A DNA stretch of 64,000 nucleotides. Source: Shinella yambaruensis (lineage in GTDB: Bacteria > Pseudomonadota > Alphaproteobacteria > Rhizobiales > Rhizobiaceae). This document shows positions 1-64,000 of the stretch, piece after piece (the first letter of the stretch is position 1; every line of letters starts with the position of its first letter). Both the position numbers and the translations under genes were made by a program. The DNA is taken from contig NZ_JALJCK010000014.1 of the NCBI RefSeq assembly GCF_022899355.1, forward strand, positions 1-64,000. Direction: 5' to 3'. The notes beneath the pieces are model-generated. The model ran no database searches, was not told the DNA's origin, and saw nothing but the letters and a program-made list of their open reading frames with translations.

Positions 1-219
1 GGCCTGGCGACGCTGCGCCAGCTCGCCATCGCCGACGACGCCGGCCACGTCAATCCGAACGGCGGCGCCATCGCGCTCGGCCATCCCCTCGGCATGTCCG
101 GCGCCCGCATCACCGGTACCGCCGCGCTCGAACTGCAACTGACCAGCAAGAAACGCGCGCTCTCCACCATGTGCATCGGCGTCGGGCAGGGCATCGCCGT
201 CGCGCTGGAGCGGGCGTGA
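1..219 (+). CDS. Thiolase, C-terminal end (partial, 5' end outside window)
   Basis: Only the last 72 codons are present, entering in frame at the window edge and ending at TGA 217-219. The segment carries the thiolase C-terminal signatures: [19 protein letters not shown], which holds the catalytic His, and CIGVGQGIA, which holds the second active-site Cys. Thiolases condense or cleave acyl-CoA with CoA. The [17 protein letters not shown] wording is closest to 3-oxoadipyl-CoA/acetyl-CoA acetyltransferases (PcaF/PaaJ-like), but the substrate cannot be decided from this fragment. Confidence 0.9.
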
Positions 220-529
220 CGGACGTTCACCACTCTTGCCGCCGCCGCGAGCCCCCCTCTGCCCTGCCGGGCATCTCCCTCAAGGGGGGAGATTGAATGG
301 GGGATCGTCTCGCCCACCTTCAGCGGTGCCGGTTAAGCAAGGTTTTCGCGTCTTGCCAATCTCCCCCCTTGAGGGGGAGATGCCCGGCAGGGCAGAGGGG
401 GGTAGATCGGGCCACCGCGGCGCTCCTCCCCTCACGCAAGTCTTGCCCCCAGGCAATCCAACATTGACAGCACCCCCGGGCTCCTGCACCCATGCGGACC
501 GTATTTTTCGCATCGATGACGGGTCCGCC
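220..529. repeat. Gene-free stretch holding a long inverted repeat
   Basis: No gene is supported here. The stretch holds two nearly identical arms in opposite orientation, about 251-295 and 357-403, separated by about 61 bp. Each arm contains the smaller palindrome CTCCCCCCTTGAGGGGGAG and the block GCCCGGCAGGGCAGAGGGG. One arm is 2 nt shorter in a C-run; otherwise they match. It resembles the mosaic intergenic palindromes (RIME-like) of Rhizobiaceae. It could fold as a large hairpin in the RNA between the thiolase and the ybaK-like gene and act as a processing site or terminator. Confidence 0.75.
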
Positions 530-1003
530 ATGTCCAAGACCACCCGCGCCACCCAGGCCCTTGCCAAGGCCGGCGTTTCCTTCACCGTCCATACCTACGA
601 CTACGACCCCGATGCCGACCGCGTCGGCATCCAGGCGGCCGAGGCGCTGGGGGAGGATCCGGGCCGGGTGCTGAAGACGCTGATGGCGGAGGTGGACGGC
701 AAGCCGGTCTGCGTCATCGTGCCGTCGGACCGCGAGGTCAGCATGAAGAAGCTGGCGAGCGCCTTCAGGGGCAAGTCGGCCAACATGATGAAGCCGGCGG
801 ATGCCGAACGGCTGACGGGCTTCGTCGTCGGCGGCATCAGCCCGTTCGGCCAGAAGAAGCCGGTGCCGGCCGCGATCGAGGAGGCGGCGCTGGTCCATGA
901 CCAGGTCTACATGAACGGCGGGCAGCGCGGCCTGCAGGTGCGCCTTGCCCCGCGCGACGCGCTGGCGGCGCTGAAGGCGATCGCCGCAGCCGTCATCGCC
1001 TGA
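530..1003 (+). CDS. ybaK: Cys-tRNA(Pro)/Cys-tRNA(Cys) deacylase (YbaK/EbsC)
   Basis: A 157-residue protein of the YbaK/ProX editing superfamily, the usual size for this family. It hydrolyses Cys mischarged onto tRNA-Pro in the cytoplasm. The N-terminus (MSKTTRATQALAKAGVSF) and the core VLKTLMAEVDGKPVCVIVPSDREVSMKKLA match YbaK, including the conserved Lys of the VLKTL segment. It is followed by a glycine-rich GGISPFGQKKPVP loop. The start ATG at 530 fits the family length; the reading frame is open upstream only because of the palindromic repeat. It stands alone, 68 nt before the aminopeptidase gene. Confidence 0.88.
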   Translation: MSKTTRATQALAKAGVSFTVHTYDYDPDADRVGIQAAEALGEDPGRVLKTLMAEVDGKPVCVIVPSDREVSMKKLASAFRGKSANMMKPADAERLTGFVVGGISPFGQKKPVPAAIEEAALVHDQVYMNGGQRGLQVRLAPRDALAALKAIAAAVIA

Positions 1004-1071
1004 TTGCGCCTTCTCTTTCGGCGCCGGGCACACTAAGTTTCCTTCATCCGAAGAGAACAGACAGGCATGCC

Positions 1072-2325
1072 ATGACCTATCCCGCCAATTCCGCCCCCGC
1101 CGTCGATCCGCAAAAGCTCGACAAGCTCGCCGAAGTCGCCGTGCGTGTCGGCCTTCAGCTCCAGAAGGGGCAGGATCTCGTGATGACGGCGCCCATCGCC
1201 GCCCTGCCGCTCGCCCGCCTCATCACCAAGCACGCCTATATGGCCGGCGCCGGCCTCGTCAGCACCTTCTATGCCGACGAGGAAGCGACGCTCGCCCGCT
1301 ACCACCATGCGCCGGACGAAAGCTTCGACCGGGCCAGCGACTGGCTCTACGAGGGCATGGCCAAGGCCTATGCCAACGGCGCCGCGCGCCTTGCCATTGC
1401 CGGCGACAACCCGATGCTGCTCTCCGGCGAGGACCCGGCCAAGGTCGCGCGCGCCAACAAGGCGAATTCCATGGCCTACAAGCCGGCGCTGGAGAAGATC
1501 GCCAATTTCGACATCAACTGGAACATCGTCTCCTATCCGAACCCGTCCTGGGCCAGGCAGGTATTCCCGAACGACCCCGAGGACGTGGCGGTCGAGAAGC
1601 TCGCCAATGCCATCTTCGCCGCCTCGCGTGTCGACGTCGCCGATCCCGTCGCCGCCTGGGCGGCGCACAATGCGGGCCTTGCCAGGCGCTCGGCCTGGCT
1701 GAACGGCGAGCGCTTTGCCGCGCTGCACTTCAAGGGGCCGGGCACGGACCTCACCGTGGGGCTGGCGGACGGCCACGAATGGCACGGCGGCGCCTCGACG
1801 GCCAAGAACGGCATCACCTGCAACCCGAACATCCCGACGGAAGAGGTCTTCACCACGCCGCATGCCCTGCGCGTCGAGGGCCATGTCTCCTCCACCAAGC
1901 CGCTCTCCCACCAGGGCACGCTGATCGACGACATCCAGGTGCGCTTCGAGGGCGGCCGGATCGTCGAGGCGAAGGCATCGAAGGGCGAGGCGGTGCTGAA
2001 CAAGGTGCTGGACACCGACGAGGGCGCGCGCCGGCTCGGCGAGGTGGCCCTCGTGCCGCATTCCTCGCCGATATCGGAAAGCGGCATCCTCTTCTACAAC
2101 ACGCTGTTCGACGAGAACGCCTCCTGCCATATCGCGCTCGGCCAGTGCTATTCGAAATGCTTCCTTAACGGCGCGAGCCTGACGCCGGATCAGATCCGCG
2201 CGCAGGGCGGCAATGAAAGCCTCATCCATATCGACTGGATGATCGGCTCGGACAAGGTGGACATCGACGGCGTGCGCGCCGATGGCAGCCGCGTTCCCGT
2301 CATGCGCGGCGGCGAGTGGGCATGA
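1072..2325 (+). CDS. Aminopeptidase, M29 (thermophilic aminopeptidase T) family
   Basis: A 417-residue cytosolic dinuclear-metal aminopeptidase. The M29 features are in the C-terminal half: NIPTEEVFTTPH around residues 250-262 (metal Glu and His), GEVALVPHSSPISESG around 324-339, LFDENASCHIALG around 345-357, and HIDWMIGS near 385. These are the segments that carry the metal ligands in the family, and length is typical. It releases N-terminal amino acids from peptides. Its stop overlaps the start of the next gene (ATGA at 2322-2325), so the two are almost certainly translationally coupled. Confidence 0.9.
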   Translation: MTYPANSAPAVDPQKLDKLAEVAVRVGLQLQKGQDLVMTAPIAALPLARLITKHAYMAGAGLVSTFYADEEATLARYHHAPDESFDRASDWLYEGMAKAYANGAARLAIAGDNPMLLSGEDPAKVARANKANSMAYKPALEKIANFDINWNIVSYPNPSWARQVFPNDPEDVAVEKLANAIFAASRVDVADPVAAWAAHNAGLARRSAWLNGERFAALHFKGPGTDLTVGLADGHEWHGGASTAKNGITCNPNIPTEEVFTTPHALRVEGHVSSTKPLSHQGTLIDDIQVRFEGGRIVEAKASKGEAVLNKVLDTDEGARRLGEVALVPHSSPISESGILFYNTLFDENASCHIALGQCYSKCFLNGASLTPDQIRAQGGNESLIHIDWMIGSDKVDIDGVRADGSRVPVMRGGEWA

Positions 2326-3110
2326 CCCATCTCGGCGTGATCGGCGGCGGCGGATGGCTGGCCGGGGCCTTGCTCCGGCCGGTGCTGGCCGACCGCCTCG
2401 TCATGCCGGCCGACCTCGTGCTGTCCTCGCGCTCGGGCAACATTTCAGGCTTCGAGGCCTGGCCGGGCGTGCACATGACGACGGACAACGCGATCCTCGT
2501 CGATGCCTGCGACATCATCGTCCTGTCCGTGCGCCCCGGCGATCTCGACGAGATCGACGTCGACCTGCGCGGGCGCTTCGTCATCTCCGTCATGGCGGGG
2601 GTGACGGTGGAGGAAATCGGCGACCGTTTCGGCGCCCGGCGCATCGTGCGGGCGATGCCGAATGCCTGCGCCGAGCAGCGCCTCTCCTTCACGCCCTGGT
2701 GCATGACCGACGACGTGCGCGATCCGGAGGCGGATTTCGCGCGACGCTTCTTTGCCGCTTCGGGCCGGCCGCATTTCATCACCGACGAGCAGGAACTCGA
2801 CTATTTCACCGCGCTCACCGGATCGGGCGCGGCCTTTCCGGCGCTGATGGCGGATGCGATGATCCGCCATGCGATCGAGGCGGGCATCGGTCCGGAGACG
2901 GCGGTCCTTGCGGTACGCCAGCTCTTCCTCGGCGCCGCCACGCAGATGGCGAGCGTCAGCGACACGCCGGCCGATATCGTGGAACTGTTCATGGAGTATC
3001 ATGGCACCACGGCGGCCGGCCTTTCCGCGATGATCGACGCCGATCTCGCCCATGCCGTCTTCAGCGGGCTGACGGCCGCGCGCCGGCGGGCGCAGGACGG
3101 CGCGGACTGA
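2322..3110 (+). CDS. Pyrroline-5-carboxylate reductase family protein (ProC-like)
   Basis: A 262-residue protein with an N-terminal Rossmann fold (LGVIGGGGWLAGALLRP) and the ProC-type dimerisation domain, where TALTGSGAAFPALMADAM near 165-182 corresponds to the conserved substrate/cofactor region of P5C reductases. P5CR reduces pyrroline-5-carboxylate to proline using NAD(P)H. The N-terminal segment between the dinucleotide loop and VMAGVTVEEI is divergent, so proline synthesis as the sole role is not certain. It starts at the ATG overlapping the aminopeptidase stop. A GTG six bases upstream is possible but needs no invoking. Its 3' end overlaps the convergent EamA gene by 50 nt. Confidence 0.8.
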   Translation: MTHLGVIGGGGWLAGALLRPVLADRLVMPADLVLSSRSGNISGFEAWPGVHMTTDNAILVDACDIIVLSVRPGDLDEIDVDLRGRFVISVMAGVTVEEIGDRFGARRIVRAMPNACAEQRLSFTPWCMTDDVRDPEADFARRFFAASGRPHFITDEQELDYFTALTGSGAAFPALMADAMIRHAIEAGIGPETAVLAVRQLFLGAATQMASVSDTPADIVELFMEYHGTTAAGLSAMIDADLAHAVFSGLTAARRRAQDGAD

Positions 3111-3975
3111 CCTTGCCCGGCGCCGGGCGGGCGGCCTGGGCCTGCTGGCTGAGCCAGACGCTTCCAAGCACCACGAACATGCCGACGACCTGCAGGAGGC
3201 CGAGATCCTGCCCGAGCAGCACCCAGCCGAGCACGACGGCGACGAGGGGGCTCAGGAAGCCGAGCGGCGAGATCGTCGCCGGGTCGAGCCGCGCCAGGCC
3301 GCGGAACCAGACGATATAGGTGAGCGCGGCGCCGATCAGGCCGAGATAGAGGAAACCGAGCAGGTTTTCCGCCGTCGGCGCCGGCAGGGCCGGCTCGAAC
3401 CAGAGCGCCACCGGCACCAGCAGCAGGCCGCCCGCGGTGAGCTGCCAGGCGGTGAAGGTGAGCGGCGGCACCGGCGGCTTCCAATGGTGCGACAGCACCG
3501 TGCCGAAGGCCATGGCGACCGCGCCGGCAAGGCCGGCGGCAATCCCGATCGGATCGAGGGCCGCCGAGGGCGTCAGCACCAGCAGCGCCACCCCGCCGAT
3601 GCCGGCAAGGCCGGCGAAGACGGCGAGCGGCCGCACCGCCGTGCCGATCACGGCGCGGGAGAGCCCGAGCACGATCAGCGGCTGGATGGCGCCGACCGTC
3701 GCGGCGACCCCGCCCGGCAGGCGATAGGCCGAGACGAACAGCATCGCCCAGAAGAACGAGAAGTTCAGCGCGCCGAGCAGGACGGTCCGCGGCCACCACA
3801 CACCCTGCGGCAGGCGCCGGACGAGGAGAAGCAGGAGAAGCCCTGCCGGCAGCGCGCGCAACATGGCGACGGTGAGCGGATAACCGGCCGGCAGAAGCTC
3901 TGTGGTGACGATGTAGGTGCTGCCCCAGATGGCCGGGGCGGTCGCGGTGAGAAGGACGTCGGAGGCGCGGGGCAT
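3061..3975 (-). CDS. EamA/DMT-family transporter
   Basis: A 304-residue inner-membrane protein with about ten hydrophobic segments arranged as two EamA repeats, the layout of drug/metabolite exporters such as RhtA and YdcZ-like efflux carriers. WGSTYIVTTELLPAGYPL at the N-terminus is the usual first-helix motif. The start ATG at 3975 has GGAGA six bases upstream. The C-terminus ends in a charged tail and overlaps the neighbouring convergent gene by 50 nt. It is divergent from a MarR regulator across a short region containing two palindromic operators, so MarR-controlled efflux of an unknown substrate is likely. Confidence 0.88.
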   Translation of the reverse strand: MPRASDVLLTATAPAIWGSTYIVTTELLPAGYPLTVAMLRALPAGLLLLLLVRRLPQGVWWPRTVLLGALNFSFFWAMLFVSAYRLPGGVAATVGAIQPLIVLGLSRAVIGTAVRPLAVFAGLAGIGGVALLVLTPSAALDPIGIAAGLAGAVAMAFGTVLSHHWKPPVPPLTFTAWQLTAGGLLLVPVALWFEPALPAPTAENLLGFLYLGLIGAALTYIVWFRGLARLDPATISPLGFLSPLVAVVLGWVLLGQDLGLLQVVGMFVVLGSVWLSQQAQAARPAPGKVSPRRPAPAGARPSAR

Positions 3976-3994
3976 AATTATCTCCAAACAAAGA

Positions 3995-4035
3995 ATCTTG
4001 ATATCAAGATATATCATTTTATCTTGACGTCAAGA
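3995..4035. promoter_or_regulatory. Twin palindromic MarR operators
   Basis: Two perfect palindromes lie between the divergent EamA and MarR genes: ATCTTGATATCAAGAT at 3995-4010 and TCTTGACGTCAAGA at 4022-4035. They share the core CTTGA-NN-TCAAG and their centres are 26 bp apart. The second site abuts the upstream ATG of the MarR frame. Size and symmetry are those of MarR dimer sites, so autoregulation and control of the exporter are inferred. Confidence 0.85.
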
Positions 4036-4058
4036 CAATGGCGCCGTTAAGTCGCGCC

Positions 4059-4541
4059 ATGGATCACGTCGACAGAATTCTCGCGCAGTGGAAGCAGGAA
4101 CGGCCGGACCTCGATGTCGAGCCGATGGGCCTGCTCGGCCGCCTCGCGCGGCTGCGCACCCGTCTTGCCCGGGAAACCGAGAAGGCGCTGGCGGCGCACG
4201 GGCTGAACGCCGCGAGCTTCGACGTGCTGGCGACCCTGCGCCGCGCCGGTCCGCCCTACCGGCTTTCGCCGGGCGACCTGCTCGCCACCACCATGGTCAG
4301 CTCGGGCACGATGACCAACCGGCTCGACCAGCTCGAAAAGGCGGGCCTCATCGAACGCGCGCACAATCCCGAGGACCGGCGCAGCGTCATCATCGCGCTG
4401 ACGCCGAAGGGTTTCGCGCTGGTCGATGCGGCGGTGACGGCCCATGTGGAGAACCAGCATCGCCTGCTGGAGGCGCTCGGCACGGACGAGCGCGCGGCGC
4501 TGGACGGCCTGTTGCGAAGGTTCCTCGCCGCGTTCGAATAG
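4059..4541 (+). CDS. MarR-family transcriptional regulator
   Basis: A 160-residue winged-helix protein. The wHTH spans about residues 45-115: GLNAASFDVLATLRRAG, then the recognition-helix region MVSSGTMTNRLDQLEKAGLIER and the wing NPEDRRSVIIALTPKG. It ends with a long dimerisation helix. The N-terminal MDHVDRILAQWKQERPDLDVEPM is characteristic of the subgroup, so the ATG at 4059 was preferred. An in-frame ATG at 4038 adds seven residues but directly abuts an operator. It probably represses both itself and the divergent EamA exporter; the ligand is unknown. Confidence 0.88.
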   Translation: MDHVDRILAQWKQERPDLDVEPMGLLGRLARLRTRLARETEKALAAHGLNAASFDVLATLRRAGPPYRLSPGDLLATTMVSSGTMTNRLDQLEKAGLIERAHNPEDRRSVIIALTPKGFALVDAAVTAHVENQHRLLEALGTDERAALDGLLRRFLAAFE

Positions 4542-4544
4542 CGC

Positions 4545-4600
4545 ATGTCCGCTTTTCTCGACGCAGGACCGCTTGGCACCTTTGCTGGAATTGCTCCCGG
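4545..4600. repeat. Dispersed intergenic repeat, copy 1
   Basis: This short spacer between the convergent MarR and oxidoreductase genes shares CTTTGCTGGAATTGCTCC (about 4577-4594) and a degenerate upstream half with the spacer at 16085-16150. Elements ending in TGGAATTGCTC are common between rhizobial genes. It may serve as a bidirectional terminator or be a relic of an intergenic mosaic element. Confidence 0.5.
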
Positions 4601-5191
4601 TCAGATGCGGCCGGCGAGCCGCTCGACCCGCGCAAGATGCGCCTTGCGTTTTTCCTCGCTCGCGCGGTCCATGTCGTGCAGGCTCACCATCCTGAAATCG
4701 AGGCCCTTGGCGCAGAAGGCGGCGATGCCGCGCTTCAGGAGCCGCTTCACCGGATTGCCCATGTAGAGATGCACCACCCACCAGGGCGAGCCGGTCGTGG
4801 TGAACGCCCAGAACAGGCGGATATTGCCGAGCCGCGGCTGGATGCGCCCGCCGGCCGGATCGTTCTCGAAGGCGACGCCGGGCGCGAACACCCGGTCGAA
4901 GAAGCCCTTCAGGATGGCCGGGAAATTGAACCACCATTGCGGAAAGACGAGCACCAGCCCCTCCGCCTCTTTCAGGCGGGAAACGAAAGGTTCGGCTTCG
5001 GACGGGTCGTAGCCCGGCTCGAAGTAGCGGGCGCGCTCGGACGGCGTCAGGCGCGGGTCGAAGCCCTCGCGGTAGAGGTCGAGCAGATCGACCGCATGGC
5101 CGTTCGCCTCCAGCCGCCGCCGCACCGTGTCGGCGACGCTTGCGGCGAAACTTTCCTCCAGCGGATGGGCGAGCACGAGCAGGATGCGCAT
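4601..5191 (-). CDS. NAD(P)H oxidoreductase, flavodoxin-like fold (quinone reductase/MdaB-KefF type)
   Basis: A 196-residue flavoprotein. MRILLVLAHPLEESFAASVAD forms the phosphate-binding start of the flavodoxin-like fold, and LVLVFPQWWFNFPAILKGFFDRVFAPG near residues 80-106 is the hallmark FMN/FAD segment of NQO1/MdaB/KefF proteins. It likely performs two-electron reduction of quinones or related electrophiles in the cytosol. It starts 7 nt after the xseA stop on the same strand, so it probably shares the xseA transcript, although no functional link is evident. Confidence 0.85.
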   Translation of the reverse strand: MRILLVLAHPLEESFAASVADTVRRRLEANGHAVDLLDLYREGFDPRLTPSERARYFEPGYDPSEAEPFVSRLKEAEGLVLVFPQWWFNFPAILKGFFDRVFAPGVAFENDPAGGRIQPRLGNIRLFWAFTTTGSPWWVVHLYMGNPVKRLLKRGIAAFCAKGLDFRMVSLHDMDRASEEKRKAHLARVERLAGRI

Positions 5192-5198
5192 GCCGGCC

Positions 5199-6785
5199 TC
5201 AGAACAGCGAGCCCTGGCGGGGCGCGGGCTTCTCCTCCGCCTCGCCCTTCGCGGCCTTCCTGCGCGGCGGCGTGCCGCCGCCCGGCCCAGTGACGGCGTC
5301 CACCGTGCCGTCGGCGAACTCGATGGCGATGGCGCGGCCGGGGCCGAGGCCGGCGGCGCCCTTCACCGGCGCGCCCTCCTCGTCGCGCACCAATGCGTAG
5401 CCACGCTTCAGCACGTTGCGGTAGGAGAGCGATTGCAGCATGCGGTCCTGCGCCTGCAGGAGGGCGCGGCGGCGGGCGAGATCGCCGGCGAGCGCGCTTT
5501 CGGCGCGCAGCGCAAGGCCCGACAGGCGGTCGCGCGCCCGGCCGGTCTGCGCGGCGATGCGGGCGGGGGTCGCGCGCAGCGAGACGTCGAAGGCGGCAAG
5601 GCGCGCGCGGAGCTGGTCGAGCCGGCGCTCGACGATGCGTTCGGCGCGCTGCAGGCGGTCGGCGACGCGCTGGCGGCGCTCGGCGATGCGGGAGAGAAGC
5701 ATGTCGGGCCGCAGATGCGCCGCCGTGCGCTCGAAGGCGCGGCGCTTGCCCGCCGTGTTCATCTGCAGGCCGCGGCCGAGGCCCGCCGCCGCCTCGTCGA
5801 ACCGGCGGCGCGGCAGGGCGAGGAGCTGGTCGAGCGAGGGCAGCGCCCGGGCGAGCGCGCGAACGCCCTGCCGGCGGCTGTCCATCTGGCGCGCCGTGGC
5901 GCCGCGCAGGCGCGCGGTGAGCGAGGCGACCTCCGCATCGAGATCGGCCTTCACCGGCACTGCCATTTCGGCAGCCCCCGTCGGCGTCGGGGCGCGGCGG
6001 TCGGCGGCGTGGTCGATCAGCGTCCAGTCCGTCTCGTGGCCGACGGCGGAAATGAGCGGGATCGTCGAGGCGGCCGCGGCGCGCACGACGATCTCGTCGT
6101 TGAAGCTCCAGAGGTCCTCCAGGCTGCCGCCGCCGCGCGCGACGATCAGCACGTCCGGCCGCGGCACCGCCCCGCCGGGCGCAAAAGCGTTGAAGCCCTC
6201 GATGGCCGCGGCGACCTCCTGCCCCGAGCCCTCCCCCTGGACCTTGACCGGCCAGACGACGACATGGACCGGGAAGCGGTCGGCGATGCGGTGCAGGATG
6301 TCACGGATGACGGCGCCCGTCGGCGAGGTGACGACGCCGATCACCTTCGGCAGGAACGGCAGCGGCCTCTTGCGCTCCGCATCGAAGAGGCCTTCGGCGG
6401 CGAGCTTGCGGCGGCGCTCCTCGAGCAGCGCCATCAGCGCGCCGGCCCCGGCCGGCTCCAGCGCCTCGATGACGATCTGGTATTTCGAGGAGCCGGGGAA
6501 GGTGGTGATCTTGCCTGTCGCGATCACCTCCATGCCCTCTTCCGGCTTGAAGCGCAGGCGCGAGAAGCTGCCCTTCCAGATCACCGCGTCGATGCGCGCG
6601 CGATCGTCCTTCAGCGAGAAATAGGCGTGGCCCGAGGAATGCGGGCCGCGATAGCCGGAGATCTCGCCGCGCACGCGCACCTGGTCGAAGGCCTGCTCGA
6701 CCGTGCGCTTGATGGAGCCGGAAAGCTCCGACACCGAATATTCGGCAAGATTGCTGGGCGAATCAGTCTCGGGGAAAAAGCTCAT
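5199..6785 (-). CDS. xseA: Exodeoxyribonuclease VII large subunit
   Basis: A 528-residue protein. An N-terminal OB-fold ([28 protein letters not shown], about 17-115) precedes the catalytic domain with the family signatures [35 protein letters not shown] and [25 protein letters not shown] (about 150-290). A long coiled-coil region rich in Arg and Leu follows, and then the C-terminal RGYALVRDE segment. With XseB it degrades single-stranded DNA to acid-insoluble oligonucleotides. xseB is not in the window. The C-terminal Lys/Arg/Pro-rich tail is longer than in Escherichia coli XseA (456 aa), as is common in Rhizobiales. Confidence 0.97.
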
Positions 6786-6866
6786 GCGGCAAAGTGTAGT
6801 GCGTTTGCCGGCGGATGACAGGGTGCCGCGGCCGGCATCCCCAGCCCACTTTGCCGTTCCCCCGCG

Positions 6867-8696
6867 CTATTCGGGCCTCACCCGGTAAAGACGCAGCACG
6901 GCGCCCTGCGTGGCTTCGACCGGTTCGAGATAGGCCGGCACCTCGCCCTTCAGGAGGCTGGCATAGAGCCCCTGCGGCTCCGCGTCGGCAATCAGGTTCG
7001 TCTGGGCGTTACGCGGGCAGAAGGCGAGCAGCGTCACATCGGCGCCGCGCAGGAACGCTTCGGCCTGCCGGGGATTGGACAGGCCGATATGCAGTTCCGT
7101 CAGCATGCCGCCCTGGTTGCGGTGGTAAGGCGCCGAGAGCACGCGGTGGCCGGTGAAGCGCAGGATCGGCGCACCGAGATCCGAGACGGCGGCGACCACG
7201 CCGACCGGCTCGCGGGCGAGCGGCGCCAGCACGGCCTCGTCGGTGCAGGAGGGCGGCTTCGCGCCCGCCGTAAACTGAGCGCGCAGCACGTCGCCCGACT
7301 GGCCGGGCAAGAGCGCGCCGGCAAGCGCCCAGGTGGCGGGCGTCGAGGCAAGCGTCAGGCCGGCAAAGGCAAGGCCAAGCTTCAGGTTCTTCGGCTCCGC
7401 ATTGGCAGCGCTGCGCAGTTGGGCGATCATCCGGCCGAGCGGGATGGCCGCGAGCCCGTAGACGAAGATCGCGCCGCGGATCTGGATGATCGACACGGCG
7501 AAGGCGACGACCAGCAGCGCAAGCAGGATCAGGTGCATCTCGGCGGCTTCGCGGCGACGCACGCTCCAGAGGCAGGCGGCGATGGCGAGAAGGCCGGTGG
7601 CGTAGAAGCTGGCGATCGAGGCGGGATCGAGGCGGAACTGGGCGGCGGCCGACTGGGCCTCGATAACCATGTCGAGCCAGAAGGTCTTCAGAAGCGGGTC
7701 GAGCGCATCGAGCGGATTGGCAAGGCATCCGGGCGCGATCAGCAGCACCGCGGCGGCAACGACGCCGCCCGCGCCCGCAAGCGCGGCAAGCCGGCCGTAG
7801 AACGGCCAGGCGCTCGCCAGCGATGCCGTCAGGAACAGCGTGCCGCCGCCCAGCGTCGCCAGCGCGTAGAAACCATAGGACAGGCTGTCGCAGGTCACCT
7901 GCGTATAGTGCGACGGCGCGACGGTCGCGAAGAAGGCGCCGGTCACCGTCAGGGCGAGGGCGAGGCTGAAGGCGGTGGCCGCATCGCGGAAGGCACGGCC
8001 GTGCCAGGCCCAGCGCAGGGCGACGACGAGGCAGACCGTGCCGATCAGCGGCGTCGTTTCCGCGCCGATGGCGATGGCAAAGCCGGCAAGCACGCCGGCA
8101 AGGGCATGGTCGCGCGCCCGCATGTCGGGCGAGAGCAGCATCGCCGCAATGCCGGTCACCAGCGCGATCTGCACGTTGTGATGGTCGATCGAGCCGGGCT
8201 GGAAGCGATTGAGCGACACGACGAGGATGGCGGTCAGGACCAGCGTCGCATGCATCGCCATGGTGCCGCCCAGCCGGTAGCCGGCAAGCCCCGCGCCGAA
8301 GAGCACCGGCACGACGAGGAACGATGGCCAGACCGCGAGCGCCAGCGCCTCGGCCTGCCGCTGGCCGGCGAAAAGCGAGAAGAAGCTGATCAGGTTGGCG
8401 ATCGGCAGGTCGACGAAGCGCGACCAGTGCATGGGCGTGCCGCCCGCAAGGCCGAGGCGGTATTGCGTCGTGTCGAACCAGCTCTGCCCGGCCAGGAGGT
8501 CACGCACCACGACGAGCCGCATCGTATCGTCATTGTCCGCCCCGACATAGTCGCTCGCGAAGGGCAGTGACAGCACGAGCAGCACCGCGATCGTCAGCAG
8601 GCTGTAGAAGGCGAGCACGCGCAAGGTCATCCCGGTGCGCCCGGCAGGCGCGTCCCCGGTTGCGAACGGCAGGGCCGCAGGCATGGATTTCGACAC
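6867..8696 (-). CDS. Polytopic membrane protein, probable GT-C glycosyltransferase
   Basis: A 609-residue integral membrane protein with about 11-13 hydrophobic segments and a soluble C-terminal domain of about 130 residues. After the first helix comes an acidic loop, GADNDDTMRLVVVRDLLAGQ, followed by GGTPMHWSRFVDLP. Further on is SIDHHNVQIAL. An acidic first periplasmic loop and a DHH element are features of GT-C lipid-linked sugar transferases (STT3/PMT/ArnT superfamily). No specific family was recognised with certainty. It is divergent from a GT2 / methyltransferase / small-transporter operon, which suggests it transfers the sugar made there to an envelope acceptor. Confidence 0.7.
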   Translation of the reverse strand: MSKSMPAALPFATGDAPAGRTGMTLRVLAFYSLLTIAVLLVLSLPFASDYVGADNDDTMRLVVVRDLLAGQSWFDTTQYRLGLAGGTPMHWSRFVDLPIANLISFFSLFAGQRQAEALALAVWPSFLVVPVLFGAGLAGYRLGGTMAMHATLVLTAILVVSLNRFQPGSIDHHNVQIALVTGIAAMLLSPDMRARDHALAGVLAGFAIAIGAETTPLIGTVCLVVALRWAWHGRAFRDAATAFSLALALTVTGAFFATVAPSHYTQVTCDSLSYGFYALATLGGGTLFLTASLASAWPFYGRLAALAGAGGVVAAAVLLIAPGCLANPLDALDPLLKTFWLDMVIEAQSAAAQFRLDPASIASFYATGLLAIAACLWSVRRREAAEMHLILLALLVVAFAVSIIQIRGAIFVYGLAAIPLGRMIAQLRSAANAEPKNLKLGLAFAGLTLASTPATWALAGALLPGQSGDVLRAQFTAGAKPPSCTDEAVLAPLAREPVGVVAAVSDLGAPILRFTGHRVLSAPYHRNQGGMLTELHIGLSNPRQAEAFLRGADVTLLAFCPRNAQTNLIADAEPQGLYASLLKGEVPAYLEPVEATQGAVLRLYRVRPE

Positions 8697-8809
8697 GTTT
8701 CGCCCCTTCGTCCGTCATTGGAAGCCAGCCGAAACCTAGCCTTAACCTTCTCAAGAAATAGTAAAACCGTGGGTCGCATGAGGCCGCCCCACACAGGAGA
8801 ATGCACGCC

Positions 8810-9799
8810 ATGACGGAAGCCTTGCTGGAAGACCTTGAGATCGCCGTGCTGCTGCCCTGCTACAACGAGGCGCAGACGATCGGCGACGTCGTGAGCGGTT
8901 TCCGCGCCGCGCTGCCCTCGGCCCGCATCTATGTCTACGACAACAACTCCACGGATTCGACCGCGCTGCGCGCGGCGCTGGCGGGCGCGACCGTCGTGCG
9001 CGAACGCCGCCAGGGCAAGGGCAACGTGGTGCGCCGCATGTTCTCCGACATCGAGGCCGACATCTACATCATGGCCGACGGCGACGGCACCTATGCCGCC
9101 TCCGACGCGCCCGAGCTCATCCGCACGCTGATCACCGAGGGTGCCGACATGGTGGTCGGCACGCGCCGCGGCGTCACCGCCGATGCCGGCCGGCAGGGCC
9201 ACGCCTTCGGCAACCGCATCTTCAACACCCTCTTCCGCTCGCTGTTCGGCAACGATTTCTCCGACATCTTCTCCGGCTACCGCGCCTTCTCGCGCCGGTT
9301 CGCCAAGAGCTTCCCGGCCGTTTCCGGCGGATTCGAGATCGAGACGGAAATGTCGGTGCACGCCTCGCGCCTGCGCATGCCGATCGCCGAGCTGGAACTC
9401 GACTACGGCCGGCGGCCGGAGGGCTCGCATTCGAAGCTCTCGACCTTCAAGGACGGCGCGAAGATCCTCTGGATGTTCGCCATGCTGATGAAGGAGACGC
9501 GGCCCTTCGTGTTCTTCGGCGCGATCAGCGGCCTCTTCATGACGGCAAGCCTCACCTTCATGGCGCCGGTTCTGGCGGCCTATTTCCACACCGGCCTCGT
9601 CGAGCGCATGCCGACCTGGGTGTTTTCGCTCGCCCTGATGATGATCTCGTTCCTCGTCTTCTCCGCCGGCCTCATCCTCGATTCCCTGGCGCGCGCCAGA
9701 GCCGAGCAGCTGCGCATCCACTACATGAACCAGTCCGCCGGCCGGTACGTCCGCACCGCCCGCAAGGCGGACAAGGCGGCGCGGCATCTCGCGGCCTGA
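8810..9799 (+). CDS. Glycosyltransferase family 2 with C-terminal membrane anchor (polyprenyl-phosphate sugar synthase type)
   Basis: A 329-residue protein with a GT-A fold. IAVLLPCYNEAQTIGDVV opens the nucleotide-binding half, YVYDNNSTDST follows, and MADGDGTY near residue 85 is the DxD metal motif. GTRRG, then SGYRAFSRRFAKSFP and GFEIETEMSVHA match DPM1/GtrB-like enzymes. Two transmembrane helices (about 225-250 and 265-290) anchor it to the inner membrane. The likely reaction is transfer of a sugar from NDP-sugar to undecaprenyl phosphate. The ATG at 8810 was chosen because AGGAG lies only 2 nt before the ATG at 8801. It is first in a three-gene operon. Confidence 0.88.
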   Translation: MTEALLEDLEIAVLLPCYNEAQTIGDVVSGFRAALPSARIYVYDNNSTDSTALRAALAGATVVRERRQGKGNVVRRMFSDIEADIYIMADGDGTYAASDAPELIRTLITEGADMVVGTRRGVTADAGRQGHAFGNRIFNTLFRSLFGNDFSDIFSGYRAFSRRFAKSFPAVSGGFEIETEMSVHASRLRMPIAELELDYGRRPEGSHSKLSTFKDGAKILWMFAMLMKETRPFVFFGAISGLFMTASLTFMAPVLAAYFHTGLVERMPTWVFSLALMMISFLVFSAGLILDSLARARAEQLRIHYMNQSAGRYVRTARKADKAARHLAA

Positions 9800-9816
9800 T
9801 CGAACGGAAGACGACC

Positions 9817-10524
9817 ATGAACAGGGAAACCACCAACCGCATCCGTTTCGTGATCGAGGACGTGCTGCCGCCGATCCTGCGCGATTCCGCGCTGTTCAAG
9901 CAGGCCGCAAGCCTCGTCTGGGGCAAGCATATCGGCAAGCTCGCGACGTTCCGCGAGCGCGCGCCCTTCCTCACCGCCGCGGAATATGAGGATCTTTATC
10001 GCGAACATCCGCGTGTCCATGCCGGCACGGACAATTCGCGGGCCTGCATCGACCGCATCGTCGCCTCCATCGTCGGGGACAGCGTCTGCGACGTCGGCTG
10101 CGGCACCGGCGCGCTGCTCAGCCACATCAAGGCGGGCAATCCCGGCCTGAAGCGGCTGACGGGCGTCGATTTCGTCGTGGAGGATGCCGCGAGCATCGCC
10201 GGTGTCGAATATGTCGCGGCGATGATCGAATCCCTGCCCTTCGCGGACGGCGAGTTCGACACGGTCGTCTGCACCCATGTCATCGAGCATGTGCTGGAAT
10301 ACCGCCAGGCGATCGCGGAGCTGCGCCGCATCGCCCGGCGGCGGCTGATCATCGTCGTGCCGCGGGAGCGGGAATACCGCTACAGCTTCAACCCGCACTT
10401 CAACTTCTTCCCCTATACGCATTCCTTCCTGCGCGCCGTGCATCCCGTGCCGCAGCGCCATGTCTGCGTCGATATCGGCCGCGACATCTTCTACATGGAA
10501 GACCGCGCGGAGCCGGACGCGTGA
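9817..10524 (+). CDS. SAM-dependent methyltransferase, class I
   Basis: A 235-residue Rossmann methyltransferase. Motif I is VCDVGCGTGALLSHI (about residues 88-102), followed by LTGVDFVVEDA (motif II region) and FDTVVCTHVIEHVLEY (motif IV, UbiE/Methyltransf_11 type). It begins 17 nt after the GT2 gene and overlaps the next start by four bases, so the three genes form a tight operon. The context suggests methylation of a lipid-linked sugar or its acceptor; the substrate is unknown. Confidence 0.85.
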   Translation: MNRETTNRIRFVIEDVLPPILRDSALFKQAASLVWGKHIGKLATFRERAPFLTAAEYEDLYREHPRVHAGTDNSRACIDRIVASIVGDSVCDVGCGTGALLSHIKAGNPGLKRLTGVDFVVEDAASIAGVEYVAAMIESLPFADGEFDTVVCTHVIEHVLEYRQAIAELRRIARRRLIIVVPREREYRYSFNPHFNFFPYTHSFLRAVHPVPQRHVCVDIGRDIFYMEDRAEPDA

Positions 10525-10886
10525 CGACGAGCGCCTACAGCCCCGCGATCTGGGCCGGCCTCCTCGGCACGCCGCTCCTGATCGCGGCAGGACAGGTGCT
10601 GTTCAAGCTGACGAGCGGCACGACCGGCGACTTCGGCCTCAAGGGGCTGGCGGCGCTGGCGTTCAACCCGCTGCTGCTGCTGGCGCTCGCGATCTACGGG
10701 GCCGGCACAGTCATCTGGATCTTCGTGCTGAAGGCGGTGCCGCTGACGATCGGCTATTCCTTCATGGCGCTGACCTTCTGCTTCGTGCCGCTCCTCGCCA
10801 GCCTCTTCCTCGGCGAGGCGCTGACGCTGCGCTATGCGCTCGGCGCCTTTCTCATCATCGGCGGCATGCTCGTCATCAACGGCTGA
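10521..10886 (+). CDS. Small EamA/SMR-like membrane protein (ArnE/F-type flippase subunit-like)
   Basis: A 121-residue protein with four hydrophobic helices. The C-terminal half (GYSFMALTFCFVPLLASLFLGEALTL followed by ALGAFLIIGGMLVI) is the typical end of an SMR/DMT transporter. It starts with GTG at 10521, overlapping the methyltransferase stop (GTGA). The position after a GT2 and a methyltransferase gene parallels the ArnE/ArnF flippases that follow ArnC-type glycosyltransferases. Flipping of a lipid-linked sugar across the inner membrane is therefore inferred from size and context, not shown. Confidence 0.75.
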   Translation: MTTSAYSPAIWAGLLGTPLLIAAGQVLFKLTSGTTGDFGLKGLAALAFNPLLLLALAIYGAGTVIWIFVLKAVPLTIGYSFMALTFCFVPLLASLFLGEALTLRYALGAFLIIGGMLVING

Positions 10887-10888
10887 GC

Positions 10889-11662
10889 CTATCCTTCGAA
10901 ATGCGCCCGCGTCTCGGCATCCGCCGGGAAGAAGCTCTCGATCAGCACGCCCTGCACCAGCGCGTCCTGCGCCGAGCCGAAGGAAGTGAGCGTGGTGATC
11001 CAGTTGAAGTGCTTTGTCCCGATCTTCATCTCGATCGGCAGGATCGGCAGCCGGTCCGTCTCCGGAAAGGCCTCCAGCGCGGCCCGGATGTCGGCGGCGC
11101 CGGCCAGCCTTTCGATGCGCTTCGAAAGCGGGCTGCGCGGGCCCTGCAGCCAGGCCTCGGCGCGGATGCGATGCACGAGGTCGGCGGCCGATTGCGCCCA
11201 GTTGACGACGATCGAGCGCAGCGGCGTCGGGCCGAGATAGGCATCGAGGAAATTGTCGCCCGGCGAGACCGCGATGCCCGCCATGCCGGCAAGGCCGAGA
11301 AAGGCCTGGTTGGCGGCGAGCACGTTGTATTCATGGTCGAAGACGACGCCCGGATAGGGATCGTGCCGCGCGAGGATGAGGCCGATCGCCTCCGCCACGG
11401 CCGGCGGAAAGGCCGCAAGGCTCGCCGCCGGCGCCGTCGCGAAGCGCGGGCGGAAGCCGGCGGCGGAAAACAGCATGCCCTGGTCGCGCGCGGGAATGTC
11501 GAGCACGGCGGAGAGGCGAAGGATCATGCCTTCCGAGGGGCGCGAGCGGCCGGTTTCGAGGAACGAGAGATGGCGGGCGGAGATGCCGGCCTCGGTCGCC
11601 AGCTCCAGCTGGCTCATGCGCCGGTGGCTGCGCCATTCCTTCAGGTGTTCGCCGAATTCCAT
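10889..11662 (-). CDS. XRE-family regulator with MmyB-like ligand-binding domain
   Basis: A 257-residue protein with an N-terminal HTH_3 domain (GEHLKEWRSHRRMSQLELATEAGISARHLSFLETGRSRPS, about 4-45) and a C-terminal MmyB-like/PAS-like domain (about 95-250: DHEYNVLAANQAFL). MmyB domains bind small hydrophobic ligands in actinobacterial and proteobacterial regulators. The start ATG has GGGAGG seven bases upstream. It is divergent from a small membrane protein gene, with a perfect palindrome between them. It abuts the convergent operon ending at 10886. Confidence 0.88.
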   Translation of the reverse strand: MEFGEHLKEWRSHRRMSQLELATEAGISARHLSFLETGRSRPSEGMILRLSAVLDIPARDQGMLFSAAGFRPRFATAPAASLAAFPPAVAEAIGLILARHDPYPGVVFDHEYNVLAANQAFLGLAGMAGIAVSPGDNFLDAYLGPTPLRSIVVNWAQSAADLVHRIRAEAWLQGPRSPLSKRIERLAGAADIRAALEAFPETDRLPILPIEMKIGTKHFNWITTLTSFGSAQDALVQGVLIESFFPADAETRAHFEG

Positions 11663-11716
11663 TGTCGCCTCCCGTTCGGTGCCCGCGTACTCAACAGGAA
11701 GCGCGGCATGATTTCC

Positions 11717-11733
11717 ATTACCTCCAAGGTAAT
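11717..11733. promoter_or_regulatory. Palindromic operator candidate
   Basis: ATTACCT-CCA-AGGTAAT, a perfect 7+7 palindrome with a 3-bp centre. It lies midway between the divergent XRE regulator (start 11662) and the membrane protein gene (start 11790). Symmetry and position suggest the binding site of the adjacent XRE regulator. Confidence 0.75.
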
Positions 11734-11789
11734 TGGTTTGCATCCCCGCCCTCGGCAGGATGGGCCCATCGAAACGAAAGGAGCCTACC

Positions 11790-12200
11790 ATGTTCGCCAC
11801 CCTCAACCGCAACCTTCTGAAGTCCGTCATGCTCTTCGACGGCGTCTTCTCGCTGGCCGTGGCCGCCGGCCTCTTCGCCTTCTCCGGCCCGGTCGGCGCC
11901 CTCGTCGGCCCGCATGCGACGCCGGCCGTCCTCCACGGCTTTGCCGCCTTCTTCGTCGTCTGGGGCGTCTTCCACGTCGCCGTCGGCCGGCAGGCGCGGC
12001 CTTCGCCCGCTGCCGTCCGCGTCGCCATCGCCGGCGATACGGCCTGGCTCATCGGCAGCCTCGCCGTCCTCGTCTTCGCCAGCGGCGGGCTGACCTTCGC
12101 CGGCATGGGCCTCATCGCGCTCGCCGCCGTCGCGGTCGCCGACATCATGCTGCTCAAGCAGATCGGCCTTGGCCGGCAGCAGCGCGCCGCGCTTGCCTGA
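11790..12200 (+). CDS. Small integral membrane protein, unknown function
   Basis: A 136-residue protein with four predicted transmembrane helices (about 12-33, 43-63, 75-95 and 100-122) and short basic termini. AAAGGAG precedes the ATG at a good distance. I do not recognise a characterised family. It is divergent from an XRE/MmyB-type regulator across a palindromic site, which implies that its expression is controlled by a small ligand. Confidence 0.75.
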   Translation: MFATLNRNLLKSVMLFDGVFSLAVAAGLFAFSGPVGALVGPHATPAVLHGFAAFFVVWGVFHVAVGRQARPSPAAVRVAIAGDTAWLIGSLAVLVFASGGLTFAGMGLIALAAVAVADIMLLKQIGLGRQQRAALA

Positions 12201-12353
12201 CCGCACCGATGCCCGCATCCCCTTCGCCCTCGCCAAAAGCGGGGGCGCTGCCGTTCCAGGTCCCGCGCAACGCGTCATCTATCACCTGGGGGAGATTCCC
12301 CTTCTCCGAAAAATGCACTACCGTCGCGCCCGATTGAACACGGGGAGCCTTTC

Positions 12354-13379
12354 ATGCGCGTCATTTTTTCCGAGGACCACAAGCTCAGGAACGCCCGCAG
12401 CGAGCTTTACGGCGGCGAGCTGGTGGCGCCCTTCGAGGCGCCGTTCCGGGCGGAATGGATCCTGGCGGCGGTCAAGGATGCCGGCTTCACCGACGTTTCC
12501 GCGCCGGAACGCCACGGGCTCGAGACCGCGCTGAAGGTGCATGACGCCGGCTACCTTTCCTTCCTGGAAGGGGCTTGGGAGAAATGGAAGGCCGCCGGCT
12601 ACAGGGGCGAGGCCATCGCCACCTCGTTCCCCGTGCGCCGCACCTCGCCGCGCATCCCGACCCAGATCGACGGCCTGCTCGGCTATTATTGCAACGCCAC
12701 GGAAACGGCGATCTCGCCCGGCACCTGGGAAGCCGCCGTCTCCTCCATGCAGAGCGCGGTGACCGCGGCCGATATCGTCGCGGACGGCGCGAAGGCCGCC
12801 TTCGCGCTCTGCCGCCCGCCGGGCCACCATGCCGGCATCGACAGCTTCGGCGGCTATTGCTTCATCAACAACGCCGCCGTCGCCGCCCAGCGCTTCCTCG
12901 ACAAGGGCGCGAAGAAGGTTGCCGTGCTCGACGTCGACTTCCACCACGGCAACGGCACGCAGGACATTTTCTACGAGCGGGGCGACGTCTATTTCGCCTC
13001 GCTGCACGGCGATCCGGCCGAAGCCTTCCCGCATTTCCTCGGTTATGCGGAAGAGACCGGCAAGGGCGCCGGCGAAGGCACGACGCAGAACTATCCCATG
13101 CCGCCCGGCACGCCCTTCTCCGTCTGGGAAGCGGCGCTCACCGATGCCCTGAAGCGCATTTCGGCCTTCGGCGCCGAGGTCATCGTGCTCTCGCTCGGCG
13201 TCGATACCTTCGAGAAGGATCCGATCTCCTTCTTCAAGCTGACCTCGCCGGATTACATCACGATGGGACGGGCGGTCGCGGCAAGCGGCGTGCCGGTGCT
13301 CGTCGTCATGGAAGGCGGCTACGGCGTGCCGGAAATCGGCCCCAACGTCGCCAACACGCTGAAGGGCATTGCCGGCTGA
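12354..13379 (+). CDS. Histone deacetylase-family amidohydrolase (acetylpolyamine amidohydrolase-like)
   Basis: A 341-residue zinc hydrolase of the arginase/deacetylase fold. Active-site signatures are present in order: LCRPPGHHAGIDSFGGYCFINNAA (catalytic His-His pair), VAVLDVDFHHGNGTQDIF (zinc Asp and His), LSLGVDTFEKDP (zinc Asp) and VMEGGYG (transition-state Tyr region). The N-terminal MRVIFSEDHKLRN and the overall length match bacterial acetylpolyamine amidohydrolases (AphA), which deacetylate N-acetylated putrescine/cadaverine. Substrate assignment is by family resemblance. It appears monocistronic. Confidence 0.92.
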   Translation: MRVIFSEDHKLRNARSELYGGELVAPFEAPFRAEWILAAVKDAGFTDVSAPERHGLETALKVHDAGYLSFLEGAWEKWKAAGYRGEAIATSFPVRRTSPRIPTQIDGLLGYYCNATETAISPGTWEAAVSSMQSAVTAADIVADGAKAAFALCRPPGHHAGIDSFGGYCFINNAAVAAQRFLDKGAKKVAVLDVDFHHGNGTQDIFYERGDVYFASLHGDPAEAFPHFLGYAEETGKGAGEGTTQNYPMPPGTPFSVWEAALTDALKRISAFGAEVIVLSLGVDTFEKDPISFFKLTSPDYITMGRAVAASGVPVLVVMEGGYGVPEIGPNVANTLKGIAG

Positions 13380-13443
13380 GGCCAGCATCAATTTTCCTGA
13401 AGCAAGGCGTCACGATTATCCATTTGCCGCGTGACGCCCCCTC

Positions 13444-13512
13444 CTCTAGAGCATTTCCAGCCGAAGCGAAGTCGCTTTTTGCGTCGGATAATGCGGTAAA
13501 AACAAGAATCTG
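13444..13512. repeat. Rhizobial-type intergenic repeat
   Basis: The segment begins TCTAGAGCATTTCCAG and ends GGTAAAAACAAGAATCTGGAG, with an internal hairpin AGCGAAGTCGCTT. The outer parts pair imperfectly (AGAGCATTTCCAG with the CTGGAGCAC end), as in the TAGAGC-type intergenic elements widespread in Rhizobiaceae. It sits between the HDAC-family gene and the EamA gene, immediately upstream of the latter's ribosome-binding site. Confidence 0.5.
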
Positions 13513-13532
13513 GAGCACCGGGAGGGCTTTTC

Positions 13533-14438
13533 ATGGCCGACCAACGGACAGCGACGGGCGGCGGGCTTTCGGGCTCGGGCAATGCGGGTCTCCTCACCGG
13601 CATCCTGCTATGCTTCGGCTCGATGTCGAGCATCCAGTTCGGCTCGGCTTTCTCGGCGACCGCGATCGATGCCTACGGCCCCTCGACCACCACATTCCTG
13701 CGCCTCGTCATGGCGGCTGCGATCCTGGCCCTGATCGTTCGTCCGCCGATGCGCGCCTACAGCCGCGACCAGTGGAAGAGCGCCATGCTGCTCGGCGCCA
13801 CCATGGCGGCAATGACACTCTGTTTCTTCGCGGCGATCCACCGCATCCCGCTCGGCCTTGCCGTCGCCATCGAGTTCCTCGGGCCGCTGGCGGTCGCCAC
13901 CTGGTCGCTCGGCGCGGGCTGGCGGTTGATCTGGCCTGGCGCGGCCTTTATCGGCGTCGTGCTGCTGTCGCATGACGGCGCGGGCTGGGTCGGCGATCCC
14001 ATGGGCATGCTGTTTGCCTGCGGTGCCGGCGTCGGCTGGGGCACCTACATCATCCTCATGAAGAAGACCGGCGCAGCGTTCAAGGGGCTCGAAGGGCTCT
14101 CCATGTCGCTGGTCTTCGCGGCCATCGTCGCGGCCCCCTTCGGCCTGCCGCGCGCCGCCGAGGCGCTGAACCCGGAAGGGCTCGGCATGATCCTCGGCCT
14201 TGCCGTGCTCGTGCCGCTCCTGCCCTATGCGCTGGAGATGACCGCGCTGCGCCGCATGCCGATGTCGGCCTTCGGCATCCTGATGAGCCTGGAGCCGGCG
14301 CTCGGCGCGCTCGCCGGCTTCCTCGTGCTCAGCCAGCCGATGACGCCCCTGCAGATGCTCGGCACGGCGCTGGTGGTGGCGGCAAGCGCGGGTGTCACGT
14401 CCAGCGGAAAGGACGAAGGCGAGGGGAAAACCGCCTGA
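13533..14438 (+). CDS. EamA-family transporter (RhtA-like)
   Basis: A 301-residue inner-membrane protein with about ten transmembrane segments in two EamA repeats. The segment ALEMTALRRMPMSAFGILMSLEPALGALAGFLVLSQ near the C-terminus is very close to RhtA-type threonine/homoserine exporters, where the last repeat carries the SLEPA motif. It probably exports amino acids or related metabolites. A GGGAGGG ribosome-binding site precedes the ATG at 13533. It is unrelated in sequence detail to the EamA protein at 3061-3975. Confidence 0.88.
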   Translation: MADQRTATGGGLSGSGNAGLLTGILLCFGSMSSIQFGSAFSATAIDAYGPSTTTFLRLVMAAAILALIVRPPMRAYSRDQWKSAMLLGATMAAMTLCFFAAIHRIPLGLAVAIEFLGPLAVATWSLGAGWRLIWPGAAFIGVVLLSHDGAGWVGDPMGMLFACGAGVGWGTYIILMKKTGAAFKGLEGLSMSLVFAAIVAAPFGLPRAAEALNPEGLGMILGLAVLVPLLPYALEMTALRRMPMSAFGILMSLEPALGALAGFLVLSQPMTPLQMLGTALVVAASAGVTSSGKDEGEGKTA

Positions 14439-14511
14439 AAGCGGCCTCTTTCATGTTCCTGCCGCAATCGCTAGGTTGAAGCAGAATCATCGACGTTTCC
14501 GGGGACACTCC

Positions 14512-15177
14512 ATGTACAAGAAAGTTGCGCTCGTCGCGCTCGCCGCGACCTACCTTTCCGCCTGCACGACGACGGATCCCTATACGGGCGAGCAGAAGGT
14601 TTCCAACACGGCCGGCGGTGCGGCGATCGGTGCGGGCGTCGGCGCGGTTGCCGGCCTCCTGATCGGCAACAACCCGGTGCAGCGCCGCAATGCCGCGCTG
14701 ATCGGCGCCGGCGTCGGGGCGCTGGCGGGCGGCGCCATCGGCAACTACATGGACAACCAGGAAGCCGAGCTGCGCGCCCAGCTTCAGGGCACCGGCGTTT
14801 CCGTCACGCGCATGGGCGACCGCATCATCCTCAACATGCCGTCGAACGTCACCTTCGCCACCGACCAGGACCAGGTGATCCCGCCGTTCTATCCGACGCT
14901 CGATTCGGTCGCGCTCGTCTTGCGCAAGTTCGACAAGACGCTGATCGACGTCGACGGCCACACCGATTCGGTCGGCAATGCCGGCTACAACATGGACCTC
15001 TCCAACCGCCGCGCCAACTCGGTCGCCAACTATCTGGCCGGCCGCGGCGTCGACCCGCGCCGCATGTCGGCGATGGGTTACGGCCTGGAACGCCCGATCG
15101 CCTCCAACGCCTCGGAAGCCGGCCGCGCGCAGAACCGTCGCGTCGAGATCGCGATTTCGCCGCTCAAGCAGGGCTGA
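14512..15177 (+). CDS. OmpA-family lipoprotein with glycine-zipper region
   Basis: A 221-residue outer-membrane lipoprotein. The signal peptide ends in the lipobox LSAC, with Cys18 as the lipidation site. Residues about 35-80 form glycine-zipper repeats (AAIGAGVGAVAGLLIGN, IGAGVGALAGGAIGNYM). Residues about 100-215 are the OmpA peptidoglycan-binding domain, with DVDGHTDSVGNAGYNMDLSNRRANSVANYL and ending NRRVEIAI. It anchors the outer membrane to peptidoglycan and resembles the YiaD/Pal-like proteins. The start at 14512 gives a correct signal peptide; upstream codons of the frame do not. Confidence 0.92.
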   Translation: MYKKVALVALAATYLSACTTTDPYTGEQKVSNTAGGAAIGAGVGAVAGLLIGNNPVQRRNAALIGAGVGALAGGAIGNYMDNQEAELRAQLQGTGVSVTRMGDRIILNMPSNVTFATDQDQVIPPFYPTLDSVALVLRKFDKTLIDVDGHTDSVGNAGYNMDLSNRRANSVANYLAGRGVDPRRMSAMGYGLERPIASNASEAGRAQNRRVEIAISPLKQG

Positions 15178-15204
15178 TCCGTCGGCGGTTGGCGCGTCGG
15201 GCCG

Positions 15205-16029
15205 TCACGGCCCTTCGCGGCCCGGCCCCCATTCCAGCCGCTTGTAGTCGAAACCGTATTTCAAGGTCGGCTTGACGATCTCGAAATAGGGCGAGAGGTC
15301 GAAGTCGCGCGGCGTATAGAGCGAATGATGGCGGATATGCAGGATTTCCTCGCGCGAATAGGTCGAGGTCGCCGCGGCATGGCCGGGCGCGCGCGTGACG
15401 TCCGGCAGGATCGGGTAGCGGATCATCTCGAAGGCTTCCGCAATCAGCGTCGAGCAGATCGCCCGCGTCGGATCGCCTGAGCCGAAGGCGATCAGGCGGC
15501 GGCGCCAGCGCACCGGCACGGGCGGCGTCGGCAGGAAGTAGCGCAGCATGTCCGTGATGTTCTTCAGATCGTATTTCAGGCCGAGGCGCGAGACCATGAA
15601 GGCAATGAGCGCGTCGCGATCCTCCGGCGTCAGCCCGACCGGGCGGCAGATGCGCGTGTTGTAGGTACGGTACTTGGTGAGCGGCACGGCGACGCAGCCC
15701 TCGCCGAGATTGACCTCGATGAGCTGCGGGCGCTGCGTGGCGGGCAGCGCCGCCTGGTCCAGCGTCAGCGGCACCTCGTCGCCGACGAAGAACGCGGCAT
15801 GGGACCAGGTGGACTGCGTCAGGTACTTGATCGCCGCCGAGACCTTCTGGTTGCCCTCCACCAGAAGCACGTCGCCGGGCCGCAGCGTGCGCGCCAGCGT
15901 TTCGGGGTCGGAGGGCGTATAGGGCTCGTAGCCGGAGGTCTGGCTTTGCAGCTTGTCGGCGAAACGGCGGCCGATGCGATCGAGCAGCGTGTCGCGGCTT
16001 GCGTTAAGCGGCTTCAGTCCGGCGGTCAC
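15205..16029 (-). CDS. YiiX/YebB-like NlpC/P60-superfamily cysteine peptidase
   Basis: A 274-residue protein with the permuted-papain layout of the YiiX/YebB-like group. LRPGDVLLVEGNQKVSAAIKYLTQSTWSHAAFFVGD carries the conserved His, and RAICSTLIAEAFEMI carries the catalytic Cys. These proteins are thought to cleave amide or ester bonds in envelope or lipid substrates. I chose the GTG at 16029, which has AAGGA six bases upstream. The frame stays open to an ATG at 16119, but that adds 30 low-complexity residues. No partner gene is evident. Confidence 0.8.
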   Translation of the reverse strand: MTAGLKPLNASRDTLLDRIGRRFADKLQSQTSGYEPYTPSDPETLARTLRPGDVLLVEGNQKVSAAIKYLTQSTWSHAAFFVGDEVPLTLDQAALPATQRPQLIEVNLGEGCVAVPLTKYRTYNTRICRPVGLTPEDRDALIAFMVSRLGLKYDLKNITDMLRYFLPTPPVPVRWRRRLIAFGSGDPTRAICSTLIAEAFEMIRYPILPDVTRAPGHAAATSTYSREEILHIRHHSLYTPRDFDLSPYFEIVKPTLKYGFDYKRLEWGPGREGP

Positions 16030-16074
16030 GTCGCGTCCTTCGCAGTGTGGATCGTTTCCGCTTTTCCCCGAATC

Positions 16075-16152
16075 GCGAAAACGCTCCATCTGTTTGTCTT
16101 TACGCAATTCCGGACGCAAAACCGCTGCGCACTTTTGCTGGAATTGCTCCAG
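16075..16152. repeat. Dispersed intergenic repeat, copy 2
   Basis: The segment contains ACGCAATTCCGGACGCAAAA and GCACTTTTGCTGGAATTGCTCC. The CTTTTGCTGGAATTGCTCC part recurs at 4577-4594. GCAATTCC and GGAATTGC pair, giving an imperfect long hairpin. This is the composition of rhizobial intergenic mosaic elements. It lies upstream of the YiiX-like gene and behind mbfA. Confidence 0.55.
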
Positions 16153-16219
16153 GCCCCGGCCACTCTAGCCTTACGCGCGACATCCTGTCGAGGTTGACCG
16201 GAGCAGCTTCGATCCTATA

Positions 16220-16236
16220 TTTAGAATTATTCTAAA
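16220..16236. promoter_or_regulatory. Iron control element (ICE, Irr-binding motif)
   Basis: TTTAGAATTATTCTAAA is a perfect 7+7 palindrome with a 3-bp centre, the canonical Irr box of Rhizobiales. It lies 14 bp before the mbfA start. In this group Irr represses iron-storage and export genes, including mbfA, when iron is low. The site predicts direct Irr control here. Confidence 0.92.
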
Positions 16237-16250
16237 CTGGATTGTCGTCA

Positions 16251-17234
16251 ATGTTCTCCCGTCTTCTCCATCCCGGCAAACGCAGCCTCGAATCCCTCAG
16301 CGAACAGGAAATCCTCGCCCTCGCCATTTCCTCGGAAGAGGATGACGGGCGCATCTATCTCGCCTATGCCGATGCGCTGCGCGACGCCTATCCGCATTCC
16401 GCCCGCATCTTCGAGGAAATGGCGGAGGAGGAGAGCCATCACCGCCAGCTGCTGATCGACCGGCATGTGGCGCGCTTCGGCGACCGCATCCCGCTGGTGC
16501 GGCGCGAATATGTGCGCGATTTCCCCGAGCGCAAGCCGGACTGGCTGATCGCGAACATGCCGCTCGAGGCGATCCGCGCCCAGGCCGAGGCGATGGAGGA
16601 GGCCGCGCACCGCTTCTACCTCGCCGCCGCCTCGCGCACGCAGGACGCGGCGACGCGAAAGCTGCTCGGCGACCTGGCGCTGGCGGAAAAATCCCATGAA
16701 TCGCTCGCCCGCCGGCTCGGCGAGCAGCACATACCCGCCGACGTGAAGGCGGAGGAAGACCAGACGGCGCGGCGGCAATTCGTGCTGACCTATGTGCAGC
16801 CGGGTCTTGCCGGCCTGATGGACGGCTCGGTCTCGACCCTCGCGCCGATCTTCGCCGCCGCCTTCGCCACGCAGGACACCTGGCAGACCTTCCTCGTCGG
16901 TCTCTCGGCCTCGGTCGGCGCCGGCATCTCCATGGGCTTCACCGAAGCGGCGCATGACGACGGAAAGCTCTCCGGCCGCGGCTCGCCGGTCAAGCGCGGC
17001 CTTGCCTCGGGCATCATGACGGCCTTGGGCGGCCTCGGCCATGCTTTGCCCTATCTCATCCCGAACTTCATGCTGGCGACGACCATCGCCGTCTTCGTCG
17101 TCTTCGTGGAGCTGTGGGCGATCGCCTTCATCCAGAACCGCTACATGGAAACGCCGTTCTTCCGCGCCGTTCTCCAGGTCGTGCTCGGCGGCAGCCTCGT
17201 CCTGGCCGCGGGCGTGCTGATCGGCAATGCGTAA
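16251..17234 (+). CDS. mbfA: Membrane-bound ferritin / iron-manganese exporter MbfA
   Basis: A 327-residue two-domain protein. Residues about 20-165 form a ferritin-like (Er) helical domain with metal-ligand Glu/His motifs EEDDGRIYLAYAD, FEEMAEEESHHRQLL, AEAMEEAAHRFY and LALAEKSHESLA. Residues about 180-327 form a VIT1/CCC1-type transporter domain with five hydrophobic helices (VQPGLAGLMDGSVSTLAPIFA onwards). In Agrobacterium and Bradyrhizobium MbfA exports iron and protects against iron and peroxide stress. The ATG at 16251 is used; a weaker upstream TTG is in frame. The Irr-type ICE immediately upstream supports both identity and regulation. Confidence 0.95.
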   Translation: MFSRLLHPGKRSLESLSEQEILALAISSEEDDGRIYLAYADALRDAYPHSARIFEEMAEEESHHRQLLIDRHVARFGDRIPLVRREYVRDFPERKPDWLIANMPLEAIRAQAEAMEEAAHRFYLAAASRTQDAATRKLLGDLALAEKSHESLARRLGEQHIPADVKAEEDQTARRQFVLTYVQPGLAGLMDGSVSTLAPIFAAAFATQDTWQTFLVGLSASVGAGISMGFTEAAHDDGKLSGRGSPVKRGLASGIMTALGGLGHALPYLIPNFMLATTIAVFVVFVELWAIAFIQNRYMETPFFRAVLQVVLGGSLVLAAGVLIGNA

Positions 17235-17245
17235 AGGGATAAGTT

Positions 17246-17350
17246 CTACCGGCCTGTCGGGCGGTTCATGTCGCGCACCACCCAGCGGAAGAAAAGATAG
17301 ACGCCGACGCCCATGATGGCGAGCGGCAGGAGATTGGCAGCAGAATCCAT
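17246..17350 (-). CDS. Small single-pass membrane protein (34 aa)
   Basis: A 34-codon frame starting at ATG 17350, with GAGG five bases upstream, and ending at TAG. It encodes a short N-terminus, one hydrophobic helix (LLPLAIMGVGVYLFF) and a basic tail (RWVVRDMNRPTGR), a layout typical of genuine bacterial small membrane proteins. It faces mbfA convergently with an 11-nt gap. No family is recognised. Support rests on ribosome-binding site, hydrophobic profile and clean termination. Confidence 0.6.
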   Translation of the reverse strand: MDSAANLLPLAIMGVGVYLFFRWVVRDMNRPTGR

Positions 17351-17494
17351 GTCGACCTCTATACCCTCCCGACAAGGGAATTAAGGTCTTGCTAACCAAT
17401 CTTCAATCCACGAGCAGGCGACGGTCCGTTCACAAAATGCGACCGACGCTCACGAATTGGCAAGCGGGGCGTCGCCGCCCCGCTCCTGTCCCGG

Positions 17495-19921
17495 TCAGGC
17501 GCGCAGCGTGCCGCCCGTGGTCTTGGCGACATTGCCGACGATCCTGGCGGTGAGCGCCTCGAAATCCTCGTCGGTCAGCGTCTTGTCGGTCGGCTGGAAG
17601 ACGACCTCGATGGCGACCGACTTCTTGCCTTCGCCGAGCGATGCGCCCTCGAAGACGTCGAAGACGTTGACGGCGGCGATCAGCTTGCGGTCGGCACCCG
17701 TTGCCGCGCGCACGATGGCGCCCGCTTCCACCGTCTTGTCGACGACGAAGGCGAAGTCGCGCCTGACGGCCTGGAAGGGCGAAAGGTCGAGCGCCGGCTT
17801 GGTGCGGGTCGCTTTCTTCTTCGGGTCAGGCATGGCGTCGACGAAGATCTCGAAGCCGCAGAGCGCGCCGGAGACGTCGAGCGCGCCGAGCGCCTTCGGA
17901 TGGAACTCGCCGAAATATCCGAGTACGATCTTCGGCCCCATCTTGATCGTGCCGGACCGGCCCGGGTGATACCATGCGGGCGCGCCCGGCTCGATCTGCA
18001 CATTGCCCATCGGCAGGCCGCAGGCCTCGATGACGGCAAGCGCGTCGGCCTTGGCGTCATAGACGTCGACCGGCTTGCCGCCGCCCTTGGCGGCGTTCGA
18101 CCAGAGGCGGCCGGAACCGGAAAGCGAAGCCGTGCCGCGGCGCACGCCGCCGGCAACGCGGCGCTGCCCCTCGGGCCTGTCGTTTTCATAGGTGCCGGAG
18201 ACCTCGAAGAGCGCGACGTCACTATGCCCCTTGTCGGCATTGCGCTGCGCGGCGGCGATGAGGCCCGGCAGCAGCGAGGGGCGCATGTCCGACATGTCCG
18301 ACGCGATCGGGTTGGAGAGCGCCAGCGAGGCCGCGCCGCCGCCGAAGAGCTCCGCATGGGCCTTCGGGATGAAGGACCAGGTGACGGCCTCCAGCATGCC
18401 GCGCGCGGCAAGCGCCCGCTTGGCAAGGCGCGAGCGGATCTGCAGCGTGGTCAGGATGCGGCCGTTGACCGCCCCGTGGCTTTCGAGCGGCGCCGGCTTG
18501 ATATTGTCGACGCCGTGGATGCGCATGACCTCTTCCACGAGATCCGCCTTGCCCTCGACGTCGGGACGCCAGGAGGGCACCGCGACGGAGACGCGCTCGC
18601 CCGCGCCCGTGACGGTGAAGCCGAGGCGCGTCAGGATGTCCACGCTCTCTTCCGGGGAGACGTCAAGGCCCGTCAGGCGCTTGACCTCGGAGAAGGGGAA
18701 GTCGACGACCTTGGCCGAAAAGCCCTTGTAGCCGACGACGTCGGTTTCGGCGGCCACGCCGCCGCAGAGCTCCAGCACCAGTTCGGTGGCGCGTTCGAGG
18801 CCGGGCACCATGTATTGCGGGTCGACGCCACGCTCGAAGCGGTAGCGCGCATCGGTGATGATGCCGTGCGCGCGGCCGGTCTTGGCGATGTTCATCGGGT
18901 CCCAGAGCGCCGATTCGATCAGCACGTCGACGGTGTTCTCGTCGCAGCCCGAATGCTCGCCGCCCATGATGCCGCCGATCGATTCGACGCCGTCATCGTC
19001 GGCGATGACGACGTTGGACGGGTTCAGCGTGTATTCGCGTGTGTCGAGCGCCAGCACCTTTTCGCCTTCCGCCGCGCGGCGCACGACGAGGTTTCCCTTC
19101 ACCTTGGCCGCGTCGAAGACGTGCAGCGGGCGGCCCTGGTCGAAGGTCATGTAGTTGGTGATGTCGACGAGCGCGTTGATCGGGCGAAGGCCGATGGCGA
19201 GAAGCCGCTGCTGCATCCAGCGCGGGCTCGGGCCGTTCCTGACGCCGCGCACGAGCCGGAGCGCGAAGCCCGGGCAGAGATGATCGTCGCCGCCGAGTTC
19301 CAGCCTGACCTTGACCGGCGTCTCGCCTTCGACCTTGAAGGACGGTGCCTTCGGGGCCTTCAGCGTGCCGAGGCCGGCGGCGGCGAGGTCGCGGGCAATA
19401 CCGAAAATGCTCGTGCAGTCCGGGCGGTTCGGCGTCAGGTTGATCTCGATGACCGGATCGTCGAGGCCGGCATAGGCGGCGTAGCTCGTGCCCACCGGCG
19501 CATCGGCCGGCAGGTCGATGATGCCGTCATGGTCGTCGGAGATCTGCAGCTCCTTTTCCGAGCACATCATGCCGCGGCTCTCGACGCCGCGGATGGTGCC
19601 GACGGCGAGCGTCACGTCGATGCCGGGCACATAGGTGCCGGGCGCGGCGAAGGCGCCGACAAGGCCGGTGCGCGCATTCGGCGCGCCGCAGACGACCTGG
19701 ATCGGGTCGCCCTTGCCGGTGTCGACCATCAGAAGCTTGAGCTTGTCGGCGTTCGGATGCTGCTCGGCGGAAACGACCTTGGCGATGACGAAGGGCTTGA
19801 AGGCCGCCTTGTCGTCGACGTCCTCCACTTCGAGCCCGATCGCCGTCAGCTTCGCGCAGATCTCTTCGAGCGTGGCGTCGGTGTCGAGATGGTCCTTCAG
19901 CCAGGAGAGGGTGAATTTCAT
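17495..19921 (-). CDS. pheT: Phenylalanyl-tRNA synthetase beta subunit
   Basis: An 808-residue beta chain of the cytoplasmic alpha2-beta2 synthetase that charges tRNA-Phe. Domains in order are: the EMAP/tRNA-binding OB fold (about 40-150, [28 protein letters not shown]), B3/B4 editing domain (about 215-400), B5 DNA-binding-like domain (about 405-480), the synthetase-like core (about 490-700) and the C-terminal ferredoxin-like anticodon-binding FDX-ACB domain (about 715-808, [21 protein letters not shown]). Length is normal. It follows pheS on the same strand with a 22-nt gap. Confidence 0.98.
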
Positions 19922-19943
19922 GATCTTTCTCCTTGGATGCCGG

Positions 19944-21029
19944 TTACGCGCTGAGGCCGCCGAACAGGGTCGGCATGTCGAGCGGGCGGAAACCGTAGTG
20001 GCTCAGCCAGCGGACGTCGGCGTTGAAGAAGTCGCGCAGGTCCGGCATGCCGTATTTCAGCATGGCGATGCGGTCGAGGCCCATGCCCCAGGCAAAGCCC
20101 TGGTATTCGTCGGGATCGAGCCCGCCGGCGCGCAGCACGTTCGGGTGCACCATGCCGCAGCCGAGGATCTCCATCCAGTCCGTACCTTCGCCGAACTTGA
20201 CGATCGGACCCGACGAGCGGTCGCACTGGATATCGACCTCGAAGGACGGCTCGGTGAAGGGGAAGAAGGACGGGCGGAAGCGCATGGTGACGCTGTCGAC
20301 CTCGAAGAAGGCCTTGCAGAATTCCTCCAGCACCCAGCGCATGTTGGCGACGTTCGCCTTCCTGTCGACCACGAGGCCCTCGACCTGGTGGAACATCGGC
20401 GAATGGGTGGCGTCCGAATCCTGCCGGTAGGTCTTGCCGGGAATGATGATGCGGATCGGCGGCTGCTGCGCCTCCATGGTGCGCACCTGCACGGGCGAGG
20501 TGTGCGTGCGCAGCACCTTGCGCTCACCCTTCTCGTCCGCCGGGAAGAAGAACGTGTCGTGCATCTCGCGGGCCGGATGGCCCTCCGGGAAGTTCAGCGC
20601 CGTGAAATTGTAGTAGTCCGTCTCGATATCGGGACCCTCGGCGATGGAGAAGCCCATATCGGCGAAGATCGCGGTGATCTCGTCGACGATCTGGCTGATC
20701 GGATGGATGCGGCCGCGCTCGGCGGGCGAGGAGCGCACCGGCAGGCTGACATCCACCGTCTCGGCCGCAAGGCGCGCCTCGATGGCGGCGTCGCGCAGCG
20801 CCGACTTGCGCGCGGTGATCGCGTCGGTGACGCGGGTCTTCAGCGCGTTGATCGCCGCGCCGCGGGTCTGGCGCTCTTCCGGCGACATGGTGCCGAGCGT
20901 CTTCAGGAGTTCGGAGACGGAGCCCTTCTTGCCGAGGGCGCCGACGCGCACGGCTTCGATCGCCGCCTCGTCGGACGCTTCGGCGACGGCGGAAAGGAGG
21001 CCATGTTCCAGTGTGTCGAGTTCAGTCAT
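19944..21029 (-). CDS. pheS: Phenylalanyl-tRNA synthetase alpha subunit
   Basis: A 361-residue class II synthetase catalytic subunit. The N-terminal coiled coil (about 1-85) is followed by the core: motif 2 region around [15 protein letters not shown], the Phe-binding [17 protein letters not shown] segment, and motif 3 [25 protein letters not shown] at the C-terminus. It forms the alpha2-beta2 enzyme with PheT encoded immediately downstream. Its start codon lies inside the 3' end of the upstream kinase-like gene (8-nt overlap), so expression of the three may be coupled. Confidence 0.98.
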
Positions 21030-21885
21030 CTTTACCTGCTTTGCTTGCGTCGGCCGCGCGGGGCGGCAGGAGAACCTGCGACAGATAGCGGGTTGCGGCG
21101 AGGAAACGCCGCAGATCACTACCCATGTGCACGCGCCCGATCAATCGGGTGAGCCATAAAAACTTGGCGAGGAACGCCACGAGAAGACAGAGTTCGGCAA
21201 GCGCATCGCCCGGCGCGCTCTCCATCCAGGCGGAAAGGGCCCGGCCGGCGGTCGTCTCGCCCTCCAGCGCACTCGGCACGAGCTGGAGGAACAGCAGCCA
21301 GAGGTCGCGCGCCTGGGCGGTCGGCAGCGGCATGACGGCTTCCGGCTCCTCCTCGAAATCCATGTAGCCGACACGGCCGCCCTCAAGGAAGAGATCGCGC
21401 GGGTGCGGGCGACCATGACAGAGCCTTTTGGCATGCAGCGCGCCGAGATCGGCGGCGCAGGCGACAAGCAGGTCGTCGTGGTCGGCCGGATCGGCCGATT
21501 TCAAAACCCCGAGCTGCGCGCCGATCGTCGGACCGGCATCGGAGAGCACGAGCGCGCTGCCGGAGCGGTAGAGCACCTTCGGCACCGGCAGGCCCGCAGC
21601 CGCGAAGGCCGCGATCCGCCGCACCTCGCGGTCGACCATCGCCTTCCTGTCGAGCTGCGGCGAGGGCCGCAGGAAGGGTTTGCGGAACAGAAGGGCGAGA
21701 GCGTTTTGCGCCCACAACCAGAAAACCGGCCGCTCCGTGCCGTAGCGCTTCACCCAGACGGTGCCGAACGACATCTCCACGCGCTCGATACGGCGCGCGC
21801 CACGGGCAAGGACGGCGAGAAGCGTCTCGATATCCTTGGCCGTCGCGTCCGGGATCGCGGAAAGATCGTTCAGCCTGCCATCCAT
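21022..21885 (-). CDS. BUD32/RIO-like serine/threonine kinase-fold protein
   Basis: A 287-residue protein with a compact kinase fold. An N-terminal lobe ends with [32 protein letters not shown]. The catalytic loop reads [18 protein letters not shown] (HGRPHPRDL corresponds to the HxDxxxxN region) and is followed by YMDFEEEP, where the Asp is in the DFG position. This combination is seen in Rhizobiales proteins annotated as serine/threonine or lipopolysaccharide kinases of the RIO/BUD32 type. The substrate is unknown. The ATG at 21885 has AAGGA six bases upstream. It overlaps pheS by eight bases. Confidence 0.75.
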
Positions 21886-21918
21886 CTCCAGTCCTTTAGC
21901 GAGGCCGGTCCACAAAGC

Positions 21919-21952
21919 AAAACCCGCACCGGTTCCCCGGCGCGGGTTTCAC
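21919..21952 (-). terminator. Rho-independent terminator after rplT
   Basis: The arms AAACCCGC (21920-21927) and GCGGGTTT (21942-21949) enclose an additional CCGG/CCGG pairing. Read on the minus strand it ends in GGGTTTTGC. It separates rplT from the kinase-pheST unit. Confidence 0.75.
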
Positions 21953-21985
21953 AACGAAACGATGTTTTGGTTGTGGAAGCGCCGG

Positions 21986-22390
21986 TCAGTTGACGGCGGC
22001 TTCAAACTCGTTCTTCGTGCCGGCATCCTTGAGGTATTCCAGCGCCTTCTTGGCGGCTGCGACGAGCGCGCCGAACGCTGCGGTCTCATGGATCGCCATG
22101 TCGGACAGAACCTTGCGGTCGACTTCGATGCCGGCCTTGTTGAGGCCGTCGATGAAGCGGCCATAGGTCAGGCCGTGCTCGCGGACGGCAGCGTTGATGC
22201 GCTGGATCCAGAGCGCGCGGAAATTGCGCTTGTTGACCTTGCGGTCGCGGTAGGCGAACTGCTTGGAACGATCAACCGCGGCCTTGGCGGCGCGGATGGT
22301 GTTCTTGCGGCGGCCATAGAAGCCCTTGGCTGCCTTCAGCGTCTTCTTGTGCTTGGCGTGGGAGGTTACGCCGCGTTTTACACGTGCCAT
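21986..22390 (-). CDS. rplT: 50S ribosomal protein L20
   Basis: A 134-residue L20 with the basic, helical N-terminus ([39 protein letters not shown]) and [36 protein letters not shown] core. It binds 23S rRNA early in 50S assembly and in other bacteria represses its own operon through the rpmI leader. It is preceded by rpmI with a 39-nt gap, the universal gene order. The C-terminal extension of about 15 residues beyond E. coli L20 is common in alphaproteobacteria. Confidence 0.99.
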
Positions 22391-22429
22391 GTCATGATCT
22401 CCTTAACGTATCAAATCGCGCGATTAGTC

Positions 22430-22633
22430 TCAGAGACCGTTCGGCAGGTAGTTCTTGATGACCTTCTTGCCATCGGGCTCGGCCAGCACCATGGTGCCGC
22501 GCGCGTCGCGAATGAACTTGTTGGTACGCTTGATCATGCCGTGGCGCTTGCCGGCAGCGGCAGCGACGACCTTGCCGGTCGCGGTGATCTTGAACCGCTT
22601 CTTGGCAGACGACTTCGTCTTCATCTTGGGCAT
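22430..22633 (-). CDS. rpmI: 50S ribosomal protein L35
   Basis: A 67-residue L35: [20 protein letters not shown] at the N-terminus, [19 protein letters not shown] in the middle, and [12 protein letters not shown] at the end. Size and sequence are standard. It lies between infC and rplT. A terminator-like hairpin separates it from infC, so a separate promoter for rpmI-rplT is likely in the 217-nt gap. Confidence 0.99.
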
Positions 22634-22799
22634 TTTGCTACTCCATTCTTCTTGAATTCGAGATGGCTGACGAGGCCATCTCCAGCGTAAAGAACGGCCA
22701 CGGCATGCCCTGCCGGACCGTTCGGACGGCGGCTTGTAACCGATGTCCCCCAAAAGCGCAACCGGAATCCGTGAATTGCGGCATCCGGCGCGCAGAAAC

Positions 22800-22826
22800 G
22801 GAAAAGCCGCCCCGAAAGGCGGCTTC
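22800..22826 (-). terminator. Rho-independent terminator after infC
   Basis: The arms AAGCCGCC (22804-22811) and GGCGGCTT (22818-22825) have a 6-nt loop. On the minus strand the hairpin is followed by TTTTCC. It lies about 25 nt past the infC stop, in the gap before rpmI. Confidence 0.8.
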
Positions 22827-22850
22827 GATCCGGTGGTCGTGAGGTCGCGA

Positions 22851-23387
22851 TTACCGCGGAGCCAGCACCATCATCATCTGGCGGCCTTCGAGCTTCGGCT
22901 CGGCCTCCACCTTGGCGATGGTCAGCGTGTCTTCCTTGACCTGCATCAGGAGCTTCATGCCGAGTTCCTGGTGGGCCATTTCGCGGCCGCGGAACTTCAG
23001 CGTCACCTTGACCTTGTCGCCCTCTTCGAAGAAGCGATTCATCGCCTTCATCTTCACGTCATAGTCATGCGTGTCGATGTTCGGGCGCATCTTGATTTCC
23101 TTGATCTCGACGATCTTCTGCTTCTTGCGCGCTTCGGCCGCCTTCTTCTGGTTGGCGTATTTCAGCTTGCCCAGGTCAAGGATCTTGCAGACGGGCGGTT
23201 CGGAGTTCGGCGAAATCTCCACGAGATCGAGGCCGGCTTCTTCGGCCATGCGGAGCGCCTGATCGGTCGGGACGATACCGTGGTTGTTGCCGTCGGCATC
23301 GATAAGCTGAACCCGGGGAATCCGGATTTCCTTGTTGGAGCGCGGGCCGTCCTTGACGGGAGCTTCCGCTTTGAAGGGTCTGCGAAT
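22851..23387 (-). CDS. infC: Translation initiation factor IF-3, AUU start codon
   Basis: A 178-residue IF-3. The N-domain contains [43 protein letters not shown], the linker is [17 protein letters not shown], and the C-domain reads [49 protein letters not shown]. It discriminates start codons and prevents subunit joining. No ATG, GTG or TTG lies at the family N-terminus. The codon that gives the conserved [18 protein letters not shown] start is ATT at 23387-23385, with GGAG nine bases upstream. AUU is the start used by E. coli infC, where it permits autoregulation. Upstream codons of the frame are non-homologous. Confidence 0.95.
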
Positions 23388-23619
23388 GGTCGTGTTCTCC
23401 TCGAACTGTTTCGATAGGTATGGATCTGCGTCGACCGGGCCGTTTGCCCGCCTGGCGGCGTTTTCCGGCAATGTGTTGATCGCGCTTGTGAAGTCAATAG
23501 CATGCCGCGTGGAAAAAATCACCACCTGTCCTTGCAGGCGCGAATCTGGTCTAGCTCTCGGCAAAAGACCGGCCAACGGGCGGTTTGCCGCGGTCGGGAC
23601 ACAGGACAAGGAGATAGGC

Positions 23620-24438
23620 ATGACGGCGGCGAACGGCAATGGGACCCCGACAGAATTCATCACCGTCGGCGCGGGCGACGACGCCCGCAGGATCGCCGTC
23701 GCGCTGCAGCCGGCGGCCGGCGGCAACGGGCTTGCGCATTTCGTCTGGCTCGGTGGCTACCGCTCCGACATGACGGGCACCAAGGCGGTGGAACTTGCCG
23801 GGCTTGCCGCCCGTCTCGGCACCGGCTGCGTGCGCTTCGACTATTCCGGCCACGGCGCCTCGGGCGGCGCCTTCGTCGACGGCACGATCTCGCGCTGGCT
23901 GGAGGAGGCGCTCGCGGTGATCGACCACGCGGCAGGGACGCTCGGCACGCGCCGCGCCGTGCTCGTCGGCTCCTCGATGGGCGGGTGGATCGCGCTGCGC
24001 GCCGTGGCAGAGCTTGCCGCACGCGGCGGCATCGAGATTGCCGGCCTGGTGCTCATCGCGCCGGCGCCGGACTTCACCTCGGAGCTGATCGAGCCGAACC
24101 TGACGGAGGCCGAACGCACGGCGCTGGCCGAGCGCGGCCAGTTCGAGGAGCCGACGCCCTACGGCCCCGACCCGAACATCTACACGAGAAAGCTCATCGA
24201 GGACGGCCGCGACAACCGCGTGCTGACCGGCGCGATCGAGACCGGCTGCCCCGTGCATATCCTGCAGGGCATGGCCGATCCGGACGTGCCCTATGGCCAT
24301 GCGGTGCGCCTGATGGAGCACCTTTCCGGCGACGACGTGGTGCTGACCATGATCCGCGACGGCGACCATCGCCTGTCGCGCCCGCAGGACATCGCCAAGC
24401 TCCTCGAGGCGGCGGAGGCCCTTGCCCGCGGGCAATGA
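23620..24438 (+). CDS. Alpha/beta hydrolase
   Basis: A 272-residue alpha/beta-hydrolase-fold enzyme. The nucleophile elbow is [13 protein letters not shown] with Ser119. The acid lies in [13 protein letters not shown] and the catalytic His in [11 protein letters not shown] near the C-terminus. The oxyanion region [18 protein letters not shown] resembles palmitoyl-thioesterase/ABHD10-like proteins, so esterase or thioesterase activity is likely. An AAGGAG ribosome-binding site precedes the ATG. It is divergent from infC across a 232-nt region and monocistronic. Confidence 0.88.
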
Positions 24439-24546
24439 GACCCCGGCCGAATCACATTTTAACCATATTCCCGCATCGCCAATTCTCATGATTGACGAAG
24501 GCCCCACCTGACCGTTAACTCTTTGTTAACGATTAGGGGACGTTTC

Positions 24547-25164
24547 ATGGCACGAATGATTGGTGCGAAGGCTGGGGTTGCGGCGGTGCTCGCCCTCCTC
24601 GCTTCTTCTTCCTCGGCTTTCACCGCGCCGGCTTCGGCACTTGCCATGCAGACCGGCGGCATAACCTCCCAGCCGATCGGCCATTACGAGTTCTGTCAGG
24701 CCAACGCTTCGGAATGCCGCGCCGGCGTGCGCGGCCAGGCGCCCGCCAAGGTGACGGCGTACGGCTGGACGGTGGTGCGCGAGATCAACGCCGGCACCAA
24801 CAACGCCATCACGCCGATGACCGACAAGGACCTCTACGGCAAGGACGAGGTCTGGTCCTATCCGGACGGCGCGGGCGACTGCGAGGATTTCGTGCTGCTC
24901 AAGCGCAAGAAGCTGATGGAAAAGGGCTTTGCCGCCGGCGACCTGCTGATCACCGTCGTGCGCAAGCCGGACGGCGAAGGCCATGCCGTGCTGACGCTGC
25001 GCACCACGCAGGGCGACTTCGTCCTCGACAACCTCAACAACGACGTCAAGCTCTGGACGGAAACGCCCTATCGCTACCTGAAGCGCCAGGCCTCGTTCCA
25101 TGCCGGCCGCTGGGTCTCGATCGAAAACGGCGATGCCGTCATGGTGTCGTCGGTCGGCCAGTAA
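24547..25164 (+). CDS. Bacterial transglutaminase-like cysteine proteinase (BTLCP)
   Basis: A 205-residue secreted or periplasmic protein. A signal peptide covers about residues 1-33 (MARMIGAKAGVAAVLALLAS, ending near ASALA). The catalytic triad of the BTLCP family is visible: Cys112 in GAGDCEDFVLLKRK, His146 in GEGHAVLTLRT and Asp161 in VLDN. The family is often found with type I secretion and adhesin processing (LapG-like), but no such partner is near. The ATG at 24547 gives the best signal peptide. Confidence 0.9.
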   Translation: MARMIGAKAGVAAVLALLASSSSAFTAPASALAMQTGGITSQPIGHYEFCQANASECRAGVRGQAPAKVTAYGWTVVREINAGTNNAITPMTDKDLYGKDEVWSYPDGAGDCEDFVLLKRKKLMEKGFAAGDLLITVVRKPDGEGHAVLTLRTTQGDFVLDNLNNDVKLWTETPYRYLKRQASFHAGRWVSIENGDAVMVSSVGQ

Positions 25165-25191
25165 GACACGTTTTTCGCAGGGGGACTGCGA

Positions 25192-25222
25192 GGGCCGCGG
25201 AGCGATCCGCGGCCTTTGTCTT
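25192..25222 (+). terminator. Rho-independent terminator after BTLCP gene
   Basis: GGCCGCGGA (25193-25201), loop GCGA, TCCGCGGCC (25206-25214), followed by TTTGTCTTTT. It lies 28 nt past the stop codon and also faces the 3' end of the convergent GNAT gene. Confidence 0.88.
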
Positions 25223-25238
25223 TTCCGGAGCCGCCTCG

Positions 25239-25775
25239 TCACGCCGCCAGGGCGGCCGCGCCGATCCGCTTGTAGAAGAAGGTCGTCGCGCAGAAGCGGC
25301 CGTCCGGATAGAGCGCATAGTCGGGGATGACGCCGGCGCGCTGCCAGCCGAGGCGCTCGTAGACGGTCTCGGCGGGGCTGCCGGTGGCCGTGTCGAGCAC
25401 CAGCACGGTCTTGCCGCGCCGGGCGGCTTCCGCCTCGGCGGCGGCCATCAGCGCGCGGGCAATGCCGCGGCCGCGCTCGCTTTCCATGACGAGCAGCTTC
25501 TTCACGTCCGCCCGGTGCGGCTGGTTCGGCATCTGGCGGATGCCGACCTGCACCGTGCCGACGATGCGCCCCGCCCGCTCGGCGGCAAAGAGCAGCGTCG
25601 CCCCCTCGCCGACCGCCGCCGCCACGTCCCGCCAGAAGGGCAGCGCATCGGCCGGCCCATAGGGCGCCATGAAGCCGACGGAGGCCCCGCCGGTCACGCA
25701 ATCGGCAAGCACATCCGCCAATTCGCCCATCCGGGCCCGGGTTTCCTCGGCATCGAGCAGCCTGATCTCGCTCAT
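25239..25775 (-). CDS. GNAT-family N-acetyltransferase
   Basis: A 178-residue GNAT protein. The acetyl-CoA-binding motif A is VKKLLVMESERGRGIARALMAAAEAEA (about 92-118, Q/RxxGxG/A as RGRGIA). This is followed by KTVLVLDTATGSPAETVYERLGWQRAGVIPDYAL, the motif B region that fixes the C-terminal half. The substrate is unknown. It lies 14 nt downstream of the XRE-cupin regulator on the same strand and is probably co-transcribed with it. Confidence 0.87.
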   Translation of the reverse strand: MSEIRLLDAEETRARMGELADVLADCVTGGASVGFMAPYGPADALPFWRDVAAAVGEGATLLFAAERAGRIVGTVQVGIRQMPNQPHRADVKKLLVMESERGRGIARALMAAAEAEAARRGKTVLVLDTATGSPAETVYERLGWQRAGVIPDYALYPDGRFCATTFFYKRIGAAALAA

Positions 25776-25789
25776 CTCGTCCTCATGGC

Positions 25790-26374
25790 TCAGGGGCGGC
25801 CGCGGTCCAGCACCACGGCATAGTGCGCCGGCGCGTCGCCGGGATTGTCGAAGACATGGCCCTCGGTGATGCTCATGTAGAGGCAATCGCCGGGGCGCAG
25901 GTCATGCACCGTCTCGCGAAGGGTCATGCGCAGGCGGCCCGAAAACAGCCAGACATGCTGCGTCATGCCCGCCCTGGCCGTTTCCGGCGGATAGGCGATG
26001 CGCGCGCCCGGCGGAAACGTCACCTCGATCACCTCGACGCGCGAGGCCGTGTTGGGCGCCGAGACGGCGCGGCGCTGGTAGCCCGTCTCGGGATCCCGCC
26101 AGACCACCTGGTCCTCGCGCCGCGACAGGGGATCGCCCGCCTCCCCGGAAAAGGCGAAGAAGGCGGAGAGCGTCAGGTCCAGCGCCGCGCAGAGCCTTGC
26201 AAGCAGCTGCGCCGTCGGGCTCGCCTCGCCGCGCTCGATGCGCGAGATCATCGCCCGGCTCACGCCGGAGGCCCCGGCGAGATCGTCCAGCGTCAGGCCG
26301 CGCGCCGTGCGCAGCAGCCGCACCCGCTCGCCGATGGCACTTTCCAGAGGGTCGATTCCATTTTCCATTATCAT
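25790..26374 (-). CDS. XRE-cupin transcriptional regulator
   Basis: A 194-residue protein. An N-terminal HTH_3 domain (IGERVRLLRTARGLTLDDLAGASGVSRAMISRIERGEASPT, about 14-54) is joined to a C-terminal cupin_2 barrel (about 110-190: VTFPPGARIAYPP, LRPGDCLYMSITEGHVFDNPGD). These regulators sense small ligands and usually control a neighbouring transporter or catabolic gene. It is divergent from an MFS gene, and inverted repeats overlap its start region. The ATG at 26374 has GGGAG nine bases upstream; a second ATG two codons on is possible. Confidence 0.9.
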   Translation of the reverse strand: MIMENGIDPLESAIGERVRLLRTARGLTLDDLAGASGVSRAMISRIERGEASPTAQLLARLCAALDLTLSAFFAFSGEAGDPLSRREDQVVWRDPETGYQRRAVSAPNTASRVEVIEVTFPPGARIAYPPETARAGMTQHVWLFSGRLRMTLRETVHDLRPGDCLYMSITEGHVFDNPGDAPAHYAVVLDRGRP

Positions 26375-26397
26375 GGAATAATTCTCCCTTATAATGG
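26363..26397. promoter_or_regulatory. Inverted-repeat operator candidate for the XRE-cupin regulator
   Basis: TTCCAT-TATC-ATGGAA (26363-26378) is a perfect inverted repeat overlapping the regulator's own start codon. CCATTAT at 26365-26371 also pairs with ATAATGG at 26391-26397. Overlapping TCCATTAT-type half-sites in the divergent region suggest autoregulation. Confidence 0.55.
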
Positions 26398-26508
26398 AGT
26401 CAACGGGCAAACCCGTCCCGAAAATATTTTCCGGCCATGCCGCTCCGGCGACAATGCGACATCCTCCCGCCGGATAAGGTGCCGCAGCGAGAATCGGAGG
26501 GCGGGCGG

Positions 26509-27759
26509 ATGACGGGTGAAGCACAGCGGGCGTCCTCGCTCTTTTCCATCACCGCCATCGTCGTTTCGATGACCTTCGTCGCCATCGGCAACGGGGTGAT
26601 GCTGGCCTATGTGCCCTATGTGCTGTCGCAGGCCGGTGCGCCCTCCTGGACGCCGGGCGCGGCCGTCACGGCGATCGCCTTCGGCGGGCTGGTCGGCTGC
26701 GTCATCGCCGGTCCCGTCATCCGCCGCGTCGGCCATGCCCGCGCCTTTTCCTGCTCGCTGGCGCTGGTCATCATCGCCGCCTTCCTCGTCGCGCTCGGCG
26801 TCAACCCGATCCTGTGGATCCTCGCCCGCGGCCTCTACGGCGTGGCCGGCAACGCGAACTTCATCATCGCCCAGAGCTGGCTGAACCATGCCAGCGACAA
26901 CCGCTGGCGCGGCAAGGCCATGTCCTTCTTCTACATGGCCTATGTGCTGGGGCTCGGCATCGGTGCCTGGCTGTTCGGCCGCATGCCGGCGGACGGCAAC
27001 CTCGCCCCGCTCGTCACCATCTTCGTCACCACGATCGCCCTGCTGCCGATCGGCCTCACCAAGCTGCCCACCCCGCCGGCGCCCGCCCGGGTCAGCGTCG
27101 ACTTCGCCATGGCCTGGCGCAACTCGCCGGTCGCGCTGATCGGCGTGCTGGCCGCCGGCGGCCTTTCCATGGTGGTGCAGGGTTTCACCCCGATCTACGC
27201 CGCCACCAACAAGGTCGGCCAGGCGGATGTCGCGCTCCTGATGTTCGTCATGCAGTTCGGCCTCATCTTCGTGCAATACCCGCTCGGCACGCTCTCCGAC
27301 CGCATCGACCGGCGCATCGTGCTGATCGCCACCTGCCTGCTGATCGCCGGCACCGCGGTCGCCGCCCTCTTCGTCTCCTTCCAGGCCTTCGTCGTCCTGA
27401 TGATCGTCTTCGCGCTCTGGGCGGGCGCCGTCGAGAGCGTCTATTCGATCGCCAATGCCCATGCCAACGACCGGACCGACCCGGAGGACTTCGTGCCGCT
27501 CGCCTCGACGCTGCTCGTTGCCTGGTCGACCTCGGCGACGCTGGTTCCGCTGGCCGTGACGGCGCTGACGCCGGCTTTCGGCCCGAAGACCTTCATCTAT
27601 GCCGCCATGGCCGTGGCGCTCGCCTATGCCGCCTTCGTCGCCCAGCGCCTGCGCCTGCGCGAGACGGTGCCGCCGGAGGCGCGGGAGACCTTCGAGATCC
27701 GAAGCGCCCAGGTGCCGAATGCCGGCGCGCTCGTCGAAGGCGAAAAAGCCCCGGAATAG
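26509..27759 (+). CDS. MFS transporter
   Basis: A 416-residue major facilitator protein with twelve hydrophobic segments. Between helices 2 and 3 it has [18 protein letters not shown], and in the second half [24 protein letters not shown], the two repeats of the MFS loop signature. The arrangement resembles the YcaD/YfcJ-like putative transporter group. The substrate is unknown. GGAGGGCGGGCGG precedes the ATG. It is divergent from the XRE-cupin regulator, which probably controls it. Confidence 0.9.
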
Positions 27760-27820
27760 CGGCGTTCGCGCGCACGAAACCCTTCATTTACCGCTTTGCG
27801 GGAATCTTCCCCGCTGCTAT

Positions 27821-29653
<1,833 letters not shown>

Positions 29654-29685
29654 AGGCCGGCACCGCTGCCCTGTATCAGAACCCG

Positions 29686-29720
29686 AAAGCCCCGGATGCC
29701 CCTGCATCCGGGGCTTTCTC
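29686..29720 (+). terminator. Rho-independent terminator after lepA
   Basis: AAAGCCCCGGATGC (29686-29699), a 4-nt loop, then GCATCCGGGGCTTT (29704-29717): a perfect 14-bp stem ending in TTTCTC, 33 nt after the lepA stop. Confidence 0.92.
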
Positions 29721-30498
29721 GCGATTGGAGGCAAGGGTTGTGCCGTGCGGGTGGATCCTCGGGTCGAGCCCGAGGATGACGGAGGGGAGGAGAAGCCCGG
29801 GACCCCATGGAACGGCACGGCATGCGGAACCGCTGCCTTCATCCGCCCCCCTTCCTTCTGTCGTCATCCTCGGGCTCGACCCGAGGATCCATCCGCACGG
29901 CACACCCTCTCCTCCCCGAAAAAACACGCCCCGTTTTCCCCGCCCGCCAGATCCGTGCCTACAATCCTCCCGTTCCGCCACGGATACGCTGCCAGGCGTG
30001 GCAGTGAGGCGGGGCCGGCGCTTGTGGCGGGGGAAGGACGTGAGCCCGCACCGCAAGGGCCTGCGGAAAATGGTCTCCCTCCGGCGACACGGGGGAAGCG
30101 GCGGGGCGTCGGACCGACCCTGCCGTTTCATGCCCCGGACGGCGCGCCGGGCGTGCCTGTGCGGCACACAAGGGGGCCGGGTCCGGCGGATGCGTCGGCA
30201 TCGTCCGCCGGGGTGAAGCTTCTCCGGGAAGGGTGCGAGAGCGCCTTTCCGTCCGCAATCGCCATGGCGCGCGATCGCGGATGCCAAAACGGAGACGCCC
30301 ATCCCGGAAACCGGCGACAGACATCCACGGGTCCGGCCCCTGCAGAGGGACCGCAGTCGCGGGCAAAAACCGCCGAACGGGGCGCTGAAAGGTGCCGCAG
30401 ATACAATTTTTCAGATGAGGCAGCTTCCAGCGCCCCGTCCGATGCTCTTTGACAACCCCACGGGCGAGATCCGCCGCGTGGACCGTGGCGCATGGACT
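29721..30498. repeat. Gene-free stretch with a palindromic repeat pair
   Basis: No supported gene lies in these 778 bases. Two inverted copies of a repeat occur at about 29741-29785 and 29861-29903. Each contains the internal palindrome TCCTCGGGTCGAGCCCGAGGA, imperfect at the centre, flanked by GTGCCGTGCGG and GATGACGG. This CCTCGGG-rich element is a common type of intergenic repeat in Rhizobiaceae. From 29904 to 30498 I see only GC-rich sequence without a ribosome-binding site or a family match in any frame. Confidence 0.7.
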
Positions 30499-31215
30499 TC
30501 AGGCATTCTCGTAGAGCTGCTGTCCCGTCCGCAGCGCGGCGTCCAGCCGGCCGCCCTCGGGGAAGATCGCCAGCGTTTCGGGTTTCTCCACGCCCGCCAC
30601 CAGCCGGTGACAGGTCTCGGCGGGGCCGAGCACGGTGGTGACGGGGATGACGCCGGCCCAGATCGGCAGGGCGAAATCCGCCTCGTCGTCGCCGACGCCC
30701 TTGGCGCGCACCTTGGCCGCCGCCTCGTCGATCGGCATGGCGATGATCGTCGTCGCCTTGGCCTCCTGCGGCGTGAGGGGGCGCAACAGCGCGCTGCGGC
30801 CCGGATAGAAGCGGTCGACGACGTCGCGCATCGCCTCGATCTTCTCCGCCGGGTCCTCGACGAGCCGCGCCGTGCCGAAGCACATGGCGGAGCGGTAGTT
30901 GGCCGAATGGTTGAAGCCGGAGCGGGCGAGCACCAGCCCGTCGAGATGGGCGACGGTGAGGCAGGCGGGCGTGCCGGCCTTCAGGTGCCGCAGCATGCGG
31001 CTGGCGGAGGAACCGTGCCAGTAGAGCGTGTCGCCCCTGCGCCAGAAGAGCGTGGGCGTCGCATAGGGCTGGCCGTCGATGACATAGGCGACGTGACAGA
31101 GCATGGCGGCGTCGAGAATGGCATGGACGCTTTCGCGGTCATAGCTGCCGCGCTCGTGCATGCGCTTGACGCGGTTGCGCGGGGTGACGGGATAGGCGGC
31201 GGTCTCGGTGCTCAT
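30499..31215 (-). CDS. Pyridoxamine 5'-phosphate oxidase-family protein (flavin/F420-type split barrel)
   Basis: A 238-residue protein of the PNPOx-like split-barrel family. MLCHVAYVIDGQPYATPTLFWRRGDTLYWHGSSASRMLRHL (about 38-78) and VLARSGFNHSANYRSAMCFGTARLVEDPAEKIEAMRDVVDRFYPGR (about 94-140) are typical of FMN-binding nitroimidazole-resistance/PNPOx-related proteins, which suggests oxidoreductase activity or cofactor binding rather than canonical PdxH. It is divergent from a PdxR-type GntR/aminotransferase regulator, a pairing often seen, so PLP-responsive control is plausible. GGAG-type spacing before ATG 31215 is weak. Confidence 0.85.
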   Translation of the reverse strand: MSTETAAYPVTPRNRVKRMHERGSYDRESVHAILDAAMLCHVAYVIDGQPYATPTLFWRRGDTLYWHGSSASRMLRHLKAGTPACLTVAHLDGLVLARSGFNHSANYRSAMCFGTARLVEDPAEKIEAMRDVVDRFYPGRSALLRPLTPQEAKATTIIAMPIDEAAAKVRAKGVGDDEADFALPIWAGVIPVTTVLGPAETCHRLVAGVEKPETLAIFPEGGRLDAALRTGQQLYENA

Positions 31216-31258
31216 CTGCGGGGCTTGCCTTTCAAGGGAGAGGCCGCCATGGTGCGCC

Positions 31259-32689
31259 ATGGCATTGGATCGAAAAAGCACCAATTCCGAGCAAAAAATT
31301 CGGACCATTCTGCCGGACTGGTCCTCGCTCGTTCCCGTTCTTCCGGCGGCGGGCCGGCGCACGCCGGCGCTCTACCGCGAACTGCGGCGGCTGATCGAGG
31401 CGGGGGACATTCCGCCCGGCAGCAAGCTGCCGCCGACGCGGGACCTCGCGCAGCGGCTGAAGACCTCGCGCGGCAGCGTGGTCGCCGCCTTCGAGACACT
31501 GATCGCCGAGGGCTTCGCGGTCGCCCGCACCGGGGCCGGCACCTTCGTTGCCGACCGGGTGCCGACGATGAGGCCGACGGAACCGGTCGAGCGGGAGAGA
31601 CACGCCCCGACAATGCCGCTGCCCGGCACGCTCGGCGTCGCCATGGCCGACGCACGCACGCTGAAACAGTTCCGCACGCTGCTGGCGCGCCATCTCGCCC
31701 GGCCGGGCCCCGAGCACTTCCACTATGGCGATCCGCGCGGCGGCGAAGCGCTGCGCCAGGCGGTCGCCGCCTATCTCCGGCAGGCGCGCGGCGTGCGCTG
31801 CGCGGCGCGCTCGATCGTCATCACCACGGGCACGCAGCAGGGCATCGACCTCGTCATCCGCAGCGCGCTGGCGCCGGGCGACCGGGTGATGATCGAGGAC
31901 CCGTGCTATCCGAGCGCCCGGGCGGCCTTTTCCGGCAACGGCCTGGTGCTCTGCGGCCTTGCCGTCGACGGCGAGGGGGCGGATATCGCCCTGGCGGCAC
32001 CGGGCGCCCGCGCGGTCTATGTCACGCCGTCGCACCAGTTCCCGCTCGGCGTCACCATGAGCATGCGCCGGCGGCTCGCCCTGATCGACTGGGCGCGGGA
32101 GACCGGCGGCTGGATCATCGAGGACGACTATGACAGCGAGTTCCGCTTCGCCGGGCCGCCGCTCGCCGCCATGCAGGGCATGGATGACAGCGGGCGCGTG
32201 ATCTATCTCGGCACCTTCTCCAAGGTGCTCTTCCCGGGCCTCAGGCTCGGTTATGCCGTCATTCCCGATCCGCTGCTCGAGACGGTGGTGGCGCTGCGCG
32301 GCCGCAGCGACCGCAGCCCGCCGACGCTGGCCGAGGCCGCCCTCACCGACCTCATCCGCGAGGGCCACTTCGCCGCGCATCTGCGCCGCGCCCGGCGGCA
32401 GGCGCAGGCGGCACGCGACGCGCTGGTGGCCGGGCTCTCGACGGCGGGCGCGCTTTCGGTCGGCGTGCCGGACCAGGGCCTGCACCTCGTCGCCGGCCTG
32501 CCGGCCGCGCTTGCCGATACGGATGCGGTGGAGATTGCCGCGCGCGCCGGGCTCGGCGTGCGGGCGCTGTCGGCCATGGCCGTCACCAATCCGCCGCGGC
32601 AGGGCCTGGTCATCGGCTTTTCCGGCTTCGCCCCGGAAATCCTCAAGACCGCCGCATCGCGATTCGCGGCGGCGCTGTCCGGGTCCTAA
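31259..32689 (+). CDS. MocR/PdxR-type regulator (GntR HTH fused to aminotransferase domain)
   Basis: A 476-residue fusion. The GntR winged helix occupies about 35-105 (TPALYRELRRLIEAGDIPPGSKLPPTRDLAQRLKTSRGSVVAAFETLIAEGF). The rest is a class I/II aminotransferase fold, with DDYDSEF (PLP-ring Asp region) and the PLP-binding lysine Lys322 in TFSKVLFPGLRLGY. MocR proteins use PLP as an effector; PdxR activates PLP-synthesis genes. Divergent transcription from the PNPOx-family gene across 43 nt suggests that this gene is its target. The ATG at 31259 is used; the ribosome-binding site is not obvious. Confidence 0.93.
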   Translation: MALDRKSTNSEQKIRTILPDWSSLVPVLPAAGRRTPALYRELRRLIEAGDIPPGSKLPPTRDLAQRLKTSRGSVVAAFETLIAEGFAVARTGAGTFVADRVPTMRPTEPVERERHAPTMPLPGTLGVAMADARTLKQFRTLLARHLARPGPEHFHYGDPRGGEALRQAVAAYLRQARGVRCAARSIVITTGTQQGIDLVIRSALAPGDRVMIEDPCYPSARAAFSGNGLVLCGLAVDGEGADIALAAPGARAVYVTPSHQFPLGVTMSMRRRLALIDWARETGGWIIEDDYDSEFRFAGPPLAAMQGMDDSGRVIYLGTFSKVLFPGLRLGYAVIPDPLLETVVALRGRSDRSPPTLAEAALTDLIREGHFAAHLRRARRQAQAARDALVAGLSTAGALSVGVPDQGLHLVAGLPAALADTDAVEIAARAGLGVRALSAMAVTNPPRQGLVIGFSGFAPEILKTAASRFAAALSGS

Positions 32690-32702
32690 GGCCGTATCCG
32701 CT

Positions 32703-33428
32703 TCAGGCGACCCGGCGGGTTGCGGCGGCGGCGATCGTCGCCACCCAGGCCCGCGCGATGGCAAGGCCCGTGGCGTCGGCGCGCGGGCCGTTCTCGTCGG
32801 CCAGCGCGGCACGCCGTGCAAGCCAGCCGGGCTGGAGCGTCTCGATGAGCTGCGGGAAGGTCTCCGCCCAGCCGTCCACCACCGCGCGGCTCGCCTCGAA
32901 ATGGAACTGGGTGCCGTAGGTGGCGCGGCCGATGCGGAAAGCCTGGTTCTCGGCGGCACCGTTGGTGGCGAGGCGCACGGCCTTGTCCGGCAGCGTGAAC
33001 GTGTCGCTGTGCCACTGGAAGATCGGGAATGCGCCGGCCGCCGCCGACAGGACCGGATCGCCGGCGCCGTCCTTCGTCAGCGCCACCGTGCACCAGCCGA
33101 ATTCCGGCGCCGCGCCGATCAGGTTCTCCGCGCCATAGGCCCGGGCGAGAAGCTGGCTGCCGAGACAGACGCCGAGCACCGATTTGTCCGCGTCGCCGAA
33201 GCGGCGCATCAGCGCGGCGAGCGCCGGCAGGTAGCCGTGGCGTTCGTCGTCGCGGGCGTTCTGCGGGCCGCCCATGACGACGATGGCATCATGGGCCGCG
33301 TCGTCCGCCGGGATGGTGTCGCCGGCATGGGGGCGGCAGAGGTCGATCTCGGCGCCCGCCTCGTCCAGCGCGACGCCGATCTGCCCGAGCAGCGTCACCT
33401 TGTCGTTTTCCACCACCAGCACGCGCAT
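32703..33428 (-). CDS. Class I glutamine amidotransferase-like protein (GuaA N-terminal type)
   Basis: A 241-residue GATase1 protein. The nucleophile is in SVLGVCLGSQLLARAYGA, and TQFHFEASR carries the catalytic His with a following Glu, in the order of GMP-synthase-type amidotransferases. VVMGGPQNA matches the oxyanion loop. It is a stand-alone domain without a synthetase partner, as in YfeJ/gamma-glutamyl-hydrolase-like proteins, so the ammonia acceptor or hydrolysed substrate is unknown. It ends 13 nt from the convergent MocR gene. Confidence 0.87.
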   Translation of the reverse strand: MRVLVVENDKVTLLGQIGVALDEAGAEIDLCRPHAGDTIPADDAAHDAIVVMGGPQNARDDERHGYLPALAALMRRFGDADKSVLGVCLGSQLLARAYGAENLIGAAPEFGWCTVALTKDGAGDPVLSAAAGAFPIFQWHSDTFTLPDKAVRLATNGAAENQAFRIGRATYGTQFHFEASRAVVDGWAETFPQLIETLQPGWLARRAALADENGPRADATGLAIARAWVATIAAAATRRVA

Positions 33429-33493
33429 GCGATACTCCCATTCTTCGACATGGCGCGAGACAAACACGGCCCTCCCCTTCATTCAAGGGCCAA

Positions 33494-33526
33494 ACAAAAA
33501 GAACCCGGCTCTTTCGAGCCGGGCAA
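33494..33526 (-). terminator. Rho-independent terminator (minus strand)
   Basis: CCCGGCTC (33504-33511), loop, GAGCCGGG (33516-33523). Read on the minus strand it is followed by TTCTTTTTG. It ends the 58-codon secreted-protein gene. Confidence 0.85.
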
Positions 33527-33555
33527 GTCGGGGGAGGATCGACGGAAGGAAGGGA

Positions 33556-33732
33556 TCAGTGGCAGACGCGGATCTTCTTGACGATGACGTTGCCGTAGTA
33601 GTCGTAGGACTTCACCTTCTTGATGAAGCAGGAGGGCTGGTAGCCGTAGCTGTAGTAACCGGCCTGCGAGGGGGCCGCGAAGGAAACGGCGGCAACGAGG
33701 GCGACGGTGGCGGAAACGATGATCTTGCGCAT
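33556..33732 (-). CDS. Small secreted Tyr/Lys-rich protein (58 aa)
   Basis: A 58-residue protein with a Sec signal peptide (MRKIIVSATVALVAAVSFAA, cleavage after SQA near residue 24). The mature part is 34 residues, rich in Tyr and Lys, with two cysteines (35 and 57) that could form a disulfide. GGAGA precedes the ATG, and a clear terminator follows the stop. No family is recognised; short secreted proteins of this kind are common in Rhizobiales. The periplasm is the probable location. Confidence 0.8.
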   Translation of the reverse strand: MRKIIVSATVALVAAVSFAAPSQAGYYSYGYQPSCFIKKVKSYDYYGNVIVKKIRVCH

Positions 33733-33828
33733 GGGGTCTCTCCTGATCGGTTGGGGATGAGCCTCTCTCATCCGGTGATCAGAAGGTCTCACATCGCCCC
33801 GCCCCGCGCTGTTCCTCGGGAAACAGGG

Positions 33829-34257
33829 TCAGGGATAGATGACGCCCTTGCGCAGGATGACATTGGCATAGAGCCGCGGCTCGCTGGTCTGCACCAGCGT
33901 GTGGGCGGCGCGCACGCGGCCATAGAAGTCGGCACCGACGAGCGGCACGACCGCGCGATCCGGCGCATGGCGGGCGCAGCAGTCGATGATCTCGCGGTGC
34001 ACGGGCTCCAGCGTGTCGCGCTCCTGGCGGAAGGTGGAGCGGAAGATCGCCTCCTCGACGAAATCGTCGATCGGCAGCACCGAAAGCACGGCATTGAGCG
34101 CGGGGACGAGCGGCACGCCGTCAAGGCGGATAAGGCGGCGGGCGTGCTCGACGCCCGGATAGTTGCCGTCGACGATGGCGATCTCGTCGCCGTGGCCCAT
34201 GGCGCGCAGCGTCGCGAGCAGCTCCGGGCCCAGGATGGGGTCAAGACCTTTCAGCAT
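33829..34257 (-). CDS. RbsD/FucU-family sugar mutarotase
   Basis: A 142-residue protein with the RbsD/FucU signatures: MLKGLDPILGPELLATLRAMGHGDEIAIVDGNYP (His in MGHGDEI and Asp in VDGNYP) and the C-terminal YANVILRKGVIYP. These enzymes interconvert anomers of fucose or ribose. It starts directly after the ROK regulator stop (34258) on the same strand, so it is co-transcribed with it beside the fructose ABC operon. It may supply the sugar anomer used by the importer or kinase. Confidence 0.92.
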   Translation of the reverse strand: MLKGLDPILGPELLATLRAMGHGDEIAIVDGNYPGVEHARRLIRLDGVPLVPALNAVLSVLPIDDFVEEAIFRSTFRQERDTLEPVHREIIDCCARHAPDRAVVPLVGADFYGRVRAAHTLVQTSEPRLYANVILRKGVIYP

Positions 34258-35487
34258 TCAGGCAAGCTCCTTGAAGAGGACGTTCTGGTCCGGAAGATAG
34301 CGGGAAAAGAGCGGCAGGCTGGCTCCGCCGATCGAGCGCGCGGCGCTGCCGACCGCGCCCTCGACGATCTCGGGCAGGGTGACGCCCTGGAGGTCGAGGC
34401 GGGCGACGGCGGCCTGCGTCGCCGCGACCACGCGCTCGCGCACCCAGGCGGGAAAGCCGCCGTCGATGATGACGGCGGAGAAATCGATGACGGAGGCGGA
34501 GGCGACCACGGCCTGGGCAAGCGCGGCCGCCGTGTCCTCGATCCAGATTGCGAGCGGCGCACCGAAATCGATCCATCCGTCCGGCGAATACCAGAGCGGT
34601 TTGGGATCGATGCCATGCTCGCGCAGCAGGTTTTCCAGGCGGTAGATCGAGGCGATCTTCAGGAGCTGCACCGTCTCGCCGTCACGACCCTGCACCGGCA
34701 GGGGGCCGATGGCGCCGGCCGTGCCGGTGCGGCCCGTGAAGAGCGCCGAATTCAGCACCACGCCGCCGCCGATGAAGGAGCCGATGAAGAGATAGAGGAA
34801 ATCGGGATATTGCGGGCCGAGGCCGAAGACGAGCTCGGCGGCGCAGGCGCTCGTCGCGTCGTTCTGCAGCACGACGGGATAGGGCACGCGGCTTGCGATC
34901 TCCGCCCCGAGGTCGACGCCGCGCCACTGGTCCATGTCGGCCTGCGGCGCGCCCACTTCGCTCGCCCAGCTCCAGAGCTCGAACGGCGCGGCGACGCCGA
35001 AGCCGGCGATGCGGGCGCGCTCCTCCGGCGTGATCGCGGCCTCCAGCTCGGCAAGCCCCTCCACGACGAAGGCGAGCAGCGGGCCGGGCATCGGATAGGG
35101 GTAAGTCCGGCGCACCTGCCGGCGGATGCCGCCGACGAAATCCATCATGACGATATCGGCGCTGCGGCGGCCGATCTTCAGGCCGAAGGAATAGACCGCA
35201 TCGGGATTGAGCCGCATGGGCACGGAGGGCTGGCCGACCTTGCCGCGCATCGGCTCGCCGCGCATCAAAAGCCCCTCCGCCTCCAGCGCGCGCATGATGA
35301 CGGTGACGGTCTGGGCGGAAAGGCCGCTGCGCCGGGCGATCTCGGCCTTCGACAGGCTACCGTGCCGGCGCACCAGCGACATGACCAGGCGTTCGTTATA
35401 GGCCCGGACGCGCACCTGGTTCGCGCCCCCGCTCGGATCGAGGATTTCGGCCGGCACGGCGTGTGCCGTCGCGTCCTTTCTGATCAT
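34258..35487 (-). CDS. frcR: ROK-family transcriptional repressor of the fructose ABC operon (FrcR)
   Basis: A 409-residue ROK protein. The N-terminal wHTH reads LVMSLVRRHGSLSKAEIARRSGLSAQTVTVIMRALEAEGLL (about 35-75). The ROK sugar-binding domain includes FGLKIGRRSADIVMMDFVGG, QNDATSACAAELVFG and GSFIGGGVVLNSALFTGRTGTAGAIG. The zinc-site cysteines of active ROK kinases are absent in the corresponding loop, as in repressors. A GGGAGGAGACG ribosome-binding site precedes ATG 35487. It is divergent from frcB, with an inverted-repeat operator between them, matching the Sinorhizobium frcR-frcBCAK layout. Confidence 0.88.
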   Translation of the reverse strand: MIRKDATAHAVPAEILDPSGGANQVRVRAYNERLVMSLVRRHGSLSKAEIARRSGLSAQTVTVIMRALEAEGLLMRGEPMRGKVGQPSVPMRLNPDAVYSFGLKIGRRSADIVMMDFVGGIRRQVRRTYPYPMPGPLLAFVVEGLAELEAAITPEERARIAGFGVAAPFELWSWASEVGAPQADMDQWRGVDLGAEIASRVPYPVVLQNDATSACAAELVFGLGPQYPDFLYLFIGSFIGGGVVLNSALFTGRTGTAGAIGPLPVQGRDGETVQLLKIASIYRLENLLREHGIDPKPLWYSPDGWIDFGAPLAIWIEDTAAALAQAVVASASVIDFSAVIIDGGFPAWVRERVVAATQAAVARLDLQGVTLPEIVEGAVGSAARSIGGASLPLFSRYLPDQNVLFKELA

Positions 35488-35611
35488 CGTCTCCTCCCGT
35501 GCCGGACCGGGCGCCCGCGCCCTTTCCGGTCCTCTTATCGGCTGGCGTTCCGCTCTTCCACCGGAAACGCGCAGCCGGGCTTTTCGCCCGATCTTTCCTG
35601 CAGCATGCCAC

Positions 35612-35648
35612 ATCGAATTAATAATTCAATTCGATTTATTTATTGACA
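35612..35648 (+). promoter_or_regulatory. ROK-repressor operator and frc promoter -35
   Basis: ATCGAATT (35612-35619) and AATTCGAT (35628-35635) form a perfect inverted repeat with an 8-bp AT-rich centre. TTGACA, a consensus -35 hexamer for frcB, follows at 35643-35648. The -10 is weak. The site is well placed for FrcR to block RNA polymerase and to autoregulate. Confidence 0.8.
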
Positions 35649-35775
35649 GGCATTTCTTTTGGTGTTCTCTTTATGGCCGGAAGCAAGGATCGGCCGGCGG
35701 AGGAGCCGCCCGCCACCCTGCGACCGGATGGCCCCAGGAGAGGGGTGCATCCCGTTTTGTCCTTGGGAGGATCTT

Positions 35776-36801
35776 ATGAAGAAAACCGTGATTTCCGCCG
35801 CTCTCGGCGCGCTTGCGCTCGGCGTCGCCTTTGCCGCGCCGGCCTCCGCCGCCGATGTCGGCGCCTGCCTGATCACCAAGACCGACACCAACCCGTTCTT
35901 CGTCAAGATGAAGGAAGGCGCCGAGGCGAAGGCCAAGGAACTTGGCGTGACGCTGAAGTCCTATGCCGGCAAGATCGACGGCGATTCGGAAAGCCAGGTC
36001 GCGGCGATCGAGACCTGCATCGCCGATGGCGCGAAGGGCATCCTGATCGCCGCATCGGACACGAAGGGCATCGTTCCCTCCGTGCAGAAGGCGCGTGACG
36101 CGGGCCTGCTCGTCATCGCGCTCGACACGCCGCTGGAGCCGCTCGACAGCGCCGACATGACCTTTGCCACCGACAACCTGCTCGCCGGCGAACTGATCGG
36201 CAAGTGGGCCGCCGCAACGCTCGGCGATGCCGCCAAGGACGCCAAGATCGCCTTCCTCAACCTGACGCCCTCGCAGCCCTCGGTCGACGTGCTGCGCAAC
36301 CAGGGCTTCATGAAGGGCTTCGGCATCGACGTGAAGGACATTTCCAAGATCGGCGACGAGGACGATGCCCGCATCGTCGGCCACGACGTGACCAACGGCA
36401 ACGAGGAGGGCGGCCGCACCGCCATGGAGAACCTTCTCCAGAAGGATCCGTCCATCAATGTCGTGCACACGATCAACGAACCGGCCGCTGCCGGCGCCTA
36501 TGAAGCGCTGAAGGCCGTCGGCAAGGAAGGCGACGTGCTGATCGTTTCCGTCGACGGCGGTTGCCCGGGCGTGCAGAACGTCGCGGACGGCGTCATCGGC
36601 GCCACCTCGCAGCAGTACCCGCTGATGATGGCGGCCCTCGGCATCGAGGCCATCAAGACCTTCGCCGACACCGGCGAGAAGCCGAAGGCCACCGAAGGCA
36701 AGGACTTCTTCGACACGGGCGTGACGCTCGTCACCGACAAGCCGGCAGCCGGCGTCGAGTCCATCGACACCAAGGCCGGCAAGGACAAGTGCTGGGGCTG
36801 A
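35776..36801 (+). CDS. frcB: Fructose ABC transporter, periplasmic binding protein
   Basis: A 341-residue class 1 sugar-binding protein (RbsB/peripla_BP_4 type). The signal peptide is [20 protein letters not shown], with cleavage near residue 25. Binding-lobe signatures are [45 protein letters not shown] and [19 protein letters not shown]. It delivers fructose, and possibly ribose or mannose, to FrcC. It is the first gene of the operon, has GGGAGG before its ATG, and is followed by a GC-rich hairpin that probably keeps its mRNA more abundant than the downstream genes. Confidence 0.93.
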
Positions 36802-36808
36802 TGCCCCC

Positions 36809-36838
36809 GCCGGCCCGGCTTGACCGGGCCGGCTTTCC
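36809..36838 (+). terminator. Intra-operon hairpin after frcB
   Basis: GCCGGCCCGG (36809-36818), loop CTTGA, CCGGGCCGGC (36824-36833), then TTTCC. A perfect 10-bp stem eight bases past the frcB stop, as found between binding-protein and permease genes. It probably acts as a partial terminator or RNA stabiliser. Confidence 0.8.
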
Positions 36839-37061
36839 GCTACGGACGCGGCCCGGGTCGCGGGTAAGACCGACCCTGCTTTGACATTCGCAACAAGACA
36901 TGGGCACCCTTCTCCATGGGGCACGGCAACAGCCGGGGCCGCATAGGGAGGAGACCGCCCGGCGATGGCGGAAGGTGCGCAAGGCGCCCGACCGGTGCGT
37001 CCGTCTACCATTTCATCCGGTCAGCCGCGACGGTCGGCGCCGGAAGGGGAGGAACAGGATC

Positions 37062-38171
37062 ATGAGTGAGACATCGACGGTCCCGCAGGGCGCGCAGCCC
37101 TCGCAGGGTTCGCAACCCTCGCAGGAATTCGAGAAGGTGCTGACCGGCAGCGCGACGCAGGTCGCCTCCTTCGATACGCACGACAAGACGCCCATTCAGA
37201 AATTCCAGCATTTCCTGCACGGCAGCCCCTCCGCGGTGCCGCTGATCGTGCTGGTGCTCTCGGTGGCGGTATTCGGCATCATCCTCGGCGGAAAATTCTT
37301 CTCCGCCTTCACGATGACGCTCATCCTCCAGCAGGTGGCCATCGTCGGCATCGTCGGCGCGGCGCAGACGCTGGTCATCCTCACCGCCGGCATCGACCTG
37401 TCGGTCGGCGCCATCATGGTGCTTTCCTCCGTCGTGATGGGCCAGTTCACCTTCCGCTACGGCCTGCCGCCGTCGCTCGCCGTGCTCTGCGGCCTCGCCT
37501 GCGGCGCGCTCTGCGGCTATATCAACGGCCTGCTCGTCGCCCGCATGAAGCTGCCGCCCTTCATCGTCACGCTCGGCATGTGGCAGATCATCCTCGCCTC
37601 CAACTTCCTCTATTCGGCCAACGAGACGATCCGCTCGCAGGACATCTCCGCGCAGGCCCCGCTGCTGCAGTTCTTCGGCAACAACATCCGCTTCGGCGGC
37701 GCGGTCTTCACCTACGGCGTCATCGCCATGGTGCTGCTGGTGGCATTGCTCTGGTACGTGCTGAACCACACCGCCTGGGGCCGCCATGTCTATGCGGTCG
37801 GCGACGACCCGGACGCGGCGGAGCTGGCCGGCGTCAACGTCAAGCGCATGCTGATCTCGGTCTATACGCTCTCCGGCCTCATCTGCGCGCTCGCCGGCTG
37901 GGCGCTCATTGGCCGCATCGGCTCGGTCTCGCCGACGGCGGGGCAGTTCGCCAACATCGAATCGATCACCGCCGTGGTGATCGGCGGCCTCTCGCTGTTC
38001 GGCGGGCGCGGCTCGATCCTCGGCATGATCTTCGGGGCACTGATCGTCGGCGTCTTCTCGCTCGGCCTTCGCCTCATCGGCACGGACCCGCAATGGACCT
38101 ATCTCCTGATCGGCGTCCTCATCATCTCGGCTGTCGCAATCGACCAGTGGATCAGAAAGGTAGCAGGCTGA
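37062..38171 (+). CDS. frcC: Fructose ABC transporter, permease
   Basis: A 369-residue inner-membrane protein of the RbsC/AraH family with about ten transmembrane helices. It contains the family segment ILTAGIDLSVGAIMVLSSVV and the cytoplasmic coupling loop GRHVYAVGDDPDAAELAGVNVKRML, which contacts the ATPase. A hydrophilic Gln/Ser-rich N-terminal extension of about 60 residues precedes the first helix. It overlaps frcA by one base. It imports the sugar delivered by FrcB. Confidence 0.94.
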   Translation: MSETSTVPQGAQPSQGSQPSQEFEKVLTGSATQVASFDTHDKTPIQKFQHFLHGSPSAVPLIVLVLSVAVFGIILGGKFFSAFTMTLILQQVAIVGIVGAAQTLVILTAGIDLSVGAIMVLSSVVMGQFTFRYGLPPSLAVLCGLACGALCGYINGLLVARMKLPPFIVTLGMWQIILASNFLYSANETIRSQDISAQAPLLQFFGNNIRFGGAVFTYGVIAMVLLVALLWYVLNHTAWGRHVYAVGDDPDAAELAGVNVKRMLISVYTLSGLICALAGWALIGRIGSVSPTAGQFANIESITAVVIGGLSLFGGRGSILGMIFGALIVGVFSLGLRLIGTDPQWTYLLIGVLIISAVAIDQWIRKVAG

Positions 38172-38950
38172 TGGCTCTCGAACCCATTCTCACCGCCCGC
38201 GGTCTCGTCAAGCGCTACGGCCGCGTCACCGCCCTCGACCATGCGGACTTCGACCTCTATCCCGGCGAGATCCTCGCCGTGATCGGCGACAACGGCGCGG
38301 GCAAGTCCTCGATGATCAAGGCGATCTCCGGCGCCATCACGCCGGACGAGGGCGAAATCAAGCTGGAGGGCCAGCCGGTGCACTTCCGCTCGCCGATCGA
38401 GGCGCGCAGCGCCGGCATCGAGACGGTCTACCAGAACCTCGCGCTCTCCCCGGCCCTCTCGATCGCCGACAACATGTTCCTCGGCCGCGAGATCCGCAAA
38501 CCCGGCGTCATGGGCCAGTGGTTCCGCAAGCTCGACCGCACGGCGATGGAGAAATTCGCCCGCGACAAGCTTTCCGAGCTCGGGCTGATGACGATCCAGA
38601 ACATCAACCAGGCGGTGGAGACGCTTTCGGGCGGCCAGCGCCAGGGGGTCGCGGTGGCGCGGGCCGCCGCCTTCGGCTCGAAAGTGATCATCCTCGACGA
38701 GCCGACGGCGGCACTCGGCGTCAAGGAGAGCCGGCGCGTCCTGGAACTCATCCTCGACGTGCGCCGGCGCGGCATCCCGATCGTGCTGATCTCGCACAAC
38801 ATGCCGCATGTCTTCGAGGTGGCGGACCGCATCCACATCCACCGGCTCGGCCGGCGGCTCACCGTCATCAACCCGAAGGACTACACCATGTCCGACGCCG
38901 TCGCCTTCATGACCGGCGCCAAGCTGCCCGCGGAGGCGATCGCGGCATGA
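38171..38950 (+). CDS. frcA: Fructose ABC transporter, ATP-binding protein
   Basis: A 259-residue single-ABC-domain ATPase: Walker [10 protein letters not shown] (residues 39-47), Q-loop YQNLALSP, signature [14 protein letters not shown], Walker [13 protein letters not shown] and H-loop [13 protein letters not shown]. It is half the size of RbsA/XylG-type ATPases (about 500 aa), as is FrcA of Sinorhizobium meliloti, so two copies would form the motor. Its stop overlaps the kinase gene start (ATGA). Confidence 0.94.
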
Positions 38951-39570
38951 TCGCCCCTGCGACGATCGTCGATGCCCTGCTGCGGCGCGCGGGGAACGCG
39001 CGCCGCTTCCTCGTCGGCCTTGCCGGCCCGCCGGCCGCCGGCAAGTCGACGCTGGCCGAAGCGCTGCGGGACGGCCTCGTCGCCCGCGGCGAGACGGCCG
39101 AGATCCTGCCGATGGACGGCTTCCACATGGACGACGGCATTCTCGCCGCACGCGGCCTCCTGCCGCGCAAGGGCGCGCCGGAATCCTTCGACGGCCGCGG
39201 TTTCATCGATATCGTCACGGCGCTGAAACGCGCCGAGGGCGAAGTCCTCGTGCCGGTCTTCGACCGGTCGCGCGAGCTGGCGATCAACGCCGCCCGCGCG
39301 ATCCCCGGGGAAACCCGCTTCATCCTCGCCGAAGGCAATTACCTGCTCTTCAAAGATGCGCCGTGGGACAGGCTGGACGGCCTCTTCAACTTCACCATCT
39401 TCGTCGGCCCGCCCTACAAGATCCTGGAAGAACGGCTTCGCCAGCGCTGGATGCGCTACGCGCTGCCGGAGGACCAGATCCACTGGAAGCTCTACGGCAA
39501 CGACCTGCCGAACGGAAGGCGCATCCTGGAGAACTCCCGCCCCGCCGACCTCTCCATCGACATGTTCTGA
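38947..39570 (+). CDS. frcK: FrcK-like kinase of the P-loop (uridine kinase/PRK) superfamily
   Basis: A 207-residue P-loop kinase. Walker A is GPPAAGKST (residues 27-35), followed by [15 protein letters not shown] and [16 protein letters not shown], characteristic of the YggC/FrcK nucleoside-kinase-like family. The C-terminus has a lid-like [24 protein letters not shown] segment. As the last gene of frcBCAK it probably phosphorylates the imported sugar or a related compound, though its reaction is not settled in the family. It is translationally coupled to frcA by a 4-nt overlap. Confidence 0.9.
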
Positions 39571-39692
39571 AACGATTGTCGTTCCGCCCCGCGGATGCTA
39601 TCGCAGCCGCCAGAGCAATTTTCGCAAGGATGCCTGAACGTCTTGCGTGCGGGATTGCCGCAAACGCAAAGCCAAGGGCGGGAGCGACACCG

Positions 39693-40733
39693 ATGACCAC
39701 AGAACTCACCATCCGCCGGCCGGACGACTGGCACCTGCACCTGCGCGACGGCGCCATGCTCGAAGGCGTGATCGGCGATACCAGCCGGCATTTCGCGCGC
39801 GCGATCATCATGCCGAACCTCGTGCCGCCGGTCGTGACCACCGCGGACGCCGCCGCCTACCGCGACCGTATCCTCGCCGCCCTGCCGGAGGGCGACCGGT
39901 TCGAGCCGCTGATGACGCTCTATCTCACCGAGCATACCGACCCCGACGACGTCGAAGCCGGCTACGAAAGCGGCCTGATCCGCGCCGTCAAGCTCTATCC
40001 GGCCGGCGCGACGACCAACTCCCACGGCGGCGTGCGCGACATGGACAAGGCAATGCCCGTGCTGGAGCGCATGGCGAAGATCGGCCTGACGCTCTGCGTG
40101 CATGGCGAGGTGACGACGCCCGACGTCGATATCTTCGACCGCGAGGCCGTGTTCATCGAGACGGTGCTCGATCCGTTGCGCGCGCGCCTGCCGGAGCTGC
40201 GCGTCACCATGGAGCATGTGACGACGAAGAACGGCGTCGACTACATCAAGTCCGCCAAGGCGAACCTTGCCGGCTCGATCACCACGCATCACCTGATCAT
40301 CAACCGCAACGCCATCCTGGTCGGCGGCATCAAGCCGCACTACTATTGCCTGCCCGTCGCCAAGCGCGAGGAGCACCGGCTGGCCCTGCGCGCCGCCGCA
40401 ACCTCGGGCGACGGGCGTTTCTTCCTCGGCACCGATTCGGCGCCGCATGTCGATCCGCTGAAGGAATGCGCCTGCGGCTGCGCCGGCATCTACACCTCGA
40501 TCAACACGATGAGCTGCCTTGCCCATGTCTTCGAGGAGGAGCGCGCCCTGGACAAGCTCGAAGCCTTCGCCTCGCTGAACGGCCCCGCCTGGTATGGCCT
40601 GCCGGCCAACGCGGAGACGATCCGTCTCGTCAGGCGCGCGCAACCCGCCGCCTTCCCGGCAAAGATCGAGACGGGCGCGGGGCCGGTGACGGTGTTCGAC
40701 CCGATGTTCCCGCTGCACTGGGACGTCGCCTGA
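39693..40733 (+). CDS. pyrC: Dihydroorotase (type II)
   Basis: A 346-residue zinc amidohydrolase that interconverts carbamoyl aspartate and dihydroorotate in pyrimidine synthesis. Metal motifs in order: [10 protein letters not shown] (HxH), [20 protein letters not shown] (carboxylated Lys), [27 protein letters not shown] and [10 protein letters not shown] (catalytic Asp). Length and wording match E. coli-type PyrC rather than type I. It lies alone, 122 nt past frcK. Confidence 0.97.
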
Positions 40734-40791
40734 GCCATTCCAGCGGAACCGCACGCCGGTTTGCGTGCCGGGAACTGCGTTGGCGAGAGGG

Positions 40792-41589
40792 TCAGATGAA
40801 GGGACGGGGCTGCTTCTTCAGCCCCTCCCAGCCGGCCAGCGCCAGAAGTCCGTCGCCGTCGAGGATCTCGCACCCCTTGTCCTGCCAGCGCATCAGCTTG
40901 CGGTCGGCCAGCTTGCGCAACGTCTTGTTGGTGTGCACGAGCGAGAGGCCGAGCGTATCGGCGACATGCTGCTGGGTGATCGGGATGACCCGCCGCCCGC
41001 CATCAACGCCCGCCGAACGGGCACGCTGGTGGATGAAGGAGAGCAGGTAGGCCGTGCGCTCCAGCGCCGAGCGCCGGCCGACGCTGAGCAGGTGCTCATC
41101 GAGGATACGCTCCTCGTGCGCGGCGATCCAGGTGAGGTCGTAGGCGAGGGAGGCATGGCGCTCGAACAGCCGCTCCAGCTTCGAGCGCTCGAAGACGCAG
41201 AGCGTGACGGGCGTCAGCGCCTCGATGGAATGGTCCATTTCACCCAGCAAGCTGCCCTGTAGGCCGATGAGATCGCCGGGCAGCACGTAGTTCATGATCT
41301 GCCGGCGCCCATCCGGCAGCAGCTTGTAGCGGAAGGCCCAGCCGGAGAGCACCGTGAAGAGATGGGCGCTGTGCATGCCCTCGACGAGAATCGTCGCGCC
41401 CCGTTCGCTGGAAAGCTCGCCGCTCTTGAACTGCGAGACGAAGTCCAGCTCCTTCGCCGAAAAATCCCGGAAGGTCGAAAGGTTGCGCAGGGGACATTGC
41501 TGACAGGGCGTGCGCCATCTGGATTGCTGGTTGACCGCCGTACTGCCCGCCATTGCGCCCCCGCCTGTTCCGATCCCGCCCAGCCCCAT
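40792..41589 (-). CDS. Crp/Fnr-family transcriptional regulator
   Basis: A 265-residue protein with a cyclic-nucleotide-binding-like barrel (about 45-160: ATILVEGMHSAHLFTVLSGWAFRYKLLPDGRRQIMNYVLPGDLIGLQ) and a C-terminal HTH_Crp domain (about 180-245: ITQQHVADTLGLSLVHTNKTLRKLADRKLM). The N-terminus contains only a CQQC pair (CPLRNL follows), so an FNR-type 4Fe-4S cluster is not assured. An ATG at 41553 could be the true start, because the first 12 residues are glycine-rich. It is divergent from a receiver-like gene, a frequent rhizobial pairing. Confidence 0.9.
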   Translation of the reverse strand: MGLGGIGTGGGAMAGSTAVNQQSRWRTPCQQCPLRNLSTFRDFSAKELDFVSQFKSGELSSERGATILVEGMHSAHLFTVLSGWAFRYKLLPDGRRQIMNYVLPGDLIGLQGSLLGEMDHSIEALTPVTLCVFERSKLERLFERHASLAYDLTWIAAHEERILDEHLLSVGRRSALERTAYLLSFIHQRARSAGVDGGRRVIPITQQHVADTLGLSLVHTNKTLRKLADRKLMRWQDKGCEILDGDGLLALAGWEGLKKQPRPFI

Positions 41590-41741
41590 GAGCTGGCCCG
41601 GAAAACGCGCAGCATGCGCGGTTGTTCCATCGCGCGGGCACTATGTCTTTTTTAAATGACACCCCCGGCAGGCAAGCCCAAAGTCCGCCTCCCGAACCGC
41701 CGCTTCTCCGGCGGTCGCACATGGACGAGGAGTGCGGCGCC

Positions 41742-42140
41742 ATGAACCATTCACTTCCGCACATATTGATCGCCGAACGCGAATTCCTGATCGCGCTCGA
41801 CGCGGAATACCTGATCAAGGCGGCGCTGGATTGCCGCACCACCCTGCTGCGGCCCGAACAGCTCGACCAGTGGGGCGCGGCCGCGCTGGCCGATGTCGAC
41901 CTCTGCCTGCTCGACGTGCCGCTCGATGCCACGCAGATCACGGCGCGCATCGAACGGCTGGTGGCAGAAGGCGTGCCGCTTCTCTTCACGACCGTCGGCG
42001 ACATCCATCGCGACGGCGTCAAGGGCTTCGAGGCCATTCCCGTCGTCATGAAGCCCCATGACGCCGAGACGCTTGCCGCAGGGGTCAAGCGGCGGCTGCG
42101 GCAGAGACCGCCACCGCCGGAAGAGGCCAATCAGAACTGA
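41742..42140 (+). CDS. CheY-like receiver protein, degenerate
   Basis: A 132-residue protein with a receiver-domain layout: HILIAEREFLIALDAEYLI at the start, DLCLLDVPLDATQI with a candidate phosphorylation Asp, VPLLFTTVGDI, and VVMKPHDAETLAAGV carrying the conserved Lys. The acidic pair after the first strand is reduced, so phosphorylation is uncertain. No output domain is present. An in-frame ATG at 41721 is an alternative start. It is divergent from the Crp/Fnr gene and overlaps the convergent DoxX gene by 10 nt. Confidence 0.8.
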   Translation: MNHSLPHILIAEREFLIALDAEYLIKAALDCRTTLLRPEQLDQWGAAALADVDLCLLDVPLDATQITARIERLVAEGVPLLFTTVGDIHRDGVKGFEAIPVVMKPHDAETLAAGVKRRLRQRPPPPEEANQN

Positions 42141-42580
42141 CGGCCGAGCCTGGCGTCGACCGAATGGCTGTTGGCGCCCCGGATCACGAAATAGAACATG
42201 ATCAGCGTCCACAGGATCGACTTTTCCGCGCCCATCAGGCCCTCGGCCTGCACGATGCCGTGGAAGTAGACGGTGACGGCGAGCACGATCATCGCCGCGA
42301 AGGCGGCCGGGCGCGTGAAGAGGCCGATGGCGATCAGGATGCCGCCGAAGAATTCCGTCGCGGCGAGCAGCGGCGACCAGAAGACGCCCGGATAGAAGCC
42401 GAGGCTCTCGACCATGCCGCTGGCGCCGAAGGGATTGAGGATCTTGCCATAGCCGTGCGTGACGAGCAGCAGGCCGGCGGCAACGCGCAGGATCGTTTCC
42501 GCGCTCTCGCCGAGCGCCGCGTAAATGCTGCCAAGCGAGGGGATGATGAGGCGCGGGTGATTGGTGGCAAGCTCTGACAT
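42131..42580 (-). CDS. DoxX-family membrane protein
   Basis: A 149-residue protein with four transmembrane helices. LRVAAGLLLVTHGYGKILNPFG, AATEFFGGILIAIGLFTRPAAFAAMIVLAVTVYFHG and a final hydrophobic helix match the DoxX/YphA family. Members are linked to thiol or quinone redox chemistry, but this one has no assigned partner. AGGAGATCCC precedes the ATG at 42580. The C-terminal overlap with the convergent receiver gene is 10 nt. Confidence 0.9.
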   Translation of the reverse strand: MSELATNHPRLIIPSLGSIYAALGESAETILRVAAGLLLVTHGYGKILNPFGASGMVESLGFYPGVFWSPLLAATEFFGGILIAIGLFTRPAAFAAMIVLAVTVYFHGIVQAEGLMGAEKSILWTLIMFYFVIRGANSHSVDARLGRQF

Positions 42581-42758
42581 GGGATCTCCTGTGGGATGTT
42601 GCAGTGCACCACGTCTCCTCCACGAATCGGGCTGCGACAAGATGTCCGCCAACAAAACATGATGAATTGAGTTGACAATTCTGTGAGAGGCGCGCGAGCC
42701 GGCGCGTGCCAAGACGCCCCCGCTACTATATGCTTTCGTCATCGATCAGGAGGTGACC

Positions 42759-43061
42759 ATGTCCGGGGAAAAGCCGCGCGTTTCCATTCTCTACTGCACC
42801 CAGTGCAACTGGCTGCTGCGCGCCGGCTGGATGGCGCAGGAGCTGCTCTCGACCTTCTCCGACGGGCTCGGCGAAGTGGCGCTCATTCCCGGCACCGGCG
42901 GCAGTTTCGAGATCCGCGTCGGCGAGGCGCTCGTCTGGGAGCGCAAGCGCGACGGCGGCTTTCCGGGACCGAAGGAACTGAAGCAGCGTGTGCGCGACGT
43001 CATCGAACCGGGCCGGGACCTCGGCCACACGGACCGCGTCACCGACGCCGGCCAGGGCTGA
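42759..43061 (+). CDS. Rdx-family (SelW/SelT/SelH-like) redox protein
   Basis: A 100-residue thioredoxin-like protein with the N-terminal CxxC motif Cys13-Thr-Gln-Cys16 in ILYCTQCNWLLRAGW. The C-terminal WERKRDGGFPGPKELKQRVRDVI is diagnostic of bacterial Rdx/SelW-like proteins. The human homologues carry selenocysteine; here it is cysteine. A cytosolic thiol-redox role is inferred. AGGAGG lies five bases before the ATG. Confidence 0.93.
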   Translation: MSGEKPRVSILYCTQCNWLLRAGWMAQELLSTFSDGLGEVALIPGTGGSFEIRVGEALVWERKRDGGFPGPKELKQRVRDVIEPGRDLGHTDRVTDAGQG

Positions 43062-43063
43062 AA

Positions 43064-43092
43064 CCAAAACGGCGGGCCGAAGCCCGCCGTTC
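43064..43092 (-). terminator. Rho-independent terminator between Rdx and BA14K genes
   Basis: AACGGCGGGC (43068-43077), loop CGAA, GCCCGCCGTT (43082-43091). On the minus strand it is followed by TTGGTTTC; on the plus strand it directly follows the Rdx stop. It may serve both convergent genes. Confidence 0.8.
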
Positions 43093-43101
43093 CCGCCGTG
43101 C

Positions 43102-43479
43102 TTATCGATAGGGCGAATAGCACAGGCGATACACCCCGCCGCCGGCATGGTAGCGGTTGGTGTAGGGGTCGTAGGTGCGGTAGCGGTTGGCGCACCAGTT
43201 CACATGCGCCCGGCGTCCGCCGTAATAGCGCGGCCGCTCGTAGCGCGGGCGATAGTAGCGACGCTCATAGCCGTAGTTCGGGCGATAGTGGCGACGATAG
43301 TAACGGCGGTCGCAGCCGTAACCATAGCAGAACTGCACCTGCGCCTGGGTGACGTCACTTTTCGTCTGTACCTTCATGTCCGGCACGGCGAGCGGAACGG
43401 CCTGGGCCGCACCCATGGGCGCGATCGCGGAGGCAATCCCCATCGCGCAACCGAAAACGAGATTTCGAATCTTCGACAT
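43102..43479 (-). CDS. BA14K-family secreted protein
   Basis: A 125-residue protein with a Sec signal peptide (MSKIRNLVFGCAMGIASAIA, cleavage near residue 27 after AQA). A Tyr/Arg-rich middle region (RRYYRRHYRPNYGYERRYY) follows. The C-terminal BA14K motif is HVNWCANRYRTYDPYTNRYH, ending in YRLCYSPY, with two conserved cysteines. BA14K is the immunoreactive 14-kDa protein of Brucella, and homologues are widespread in Rhizobiales envelopes. AGGA precedes the ATG. It is transcribed away from the phosphomannomutase gene. Confidence 0.9.
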   Translation of the reverse strand: MSKIRNLVFGCAMGIASAIAPMGAAQAVPLAVPDMKVQTKSDVTQAQVQFCYGYGCDRRYYRRHYRPNYGYERRYYRPRYERPRYYGGRRAHVNWCANRYRTYDPYTNRYHAGGGVYRLCYSPYR

Positions 43480-43605
43480 GTGATCCTCACTGTTCTGGCG
43501 GGATTTTTCCCTGTCACGTCCCTGCTTTGCATTACGTTCACGCATTTTGTTTTATTCATGTCGCGCCCTTCACCGGGCCGGACCGCGAGCGACAGGAGGT
43601 GCTGC

Positions 43606-45036
43606 ATGAGCCTGAAATTCGGAACCAGCGGCCTGCGCGGCCTTTCGGCGGATCTCGAAGGGCCGGCCACCGCGCTCTATGCCACCGCCTTTGCCCGTCA
43701 TCTCCTCACCGCGGGCATCGCCCGGCCGGGCGACGAGGTTCTGATCGGCCGTGATTTCCGCGCCTCCAGCCCGGCCATCGCGGCCATCGCGATCGCGGCC
43801 CTTGGCAGGGCGGGCCTTTGCCCGCGCGATTGCGGCACGCTGCCGACACCGGCGCTGGCGCTGCTCGGCCTTGCCCGCAAGGCCGCCTGCCTGATGGTGA
43901 CGGGCTCGCACATTCCCGCCGACCGCAACGGCATCAAGTTCTACCGGCCGGACGGCGAGATCGACAAGGCGGACGAGGCCGCCATCATCGCCGCCGCCGC
44001 GGCACTTCGCAGCGAAGGCGCGGACCTTCCCGCCACGCCGGAGACCGCCGACGACCTCCATGACGCCGCCATCGCGCTCTACACCGCCCGCAACCACACG
44101 CTATTGCCCGAGCGGGCGCTGGCCGGCCTCCGCGTCGGCGTCTACCAGCATTCGACCGTGGCGCGCGACCTTCTCGCTTCCGTGCTCGCCCATTACGGCG
44201 CGGACGTCGTCGCGCTCGGCCGCTCGGAACGCTTCATCCCCGTCGACACGGAGGCCGTCTCCGCCGAGACGATCGCCCTTCTAGAGGGCTGGGCCGTGCA
44301 GCACGGGCTGGCCGCCATCGTCTCCGCCGACGGCGATGGCGACCGGCCGCTCGTTGCCGACGAGACAGGAACGCCCCTGCGCGGCGACCTCGTCGGCCTC
44401 ATCGCCAGCCGCTTCCTCGGCGCCACCGTGATCGCAACGCCGGTCACCTCGAATTCCGGCATCGAGGCCGCCGTTTCCGGCACGGTGCTGCGCACCCGGG
44501 TCGGCTCGCCCTTCGTGATCGCCGCGATGAACGAGGCGGTCGCCGCCGGCGAGACGGCCGTCGCCGGCTTCGAGGCCAATGGCGGCACGCTGACGGCGAC
44601 GCCCTTTGCCGTGAACGGCCGCACGCTCGCCGCGCTCCCCACCCGCGACAGCCTGATGCCGGTGCTCGCCGTCCTGGCGCTCGCGGCGGCAGAAGACCGG
44701 CCGCTTTCCGCCATCGTCGCCGGCTTCGCCCTGCCGGCGGCGGCCAGCGACCGCCTGGAGAACATGCCGGTGGAGACCAGCGCCGCCCTGATGGCGGAGC
44801 TGCGCTCGGGCGCCGGGCCCCTTGCCGCCTTCCTCGCGCCGATCGGCGTGCCGGCCAAGGTGAGCGACCTGGACGGCCTGCGCGTCACGCTGGAGGACGG
44901 CAGCGTCGTCCATTTCCGCCCCTCCGGCAATGCACCGGAAATGCGCTGCTATGTCGAGGCGAAGAGCGAGACCGCCGCCGCGGACCTGCTTGCGGCCGGG
45001 CTGGAGCGTGTTCGCGCCTGGGCCACGAGCCGCTGA
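43606..45036 (+). CDS. Phosphomannomutase (alpha-D-phosphohexomutase superfamily)
   Basis: A 476-residue four-domain phosphohexomutase. Signatures are FGTSGLRGL (N-terminal sugar-phosphate loop), VTGSHIPADRNGIKFY (phosphoserine loop), SADGDGDRP (Mg-binding DGDGD), GFEANGG (sugar-specificity loop position) and RPSGNAPEMRCYVE (phosphate-binding loop). It interconverts mannose-6-P and mannose-1-P, and possibly glucose phosphates, for polysaccharide and LPS precursors. CAGGAGGTGCTGC provides the ribosome-binding site. It is the last core gene before the tRNA and island. Confidence 0.93.
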   Translation: MSLKFGTSGLRGLSADLEGPATALYATAFARHLLTAGIARPGDEVLIGRDFRASSPAIAAIAIAALGRAGLCPRDCGTLPTPALALLGLARKAACLMVTGSHIPADRNGIKFYRPDGEIDKADEAAIIAAAAALRSEGADLPATPETADDLHDAAIALYTARNHTLLPERALAGLRVGVYQHSTVARDLLASVLAHYGADVVALGRSERFIPVDTEAVSAETIALLEGWAVQHGLAAIVSADGDGDRPLVADETGTPLRGDLVGLIASRFLGATVIATPVTSNSGIEAAVSGTVLRTRVGSPFVIAAMNEAVAAGETAVAGFEANGGTLTATPFAVNGRTLAALPTRDSLMPVLAVLALAAAEDRPLSAIVAGFALPAAASDRLENMPVETSAALMAELRSGAGPLAAFLAPIGVPAKVSDLDGLRVTLEDGSVVHFRPSGNAPEMRCYVEAKSETAAADLLAAGLERVRAWATSR

Positions 45037-45133
45037 GCCTTTTCCGGCGGCCCGGTTTCCCCGCAAAACCGCCGCGCGCTTTTGCGGAAAAGGCATTTTT
45101 TGCCAAGCTGTTGCGAAAACTTCAAAAAGCCTG

Positions 45134-45162
45134 TTGACACCGGCGAGCGCTCCTTCTACATG
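45134..45162 (+). promoter_or_regulatory. Promoter of tRNA-Leu
   Basis: TTGACA at 45134-45139, a 17-bp spacer, and TACATG at 45157-45162, with the tRNA beginning 10 bp further on. A near-consensus sigma-70-type promoter placed as expected for a tRNA gene. Confidence 0.75.
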
Positions 45163-45172
45163 CCTCTCCGTC

Positions 45173-45257
45173 GCCCAGATGGCGGAATTGGTAGACGCGC
45201 AGGTTTCAGGTACCTGTGCCGCGAGGCGTGGAGGTTCGAGTCCTCTTCTGGGCACCA
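45173..45257 (+). tRNA. tRNA-Leu (anticodon CAG)
   Basis: 85 nt including an encoded CCA. The acceptor stem GCCCAGA pairs with TCTGGGC. The D-loop region is GGCGGAATTGGTAGACGC. The anticodon stem CAGGT/ACCTG encloses the loop TTCAGGT, giving anticodon CAG. A long class II variable arm follows, and the T arm contains GGTTCGAGTCC. Its 3' end is the probable attachment site for the adjacent P4-type integrase. Confidence 0.97.
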
Positions 45258-45368
45258 TTTCCTAGTTTTTCAACGTCCAAGGACGTTTGCTAGTGTCTTT
45301 TGGCATCCACAAAATTTGCTGGTACGATTGCTGGTATCGGAATCACGGTACCAACGACGCACCAGCAC

Positions 45369-46172
45369 ATGGCGACGGACAGACCCGGTGATGCGGCGCT
45401 CCGATCCATCAAGCCGCGCGACAAACAATTCAAGCTGTCGGACGGTGGCGGCCTGTTTCTGCTCGTAACCCGAACGGCAGTCGGTTGTGGCGACTTGCTT
45501 ATCGTTTTTGGAAGTCGCCAGAAGCAACTCGCTCTCGGTTCATATCCGGCAACGCTGCTTGCCGATGCGCGGGAAGCACGCCGGAAGGCGAAAGGGCTGC
45601 TTGAGGCCGGCATCAATCCGGGCGCAGAAAAGAAAGAGCGCAAGGTCGCCGTAAAGGCTGCCAGAGAGGCAGCGGAGAATACATTTGCGGCCGTCGCGGA
45701 AAAGTATCTGACCAAGGCGGAGAGAGAAGGTCGAGCGGCCATCACGATGAGCAAGGCGCTATGGCTGCTGATCGACCTGACAAAGGGTTTGGCGGATAAG
45801 CCGGTGCATGAGGTCGCACCGAAGGACATTCTCGCCGTGCTTCGCCCTGTCGAAGCCAAGGGGAACTACGAAACGGCCCGGCGCTTGCGATCGACAATCG
45901 GCCGCGTCCTGCGGTTTGCCGTTGCCAACGGTTGGGCGGAACGGAATGCGACAGCTGATCTCAAGGGTGCGCTGACAGCCCCCAATGTCCGGCATCGTGC
46001 TGCAATCGTGAAGCCGGAACCGCTCGGTACGCTGATGCGCGCCGTCTATTCGTGGGAAAGCGGCCAACCGACCACCATCGCGGCGCTGAAGCTGATGGCG
46101 CTTCTCGCCTTCGGCTTTGGCGAAGTCGATTGCCGCACCAAGACACAACCATTCAGTGCATTGCCTGCCTGA
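45369..46172 (+). pseudogene. P4-family tyrosine integrase, truncated before the catalytic domain
   Basis: 267 codons from ATG 45369. The N-terminal arm-binding DUF4102 domain (about 8-90: ALRSIKPRDKQFKLSDGGGLFLLVTR, LALGSYPATLLADAREARRKAKGLLEAGINP) and the core-binding SAM-like domain (about 100-210) are present. The catalytic domain stops right after its first helix: TIAALKLMALLAFGFGEVDCRTK, where the active-site Arg region LRPGELR would follow, then a short unrelated tail to a stop. The R-H-R-Y residues are absent (P4 integrases are about 400 aa), so recombination activity is lost. It is 112 nt downstream of tRNA-Leu. Confidence 0.88.
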
Positions 46173-46180
46173 TCTGCGTC

Positions 46181-46210
46181 ATGCATTCTTCAAGCGCTGG
46201 GGGAATGCAT
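46181..46210 (+). promoter_or_regulatory. Inverted repeat overlapping the cas3 start codon
   Basis: ATGCATTC (46181-46188) and GAATGCAT (46203-46210) are perfect complements around a 14-nt loop. The right arm contains the first two bases of the cas3 ATG, and the GGGGG likely ribosome-binding region lies at the loop edge. It could be a protein-binding site or an RNA hairpin limiting cas3 translation. Confidence 0.45.
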
Positions 46211-48449
46211 GGAATTTTATGCACATTCTGGTCGTGATCCGGGCAAATCCGACTGGCAGACCTTGAAGGAGCATTTGTTTGCCGTTGCACGGCTGGCGGG
46301 AGAGAAGGCTCGTCCGTTCGGACTTGAGCGAGCAGCGTTTATCGCAGGGCTTTTTCACGATCTCGGCAAATACAACCCGGCTTTTCAACGGCGCCTGGAC
46401 GGCGCGACGGAGCCTGCCGATCATTCCACGGCCGGCGCGCAGGTTTTGCGCGATCTTGCCAGGGGGAACGATGCCACCATGGCACAGGTCGTCGGCTACG
46501 GCATCCTCGGGCACCATGCAGGCCTGCCCGACAGGCTGGACGGACCCGGCACCTTCGATCATCGCATGAAGCAGCCGCAGGCAATCGATCCGGTCTGGAT
46601 GGAAGAGCTGCATGTCGAGATTTCCGGCCTCGTGCCCGACATGATTCAACGCTTTCCCACCGACCGGGCCGGCCATGCCTTCTCCTGGGCCTTCATGGGA
46701 CGCATGCTGTTCTCGACGCTGGTGGATGCGGATTTTTCGGACACCGAGCGCTACTATGTGACGCTCGGCGAGAAGAAGGCGGACCGCGACTGGCCGGCGC
46801 TGGCCGCGCTGATCGATGATTTCACCGCGCGTTTCGATGTGTACACGACCGCGCTCTCGGGACGGGAGGGGGCGTTGAATTCCTTGCGCCGTGAGGTGCT
46901 GGCCCATGTGCGTAGAGGGGCCGAACGGGAGCCGAGCCTGTTCACTCTCACGGTGCCGACCGGCGGGGGCAAGACGCTGTCCTCCCTCGGCTTCGCGCTG
47001 GATCATGCCCGTCGGTACGGGCACCGCCGGATCATCTATGTCATTCCCTTCACCAGCATCATCGACCAGACGGCGGCAATCTTTCGCTCCGTGCTCGGAG
47101 AGGACAATGTCCTCGAACACCATTCCTCCATCGAGGAAGAATCGTTCGACGCGAAGCAGCGTGAGCGCAAGGATAAATTGAAACTGGCGATGGAGGATTG
47201 GGCGGCGCCGGTCATCGTGACGACGACCGTACAGCTTTTCGAAAGCCTGTTCACGGCCCGCCCGTCACGGGCGCGCAAGCTGCACAATATCGCCGGTTCC
47301 ATCCTGGTTCTGGACGAGGCGCAGACCTTGCCGAAGGCCTTGCTGATGCCGATCATGCGGGCGCTGGAGGAACTGGCGCGCAACTACGGCTGCACGATCG
47401 TCCTGTGCACGGCGACACAGCCGGCGCTCGGCAGGCGTCCGGAATTGCCCGGCGGCTTGCCGTTGGAAGGCCGGGAACTGGCGCCGGACCCGCCGGGTCT
47501 GGCAACGAGACTTGCGCGCACGCGTATCGTCCATGCCGGTGATATGGACGACGGCGCACTGCTGGATGCCCTTGCCGGTCATGAACAGGCGCTGGTCATC
47601 GTCAACAGCCGGCGCCATGCGCTGGAACTCTACCGGAAGGCGTCCGAGGCCGGGCTGGAGGGAATCGTCCACCTGACGGCACGGCAATATGCGACGCATC
47701 GCCGGCGGATTCTGGCGGATGTGCGGGACCGCCTGAAGGACGGGCGGCCCTGTCGCCTGATCGCCACCAGCCTGATCGAGGCTGGAGTCGATGTCGATTT
47801 TCCCGTTGCCTGGCGGGCCGAGGCAGGCCTGGACCAGATCATACAGGCTGCCGGAAGGGTCAATCGGGAAGGCAGGCGCGACCGTGAAAGCAGTATCGTT
47901 ACGGTCTTCAATCCACCCGCCCACCGGCCTCCTGCCGAAATCCGCGGCCTGATCGGCGATATGAAGCGGATCATCGACAAGCACGCCGATCTCACCTCGC
48001 TCGCCGCCGTGGAGGATTATTTCGGCGAGGTCTACTGGCGTATGGGCGAGGGCATGGACGGCAAGAATATCCTCGACCGGTTTGCGCTGAGCGGCCGTAC
48101 GGGCTGCCATTTCGATTATCGCACGGTCGGCCGGGATTTCCGCATGATTGAAAGCGGTCTGGCGCCGGTGATCGTGGCACTGGACGAGGGGGCAAAAGAA
48201 GCCGTTGATCAACTGGGAGTGGAGGCGATTCCGTCTGGAATGTTGGCGCGGAAGCTGCAATCCTCGGTAGTGTCGATGCCTCCGAAAGCGAGGGACCTGC
48301 TGATCAGGAGCGGCCATGTCGCGTTCGCTGCGCCGCAATGGAGGGGAGACCAGTTTGCTGTTCTGCAGACAGCCAGCCTGTACGTTCAGGAGGTAGGTCT
48401 GCTTTGGGAGGATGCGGGCTATCTCGGCGTGGAAGACATGATTTTCTAG
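46209..48449 (+). CDS. cas3: Type I CRISPR-associated helicase-nuclease Cas3 (HD + helicase)
   Basis: A 746-residue fusion of the Cas3'' HD nuclease and Cas3' SF2 helicase. HD residues are visible: His22 in KEHL, His50-Asp51 in LFHDLGKYNPAFQ, His72 in DHSTAG and His102-His103. The helicase has Walker A VPTGGGKT (about 248-255), Walker B DEAQ (369-372), motif III CTATQPALG and motif VI QAAGRVNREGRRD. Cas3 is recruited by Cascade to unwind and degrade target DNA. The start MEFYAHSG is typical of I-C. Base composition is less GC-rich than in flanking core genes. It is the first gene of the interference operon; all key motifs look intact. Confidence 0.97.
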   Translation: MEFYAHSGRDPGKSDWQTLKEHLFAVARLAGEKARPFGLERAAFIAGLFHDLGKYNPAFQRRLDGATEPADHSTAGAQVLRDLARGNDATMAQVVGYGILGHHAGLPDRLDGPGTFDHRMKQPQAIDPVWMEELHVEISGLVPDMIQRFPTDRAGHAFSWAFMGRMLFSTLVDADFSDTERYYVTLGEKKADRDWPALAALIDDFTARFDVYTTALSGREGALNSLRREVLAHVRRGAEREPSLFTLTVPTGGGKTLSSLGFALDHARRYGHRRIIYVIPFTSIIDQTAAIFRSVLGEDNVLEHHSSIEEESFDAKQRERKDKLKLAMEDWAAPVIVTTTVQLFESLFTARPSRARKLHNIAGSILVLDEAQTLPKALLMPIMRALEELARNYGCTIVLCTATQPALGRRPELPGGLPLEGRELAPDPPGLATRLARTRIVHAGDMDDGALLDALAGHEQALVIVNSRRHALELYRKASEAGLEGIVHLTARQYATHRRRILADVRDRLKDGRPCRLIATSLIEAGVDVDFPVAWRAEAGLDQIIQAAGRVNREGRRDRESSIVTVFNPPAHRPPAEIRGLIGDMKRIIDKHADLTSLAAVEDYFGEVYWRMGEGMDGKNILDRFALSGRTGCHFDYRTVGRDFRMIESGLAPVIVALDEGAKEAVDQLGVEAIPSGMLARKLQSSVVSMPPKARDLLIRSGHVAFAAPQWRGDQFAVLQTASLYVQEVGLLWEDAGYLGVEDMIF

Positions 48450-48508
48450 CTGAATCCGCTCTGCAGCGGTGTTCTCATGCGTTTTCGAATGTTTTTGGGA
48501 GGGCGCCA

Positions 48509-49177
48509 ATGACCTACGGAATTCGCCTGAAAGTCTGGGGTGATTATGCTTGTTTCACGCGCCCGGAGATGAAGGTCGAGCGTGTCTCCTACGATGTCAT
48601 GACGCCTTCCGCGGCGCGCGGCCTGCTGGAGGCGATCCATTGGAAGCCGGCGATCCGCTGGGTGATCGATGCGATCCATGTGCTGCAGCCCATCCGCTTC
48701 CAATCGATCCGGCGCAACGAGGTCGGCCACAAGGCGCCGGCGGGCAAGATCAGGTCAGCGATGAAACGCGGCGATCTGCAGGGGTTGAACCTGCTGGTGG
48801 ACGAGGATCGCCAGCAGCGTGCCGCCACCGTGCTGGTGAAGCCGGCCTATGTGATCGAGGCGCATTTCGAGCTGACGAAGAGGGCCGGTCCCGATGACAA
48901 CGAGGGCAAGCATCTCGATATTTTCAACCGTCGTGCGGCGCGGGGTCAGTGTTTCCATCAGCCTTGTCTCGGCACGCGGGAATTCGCGGCGCATTTCGAG
49001 TTGCTCCCGCCCGATGCGCCGCTGCCGCAGGCCATCGGCGAGAGCCGCTATCTCGGCTTCATGCTGTTCGACATCGATCACGCGACGGACGGGCGGCCGT
49101 CGCTGTTCTTTCGCGCCGCGCTGGAGAATGGCGTGGTGAGGGTTCCGTCGCCGAGTTCCCCGGAGGTTCGGCGATGA
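48509..49177 (+). CDS. cas5c: Cas5c (Cas5d), type I-C pre-crRNA processing subunit
   Basis: A 222-residue RAMP protein. The N-terminal YGIRLKVWGDYACFTRPEMKVERVSYDVMTPSAARGLLEAIHWKP is the Cas5d signature, with the G-rich and ferredoxin-like core continuing to IRFQSIRRNEVGHKAP. The C-terminal RYLGFMLFDIDH segment follows. In type I-C systems, which lack Cas6, this subunit cuts pre-crRNA and caps the 5' handle. GGGAGGG precedes the ATG, 59 nt after cas3. It overlaps cas8c by ATGA. Confidence 0.96.
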   Translation: MTYGIRLKVWGDYACFTRPEMKVERVSYDVMTPSAARGLLEAIHWKPAIRWVIDAIHVLQPIRFQSIRRNEVGHKAPAGKIRSAMKRGDLQGLNLLVDEDRQQRAATVLVKPAYVIEAHFELTKRAGPDDNEGKHLDIFNRRAARGQCFHQPCLGTREFAAHFELLPPDAPLPQAIGESRYLGFMLFDIDHATDGRPSLFFRAALENGVVRVPSPSSPEVRR

Positions 49178-50943
49178 CGATCCTTTCCGCGCTTGCACGG
49201 GCCTATGATCGCCTGCCGAATGCGCCGCCATTCGGGTATTCTTCGGAAAAGATCGGCGTCGTCGTCGGCCTGAACCGTGATGGATCCGTCGCCAGCGTCA
49301 CCGACTGGCGCGATGGCGAGGGCAGGAAGGCGCGGCCTCGGCCGATGCCGGTGCCGGTGCCGCAGCCCGTGAAGCGCACGGCAGGCATCGCGCCGAACTT
49401 TCTCTGGGACAAGACCTCTTATGCCCTGGGGGTGACGGCTGGCGAGGGGCGACGCACCGCAGACGAGCACCGGGCTTTCGTGGAACGACATCTGGGGGAC
49501 TTAGGGGAAAGTGACGATCCCGGTCTGCGCGCTTTCCTGTCGTTCTTGACGGCGTGGTCGCCGGAACAGTTCACGGTTTCGCCCTGGCAGGACGACATGA
49601 AAGACCAGAACGTGGTTTTTGCGCTGGAAAGCGACCGGCGCGCGAACATCTTCCTGCACGACCGTCCCGCGGCCAGGACCCTATGGGAGCGCCTGTCGAG
49701 CCGGGGAAGCGGCAGGGAGGAAATCTGCCTCGTTCGCGGAGAGCCCGGAGCGGTCGCGCGCCTTCATCCATCGATCAAGGGTGTCTGGGGCGCGCAATCT
49801 TCCGGCGCGGCGCTTGTCTCCTTCAATCTCGACGCCTTCACCTCCTACGGCCACGAACAAGGTGACAATGCTTCCGTCTCCGAGGCAGCGGCCTTCGCCT
49901 ATACGACGGCGCTCAACCGGTTTCTGGAAAGGGACAGCGGACACCGCATCCAGATCGGTGATGCCTCCACGGTATTCTGGGCGGATGCGTCCGAGGCGGG
50001 TGCGGCGGAGGAGGCGGAGATGCTGTTTCCCGTCTTCTTCGATACCGTCGATCAAGAGCAGGAAGCAGAAGAGAAGATCGGGGCGAAACGTATCCGCGAG
50101 CGGCTGGAGCAGATCCGCAAGGGGGTGCCGCTGGAGGAAGTGGAGCCGAACCTCGGCAAGGTGCAGTTCTACGTGCTGGGACTTGCGCCCAATGCCGCCC
50201 GGCTCTCCATCCGTTTCTTCCATTCCGGCAATTTCGGCGAACTGACCCGGCATTACCAGCAGTTCGTCTCCGACATGCGGATCGAGCCGCCGCCGCGCGA
50301 GCCTTTCCCGCCGCTCTGGCGCTATCTTCGCGAAACCGCCGTGCTGGGCAAGAGTGAGAATGTCACGCCGAACCTGGCCGGGGAGTGGATGCGTTCGATC
50401 CTGTCGGGCACGCATTATCCGCTGACGCTCCTGTCGTCGGTCCTGACGCGCATCCGCGCCGATGGCGAGATCAATGTCCTGCGCGCCGGCATTCTCAAGG
50501 CTTTGCTCATCCGTAATTTCAAAAGCAAGGAGGCATCCGTGGCGCTCGATCCGGCAAATACGAACAAGGGCTATCTGCTGGGGCGGCTGTTTGCCGTTTA
50601 TGAGCACATCCAGGCTGCGGCGCTCGGTCCGAAGGTCAACGCCACGATCAAGGACAAGTTCTATGGTTCGGCCTCCGCGCAACCGCGCAAGGTGTTCCAC
50701 CTGCTCGAAAGCGGTTCTGCCAATCATCTGTCCAAGGTCGGCAAGCAGAAGCCCGGCTACAAGGTCGTTCTGGAAAAGCGGGTCGGCGCCATCATGGAAC
50801 TGATGAGCCCCGGTGCGGACCCTTTCCCGGCTTCGCTTTCTGCCGAGGACCAGGCGCTTTTCGGCCTCGGCTACTATCATCAACGCAACGAGTTTTTCAA
50901 AAAGCCGGCTGAAGCCGCTGTTTCGAGGGAGACTGACGCATGA
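49174..50943 (+). CDS. cas8c: Cas8c (Csd1), type I-C Cascade large subunit
   Basis: A 589-residue Csd1-family protein: MTILSALARAYDRLP at the start, NFLWDKTSYALGV near residue 88, the internal PNLGKVQFYVLGLAPNAARLSIRFFHSGNFGEL block, and a C-terminal helical region ending with LFGLGYYHQRNEFF. Cas8c recognises the PAM and triggers Cas3 recruitment. It overlaps both cas5c and cas7c by four bases. The last 134 codons follow a strong internal ribosome-binding site and probably also yield Cas11c. Confidence 0.96.
   Translation: MTILSALARAYDRLPNAPPFGYSSEKIGVVVGLNRDGSVASVTDWRDGEGRKARPRPMPVPVPQPVKRTAGIAPNFLWDKTSYALGVTAGEGRRTADEHRAFVERHLGDLGESDDPGLRAFLSFLTAWSPEQFTVSPWQDDMKDQNVVFALESDRRANIFLHDRPAARTLWERLSSRGSGREEICLVRGEPGAVARLHPSIKGVWGAQSSGAALVSFNLDAFTSYGHEQGDNASVSEAAAFAYTTALNRFLERDSGHRIQIGDASTVFWADASEAGAAEEAEMLFPVFFDTVDQEQEAEEKIGAKRIRERLEQIRKGVPLEEVEPNLGKVQFYVLGLAPNAARLSIRFFHSGNFGELTRHYQQFVSDMRIEPPPREPFPPLWRYLRETAVLGKSENVTPNLAGEWMRSILSGTHYPLTLLSSVLTRIRADGEINVLRAGILKALLIRNFKSKEASVALDPANTNKGYLLGRLFAVYEHIQAAALGPKVNATIKDKFYGSASAQPRKVFHLLESGSANHLSKVGKQKPGYKVVLEKRVGAIMELMSPGADPFPASLSAEDQALFGLGYYHQRNEFFKKPAEAAVSRETDA
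50539..50943 (+). CDS. cas11c: Cas11c small subunit, from an internal start in cas8c
   Basis: Within cas8c and in the same frame, AAGGAGG (50527-50533) lies five bases before GTG 50539-50541, codon 456. Translation from here gives 134 residues starting with the VALDPANTNKGYLLGRLFAVYEHIQ segment and forming the helical C-terminal domain. In type I-C systems the small Cascade subunit is known to be made by internal initiation in cas8c, and its position and length agree. The Shine-Dalgarno match is stronger than that of most genes in this operon. Expression is inferred, not shown. Confidence 0.7.
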   Translation: MALDPANTNKGYLLGRLFAVYEHIQAAALGPKVNATIKDKFYGSASAQPRKVFHLLESGSANHLSKVGKQKPGYKVVLEKRVGAIMELMSPGADPFPASLSAEDQALFGLGYYHQRNEFFKKPAEAAVSRETDA

Positions 50944-51890
50944 CCGCGATTGCCAACCGCTACGATTTCGCGCTGATCTTCGAGGTCGTCAACGGCAATC
51001 CCAACGGCGATCCGGATGCCGGCAACCTGCCGCGGCTCGATCCGGAGACGAACAGGGGGCTGGTGACGGATGTCAGCCTCAAGCGCAAGATCCGCAATTA
51101 TGTCGACCTCGCCCGCCACGGTGAGGACGGTTTCCACATCTATGTCGAGGAAGGCGCAATCCTCAACCACAAGCACCGGCAGGCCTATCGGGCAATCCGC
51201 GAGGGCGACCCGAAGGTCGAGAAGGACGCCAAGCTGAATCCGAGGGACGATACGGAGGCGAAGGCCATCACCGCCTTCATGTGCCGGAACTTCTTCGATG
51301 TGCGCACCTTCGGCGCCGTCATGTCCACCGGCGTCAATGCCGGCCAGGTGAAGGGGCCGGTGCAAATGACCTTCGCGCGCTCCGTCGAGCCGATCCTGCC
51401 GCTCGAGATCTCGATCACCCGCATGGCCGCCACCAACGAGGCTGAAAAGAAGCAGAAGGCCGAGGGCGACGACTCCAGCGAACGCACCGACAACCGCACC
51501 ATGGGACGCAAGCATATCGTTCCCTACGGTCTTTACGTCGCGCACGGCTTCATTTCCGCCAAGTTCGCGGAGCGCTCGGGCTTTTCGGAAAGCGACCTTT
51601 CCCTGTTGTTCGAGGCCCTTGCGACCATGTTCGAGCACGACCGTTCTGCCGCGCGCGGCGAAATGGCGACGCGCAGGCTGGTGGCGTTCAAGCATGACAA
51701 CGCGCTCGGCAACGCGCCGGCGCATGCCCTGTTCGAGCGCATCCGTATCGGCCGCAATGTGGAGGGCGAATTTCACGTCATCGACCAGCGGCTGGACAAT
51801 CTGCCGCCGGCGAGAGCCTTTTCGGATTATATCGTGACGATCGATCGTGACGGTCTGCCCGAAGGTGTAGAGGTTCTGGAATTGCTTTGA
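50940..51890 (+). CDS. cas7c: Cas7c (Csd2), type I-C Cascade backbone
   Basis: A 316-residue RAMP protein that coats the crRNA. The N-terminal YDFALIFEVVNGNPNGDPDAGNLPRLDPETNRGLVTDVSLKRKIRNYV is the Csd2 signature. KAITAFMCRNFFDVRTFGAVMSTG and GQVKGPVQMTFARSVEPILPLEISITRMA continue the RRM core with thumb and finger. The C-terminus reads HVIDQRLDNLPPARAFSDYIVTID. Length is normal and no defect is visible. It overlaps cas8c by ATGA; the decayed cas4 begins four bases after its stop. Confidence 0.97.
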   Translation: MTAIANRYDFALIFEVVNGNPNGDPDAGNLPRLDPETNRGLVTDVSLKRKIRNYVDLARHGEDGFHIYVEEGAILNHKHRQAYRAIREGDPKVEKDAKLNPRDDTEAKAITAFMCRNFFDVRTFGAVMSTGVNAGQVKGPVQMTFARSVEPILPLEISITRMAATNEAEKKQKAEGDDSSERTDNRTMGRKHIVPYGLYVAHGFISAKFAERSGFSESDLSLLFEALATMFEHDRSAARGEMATRRLVAFKHDNALGNAPAHALFERIRIGRNVEGEFHVIDQRLDNLPPARAFSDYIVTIDRDGLPEGVEVLELL

Positions 51891-51893
51891 ACC

Positions 51894-52190
51894 ATGGCCA
51901 TCGATGACGGTGACGAGGGGCAGGATGCAGGAGAGCCCATTCCACTCTCTGCCCTTCAACATGCCATCCATTTGTCTGCGCCAGGCGGCGCTGATCCATG
52001 TCGAGAGGTTTTAGGCCCGACAATCGCTTCACGGCGGAAGGCAACGTGCTGCATGCCGTGGCCGATAGGGGCGGATCGCGACGGGTGGGAGGGCTTCGGT
52101 GCGTCATGTCGTTGCCCGTCGCATCGCGTCGCCTCATCAGGCGCAAGCCGAACTGCATGAGATCATCGTGGGGATAGTCGCTAGGAGCCA
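51894..52190 (+). pseudogene. cas4: cas4 remnant, frameshifted and 3'-truncated
   Basis: The region directly after cas7c starts like a type I-C Cas4: MAIDDGDEGQDAGEPIPLSA followed by LQH. Homology then switches frame: ICLRQAALIHVERF (from about 51977) ends in an in-frame TAG. It resumes in a third frame as DNRFTAEGNVLHAVADRGGS and continues RRVGGLRCVMSLPVASRRLI to about 52160. The first cluster cysteine region and the whole RecB-like nuclease core are missing. Downstream sequence ends at the stop codon of the convergent reductase (52194). cas1, cas2 and repeats, which normally follow, are absent. Confidence 0.85.
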
Positions 52191-52193
52191 CCG

Positions 52194-53231
52194 TTAGCCG
52201 GCTATCGGCGGGCTAAGCCGCGCAAAGCCCTCTTGCCGGCGATAGGGGAAATGGGGATAGGGCGCAGTGACGGCGCTGGCTTCATCCAGCTTTGCCACCT
52301 GTTCGGGTGTCAGGCTCCAGCCGACCGCGCCGAGGTTCTGGCGAAGCTGTTCCTCGTTGCGCGCGCCGACGATGACGGAGGAAACGGTCGGGCGTCGCAG
52401 CAGCCAGTTCAGCGCGATCTGCGGGACCGTCTTGCCCGTTTCCTCGGCAATAGCATCGAGCGCATCGACGACGCGATAGAGGTGTTCGTCGTCCACCGGC
52501 GGGCCGAAACTTGCGGTCTCATGCAGGCGGCTGCCTTCGGGCAGCGGCGTGCCGCGCCGGATTTTTCCCGTGAGCCGACCCCAGCCGAGCGGACTCCAGA
52601 CCATCGCGCCGAGGCCCTGATCCGCACCCAGCGGCATCAGATCCCATTCGTAGTCGCGCCCGACCAGCGAATAATAGACCTGATTGGCGACATAGCGCGG
52701 CCAGCCGTAGCGATCGGCGACGGCCAGCGATTTCATGATCTGCCAGCCGGAGAAGTTGGAGACGCCGACATAGCGGACCTTGCCGGCGCGCACGAGCGTA
52801 TCGAGCGTCGAAAGCACCTCCTCGACCGGCGTGCCGGCGTCGAAGGCGTGCAGTTGCAAGAGGTCGATATAGTCGGTCTGGAGGCGGCGCAGCGCATCCT
52901 CGACCGCCCGGATCAGCCGGAAGCGGGAGGAGCCTGCGTCGTTCGGCCCGTCGCCCATCGGCAGGCCGGTCTTGGTCGAGATCAGCACCGCATCGCGCCG
53001 ACCCTTGATGGCCTCGCCAAGCACCTCCTCCGAAGCGCCGTTGGAATAGACATCGGCCGTGTCGAACAGGTTGACGCCGGCCTCCAGGCAGATGTCGACG
53101 AGCCGGCGGGCCTCGGTGGCGTCGGAATTGCCCCAGTTGCCGAAGAGCGGGCCGGAGCCGCCGAAGGTTCCGGCGCCGAAGCTGAGGACCGGCACCTTGA
53201 GGCCGGATTTTCCGAGAGGTCGATAGTCCAT
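52194..53231 (-). CDS. Aldo/keto reductase
   Basis: A 345-residue NADPH-dependent (beta/alpha)8 reductase. Active-site elements: GVNLFDTADVYSNGASEEVLG (Asp and Tyr), LISTKTGLP (Lys), YIDLLQLHAFD (His), and the C-terminal SSVIVGARNEEQLRQNLGA cofactor segment. Size and wording resemble the YajO/Tas-like general AKRs. AAGGAG precedes ATG 53231. An MFS remnant lies 11 nt upstream, so the two were probably one transport-reduction operon. Its stop marks the right edge of the CRISPR island remnant. Confidence 0.92.
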   Translation of the reverse strand: MDYRPLGKSGLKVPVLSFGAGTFGGSGPLFGNWGNSDATEARRLVDICLEAGVNLFDTADVYSNGASEEVLGEAIKGRRDAVLISTKTGLPMGDGPNDAGSSRFRLIRAVEDALRRLQTDYIDLLQLHAFDAGTPVEEVLSTLDTLVRAGKVRYVGVSNFSGWQIMKSLAVADRYGWPRYVANQVYYSLVGRDYEWDLMPLGADQGLGAMVWSPLGWGRLTGKIRRGTPLPEGSRLHETASFGPPVDDEHLYRVVDALDAIAEETGKTVPQIALNWLLRRPTVSSVIVGARNEEQLRQNLGAVGWSLTPEQVAKLDEASAVTAPYPHFPYRRQEGFARLSPPIAG

Positions 53232-53242
53232 GGGAATGCTCC

Positions 53243-53520
53243 TTAGTGAACGGGATTGCAGGAAGGTGAGAGGGCCACGCCCTTGCTCACCCAGACGGCA
53301 ATCAACGCGGTGGCGATGGCGAATAGCGGAAACAGCGCAGCCGTGATCGGCACCACGGCGAGGCCCGGCCCTTTGTCGATGACCACGCCTCCGGACCATG
53401 CGCCGGTGGCGTTGCCGAGATTGAAGGCGCCGATGTTGAAGTTGGATGCAAGGCTCCGGACCGCGCCTTCGGCCTTGGACAGCACCCACATCTGCAAGGG
53501 CGCGACGGGCATGAATGGTA
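53243..53520 (-). pseudogene. MFS transporter, C-terminal remnant
   Basis: About 92 codons matching the last quarter of an AraJ/YdhP-type MFS permease: VAPLQMWVLSKAEGAVRSLA, then NIGAFNLGNATGAWSGGVVID and two hydrophobic helices to the stop. No homologous sequence precedes it. Upstream codons in the frame (to 53593) are unrelated, and the plus-strand GNAT gene follows. Two helices and no gating loops mean it cannot transport. The missing 5' end (about 300 codons) indicates a deletion between here and the GNAT/LysR genes. Confidence 0.75.
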
Positions 53521-53618
53521 TCCGATGATGTTCCTTTGCCCGGAAGATAGACGCTGCGTGTTGGATGAAGTAGCCTGCGCTTAGGAATATCATTCATGAA
53601 TTGAATTCAAAGGATGCC

Positions 53619-54096
53619 ATGGAACTCACGCTTGAAAAATTCGGTCCGCGAGACTTCGCCGACTATTTCCGGCTGGCGAGCGACCCCAAGGTCATGGCCA
53701 TGATCACGGAGCGGGCCATTCCCGCCGAAGAGGCGCGGCGCAACTACGAAGAGCTTCTGGCCGATAATGCCCTCCATCCGGAGCTCGGCCACTTCCGCGT
53801 CCTCGATGAGCGAGGAACGTTCATCGGTCTGGGCAAGCTGGCGGTGAAAGCAGCGGCGGCGGATCAGGCCGAGCTGGGCTACATGCTCGCCCCGGAATAT
53901 TGGGGCAAGGGAATAGCCAGTCGGATCGCCAGGCTTTTGGTGGCGCGGGCCGAGCGGCAATCCGCATTGCGAAGCCTCTTCGCCATCATCGATCCGGCCA
54001 ATGTTCCGTCGAGGAAAATCCTGATCAACAATGGTTTCGTCTCAAGGGAAGGATTTCGACGGCCTGCCGGGCGAAGTGCTGGAAAGGACATGGTAG
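53619..54096 (+). pseudogene. GNAT acetyltransferase with a 3' frameshift
   Basis: ATG 53619 has AAGGA five bases upstream. Residues 1-about 140 are a RimJ/RimL-type GNAT: ELGYMLAPEYWGKGIASRIARLLV is motif A and SRKILINNGFVSREG is the motif B end. At about 54048-54054 the frame should shift by one base to give DFDGLPGEVLERTW and TAG at 54094-54096, the expected family C-terminus. As written, the first frame runs on into the LysR gene with unrelated residues. Either a sequencing error or a recent mutation is possible; since most of the fold is intact it may retain activity. Confidence 0.7.
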
Positions 54097-54099
54097 GAC

Positions 54100-55005
54100 A
54101 TGGGAAGCCCGCATCACAACCGGTCCGGCGAGATGGAAGTGTTCGTGCGCGTGGTCGAGCTCGGCGGGTTCTCGCCTGCCGCGCGCGCCGAGCGCATGAC
54201 GCCTTCGGCGGTCAGCAAGCTGATCGCGCGGCTGGAATCCCGGCTCGGCGCGCGGCTGCTCAACCGTTCGACACGCCAGCTCCAGCTCACGCCGGAGGGC
54301 TGCGCCTTCTATGAGCGGGCGACGCGCATTCTTGCCGATCTGGAGGATGCGGAACGGGTGGCCGGCGCCGGCGAACAGGCGGTGGGGCGCGTCCGCATCA
54401 ACACCAGCGCCTCCTATTTCAACCATGTCCTCACGCCCGCGCTGCCGGCGTTTCTGGCGCGTCATCCGGGCGTCACGCTCGATATCGTTCAAACCGATGC
54501 GGTGGTCGATCTCCTGGCGGAGCGCACCGATGTCGCGATCCGCGCCGGGCCGCTGAAAAGTTCCAGCCTCGTCGCGCGCAAGCTCGGCGAGACGGCGCTG
54601 ACCATCGTTGCCGCGCCGTCCTATCTGGAACGCTGCGGCGAACCGCGCTCCATTGCCGATCTCGAACGGCACAATCGCCTCGGCTTCGGTTATGCCCGCG
54701 CGGTCGATGGCTGGCCGCTTCGGGAAGACGGCGAAACCATCGTCGTGCCGGCGACGGGCCGCGTGCAGGCGAGCGACGGCGAGGGCCTGCGCCATCTGGC
54801 GCTGGCCGGCGTCGGCCTCGCCCGCCTTGCCGCCTTCACCGTGCGGGAAGACATCGCCGCCGGACGGCTGGTGCCGGTCCTCCGCCATCTCGATGCCGGG
54901 GAGACGGAGGCTTTCCATGCCGTCCATGTCGGCCAGGGCGGACCGCTGCCCTCACGCGTGCGGGCGCTGCTCGACTTTCTCACGGAGCACGGCAAGGTGT
55001 CCTGA
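54100..55005 (+). CDS. LysR-family transcriptional regulator
   Basis: A 301-residue LTTR. The HTH is EMEVFVRVVELGGFSPAARAERMTPSAVSKLIARLESRLGARLLNRSTRQLQLT (about 11-65), and the periplasmic-binding-like effector domain runs from about 92 to 297 (VGRVRINTSASYFNHVLTPALPAFLARHPGVTLDIV). It starts four bases after the expected GNAT stop. LTTRs of this group usually lie next to the MFS/AKR genes they control, so the decayed MFS-AKR pair on the other strand is a likely former target. Confidence 0.9.
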   Translation: MGSPHHNRSGEMEVFVRVVELGGFSPAARAERMTPSAVSKLIARLESRLGARLLNRSTRQLQLTPEGCAFYERATRILADLEDAERVAGAGEQAVGRVRINTSASYFNHVLTPALPAFLARHPGVTLDIVQTDAVVDLLAERTDVAIRAGPLKSSSLVARKLGETALTIVAAPSYLERCGEPRSIADLERHNRLGFGYARAVDGWPLREDGETIVVPATGRVQASDGEGLRHLALAGVGLARLAAFTVREDIAAGRLVPVLRHLDAGETEAFHAVHVGQGGPLPSRVRALLDFLTEHGKVS

Positions 55006-55014
55006 TCCGGCGCG

Positions 55015-55494
55015 TCAGCCGCGTCGGGCCGCCTCGATCGCGGCGACGTCGATCTTCTTCATCTCCATCATCGCCTCGAAGGCGCGTTTTGCCTCGGCGC
55101 CGCCGGCGGCCATTGCCTCGGTCAGCGTGCGCGGGGTGATCTGCCAGGAGATGCCCCATTTGTCCTTGCACCAGCCGCACACGCTCTCCTGGCCGCCATT
55201 GCCGACGATGGCGTTCCAGTAACGGTCCGTCTCCTCCTGGTCGTCCGTGGCGATCTGGAACGAGAAGGCTTCGCTGTGCTTGAATGTCGTGCCGCCGTTG
55301 AGGCCGATGCAGGGAATGCCGGCGACGGTGAAGTCGACCGTCAGCACGTCGCCGGCCTTGCCGGACGGGAAGTCGCTGGGCGCGCGGTGGACCGCGCTCA
55401 CGATGCTGTCGGGAAACGTCTCGGCGTAGAAGTTGGCCGCAGCCTCGGCATCTCCGTTGTACCAGAGGCATATGGTGTTCTTGGCGATCGTCAT
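55015..55494 (-). CDS. VOC-family protein (PhnB / 3-demethylubiquinone-methyltransferase-like)
   Basis: A 159-residue vicinal-oxygen-chelate fold protein: ICLWYNGDAEAAANFYAETFPDS at the N-terminus and YWNAIVGNGGQESVCGWCKDKWGISWQITPRTL in the second half are the hallmarks of the PhnB-like group. Members are dimeric metal or small-molecule binders; the reaction is unknown. It converges on the LysR gene with a 9-nt gap and is followed upstream by an SRPBCC gene on the same strand. Confidence 0.9.
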   Translation of the reverse strand: MTIAKNTICLWYNGDAEAAANFYAETFPDSIVSAVHRAPSDFPSGKAGDVLTVDFTVAGIPCIGLNGGTTFKHSEAFSFQIATDDQEETDRYWNAIVGNGGQESVCGWCKDKWGISWQITPRTLTEAMAAGGAEAKRAFEAMMEMKKIDVAAIEAARRG

Positions 55495-55532
55495 TTGCTT
55501 TTCCTTTCGTTTTCCGGTCGTAAGCGCCGAGC

Positions 55533-55976
55533 CTACTGGTTGATCTCGGGCACGACGAGCTTCGCGAGCTTGTCCAGCGAGTCCTGCCAGCCGAGATAGC
55601 AGGCCTCGGCGGGGATGATATCCGGCACGCCCTGCTGCTCGATGTGCATTTCCGTGCCGACCGACACGGCCTTGAGAGTCACCGTGACCGTCATCTCGCC
55701 CGGCAGGTTGGGGTCGTCGAAACTGTCGGTGTAGACGAGGCGCTCGCCCGGAACGAGGTCCAGATAGGTGCCGCCGAAGGCATGGCTCTCGCCCGTCGTG
55801 AAGTTGCGGAACGACATCCGGTGACGGCCGCCGACCTTCGCATCCAGCTCGTGGACGGAGCAGAGGAACCCATAGGGCGGAAGCCAGCTTGCGACCGCGT
55901 CCGGTTCGAGGAATGCGCGATAGAGTTTTTCCGGTTTGACGGCGATGACACGGTGCAGACGGATCGTGCTGGGCAT
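55533..55976 (-). CDS. SRPBCC/AHSA1-family protein
   Basis: A 147-residue START/Bet v1-like protein: IRLHRVIAVKPEKLYRAFLEPDAVASWLPPYGF, then GGRHRMSFRNFTTGESHAFGGTYLDLVPGERLVYTDSF and a C-terminal long helix (GWQDSLDKLAKLVVPEI). This is the Aha1-type domain common in rhizobial stress clusters, often beside a VOC protein as here. It binds hydrophobic ligands or partners; the function is unknown. The ATG at 55976 has GAGAG seven bases upstream. The frame stays open upstream but without homology. Confidence 0.88.
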   Translation of the reverse strand: MPSTIRLHRVIAVKPEKLYRAFLEPDAVASWLPPYGFLCSVHELDAKVGGRHRMSFRNFTTGESHAFGGTYLDLVPGERLVYTDSFDDPNLPGEMTVTVTLKAVSVGTEMHIEQQGVPDIIPAEACYLGWQDSLDKLAKLVVPEINQ

Positions 55977-56139
55977 GATGCTCTCCTGTGGTTCGGTTTC
56001 GTCGTGTGTTCGGTCGGGTGCCCGCCTCCTCTGTCGGGGCACCTTGCGGGCAGCCAATCGTTGCCCGATGCAGTTAAGACGAACGAAGCAGAATGAGTCC
56101 GACATGACATCGGAATAAATCTGACGTCGGCCGATTCCT

Positions 56140-57291
56140 TCACCGGCTCGCGATATGATGCGGATATTCAAGCTGCATGGCGACCACGTTGGCGGTGCCG
56201 GCGCCATAGCGCGCGGCGATCGTGTCAAGCGTGAGGTCGAGCGCATCGGCCGGCTTGCGGTCGGGAAAGGTCGATACGCGCTGCTCCTCCGGCCGGTCCG
56301 AATCCGCCCGGTCGGGCACGATGCGGATGCCGTTCATGGTCACTACCGTGTCCGGAGAGCCGGCATAGCTCGTCGCATGCGAACGGTAGGTTCGCGACCA
56401 TGCGTCGGCAACCAGCGCCAGCGACACCTCGTCCATGCCCGGCTCCAACCGGATGCCGAACTCTTCCCGGTTCCAGACGGCCATTCTGTTGGCAAGCACC
56501 GTCGTCGCGAACGGCCGGGTGAGCCGGAATGCAGCGCTCGCATGCCGCGCGTCCCATTGCTCCAGGCCGAGATCGTGGGCGACCGCCTCCGCCTTCGCCC
56601 GGCCGGCAATCGCCTCGATCAGCGTCAGCATCATCGGCAGGGAGGCGGAGATGCCGGTGGTCGTCGCCACGCCCTCGTCCGCGACCATCCGCCTGTCCGC
56701 GACATATCGGATCGTCGGGCTGCGCTTCAGCATCTCGGCCAGATAATACCAGTGTGTCGTCGCACGCTTGCCGTCGAGCAGGCCCGCCGCTCCCACGACC
56801 TTCGCACCGGCGCAGATGCCGATGACCGTCGCGCCTTTCTCCGCCTGCGCCCGGAGCCAGGCGACTACCGCGGGATCGTCGTCGTGGCTCATGGCGGGCA
56901 CGATGATGAAGTCGGCGCCTTCGGGATGCGCGGCATCGAACTCAGCGATCGTCGCATCCGGTTCGACCGCGAGCGCCGGATAGAGCTGCACCGGGCCGGC
57001 ATCGGTCGCCAGCATCGTCACATCGGCTACGTCGGCGCGTCGCAGGATGCTGGTGGGCACGAGATAGTCGGTCGTCTCGGTGGCGTCGTTGATGCCGATC
57101 ACCGCGACCAGCGGACGTTCACGCTTCGACGGCCGGAGCGAAGCGAGCATGGCGTCCGCCTCTTCCTGCGGGACCAGCGGCGCGACCGCCGCCGCCGTTG
57201 CTGCCGGCAGGCTGAGCAGCCAGCCCCCGAAACCTGCCATCGACAGGATGATCAAGCCGATACCGCACCAGATCAGACAGGCTTTCGACAT
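56140..57291 (-). CDS. Membrane-anchored DJ-1/PfpI-family protein
   Basis: A 383-residue protein. One N-terminal hydrophobic helix (ACLIWCGIGLIILSMAGFGG) acts as an anchor or uncleaved signal and places the rest in the periplasm. Two consecutive DJ-1/PfpI-like regions follow. The first has the nucleophile elbow VIGICAGAKVVGAAGLLDGKRATTHWYY with an intact Cys and His. The C-terminal part continues with a second domain. Similar proteins are found beside GlxA-type AraC regulators, as here. GGGAGG lies before ATG 57291. The reaction is unknown. Confidence 0.82.
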   Translation of the reverse strand: MSKACLIWCGIGLIILSMAGFGGWLLSLPAATAAAVAPLVPQEEADAMLASLRPSKRERPLVAVIGINDATETTDYLVPTSILRRADVADVTMLATDAGPVQLYPALAVEPDATIAEFDAAHPEGADFIIVPAMSHDDDPAVVAWLRAQAEKGATVIGICAGAKVVGAAGLLDGKRATTHWYYLAEMLKRSPTIRYVADRRMVADEGVATTTGISASLPMMLTLIEAIAGRAKAEAVAHDLGLEQWDARHASAAFRLTRPFATTVLANRMAVWNREEFGIRLEPGMDEVSLALVADAWSRTYRSHATSYAGSPDTVVTMNGIRIVPDRADSDRPEEQRVSTFPDRKPADALDLTLDTIAARYGAGTANVVAMQLEYPHHIASR

Positions 57292-57414
57292 GGGTATACC
57301 TCCCGGGCAGGAGCGGAAACGCCTCCGAGCTGTCCGTCCTTCCGCCGCGTCAGGTTTGAATCCTAGCAGCGGGAGCATTTGGCAGGAATGACAAAGATAT
57401 GGTAATTTCCGCCA

Positions 57415-58386
57415 ATGCACCACGTTGTCTTCATCGTCTATCCGGGCTTCGAGCTGCTCGACGTCTCGGGGCCGGCATCTGTCTTCAACGGCGCCAATCG
57501 CGCTCTGAGCTGGCGGGGAAAGCCGGCCTTCTACAAGGTCGTGCTCGCATCGTCACAAGGCGGCGCCATCAAAAGCAGCAGCGGCCTCGCGATGGAGACC
57601 CGGCCGGTTGCCGGGCTTCGATCGGCGGAGACCCAGTCCGTGCTGGTCGCCGGGGCCGAGCGCGAACCTCTCCTGCAGGCGATGGCGGATCCGGCCATCG
57701 GCAAGGCCCTGCCGCAACTGGCGGCGACGGCGGATCGGTTCGGCGCGGTCTGCACCGGCGGCTTCGTGCTGGCCGCGCTCGGACTTCTCGACGGACATCG
57801 CATCGCGACGCACTGGGATTCCTGCGAGCCCTTCACGAAGGCCTTTCCCAAGGTCGTTGTCGACCCTGACTCGCTCTATGTCGTCGACGGCAGGCTCTGG
57901 ACATCGGCGGGTGTGACCACCGGCATCGACATGGCGCTGGCGATGGTCGCGCACGATCTCGACGCGGCGATTGCCGGCGAGGTCGCCAAGCGGCTGGTGC
58001 TCTATGCGCGGCGGCCCGGCTACCAGTCGCAGTTCAGCCCGGTTCTCAAGGCGCAGGTGAAGGGCGACAGCCCGTTTGCCGACCTGATCGGCTGGATTCA
58101 GTCGAACCTCGGCGCATCGCTGGACGTGCCCTCGCTCGCCGCGCGCGCGGGCCTCAGCGAACGCACCTTCCATCGCAGGTTCGCGGCGGCGACCGGCGAG
58201 ACGCCGGCCCGCTTCGTCGAGACCGCCCGGCTCGACACCGCGCGCATGCTTCTTTCACGCGGGCTGTCGCTGAAATCGGTCGCGGCTGAGGTCGGCCTCT
58301 TCCCGCCCGCGCGTCTCGCCGAAGCCTTCGAGCGCCGCTTCGGCGTCACACCGCGCCTCTTCCGCGACATGCACGCCGCGTTGTGA
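57415..58386 (+). CDS. GlxA-type AraC-family regulator (DJ-1/PfpI sensor + AraC HTH)
   Basis: A 323-residue regulator. Residues about 1-190 are a DJ-1/PfpI-like sensor domain (HHVVFIVYPGFELLDVSGPASVF at the start; AVCTGGFVLAALGLLDGHRIATHWDSC at the elbow). Residues about 215-320 are a double AraC HTH (VPSLAARAGLSERTFHRRFAAATGETPARFVETARLDTARMLL). It is divergent from the membrane-anchored DJ-1-like gene and probably controls it. The shared region (57292-57414) has no obvious palindrome. Confidence 0.92.
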   Translation: MHHVVFIVYPGFELLDVSGPASVFNGANRALSWRGKPAFYKVVLASSQGGAIKSSSGLAMETRPVAGLRSAETQSVLVAGAEREPLLQAMADPAIGKALPQLAATADRFGAVCTGGFVLAALGLLDGHRIATHWDSCEPFTKAFPKVVVDPDSLYVVDGRLWTSAGVTTGIDMALAMVAHDLDAAIAGEVAKRLVLYARRPGYQSQFSPVLKAQVKGDSPFADLIGWIQSNLGASLDVPSLAARAGLSERTFHRRFAAATGETPARFVETARLDTARMLLSRGLSLKSVAAEVGLFPPARLAEAFERRFGVTPRLFRDMHAAL

Positions 58387-58792
58387 GCGCTCAAAGGCGG
58401 CTTCGGAGATGCGCTGACCGATAGTTCAGGAACCGGAAGGAAACTGGCCGCTTCGGGAAGGCCAGGCAAGGACAGCAGGCTTACGCTTGTGTTCGATCAT
58501 GCAGTTGCAGTTCGAATCCCGTTCGGCATGCCATGCGGGATCCTGCGCCTGCCCCTGCCGGCACGCGCCCTTCGAGGCGATTCTCGATAGGCGGCAGCCC
58601 CTCGCGCCAATTCCCGCTCCGGTTTTCCGAAACGTCAAGAAAGCCCGGGCCTGCCGAGTTTTGTCGTCCGTGCGCAAAGCCCCCCTTCCTTTCCGGCAAA
58701 ACAGAATCTTCCCCTTGCGCCCTTGCGTGATGGGCGCGATAGGCACATAAGCCTGCAAAATAATCATTTGCCTTTTTACGGTCAGGATCATC
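58387..58792. other. Gene-free stretch
   Basis: 406 bases between the AraC gene and the HPP-CBS gene. I see no supported coding frame, strong hairpin with U-tract or long repeat. An AT-richer segment at about 58750-58785 (AAAATAATCATTTGCC) probably holds the promoter of the HPP-CBS gene. A GTTCGAATCC string near 58510 resembles a tRNA T-loop but has no tRNA around it. Confidence 0.5.
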
Positions 58793-59938
58793 GTGGCCCC
58801 GCCTCAACACGATGCCCATAAAACGGGCACTGCGTCCAAATTTCAGCTGTTCGCGCCCATTCTTGCCGGCGCCACGCTCAAGGAGCGGCTGATCGGCTGC
58901 CTCGGGGCCCTGATCGGCATCTGCCTCACCGGGCTCGTGTGCGGCTTCGTCATGGGGCAGGATCCGCATCTGCCGCTGATCGTCGCGCCCATCGGCGCCT
59001 CCGCGGTTCTGCTCTTCGCCGTGCCCGCCAGCCCCCTCGCCCAGCCCTGGTCGATCGTCGGCGGCAACACGATCTCCGCCTTTGTCGGCGTCACCGTCAC
59101 CATGCTGGTGAAGGATCCGGCCATCGCCATCGGCCTTGCCGTGGCGCTGGCGATCCTCGTCATGTCGCTGACCCGCTCGCTGCATCCCCCCGGCGGGGCG
59201 GCCGCGCTCACCGCCGTCATCGGCGGGGCGGCGGTCAGCCGGGCGGGCTTCTGGTTTCCGCTCGTGCCGATCGCCATCAACTCGCTGATCCTCGTGGCGC
59301 TCGGCATGATCTTCCACCGGCTGGCCGGGCGGCAATATCCGCACCGCCAGACGATCACGCCCGTCAACACGCACAAGACCGCCGATCCGCCGGCCGCCTT
59401 CCGCGTCGGCTTCAACACCGAGGACATCGACGCCGCCATCGCCAGCCTCAACGAGACGCTGGACATCAGCCGCGCCGACCTCGACGCGCTGCTGCGCCAG
59501 GTCGAACTGCAGGCCCTGCTGCGCCAGCGCGGCGACCTGAGCGCGGCCGACATCATGTCGCGCGACGTGGTGACGGTGACGCGCGATGCGACGGCCGACG
59601 AGGCCCGCGCCCTCCTGCTCGACCACGACATCCGCACGCTGCCCGTGCTCGACGGCGAGAGGCGACTGCTCGGCACCGTGGGGCTGCGGGAACTGGCCGC
59701 CATGGCGCCGGACGCCCATCTGCCCGTCTCCGAGGCGGCGACCGCCCGCCCGTCGGACCCCGCCATCGGCCTCCTGCCGCGGCTGACGGACGGCTCCATC
59801 CATGCCGTCGTCGTCGTGGACGATGAGCGCCATGTGGTGGGCATCATTTCCCAGACCGATCTTCTGGCCACGCTCGCGAAAAGCCTCTCCCAGACCGGCC
59901 CGACGGGCCTGATGGGCGGCCACGGGCAGGGCATCTGA
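58793..59938 (+). CDS. HPP-family membrane protein with CBS domain pair
   Basis: A 381-residue protein with GTG start. The N-terminal HPP domain (about 25-185) has four or five helices and the defining SLHPPGGAAALTAVIGG motif. A linker leads to two CBS domains (about 245-370: SAADIMSRDVVTVTRDATADEARALLLDHDIRTLPVLDGERRLLGTVGL and the final VVVDDERHVVGIISQTDLLATL). HPP proteins have been implicated in nitrite transport in cyanobacteria and chloroplasts; CBS pairs bind adenosyl nucleotides and may gate activity. The substrate is not established here. It precedes gdhA by 90 nt on the same strand, suggesting but not proving a nitrogen link. Confidence 0.9.
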   Translation: MAPPQHDAHKTGTASKFQLFAPILAGATLKERLIGCLGALIGICLTGLVCGFVMGQDPHLPLIVAPIGASAVLLFAVPASPLAQPWSIVGGNTISAFVGVTVTMLVKDPAIAIGLAVALAILVMSLTRSLHPPGGAAALTAVIGGAAVSRAGFWFPLVPIAINSLILVALGMIFHRLAGRQYPHRQTITPVNTHKTADPPAAFRVGFNTEDIDAAIASLNETLDISRADLDALLRQVELQALLRQRGDLSAADIMSRDVVTVTRDATADEARALLLDHDIRTLPVLDGERRLLGTVGLRELAAMAPDAHLPVSEAATARPSDPAIGLLPRLTDGSIHAVVVVDDERHVVGIISQTDLLATLAKSLSQTGPTGLMGGHGQGI

Positions 59939-60003
59939 CCATGCCCGGACGATGTCACCCGGGCCTGCCGGCGCCAGACCGGCGGCCTTCCCAAGAGATG
60001 TGA

Positions 60004-61383
<1,380 letters not shown>

Positions 61384-61400
61384 TCGCCCTACGCCGATCC

Positions 61401-61931
61401 TCAGGCAGCCGACGGCCCCGGACCCTGTCCGGGGCCGTTTTCATTGGCCGCCGTGAAGGCGCGCTCAGTGAGGCCGCCGGCGATGACCCGGAAGGGCGCG
61501 CGGGCCGCTTCTGCCGGCGCTTCCGGCACGGGGCCGCCGGCTGCCGGCTGGAACAGCACCTTTTCCAGGACGATCCAGTCGCGCCGGCCTTCCGGCCGGT
61601 CGAAGGTCATCGCCTGGCCTTCGCGCAGGCCGAGCAGGGCAAGGCCGTAGAAGGTCGTGACCGGCAGGAAGGCGCTGCCCGGCGCATAGGTGCGCGGCAG
61701 GCAAAGCGTGCGGGTATCGCTGAGCCCGCTTTCGCAGCGGAACGTCACGCGCGCATCGATCATCGCGAGATCGGCGGGGACGCGCCCCCCGGCCGGCAGG
61801 CGGCCGCCCGACAGCTTGCGCTTCAGCAGCGCCAGCCATTCGTCCGTCAGCGGCGGCCAGTCGCGCAGCATCTTTTCCAGCACATATCCATCTCTTGCCG
61901 TGAGCATAGCGGGATCCCGTCCCATAGCCAT
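61401..61931 (-). CDS. GreA/GreB C-terminal domain protein (Rnk-like), divergent
   Basis: A 176-residue protein with an N-terminal helical part (ARDGYVLEKMLRDWPPLTDEWLALLKRKL) and a GreA/Rnk-type C-terminal domain (about 55-128: RVTFRCESGLSDTRTLCLP, LPVTTFYGLALLGLREGQAMTF). It has a 45-residue Pro/Ala/Gly-rich tail. Such proteins bind RNA polymerase's secondary channel region or regulate NDP kinase; this tail is unusual. GGAG spacing favours the ATG at 61925 (two codons in). The last codons coincide with the gdhA terminator stem on the other strand. Confidence 0.8.
   Translation of the reverse strand: MAMGRDPAMLTARDGYVLEKMLRDWPPLTDEWLALLKRKLSGGRLPAGGRVPADLAMIDARVTFRCESGLSDTRTLCLPRTYAPGSAFLPVTTFYGLALLGLREGQAMTFDRPEGRRDWIVLEKVLFQPAAGGPVPEAPAEAARAPFRVIAGGLTERAFTAANENGPGQGPGPSAA
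61412..61443 (+). terminator. Rho-independent terminator of gdhA
   Basis: ACGGCCCCGGAC (61412-61423), loop CCT, GTCCGGGGCCGT (61427-61438), then TTTTC. A perfect 12-bp stem 28 nt past the gdhA stop, lying inside the 3' coding end of the convergent Rnk-like gene. Confidence 0.92.
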
Positions 61932-62086
61932 TCTCCATCCTGTCCGCGCGCAAGCGCGGCCTGAAAACCCGTGGTGGAGAAGCCCCCTGGCCGCACCTGC
62001 GGCACAGGGGGTCACGATCCTGCGACGAGGCAGCCTCCGATGCGCCCGGACTGGAAGAAGGACAGGAATTTCACGGCAGACGACCC

Positions 62087-62512
62087 TCAGGAGGCCTCGG
62101 CCGCATCCGGCACCGCCGCATGCACGGCAATGACGCTGAGCCGCCGCACCTTGCCGTCGCGCGCGGCCCATTCGATCGACTGGCCGGCCGAAAGGCCGAG
62201 CAGGGCGGCGCCGACCGGCGTCAGCACGGAGATGCGCTGGCGGGAAATGTCGGCATCCTTCGGGAAGACGAGCTCGGCGGTCTGCGGCGGCTCGTCGTCG
62301 ATGCGGAACTCGGCGACCGAGCCCATACGCATGATGCCGGGCGCCATGCGGGCGTCGTCGACGACTTTGGCGCGGTCGAGCTCGACGGCGAGCTGCTCGG
62401 CGGCGTGCGGGTCGCGCTCGGCCAGCATGTCGGCAAGGTTCGACAGGCGCGCGTGTTCGGAGCGGGCGATGGTGATGGCGGGTGGCCGGATGGCCTTGGT
62501 CTTCGCGGTCAT
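62087..62512 (-). CDS. Nucleoside diphosphate kinase regulator (Rnk/GreA C-terminal family)
   Basis: A 141-residue protein of normal Rnk length. The N-terminal helical hairpin (EHARLSNLADMLAERDPHAAEQLAVELDRAKVV) is followed by the GreA/GreB C-terminal domain (MGSVAEFRIDDEPPQTAELVFPKDADISRQRISVLTPVGAALLGLSAGQSIEWAARDGKVRRLSVIAV). Rnk binds RNA polymerase and affects Ndk and alginate-type regulation in gamma-proteobacteria. It is transcribed in the same direction as the related gene at 61401-61931, 155 nt upstream of it. Confidence 0.9.
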   Translation of the reverse strand: MTAKTKAIRPPAITIARSEHARLSNLADMLAERDPHAAEQLAVELDRAKVVDDARMAPGIMRMGSVAEFRIDDEPPQTAELVFPKDADISRQRISVLTPVGAALLGLSAGQSIEWAARDGKVRRLSVIAVHAAVPDAAEAS

Positions 62513-62872
62513 GGGAACCTCACGGCGCGGGTCTTCGCGGCCCGGCGGGCACGCGGAAAATCAAAGATTGGGGGGAATGTCGCGCTTTTCCGGAGCGGCT
62601 TTCGTGCTGAAACGAAACCGCCATTGCCCCACGGCCGGGGCGCGACGCGACCAAGCCGAGGGGCTAGTGTCCTGCGAGAGGAAACAACCGTTTCAAGAAC
62701 CGGGCGATGGATTGCGTCGTGGTCATGCTGCCATGATGGCTTGAGGGCACGGGCAAAGTCAAGCCGAGACGCCGCGGCACGGCCGAACGCCGCCCCTGCG
62801 ACGGTCTGACGATTTGACAGAAGCCAGGTTGGCGCGGAGAACACCTCATCCCCCAAGCGCCGGAGCCACGCC
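62513..62872. other. Intergenic region between divergent Rnk-like and carbonic anhydrase genes
   Basis: 360 bases that must hold both promoters. GGGGGGAATGTCGCG near 62570 and a TTGACA at about 62814-62819 (GATTTGACAGAAGCC) are visible. The latter is a plausible -35 for the carbonic anhydrase gene. A 20-codon minus-strand frame at 62664-62723 lacks a ribosome-binding site. Nothing else is supported. Confidence 0.5.
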
Positions 62873-63508
62873 ATGATCGAAGACCTTTTCGCCCGGAACA
62901 AAACCTGGTCCGCCGAGCGCAAGGCCGAGAAGGCCGACTATTTCGACCGCCTCGCCAACCTGCAGCAGCCGGACTATCTGTGGATCGGCTGTTCCGACAG
63001 CCGCGTGCCGGCCAATGTGATCGCCGGGCTGGAGCCGGGCGAGGTCTTCGTGCACCGCAACGTCGCCAACCTCATCCATCCGGCGGATCTCAACATGCTG
63101 TCCGTGGTCGAATATGCCGTGCACCAGCTCGGGGTGACGCACATCATCATCTGCGGGCACTATGGCTGCGGCGGCATCCGCGCCGCCGTCAGCGGCGAGC
63201 GCCTCGGCCTCATCGACCATTGGCTTCAGCCGGTCCGCGACGTGGCGGACCGGCGCTTCGCATGCCGGGAATGCACGCCCTGGAGCGATGCCGACCTCGA
63301 CCGGCTCTGCGAGGCCTCGATCACCGCGCAGGTGGAGCGGCTCGCCCGCACGCCGACCCTCCAGGCGGCCTGGCAGGCCGGCCGCGACGTTTCCATCCAC
63401 GGCTGGGTCTACGGCTTGAAGGACGGGCTGCTTTCTGATCTCAAATGCACGGTGAGCGGCAGAAAGGGAGGGCAAGCCCATGCCGGTGGCGATCAAGCGC
63501 ATCTATGA
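62873..63508 (+). CDS. Beta-class carbonic anhydrase
   Basis: A 211-residue zinc enzyme interconverting CO2 and bicarbonate. Zinc ligands are Cys40 in WIGCSDSRVP, His96 and Cys99 in ICGHYGCGGIRAA; the Asp42-Arg44 dyad is intact. SIHGWVYGLKDGLL near residue 175 is the usual C-terminal motif. About 20 residues beyond it form a Gly/Lys/His-rich tail reading into the next gene's start region. It overlaps the DUF488 gene by 29 nt in a different frame. Confidence 0.95.
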   Translation: MIEDLFARNKTWSAERKAEKADYFDRLANLQQPDYLWIGCSDSRVPANVIAGLEPGEVFVHRNVANLIHPADLNMLSVVEYAVHQLGVTHIIICGHYGCGGIRAAVSGERLGLIDHWLQPVRDVADRRFACRECTPWSDADLDRLCEASITAQVERLARTPTLQAAWQAGRDVSIHGWVYGLKDGLLSDLKCTVSGRKGGQAHAGGDQAHL

Positions 63509-63827
63509 CGAAGCCGATCCGGCGGACGGGACACGCATCCTCGTCGACCGGCTCTGGCCGCGCGGCCTCTCGAAGCAAAAGGCCGGCTTCGACCTCTGGA
63601 TGAAGGATGTGGCGCCCTCTTCCGCGCTGCGCAAATGGTTCGACCACAAGCCGGAGCGCTGGCCGGAATTCCAGGCGCGCTACCGGGAGGAGCTGCAGGG
63701 CAATCCGGCGCTGGAGGACCTGCGCGAGCGCGCCGAGGCCGGCACGGTCACGCTGCTCTACGGCGCGCGCAACCGGGAATTCAACCATGCGGCCGTGCTG
63801 GCCGACGTCCTCAAGGAGGGAACCTGA
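63480..63827 (+). CDS. DUF488-family protein
   Basis: A 115-residue protein with the DUF488 signatures IKRIYDEADPADGTRILVDRLWPRGLSK (conserved basic and aromatic residues), DVAPSSALRKWFDHKPERWPEF and TLLYGARNREFNHAAVL. Its biochemical role is unknown; homologues are often annotated as uroporphyrin-III C-methyltransferase-like without evidence. AAAGGGAGGG precedes the ATG, inside the 3' end of the carbonic anhydrase gene, so co-expression is likely. Confidence 0.88.
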   Translation: MPVAIKRIYDEADPADGTRILVDRLWPRGLSKQKAGFDLWMKDVAPSSALRKWFDHKPERWPEFQARYREELQGNPALEDLRERAEAGTVTLLYGARNREFNHAAVLADVLKEGT

Positions 63828-63946
63828 AGCCCCCGCGCGGTCCGGCAATGACTGCAAAATTCTTGCTGGCTGGCTGCAAGAGAATTCATTTGTCAGGGAC
63901 CGGCAAGCCGGCCATTTTCTCCTCGTAACATGAGGAGCAGGCATCG

Positions 63947-64000
63947 ATGTCCGAGCGAACGGCGATCGAAGTTCAACCGGAAACCGTTGCCGCGGCGCAT
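63947..64000 (+). CDS. Unidentified gene, 5' end only
   Basis: ATG 63947 follows TGAGGAGCAGGCATCG, a good ribosome-binding site, and 18 codons (MSERTAIEVQPETVAAAH) run off the window. No family can be recognised from this length. Confidence 0.5.
   Translation, partial: MSERTAIEVQPETVAAAH

Follow-up and report, generated by a model that had tools for sequence, protein, structure and literature searches.

A type I-C interference operon in a decayed tRNA-Leu island

In the soil bacterium Shinella yambaruensis, a tRNA-Leu gene is followed by the remnant of an integrase, four intact type I-C interference genes and a broken cas4. These lie within the window, by which we mean the whole 64,000-nucleotide stretch of DNA that was analysed, and its features are as follows:

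45173..45257, + strand: tRNA-Leu(CAG), at which the island is inserted; the empty site in relatives G009 and G012 joins 45257 to 58609
45258..58608, no strand assigned: decayed genomic island at tRNA-Leu, with a truncated integrase and a tRNA end without a second copy
45300..46172, + strand: remnant of a P4-type integrase that retains just the Arm and central domains; it matches the intact G007 integrase as far as 46127
46209..48449, + strand: cas3 (HD nuclease and helicase), 746 aa, intact by domain models and alignment to solved chains
48509..49177, + strand: cas5c, 222 aa, intact by domain models, predicted crRNA-processing subunit
49174..50943, + strand: cas8c/csd1, 589 aa, intact by domain models
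50539..50943, + strand: putative cas11c small subunit, with an internal start in cas8c (GTG at codon 456, AAGGAGG Shine-Dalgarno)
50940..51890, + strand: cas7c/csd2, 316 aa, intact by domain models
51894..52136, + strand: cas4 stump of 243 bp, which breaks off after roughly 80 codons and contains two +1 frameshifts
52138..56131, no strand assigned: right part of the island, with an aldo/keto reductase, a LysR regulator, a PF06983 protein and AHSA1, partly common to G004

Insertion at the 3' end of the tRNA, together with the empty sites in two relatives, marks the region as a genomic island, and comparison with other Shinella genomes places its right edge at about 58608; two of its pieces (52138-53262 and 54055-56131) are common to Shinella G004. 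The island has neither a functional integrase nor attL/attR repeats. A domain search of the integrase ORF did not find the catalytic domain PF00589, which is present in an intact, 86% identical relative from S. pollutisoli (G007), and a search of the window for a duplicate of the tRNA 3' end found none. Most likely a deletion on the left removed the catalytic domain.

The four interference genes are full-length, with no frameshift in 5682 bp, and each exceeds the Pfam cut-offs as well as the NCBIfam cut-offs for I-C or Cas3 domain models. The cas8c/csd1, cas5c and cas7c signature of type I-C is present (TIGR01863, TIGR01876 and TIGR02589), as are the HD and helicase parts of Cas3 (TIGR01587 and TIGR01596). 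Cas3 aligns to the solved Cas3 chains 8zns/8g9u, and the solved structures nearest to Cas5c and Cas8c are I-C chains. The genes are tightly packed, the starts of cas8c and cas7c each overlapping the preceding stop by 4 bases. The internal GTG in cas8c coincides with the start of the match to the solved Cas11c 7kha_K, which points to a hidden small subunit; among 79 scored relatives the start codon is kept in all 79 and a Shine-Dalgarno-like motif in 78. Upstream of cas3 only about 30 bp are homologous to the complete S. daejeonensis locus, and the native promoter may therefore have been lost.

At the other end, the match to the S. daejeonensis locus breaks off at 52136, within cas4, and the match to the G004 island begins at 52138. 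We were not able to find cas1 or cas2 in the window by tblastn; the repeat patterns that were searched for are absent from its contig, and no array was seen 3' of cas7c. A I-C cas1, and with it the cas4-cas1-cas2 set, was not found anywhere in the genome, in which the only Cas1 found belongs to a type II-C cas9-cas1-cas2 locus on contig C15. Most likely a recent deletion running rightwards from about codon 80 of cas4 took the adaptation genes, and presumably a local array too.

The interference-only operon in a decayed tRNA-Leu island, as given in a preliminary description, is thereby confirmed: the integrase without its catalytic domain beside the tRNA, the intact and overlapping cas3-cas5c-cas8c-cas7c, the broken cas4, and the loss of excision and adaptation at the two ends. 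The absence of cas1, cas2 and an array holds for the window; the genome at large has the II-C pair and, on two other contigs, I-C arrays.

I-C arrays on distant contigs

Searching the genome for I-C repeats and spacers, we found two unlinked mini-arrays, on contigs G000:C22 (three good repeats and two degenerate) and G000:C30 (three perfect repeats and one degenerate), with spacers of 33-38 nt. Single repeats on two further contigs were treated as fossils, since no second copy was found around the one on C28 or in the inspected flank of the one on C11. All eight arrays measured have a leader element, about 44 nt long, whose start lies 176-181 nt ahead of the first repeat (178-180 nt in C22 and C30, 179 nt in the complete S. 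daejeonensis locus); it is 82% identical between C22 and C30 and 73-76% identical to that of S. daejeonensis. Across 11 chosen 31-nt repeats, 98.7% of cells in the predicted stem are paired, with a covariation score matched by none of 500 shuffles; three of the seven stem pairs are changed on both sides, a count matched by 71 of 500 shuffles. The nearest arrays that adjoin cas genes, in S. daejeonensis and S. pollutisoli, have 32-nt repeats with UGGAUCGAAAC. A complete I-C locus (L021) whose Cas5c is 86% identical to the one studied here natively has 31-nt repeats that carry the handle UGGAUUGAAAC and differ by one base from the repeat of C30.

Several lines suggest that the arrays have a history of their own. 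In G009, at the site of C22, the first repeat is fused to a piece of cas3 that shares only 56% identity with the Cas3 of the window, and in S. pollutisoli the leader of array G007_C1 is preceded by a weak match to the end of cas2 (40% over 30 aa). Such divergent relics imply that the arrays probably do not derive from the operon of the window; judging from these sequences, arrays of the C22/C30 type are probably stumps of older, divergent I-C loci. They persist at the same sites in the Shinella genomes G009, G013 and G020, in which Csd1, Cas7 and Cas1 were not detected.

Spacer matches in plasmids and phages

Spacers of C22 and C30 match the rhizobial plasmid genes dinB, dnaE2 and strawberry-notch, as well as a phage tail gene. 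The PAM-side flank was TTC in all three plasmid matches fetched for spacer 22.2, in one of two for 22.4, and in five of eight plasmid matches for the dinB spacer 22.3 (TTG in two, TTT in one); in Shinella genomes, seven of the eight flanks of 22.3 matches were TTG. Spacer 30.3 had TTT in seven of eight. No full-length perfect protospacer was among the matches listed (for 22.3, 40 of 178 records), and spacers 30.1 and 30.2 had no convincing target. Exact scans of viral contigs for PAM plus seed gave 0 hits each for 30.1, 30.2 and 22.1. A phage collection returned one weak record for C22 and 35 for C30, mostly one Gordonia phage group at E 0.8, with one repeat-containing contig.

The dinB and dnaE2 targets both lie in a plasmid SOS cassette, which this genome lacks, except that one part of the cassette has a 66% homologue here. 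The same-species strain WSC3-e shares spacer 22.3, and one of its plasmids matches that spacer at 31/35 positions behind TTG; the comparison with this strain covers its plasmid records, among which no cas locus was found.

I-C-type repeats, a leader and a TTC PAM, though not TTC at every protospacer, are thus present in the genome. The similar repeats, homologous leaders, TTC flanks and near-identical L021 repeat make use of a distant array, as previously suggested, plausible; that idea gains candidate arrays, and is weakened by their resemblance to other, older I-C remains.

Related systems

The complete I-C locus of S. daejeonensis (L015/L096) resembles the window in its four interference genes (cas5c 93% identical in amino acids) and hidden cas11c start, and resembles the C22 and C30 arrays in having a homologous leader element equally far from the first repeat; unlike the window, it includes cas4-cas1-cas2 and, next to its genes, an array of about 52 repeats of 32 nt. 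A solo repeat upstream of its cas5 was considered as a self-regulating guide and set aside, as none of four nearby loci matched it convincingly. The locus of S. pollutisoli (L013/L097), with interference genes about 90% identical to those of the window in DNA, likewise has no cas4-cas1-cas2, and no Cas1 was found in that genome. There the break comes about 28 bp beyond cas7, at a junction with a short degenerate array, and the deletion is therefore apparently independent; cas3 of this locus runs to the contig end, and the tRNA-Leu site is on another contig. As to a possible movement of cas genes between Shinella lineages, dS between window and S. pollutisoli is lower for the cas genes (0.26-0.30) than for a neighbouring core gene (0.41), the only one compared.

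Further afield, pKLC102-like islands of Pseudomonas aeruginosa carry type I-C systems with a TTC PAM, in some lineages with a frameshifted cas1, and interference has been demonstrated for them (PMC7913775). There, unlike here, the arrays are described with the island system, the island can excise and matched spacers are mostly against phages and prophages. Cas loci on plasmids less often have adaptation modules, and short orphan arrays on plasmids have been proposed to rely in trans on the Cas machinery of their host (PMC9071438); the present locus differs in lying in a chromosomal tRNA island, with arrays at sites common to other Shinella.

A possible read-only immune system

We propose, giving it an even chance, that the locus is part of an immune system that can read but no longer write. 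Cas3 and a Cascade of Cas5c, Cas7c, Cas8c and Cas11c would form an intact interference module stranded in a decaying island; the short, leader-bearing C22 and C30 arrays, stumps of older I-C loci, would be transcribed; Cas5c would cut these transcripts into crRNAs with the handle UGGAUUGAAAC; and these would guide Cascade and Cas3 to cleave TTC-flanked plasmid and phage DNA. Intact genes, similar repeats and leaders, and spacer matches with TTC can be read from the DNA itself; the working steps between them are predictions.

A freshly orphaned remnant without present function, in which too little time has passed since the loss of adaptation (and perhaps of the promoter) for the operon to decay, with the arrays as unrelated older fossils, is a serious contender, although we lean somewhat against it. 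The intactness of the operon had been taken to suggest selective retention, a step that did not stand. The dN/dS of cas3, cas5c, cas8c and cas7c is indeed low, yet that of the broken cas4 stump is about 0.12 (dN 0.095, dS 0.807), inside the 0.11-0.21 range of ten pairs of working cas4 and without relaxation. The loss is therefore too recent for dN/dS to tell, low values in the interference genes are no proof of retention, and we set this measure aside. With S. daejeonensis as outgroup, the window branch has 119 synonymous and 42 non-synonymous codon changes and the S. pollutisoli branch 107 and 54, counts to be read with the constrained stump in mind.

The short homology left 5' of cas3, the degenerate units in C22 and the arrays in genomes without Csd1, Cas7 or Cas1 also favour a remnant, and the traces of cas3 and cas2 next to the sister arrays make it more likely and the read-only system less so. 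Against a remnant, the 243-bp stump has two indels and the interference genes have no frameshift; were all sites neutral, the second indel would fall in the stump by chance with probability 243/5925 = 0.04 by plain arithmetic. The C30 repeats are identical, and the Shine-Dalgarno and GTG of cas11c are kept.

It is very unlikely that the II-C cas1-cas2 pair supplies adaptation in trans, so that the system still learns. A cas9-cas1-cas2 locus is present in the same genome, and the leader-proximal spacer 22.1 is found here and absent in WSC3-e, as a fresh acquisition would give; its loss from WSC3-e, or a gain predating the break in cas4, would explain this just as well. Cas1-Cas2 of type II-C is not known to use I-C leaders, I-C repeats or TTC prespacers.

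More doubtful still is a turn to gene regulation by partly matching crRNAs, for which the loss of adaptation genes speaks, as does the 28/35 match of spacer 22.1, behind TTC, to the phage tail gene on the genome's own phage-like contig C18. Positions 4 and 7 of that match are mismatched; of 12 weak own-genome places fetched, it was the only one with TTC and at least 62% spacer match; and silencing would not need the intact Cas3 nuclease-helicase. An assembly artefact or contamination, with the real locus continuing elsewhere, can practically be dismissed: the genome is a draft of 34 contigs with an estimated contamination of 4.4%, but the locus lies inside a contig and is joined on both sides to sequence common to other Shinella, the sole Cas1 found is the II-C one, and the flanks of C22 and C30 are mostly 84-98% identical to other Shinella.

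The earlier interpretation of the locus is thus partly supported. Going beyond the read-only system itself, leader-bearing arrays may form the part of I-C immunity that is stable and vertically inherited in Shinella, with island-borne interference operons docking onto them and the window holding one such docked read-only operon; we regard this as unlikely but worth stating, and the relics next to the sister arrays raise its odds a little. If true, arrays left by divergent I-C loci stay in place when the cas genes they once belonged to are deleted.

As a natural experiment, the locus can show whether it pays to keep a CRISPR system that has stopped learning, and whether a Cascade can work with arrays that another I-C locus has left behind. 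Being recent, the loss can be dated against strains of the same species, and loss of cas1 recurs in related loci, the gene being lost or fragmentary in 7 of the 70 relatives that could be judged. With candidate guides and targets now named, use of the arrays in trans is directly testable.

The island and its ends

The S. yambaruensis genome (6.87 Mb, 34 contigs) was compared with a genome set that includes the genus mates S. daejeonensis (G002) and S. pollutisoli (G007). The window, with which contig C5 of the S. yambaruensis genome opens, carries the following features:

45173-45257, tRNA-Leu(CAG)
adjoining the tRNA-Leu, integrase with arm and central domains present and catalytic domain absent
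46209-48449, cas3, full length, above the curated cut-off of Cas3 models
48509-49177, cas5c, full length, above the curated cut-off of the I-C model
49174-50943, cas8c, full length, above the curated cut-off of the I-C model
50940-51890, cas7c, full length, above the curated cut-off of the I-C model
after cas7c, cas4 stump, about 80 codons long and carrying two +1 insertions

In two relatives with an empty site (G009 and G012), the tRNA end runs straight into sequence starting at window position 58609, and we therefore delimit the island as 45258-58608. The intact integrase at the tRNA-Leu of S. pollutisoli matches the window integrase as far as 46127, I-C homology with S. daejeonensis extends from 46179 to 52136, homology to the island of a further relative (G004) begins at 52138, and the tRNA 3' end is not repeated anywhere else in the 64-kb window. 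Together with the cut integrase and the cas4 stump, these limits bear out the preliminary description's proposal of deletions at both island ends. S. pollutisoli lost cas4-cas1-cas2 at another breakpoint, about 28 bp past cas7 and joined to a short degenerate array; since the breakpoints differ, the two adaptation losses look independent.

At the left junction, a hairpin (CATGCATTC...GAATGCATG, window 46179-46212) covers the cas3 ribosome-binding site and start. The tRNA-Leu(CAG) (loci L160-L183) differs in anticodon/variable arm between 5 of 21 Shinella genomes (G000, the own genome, with G002, G004, G007 and G013) and the other 16, and the variant arm was possibly brought by tRNA-Leu islands.

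A complete effector and a recent loss of adaptation

No part of the interference effector is missing. Solved structures of I-C relatives exist for Cas5c and Cas8c, and Cas3 can be aligned with solved Cas3 chains. The small subunit Cas11c is described as arising from an internal start (PMC7684278), and this start is preserved: codon 456 of cas8c is a GTG preceded by AAGGAGG, and alignment to the solved Cas11c chain 7kha_K starts at this codon. Across 80 loci, one of which was dropped for too short a cas8c frame, the codon at this site is a start codon in 79 of 79, with a Shine-Dalgarno-like motif in 78 of 79.

The S. daejeonensis cas operon carries a lone perfect 32-nt I-C repeat about 45 bp before cas5 (L015:9258-9289), in a ~300-bp insertion absent from the window and S. 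pollutisoli; this repeat is perhaps regulatory.

The NG86 dN/dS of cas3, cas5c, cas8c and cas7c was 0.26, 0.12, 0.18 and 0.10 against S. pollutisoli, and 0.16, 0.06, 0.20 and 0.10 against S. daejeonensis. The intact operon had been taken to suggest retention by selection, but these low ratios are no proof of it, since the cas4 stump is equally low (dN 0.095, dS 0.807, ratio 0.12 against S. daejeonensis). The stump falls within the range of ten working cas4 pairs (0.11-0.21; 11 loci tried, one dropped), and because it is as constrained as working cas4, adaptation was lost recently relative to the divergence of the window and S. daejeonensis. The 243-bp stump has taken two indels, whereas the 5682 bp of interference genes are free of frameshifts, a contrast that gives weak evidence for selection on the interference genes after the loss.

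Among cas8c loci (best 80 of 159 named loci; 70 judgeable, 10 not), cas1 and cas2 are present in 63 of the 70, and cas1 is missing or a fragment in seven (L013 of S. pollutisoli, L037, L040, L061, L076, L082 and L085). L085 also lacks cas3, and L061 gave no cas3 match on its short contig. In the alphaproteobacterial loci L082, L076 and L037 (Stappia taiwanensis, Pannonibacter and Pseudochelatococcus), the adjacent array was kept with cas1 lost or broken.

Distant arrays

The preliminary description had envisaged a distant array, and searching the rest of the genome for I-C repeats did find arrays, on contigs C22 and C30. The pattern GYGTGGATTGAAA gave three spaced matches on each and a lone one on C28; its reversed control had no match in the own genome. 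C30 has 31-nt repeats, three identical plus a degenerate fourth; C22 has five repeats, of which three are nearly identical and two degenerate. The two arrays hold seven spacers of 33-38 nt (22.1-22.4 and 30.1-30.3). The repeats fold as RNA into a 7-bp stem with an 11-nt tail, UGGAUUGAAAC. In 11 of 15 hand-chosen repeats (the four 32-nt repeats excluded), 98.7% of stem cells are paired and the covariation score was equalled by 0 of 500 shuffles; three of seven stem pairs changed on both sides, matched by 71 of 500 shuffles.

C22 and C30 share a leader element some 44 nt long (82% identity); its identity to the counterpart in the complete S. daejeonensis locus is 73-76%, with BLAST E values of 6e-5 and 0.003 in a small set and 0.046 in a larger set. 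The element starts 176-181 nt upstream of the first repeat in all eight arrays measured: C22 180, C30 178, the same-species strain WSC3-e 179, S. daejeonensis 179, G009_C17 180, G013 181, G020 180 and G007_C1 176. C22 and C30 are real I-C-derived arrays.

These orphan arrays appear to be what is left of older I-C loci from a divergent lineage rather than of the window operon, because the C22 site of G009 (L231:9420-9947) has an open cas3 fragment (residues 1-175) fused into the first repeat, and G007_C1 a weak cas2 tail ahead of the leader (40% over 30 aa, E 5e-4). The fragment shares 56% identity with the window Cas3 and no more than 59% with any Cas3 among the loci compared.

Adjacent repeats seen at least three times occur in 60 of 80 named loci (best 80 of 159), sized 32 nt in 46 and 31 nt in 14; the nearest, in S. 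daejeonensis and S. pollutisoli, are 32-nt repeats with UGGAUCGAAAC. Four of the 60 have the tail UGGAUUGAAAC, among them the complete locus L021, whose Cas3 is 61% identical to that of the window. Since L021 pairs an 86% identical Cas5c with a repeat one base off that of C30, the window Cas5c lineage could, judging from sequence, plausibly handle the C30 type.

Spacer targets

TTC is reported as the I-C PAM in P. aeruginosa (PMC7913775). Spacer 22.2 matches a strawberry-notch gene on Mesorhizobium and Sinorhizobium plasmids, with TTC in front of each, and also, again behind TTC, a stretch without annotation on a Methylocystis plasmid (29/33). Spacer 22.3 matches dinB in 178 plasmid records, 117 typed conjugative; among the 40 listed, two are the arrays of WSC3-e and a further strain, WSD5-1, themselves. 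Flanks of eight plasmid matches read TTC in five (31-33 of 35 matched), TTG in two and TTT in one, and in Shinella genomes TTG stands in 7 of 8 distinct flanks. WSC3-e shares spacer 22.3 and carries a plasmid dinB, matched 31/35 behind TTG.

Spacer 30.3 has its matches in the error-prone polymerase gene dnaE2; TTT stands in 7 of 8 flanks, and one weaker match (27/34) has TTC. The dinB and dnaE2 targets bound a single SOS-mutagenesis cassette on an S. zoogloeoides plasmid, one at either end and about 8 kb from each other. The two arrays, though unlinked, are therefore directed at one and the same cassette, which is absent from the own genome save for a 66% homologue of part. Spacer 22.4 has one match with TTC and another with ACC, and searches with 30.1 and 30.2 gave no convincing target. 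Spacer 22.1 has a 28/35 match behind TTC, mismatched at positions 4 and 7, within a phage distal-tail gene of own contig C18 (38.7 kb). This contig, with phage tail genes at 6500-13500 (L312), is probably a phage or prophage.

Distribution in Shinella

Among 21 genomes, Csd1 and Cas7 were detected in three and Cas1 in two, and I-C-type arrays of at least two repeats in six (G000, G002, G007, G009, G013 and G020); in G009, G013 and G020, Csd1, Cas7 and Cas1 were not detected. The C30 site holds arrays with differing spacers in G000, G009, G013 and G020. That of G020 (L234, G020:C2:599191-600525) has 18 identical I-C repeats, with degenerate ones nearest the leader, and is fresh-looking without its genes.

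The C22 site has repeats in G000, WSC3-e and G009. WSC3-e and the own genome are 97.6-98.4% identical in the flanks and have spacers 22.2-22.4 in common (22.2 at 29/33); the leader-proximal 22.1 is absent from the WSC3-e array. One repeat-spacer unit there (L277) carries about 8 changes across ~65 bp, which gives the impression of an array in fast decay in that strain.

The own genome also holds a type II-C locus (L002, G000:C15:21000-40931) with full-length Cas9 (1105 aa), Cas1 and Cas2, and in S. daejeonensis a second Cas1 of comparable score lies at a distance of about 25 kb from the I-C cas1.

An interference module with candidate guides in trans

The window locus is an adaptation-less I-C module with candidate guides in trans, an arrangement already known in outline. 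A frameshifted cas1 is described in P. aeruginosa I-C (PMC7913775); plasmid cas loci are described as less often having adaptation modules, and orphan arrays have been proposed to use host Cas in trans (PMC9071438). If the operon uses the C22 and C30 arrays, it would be borrowing from another lineage. The worth of the locus lies in its testability and in a loss of adaptation that is recent and recurrent.
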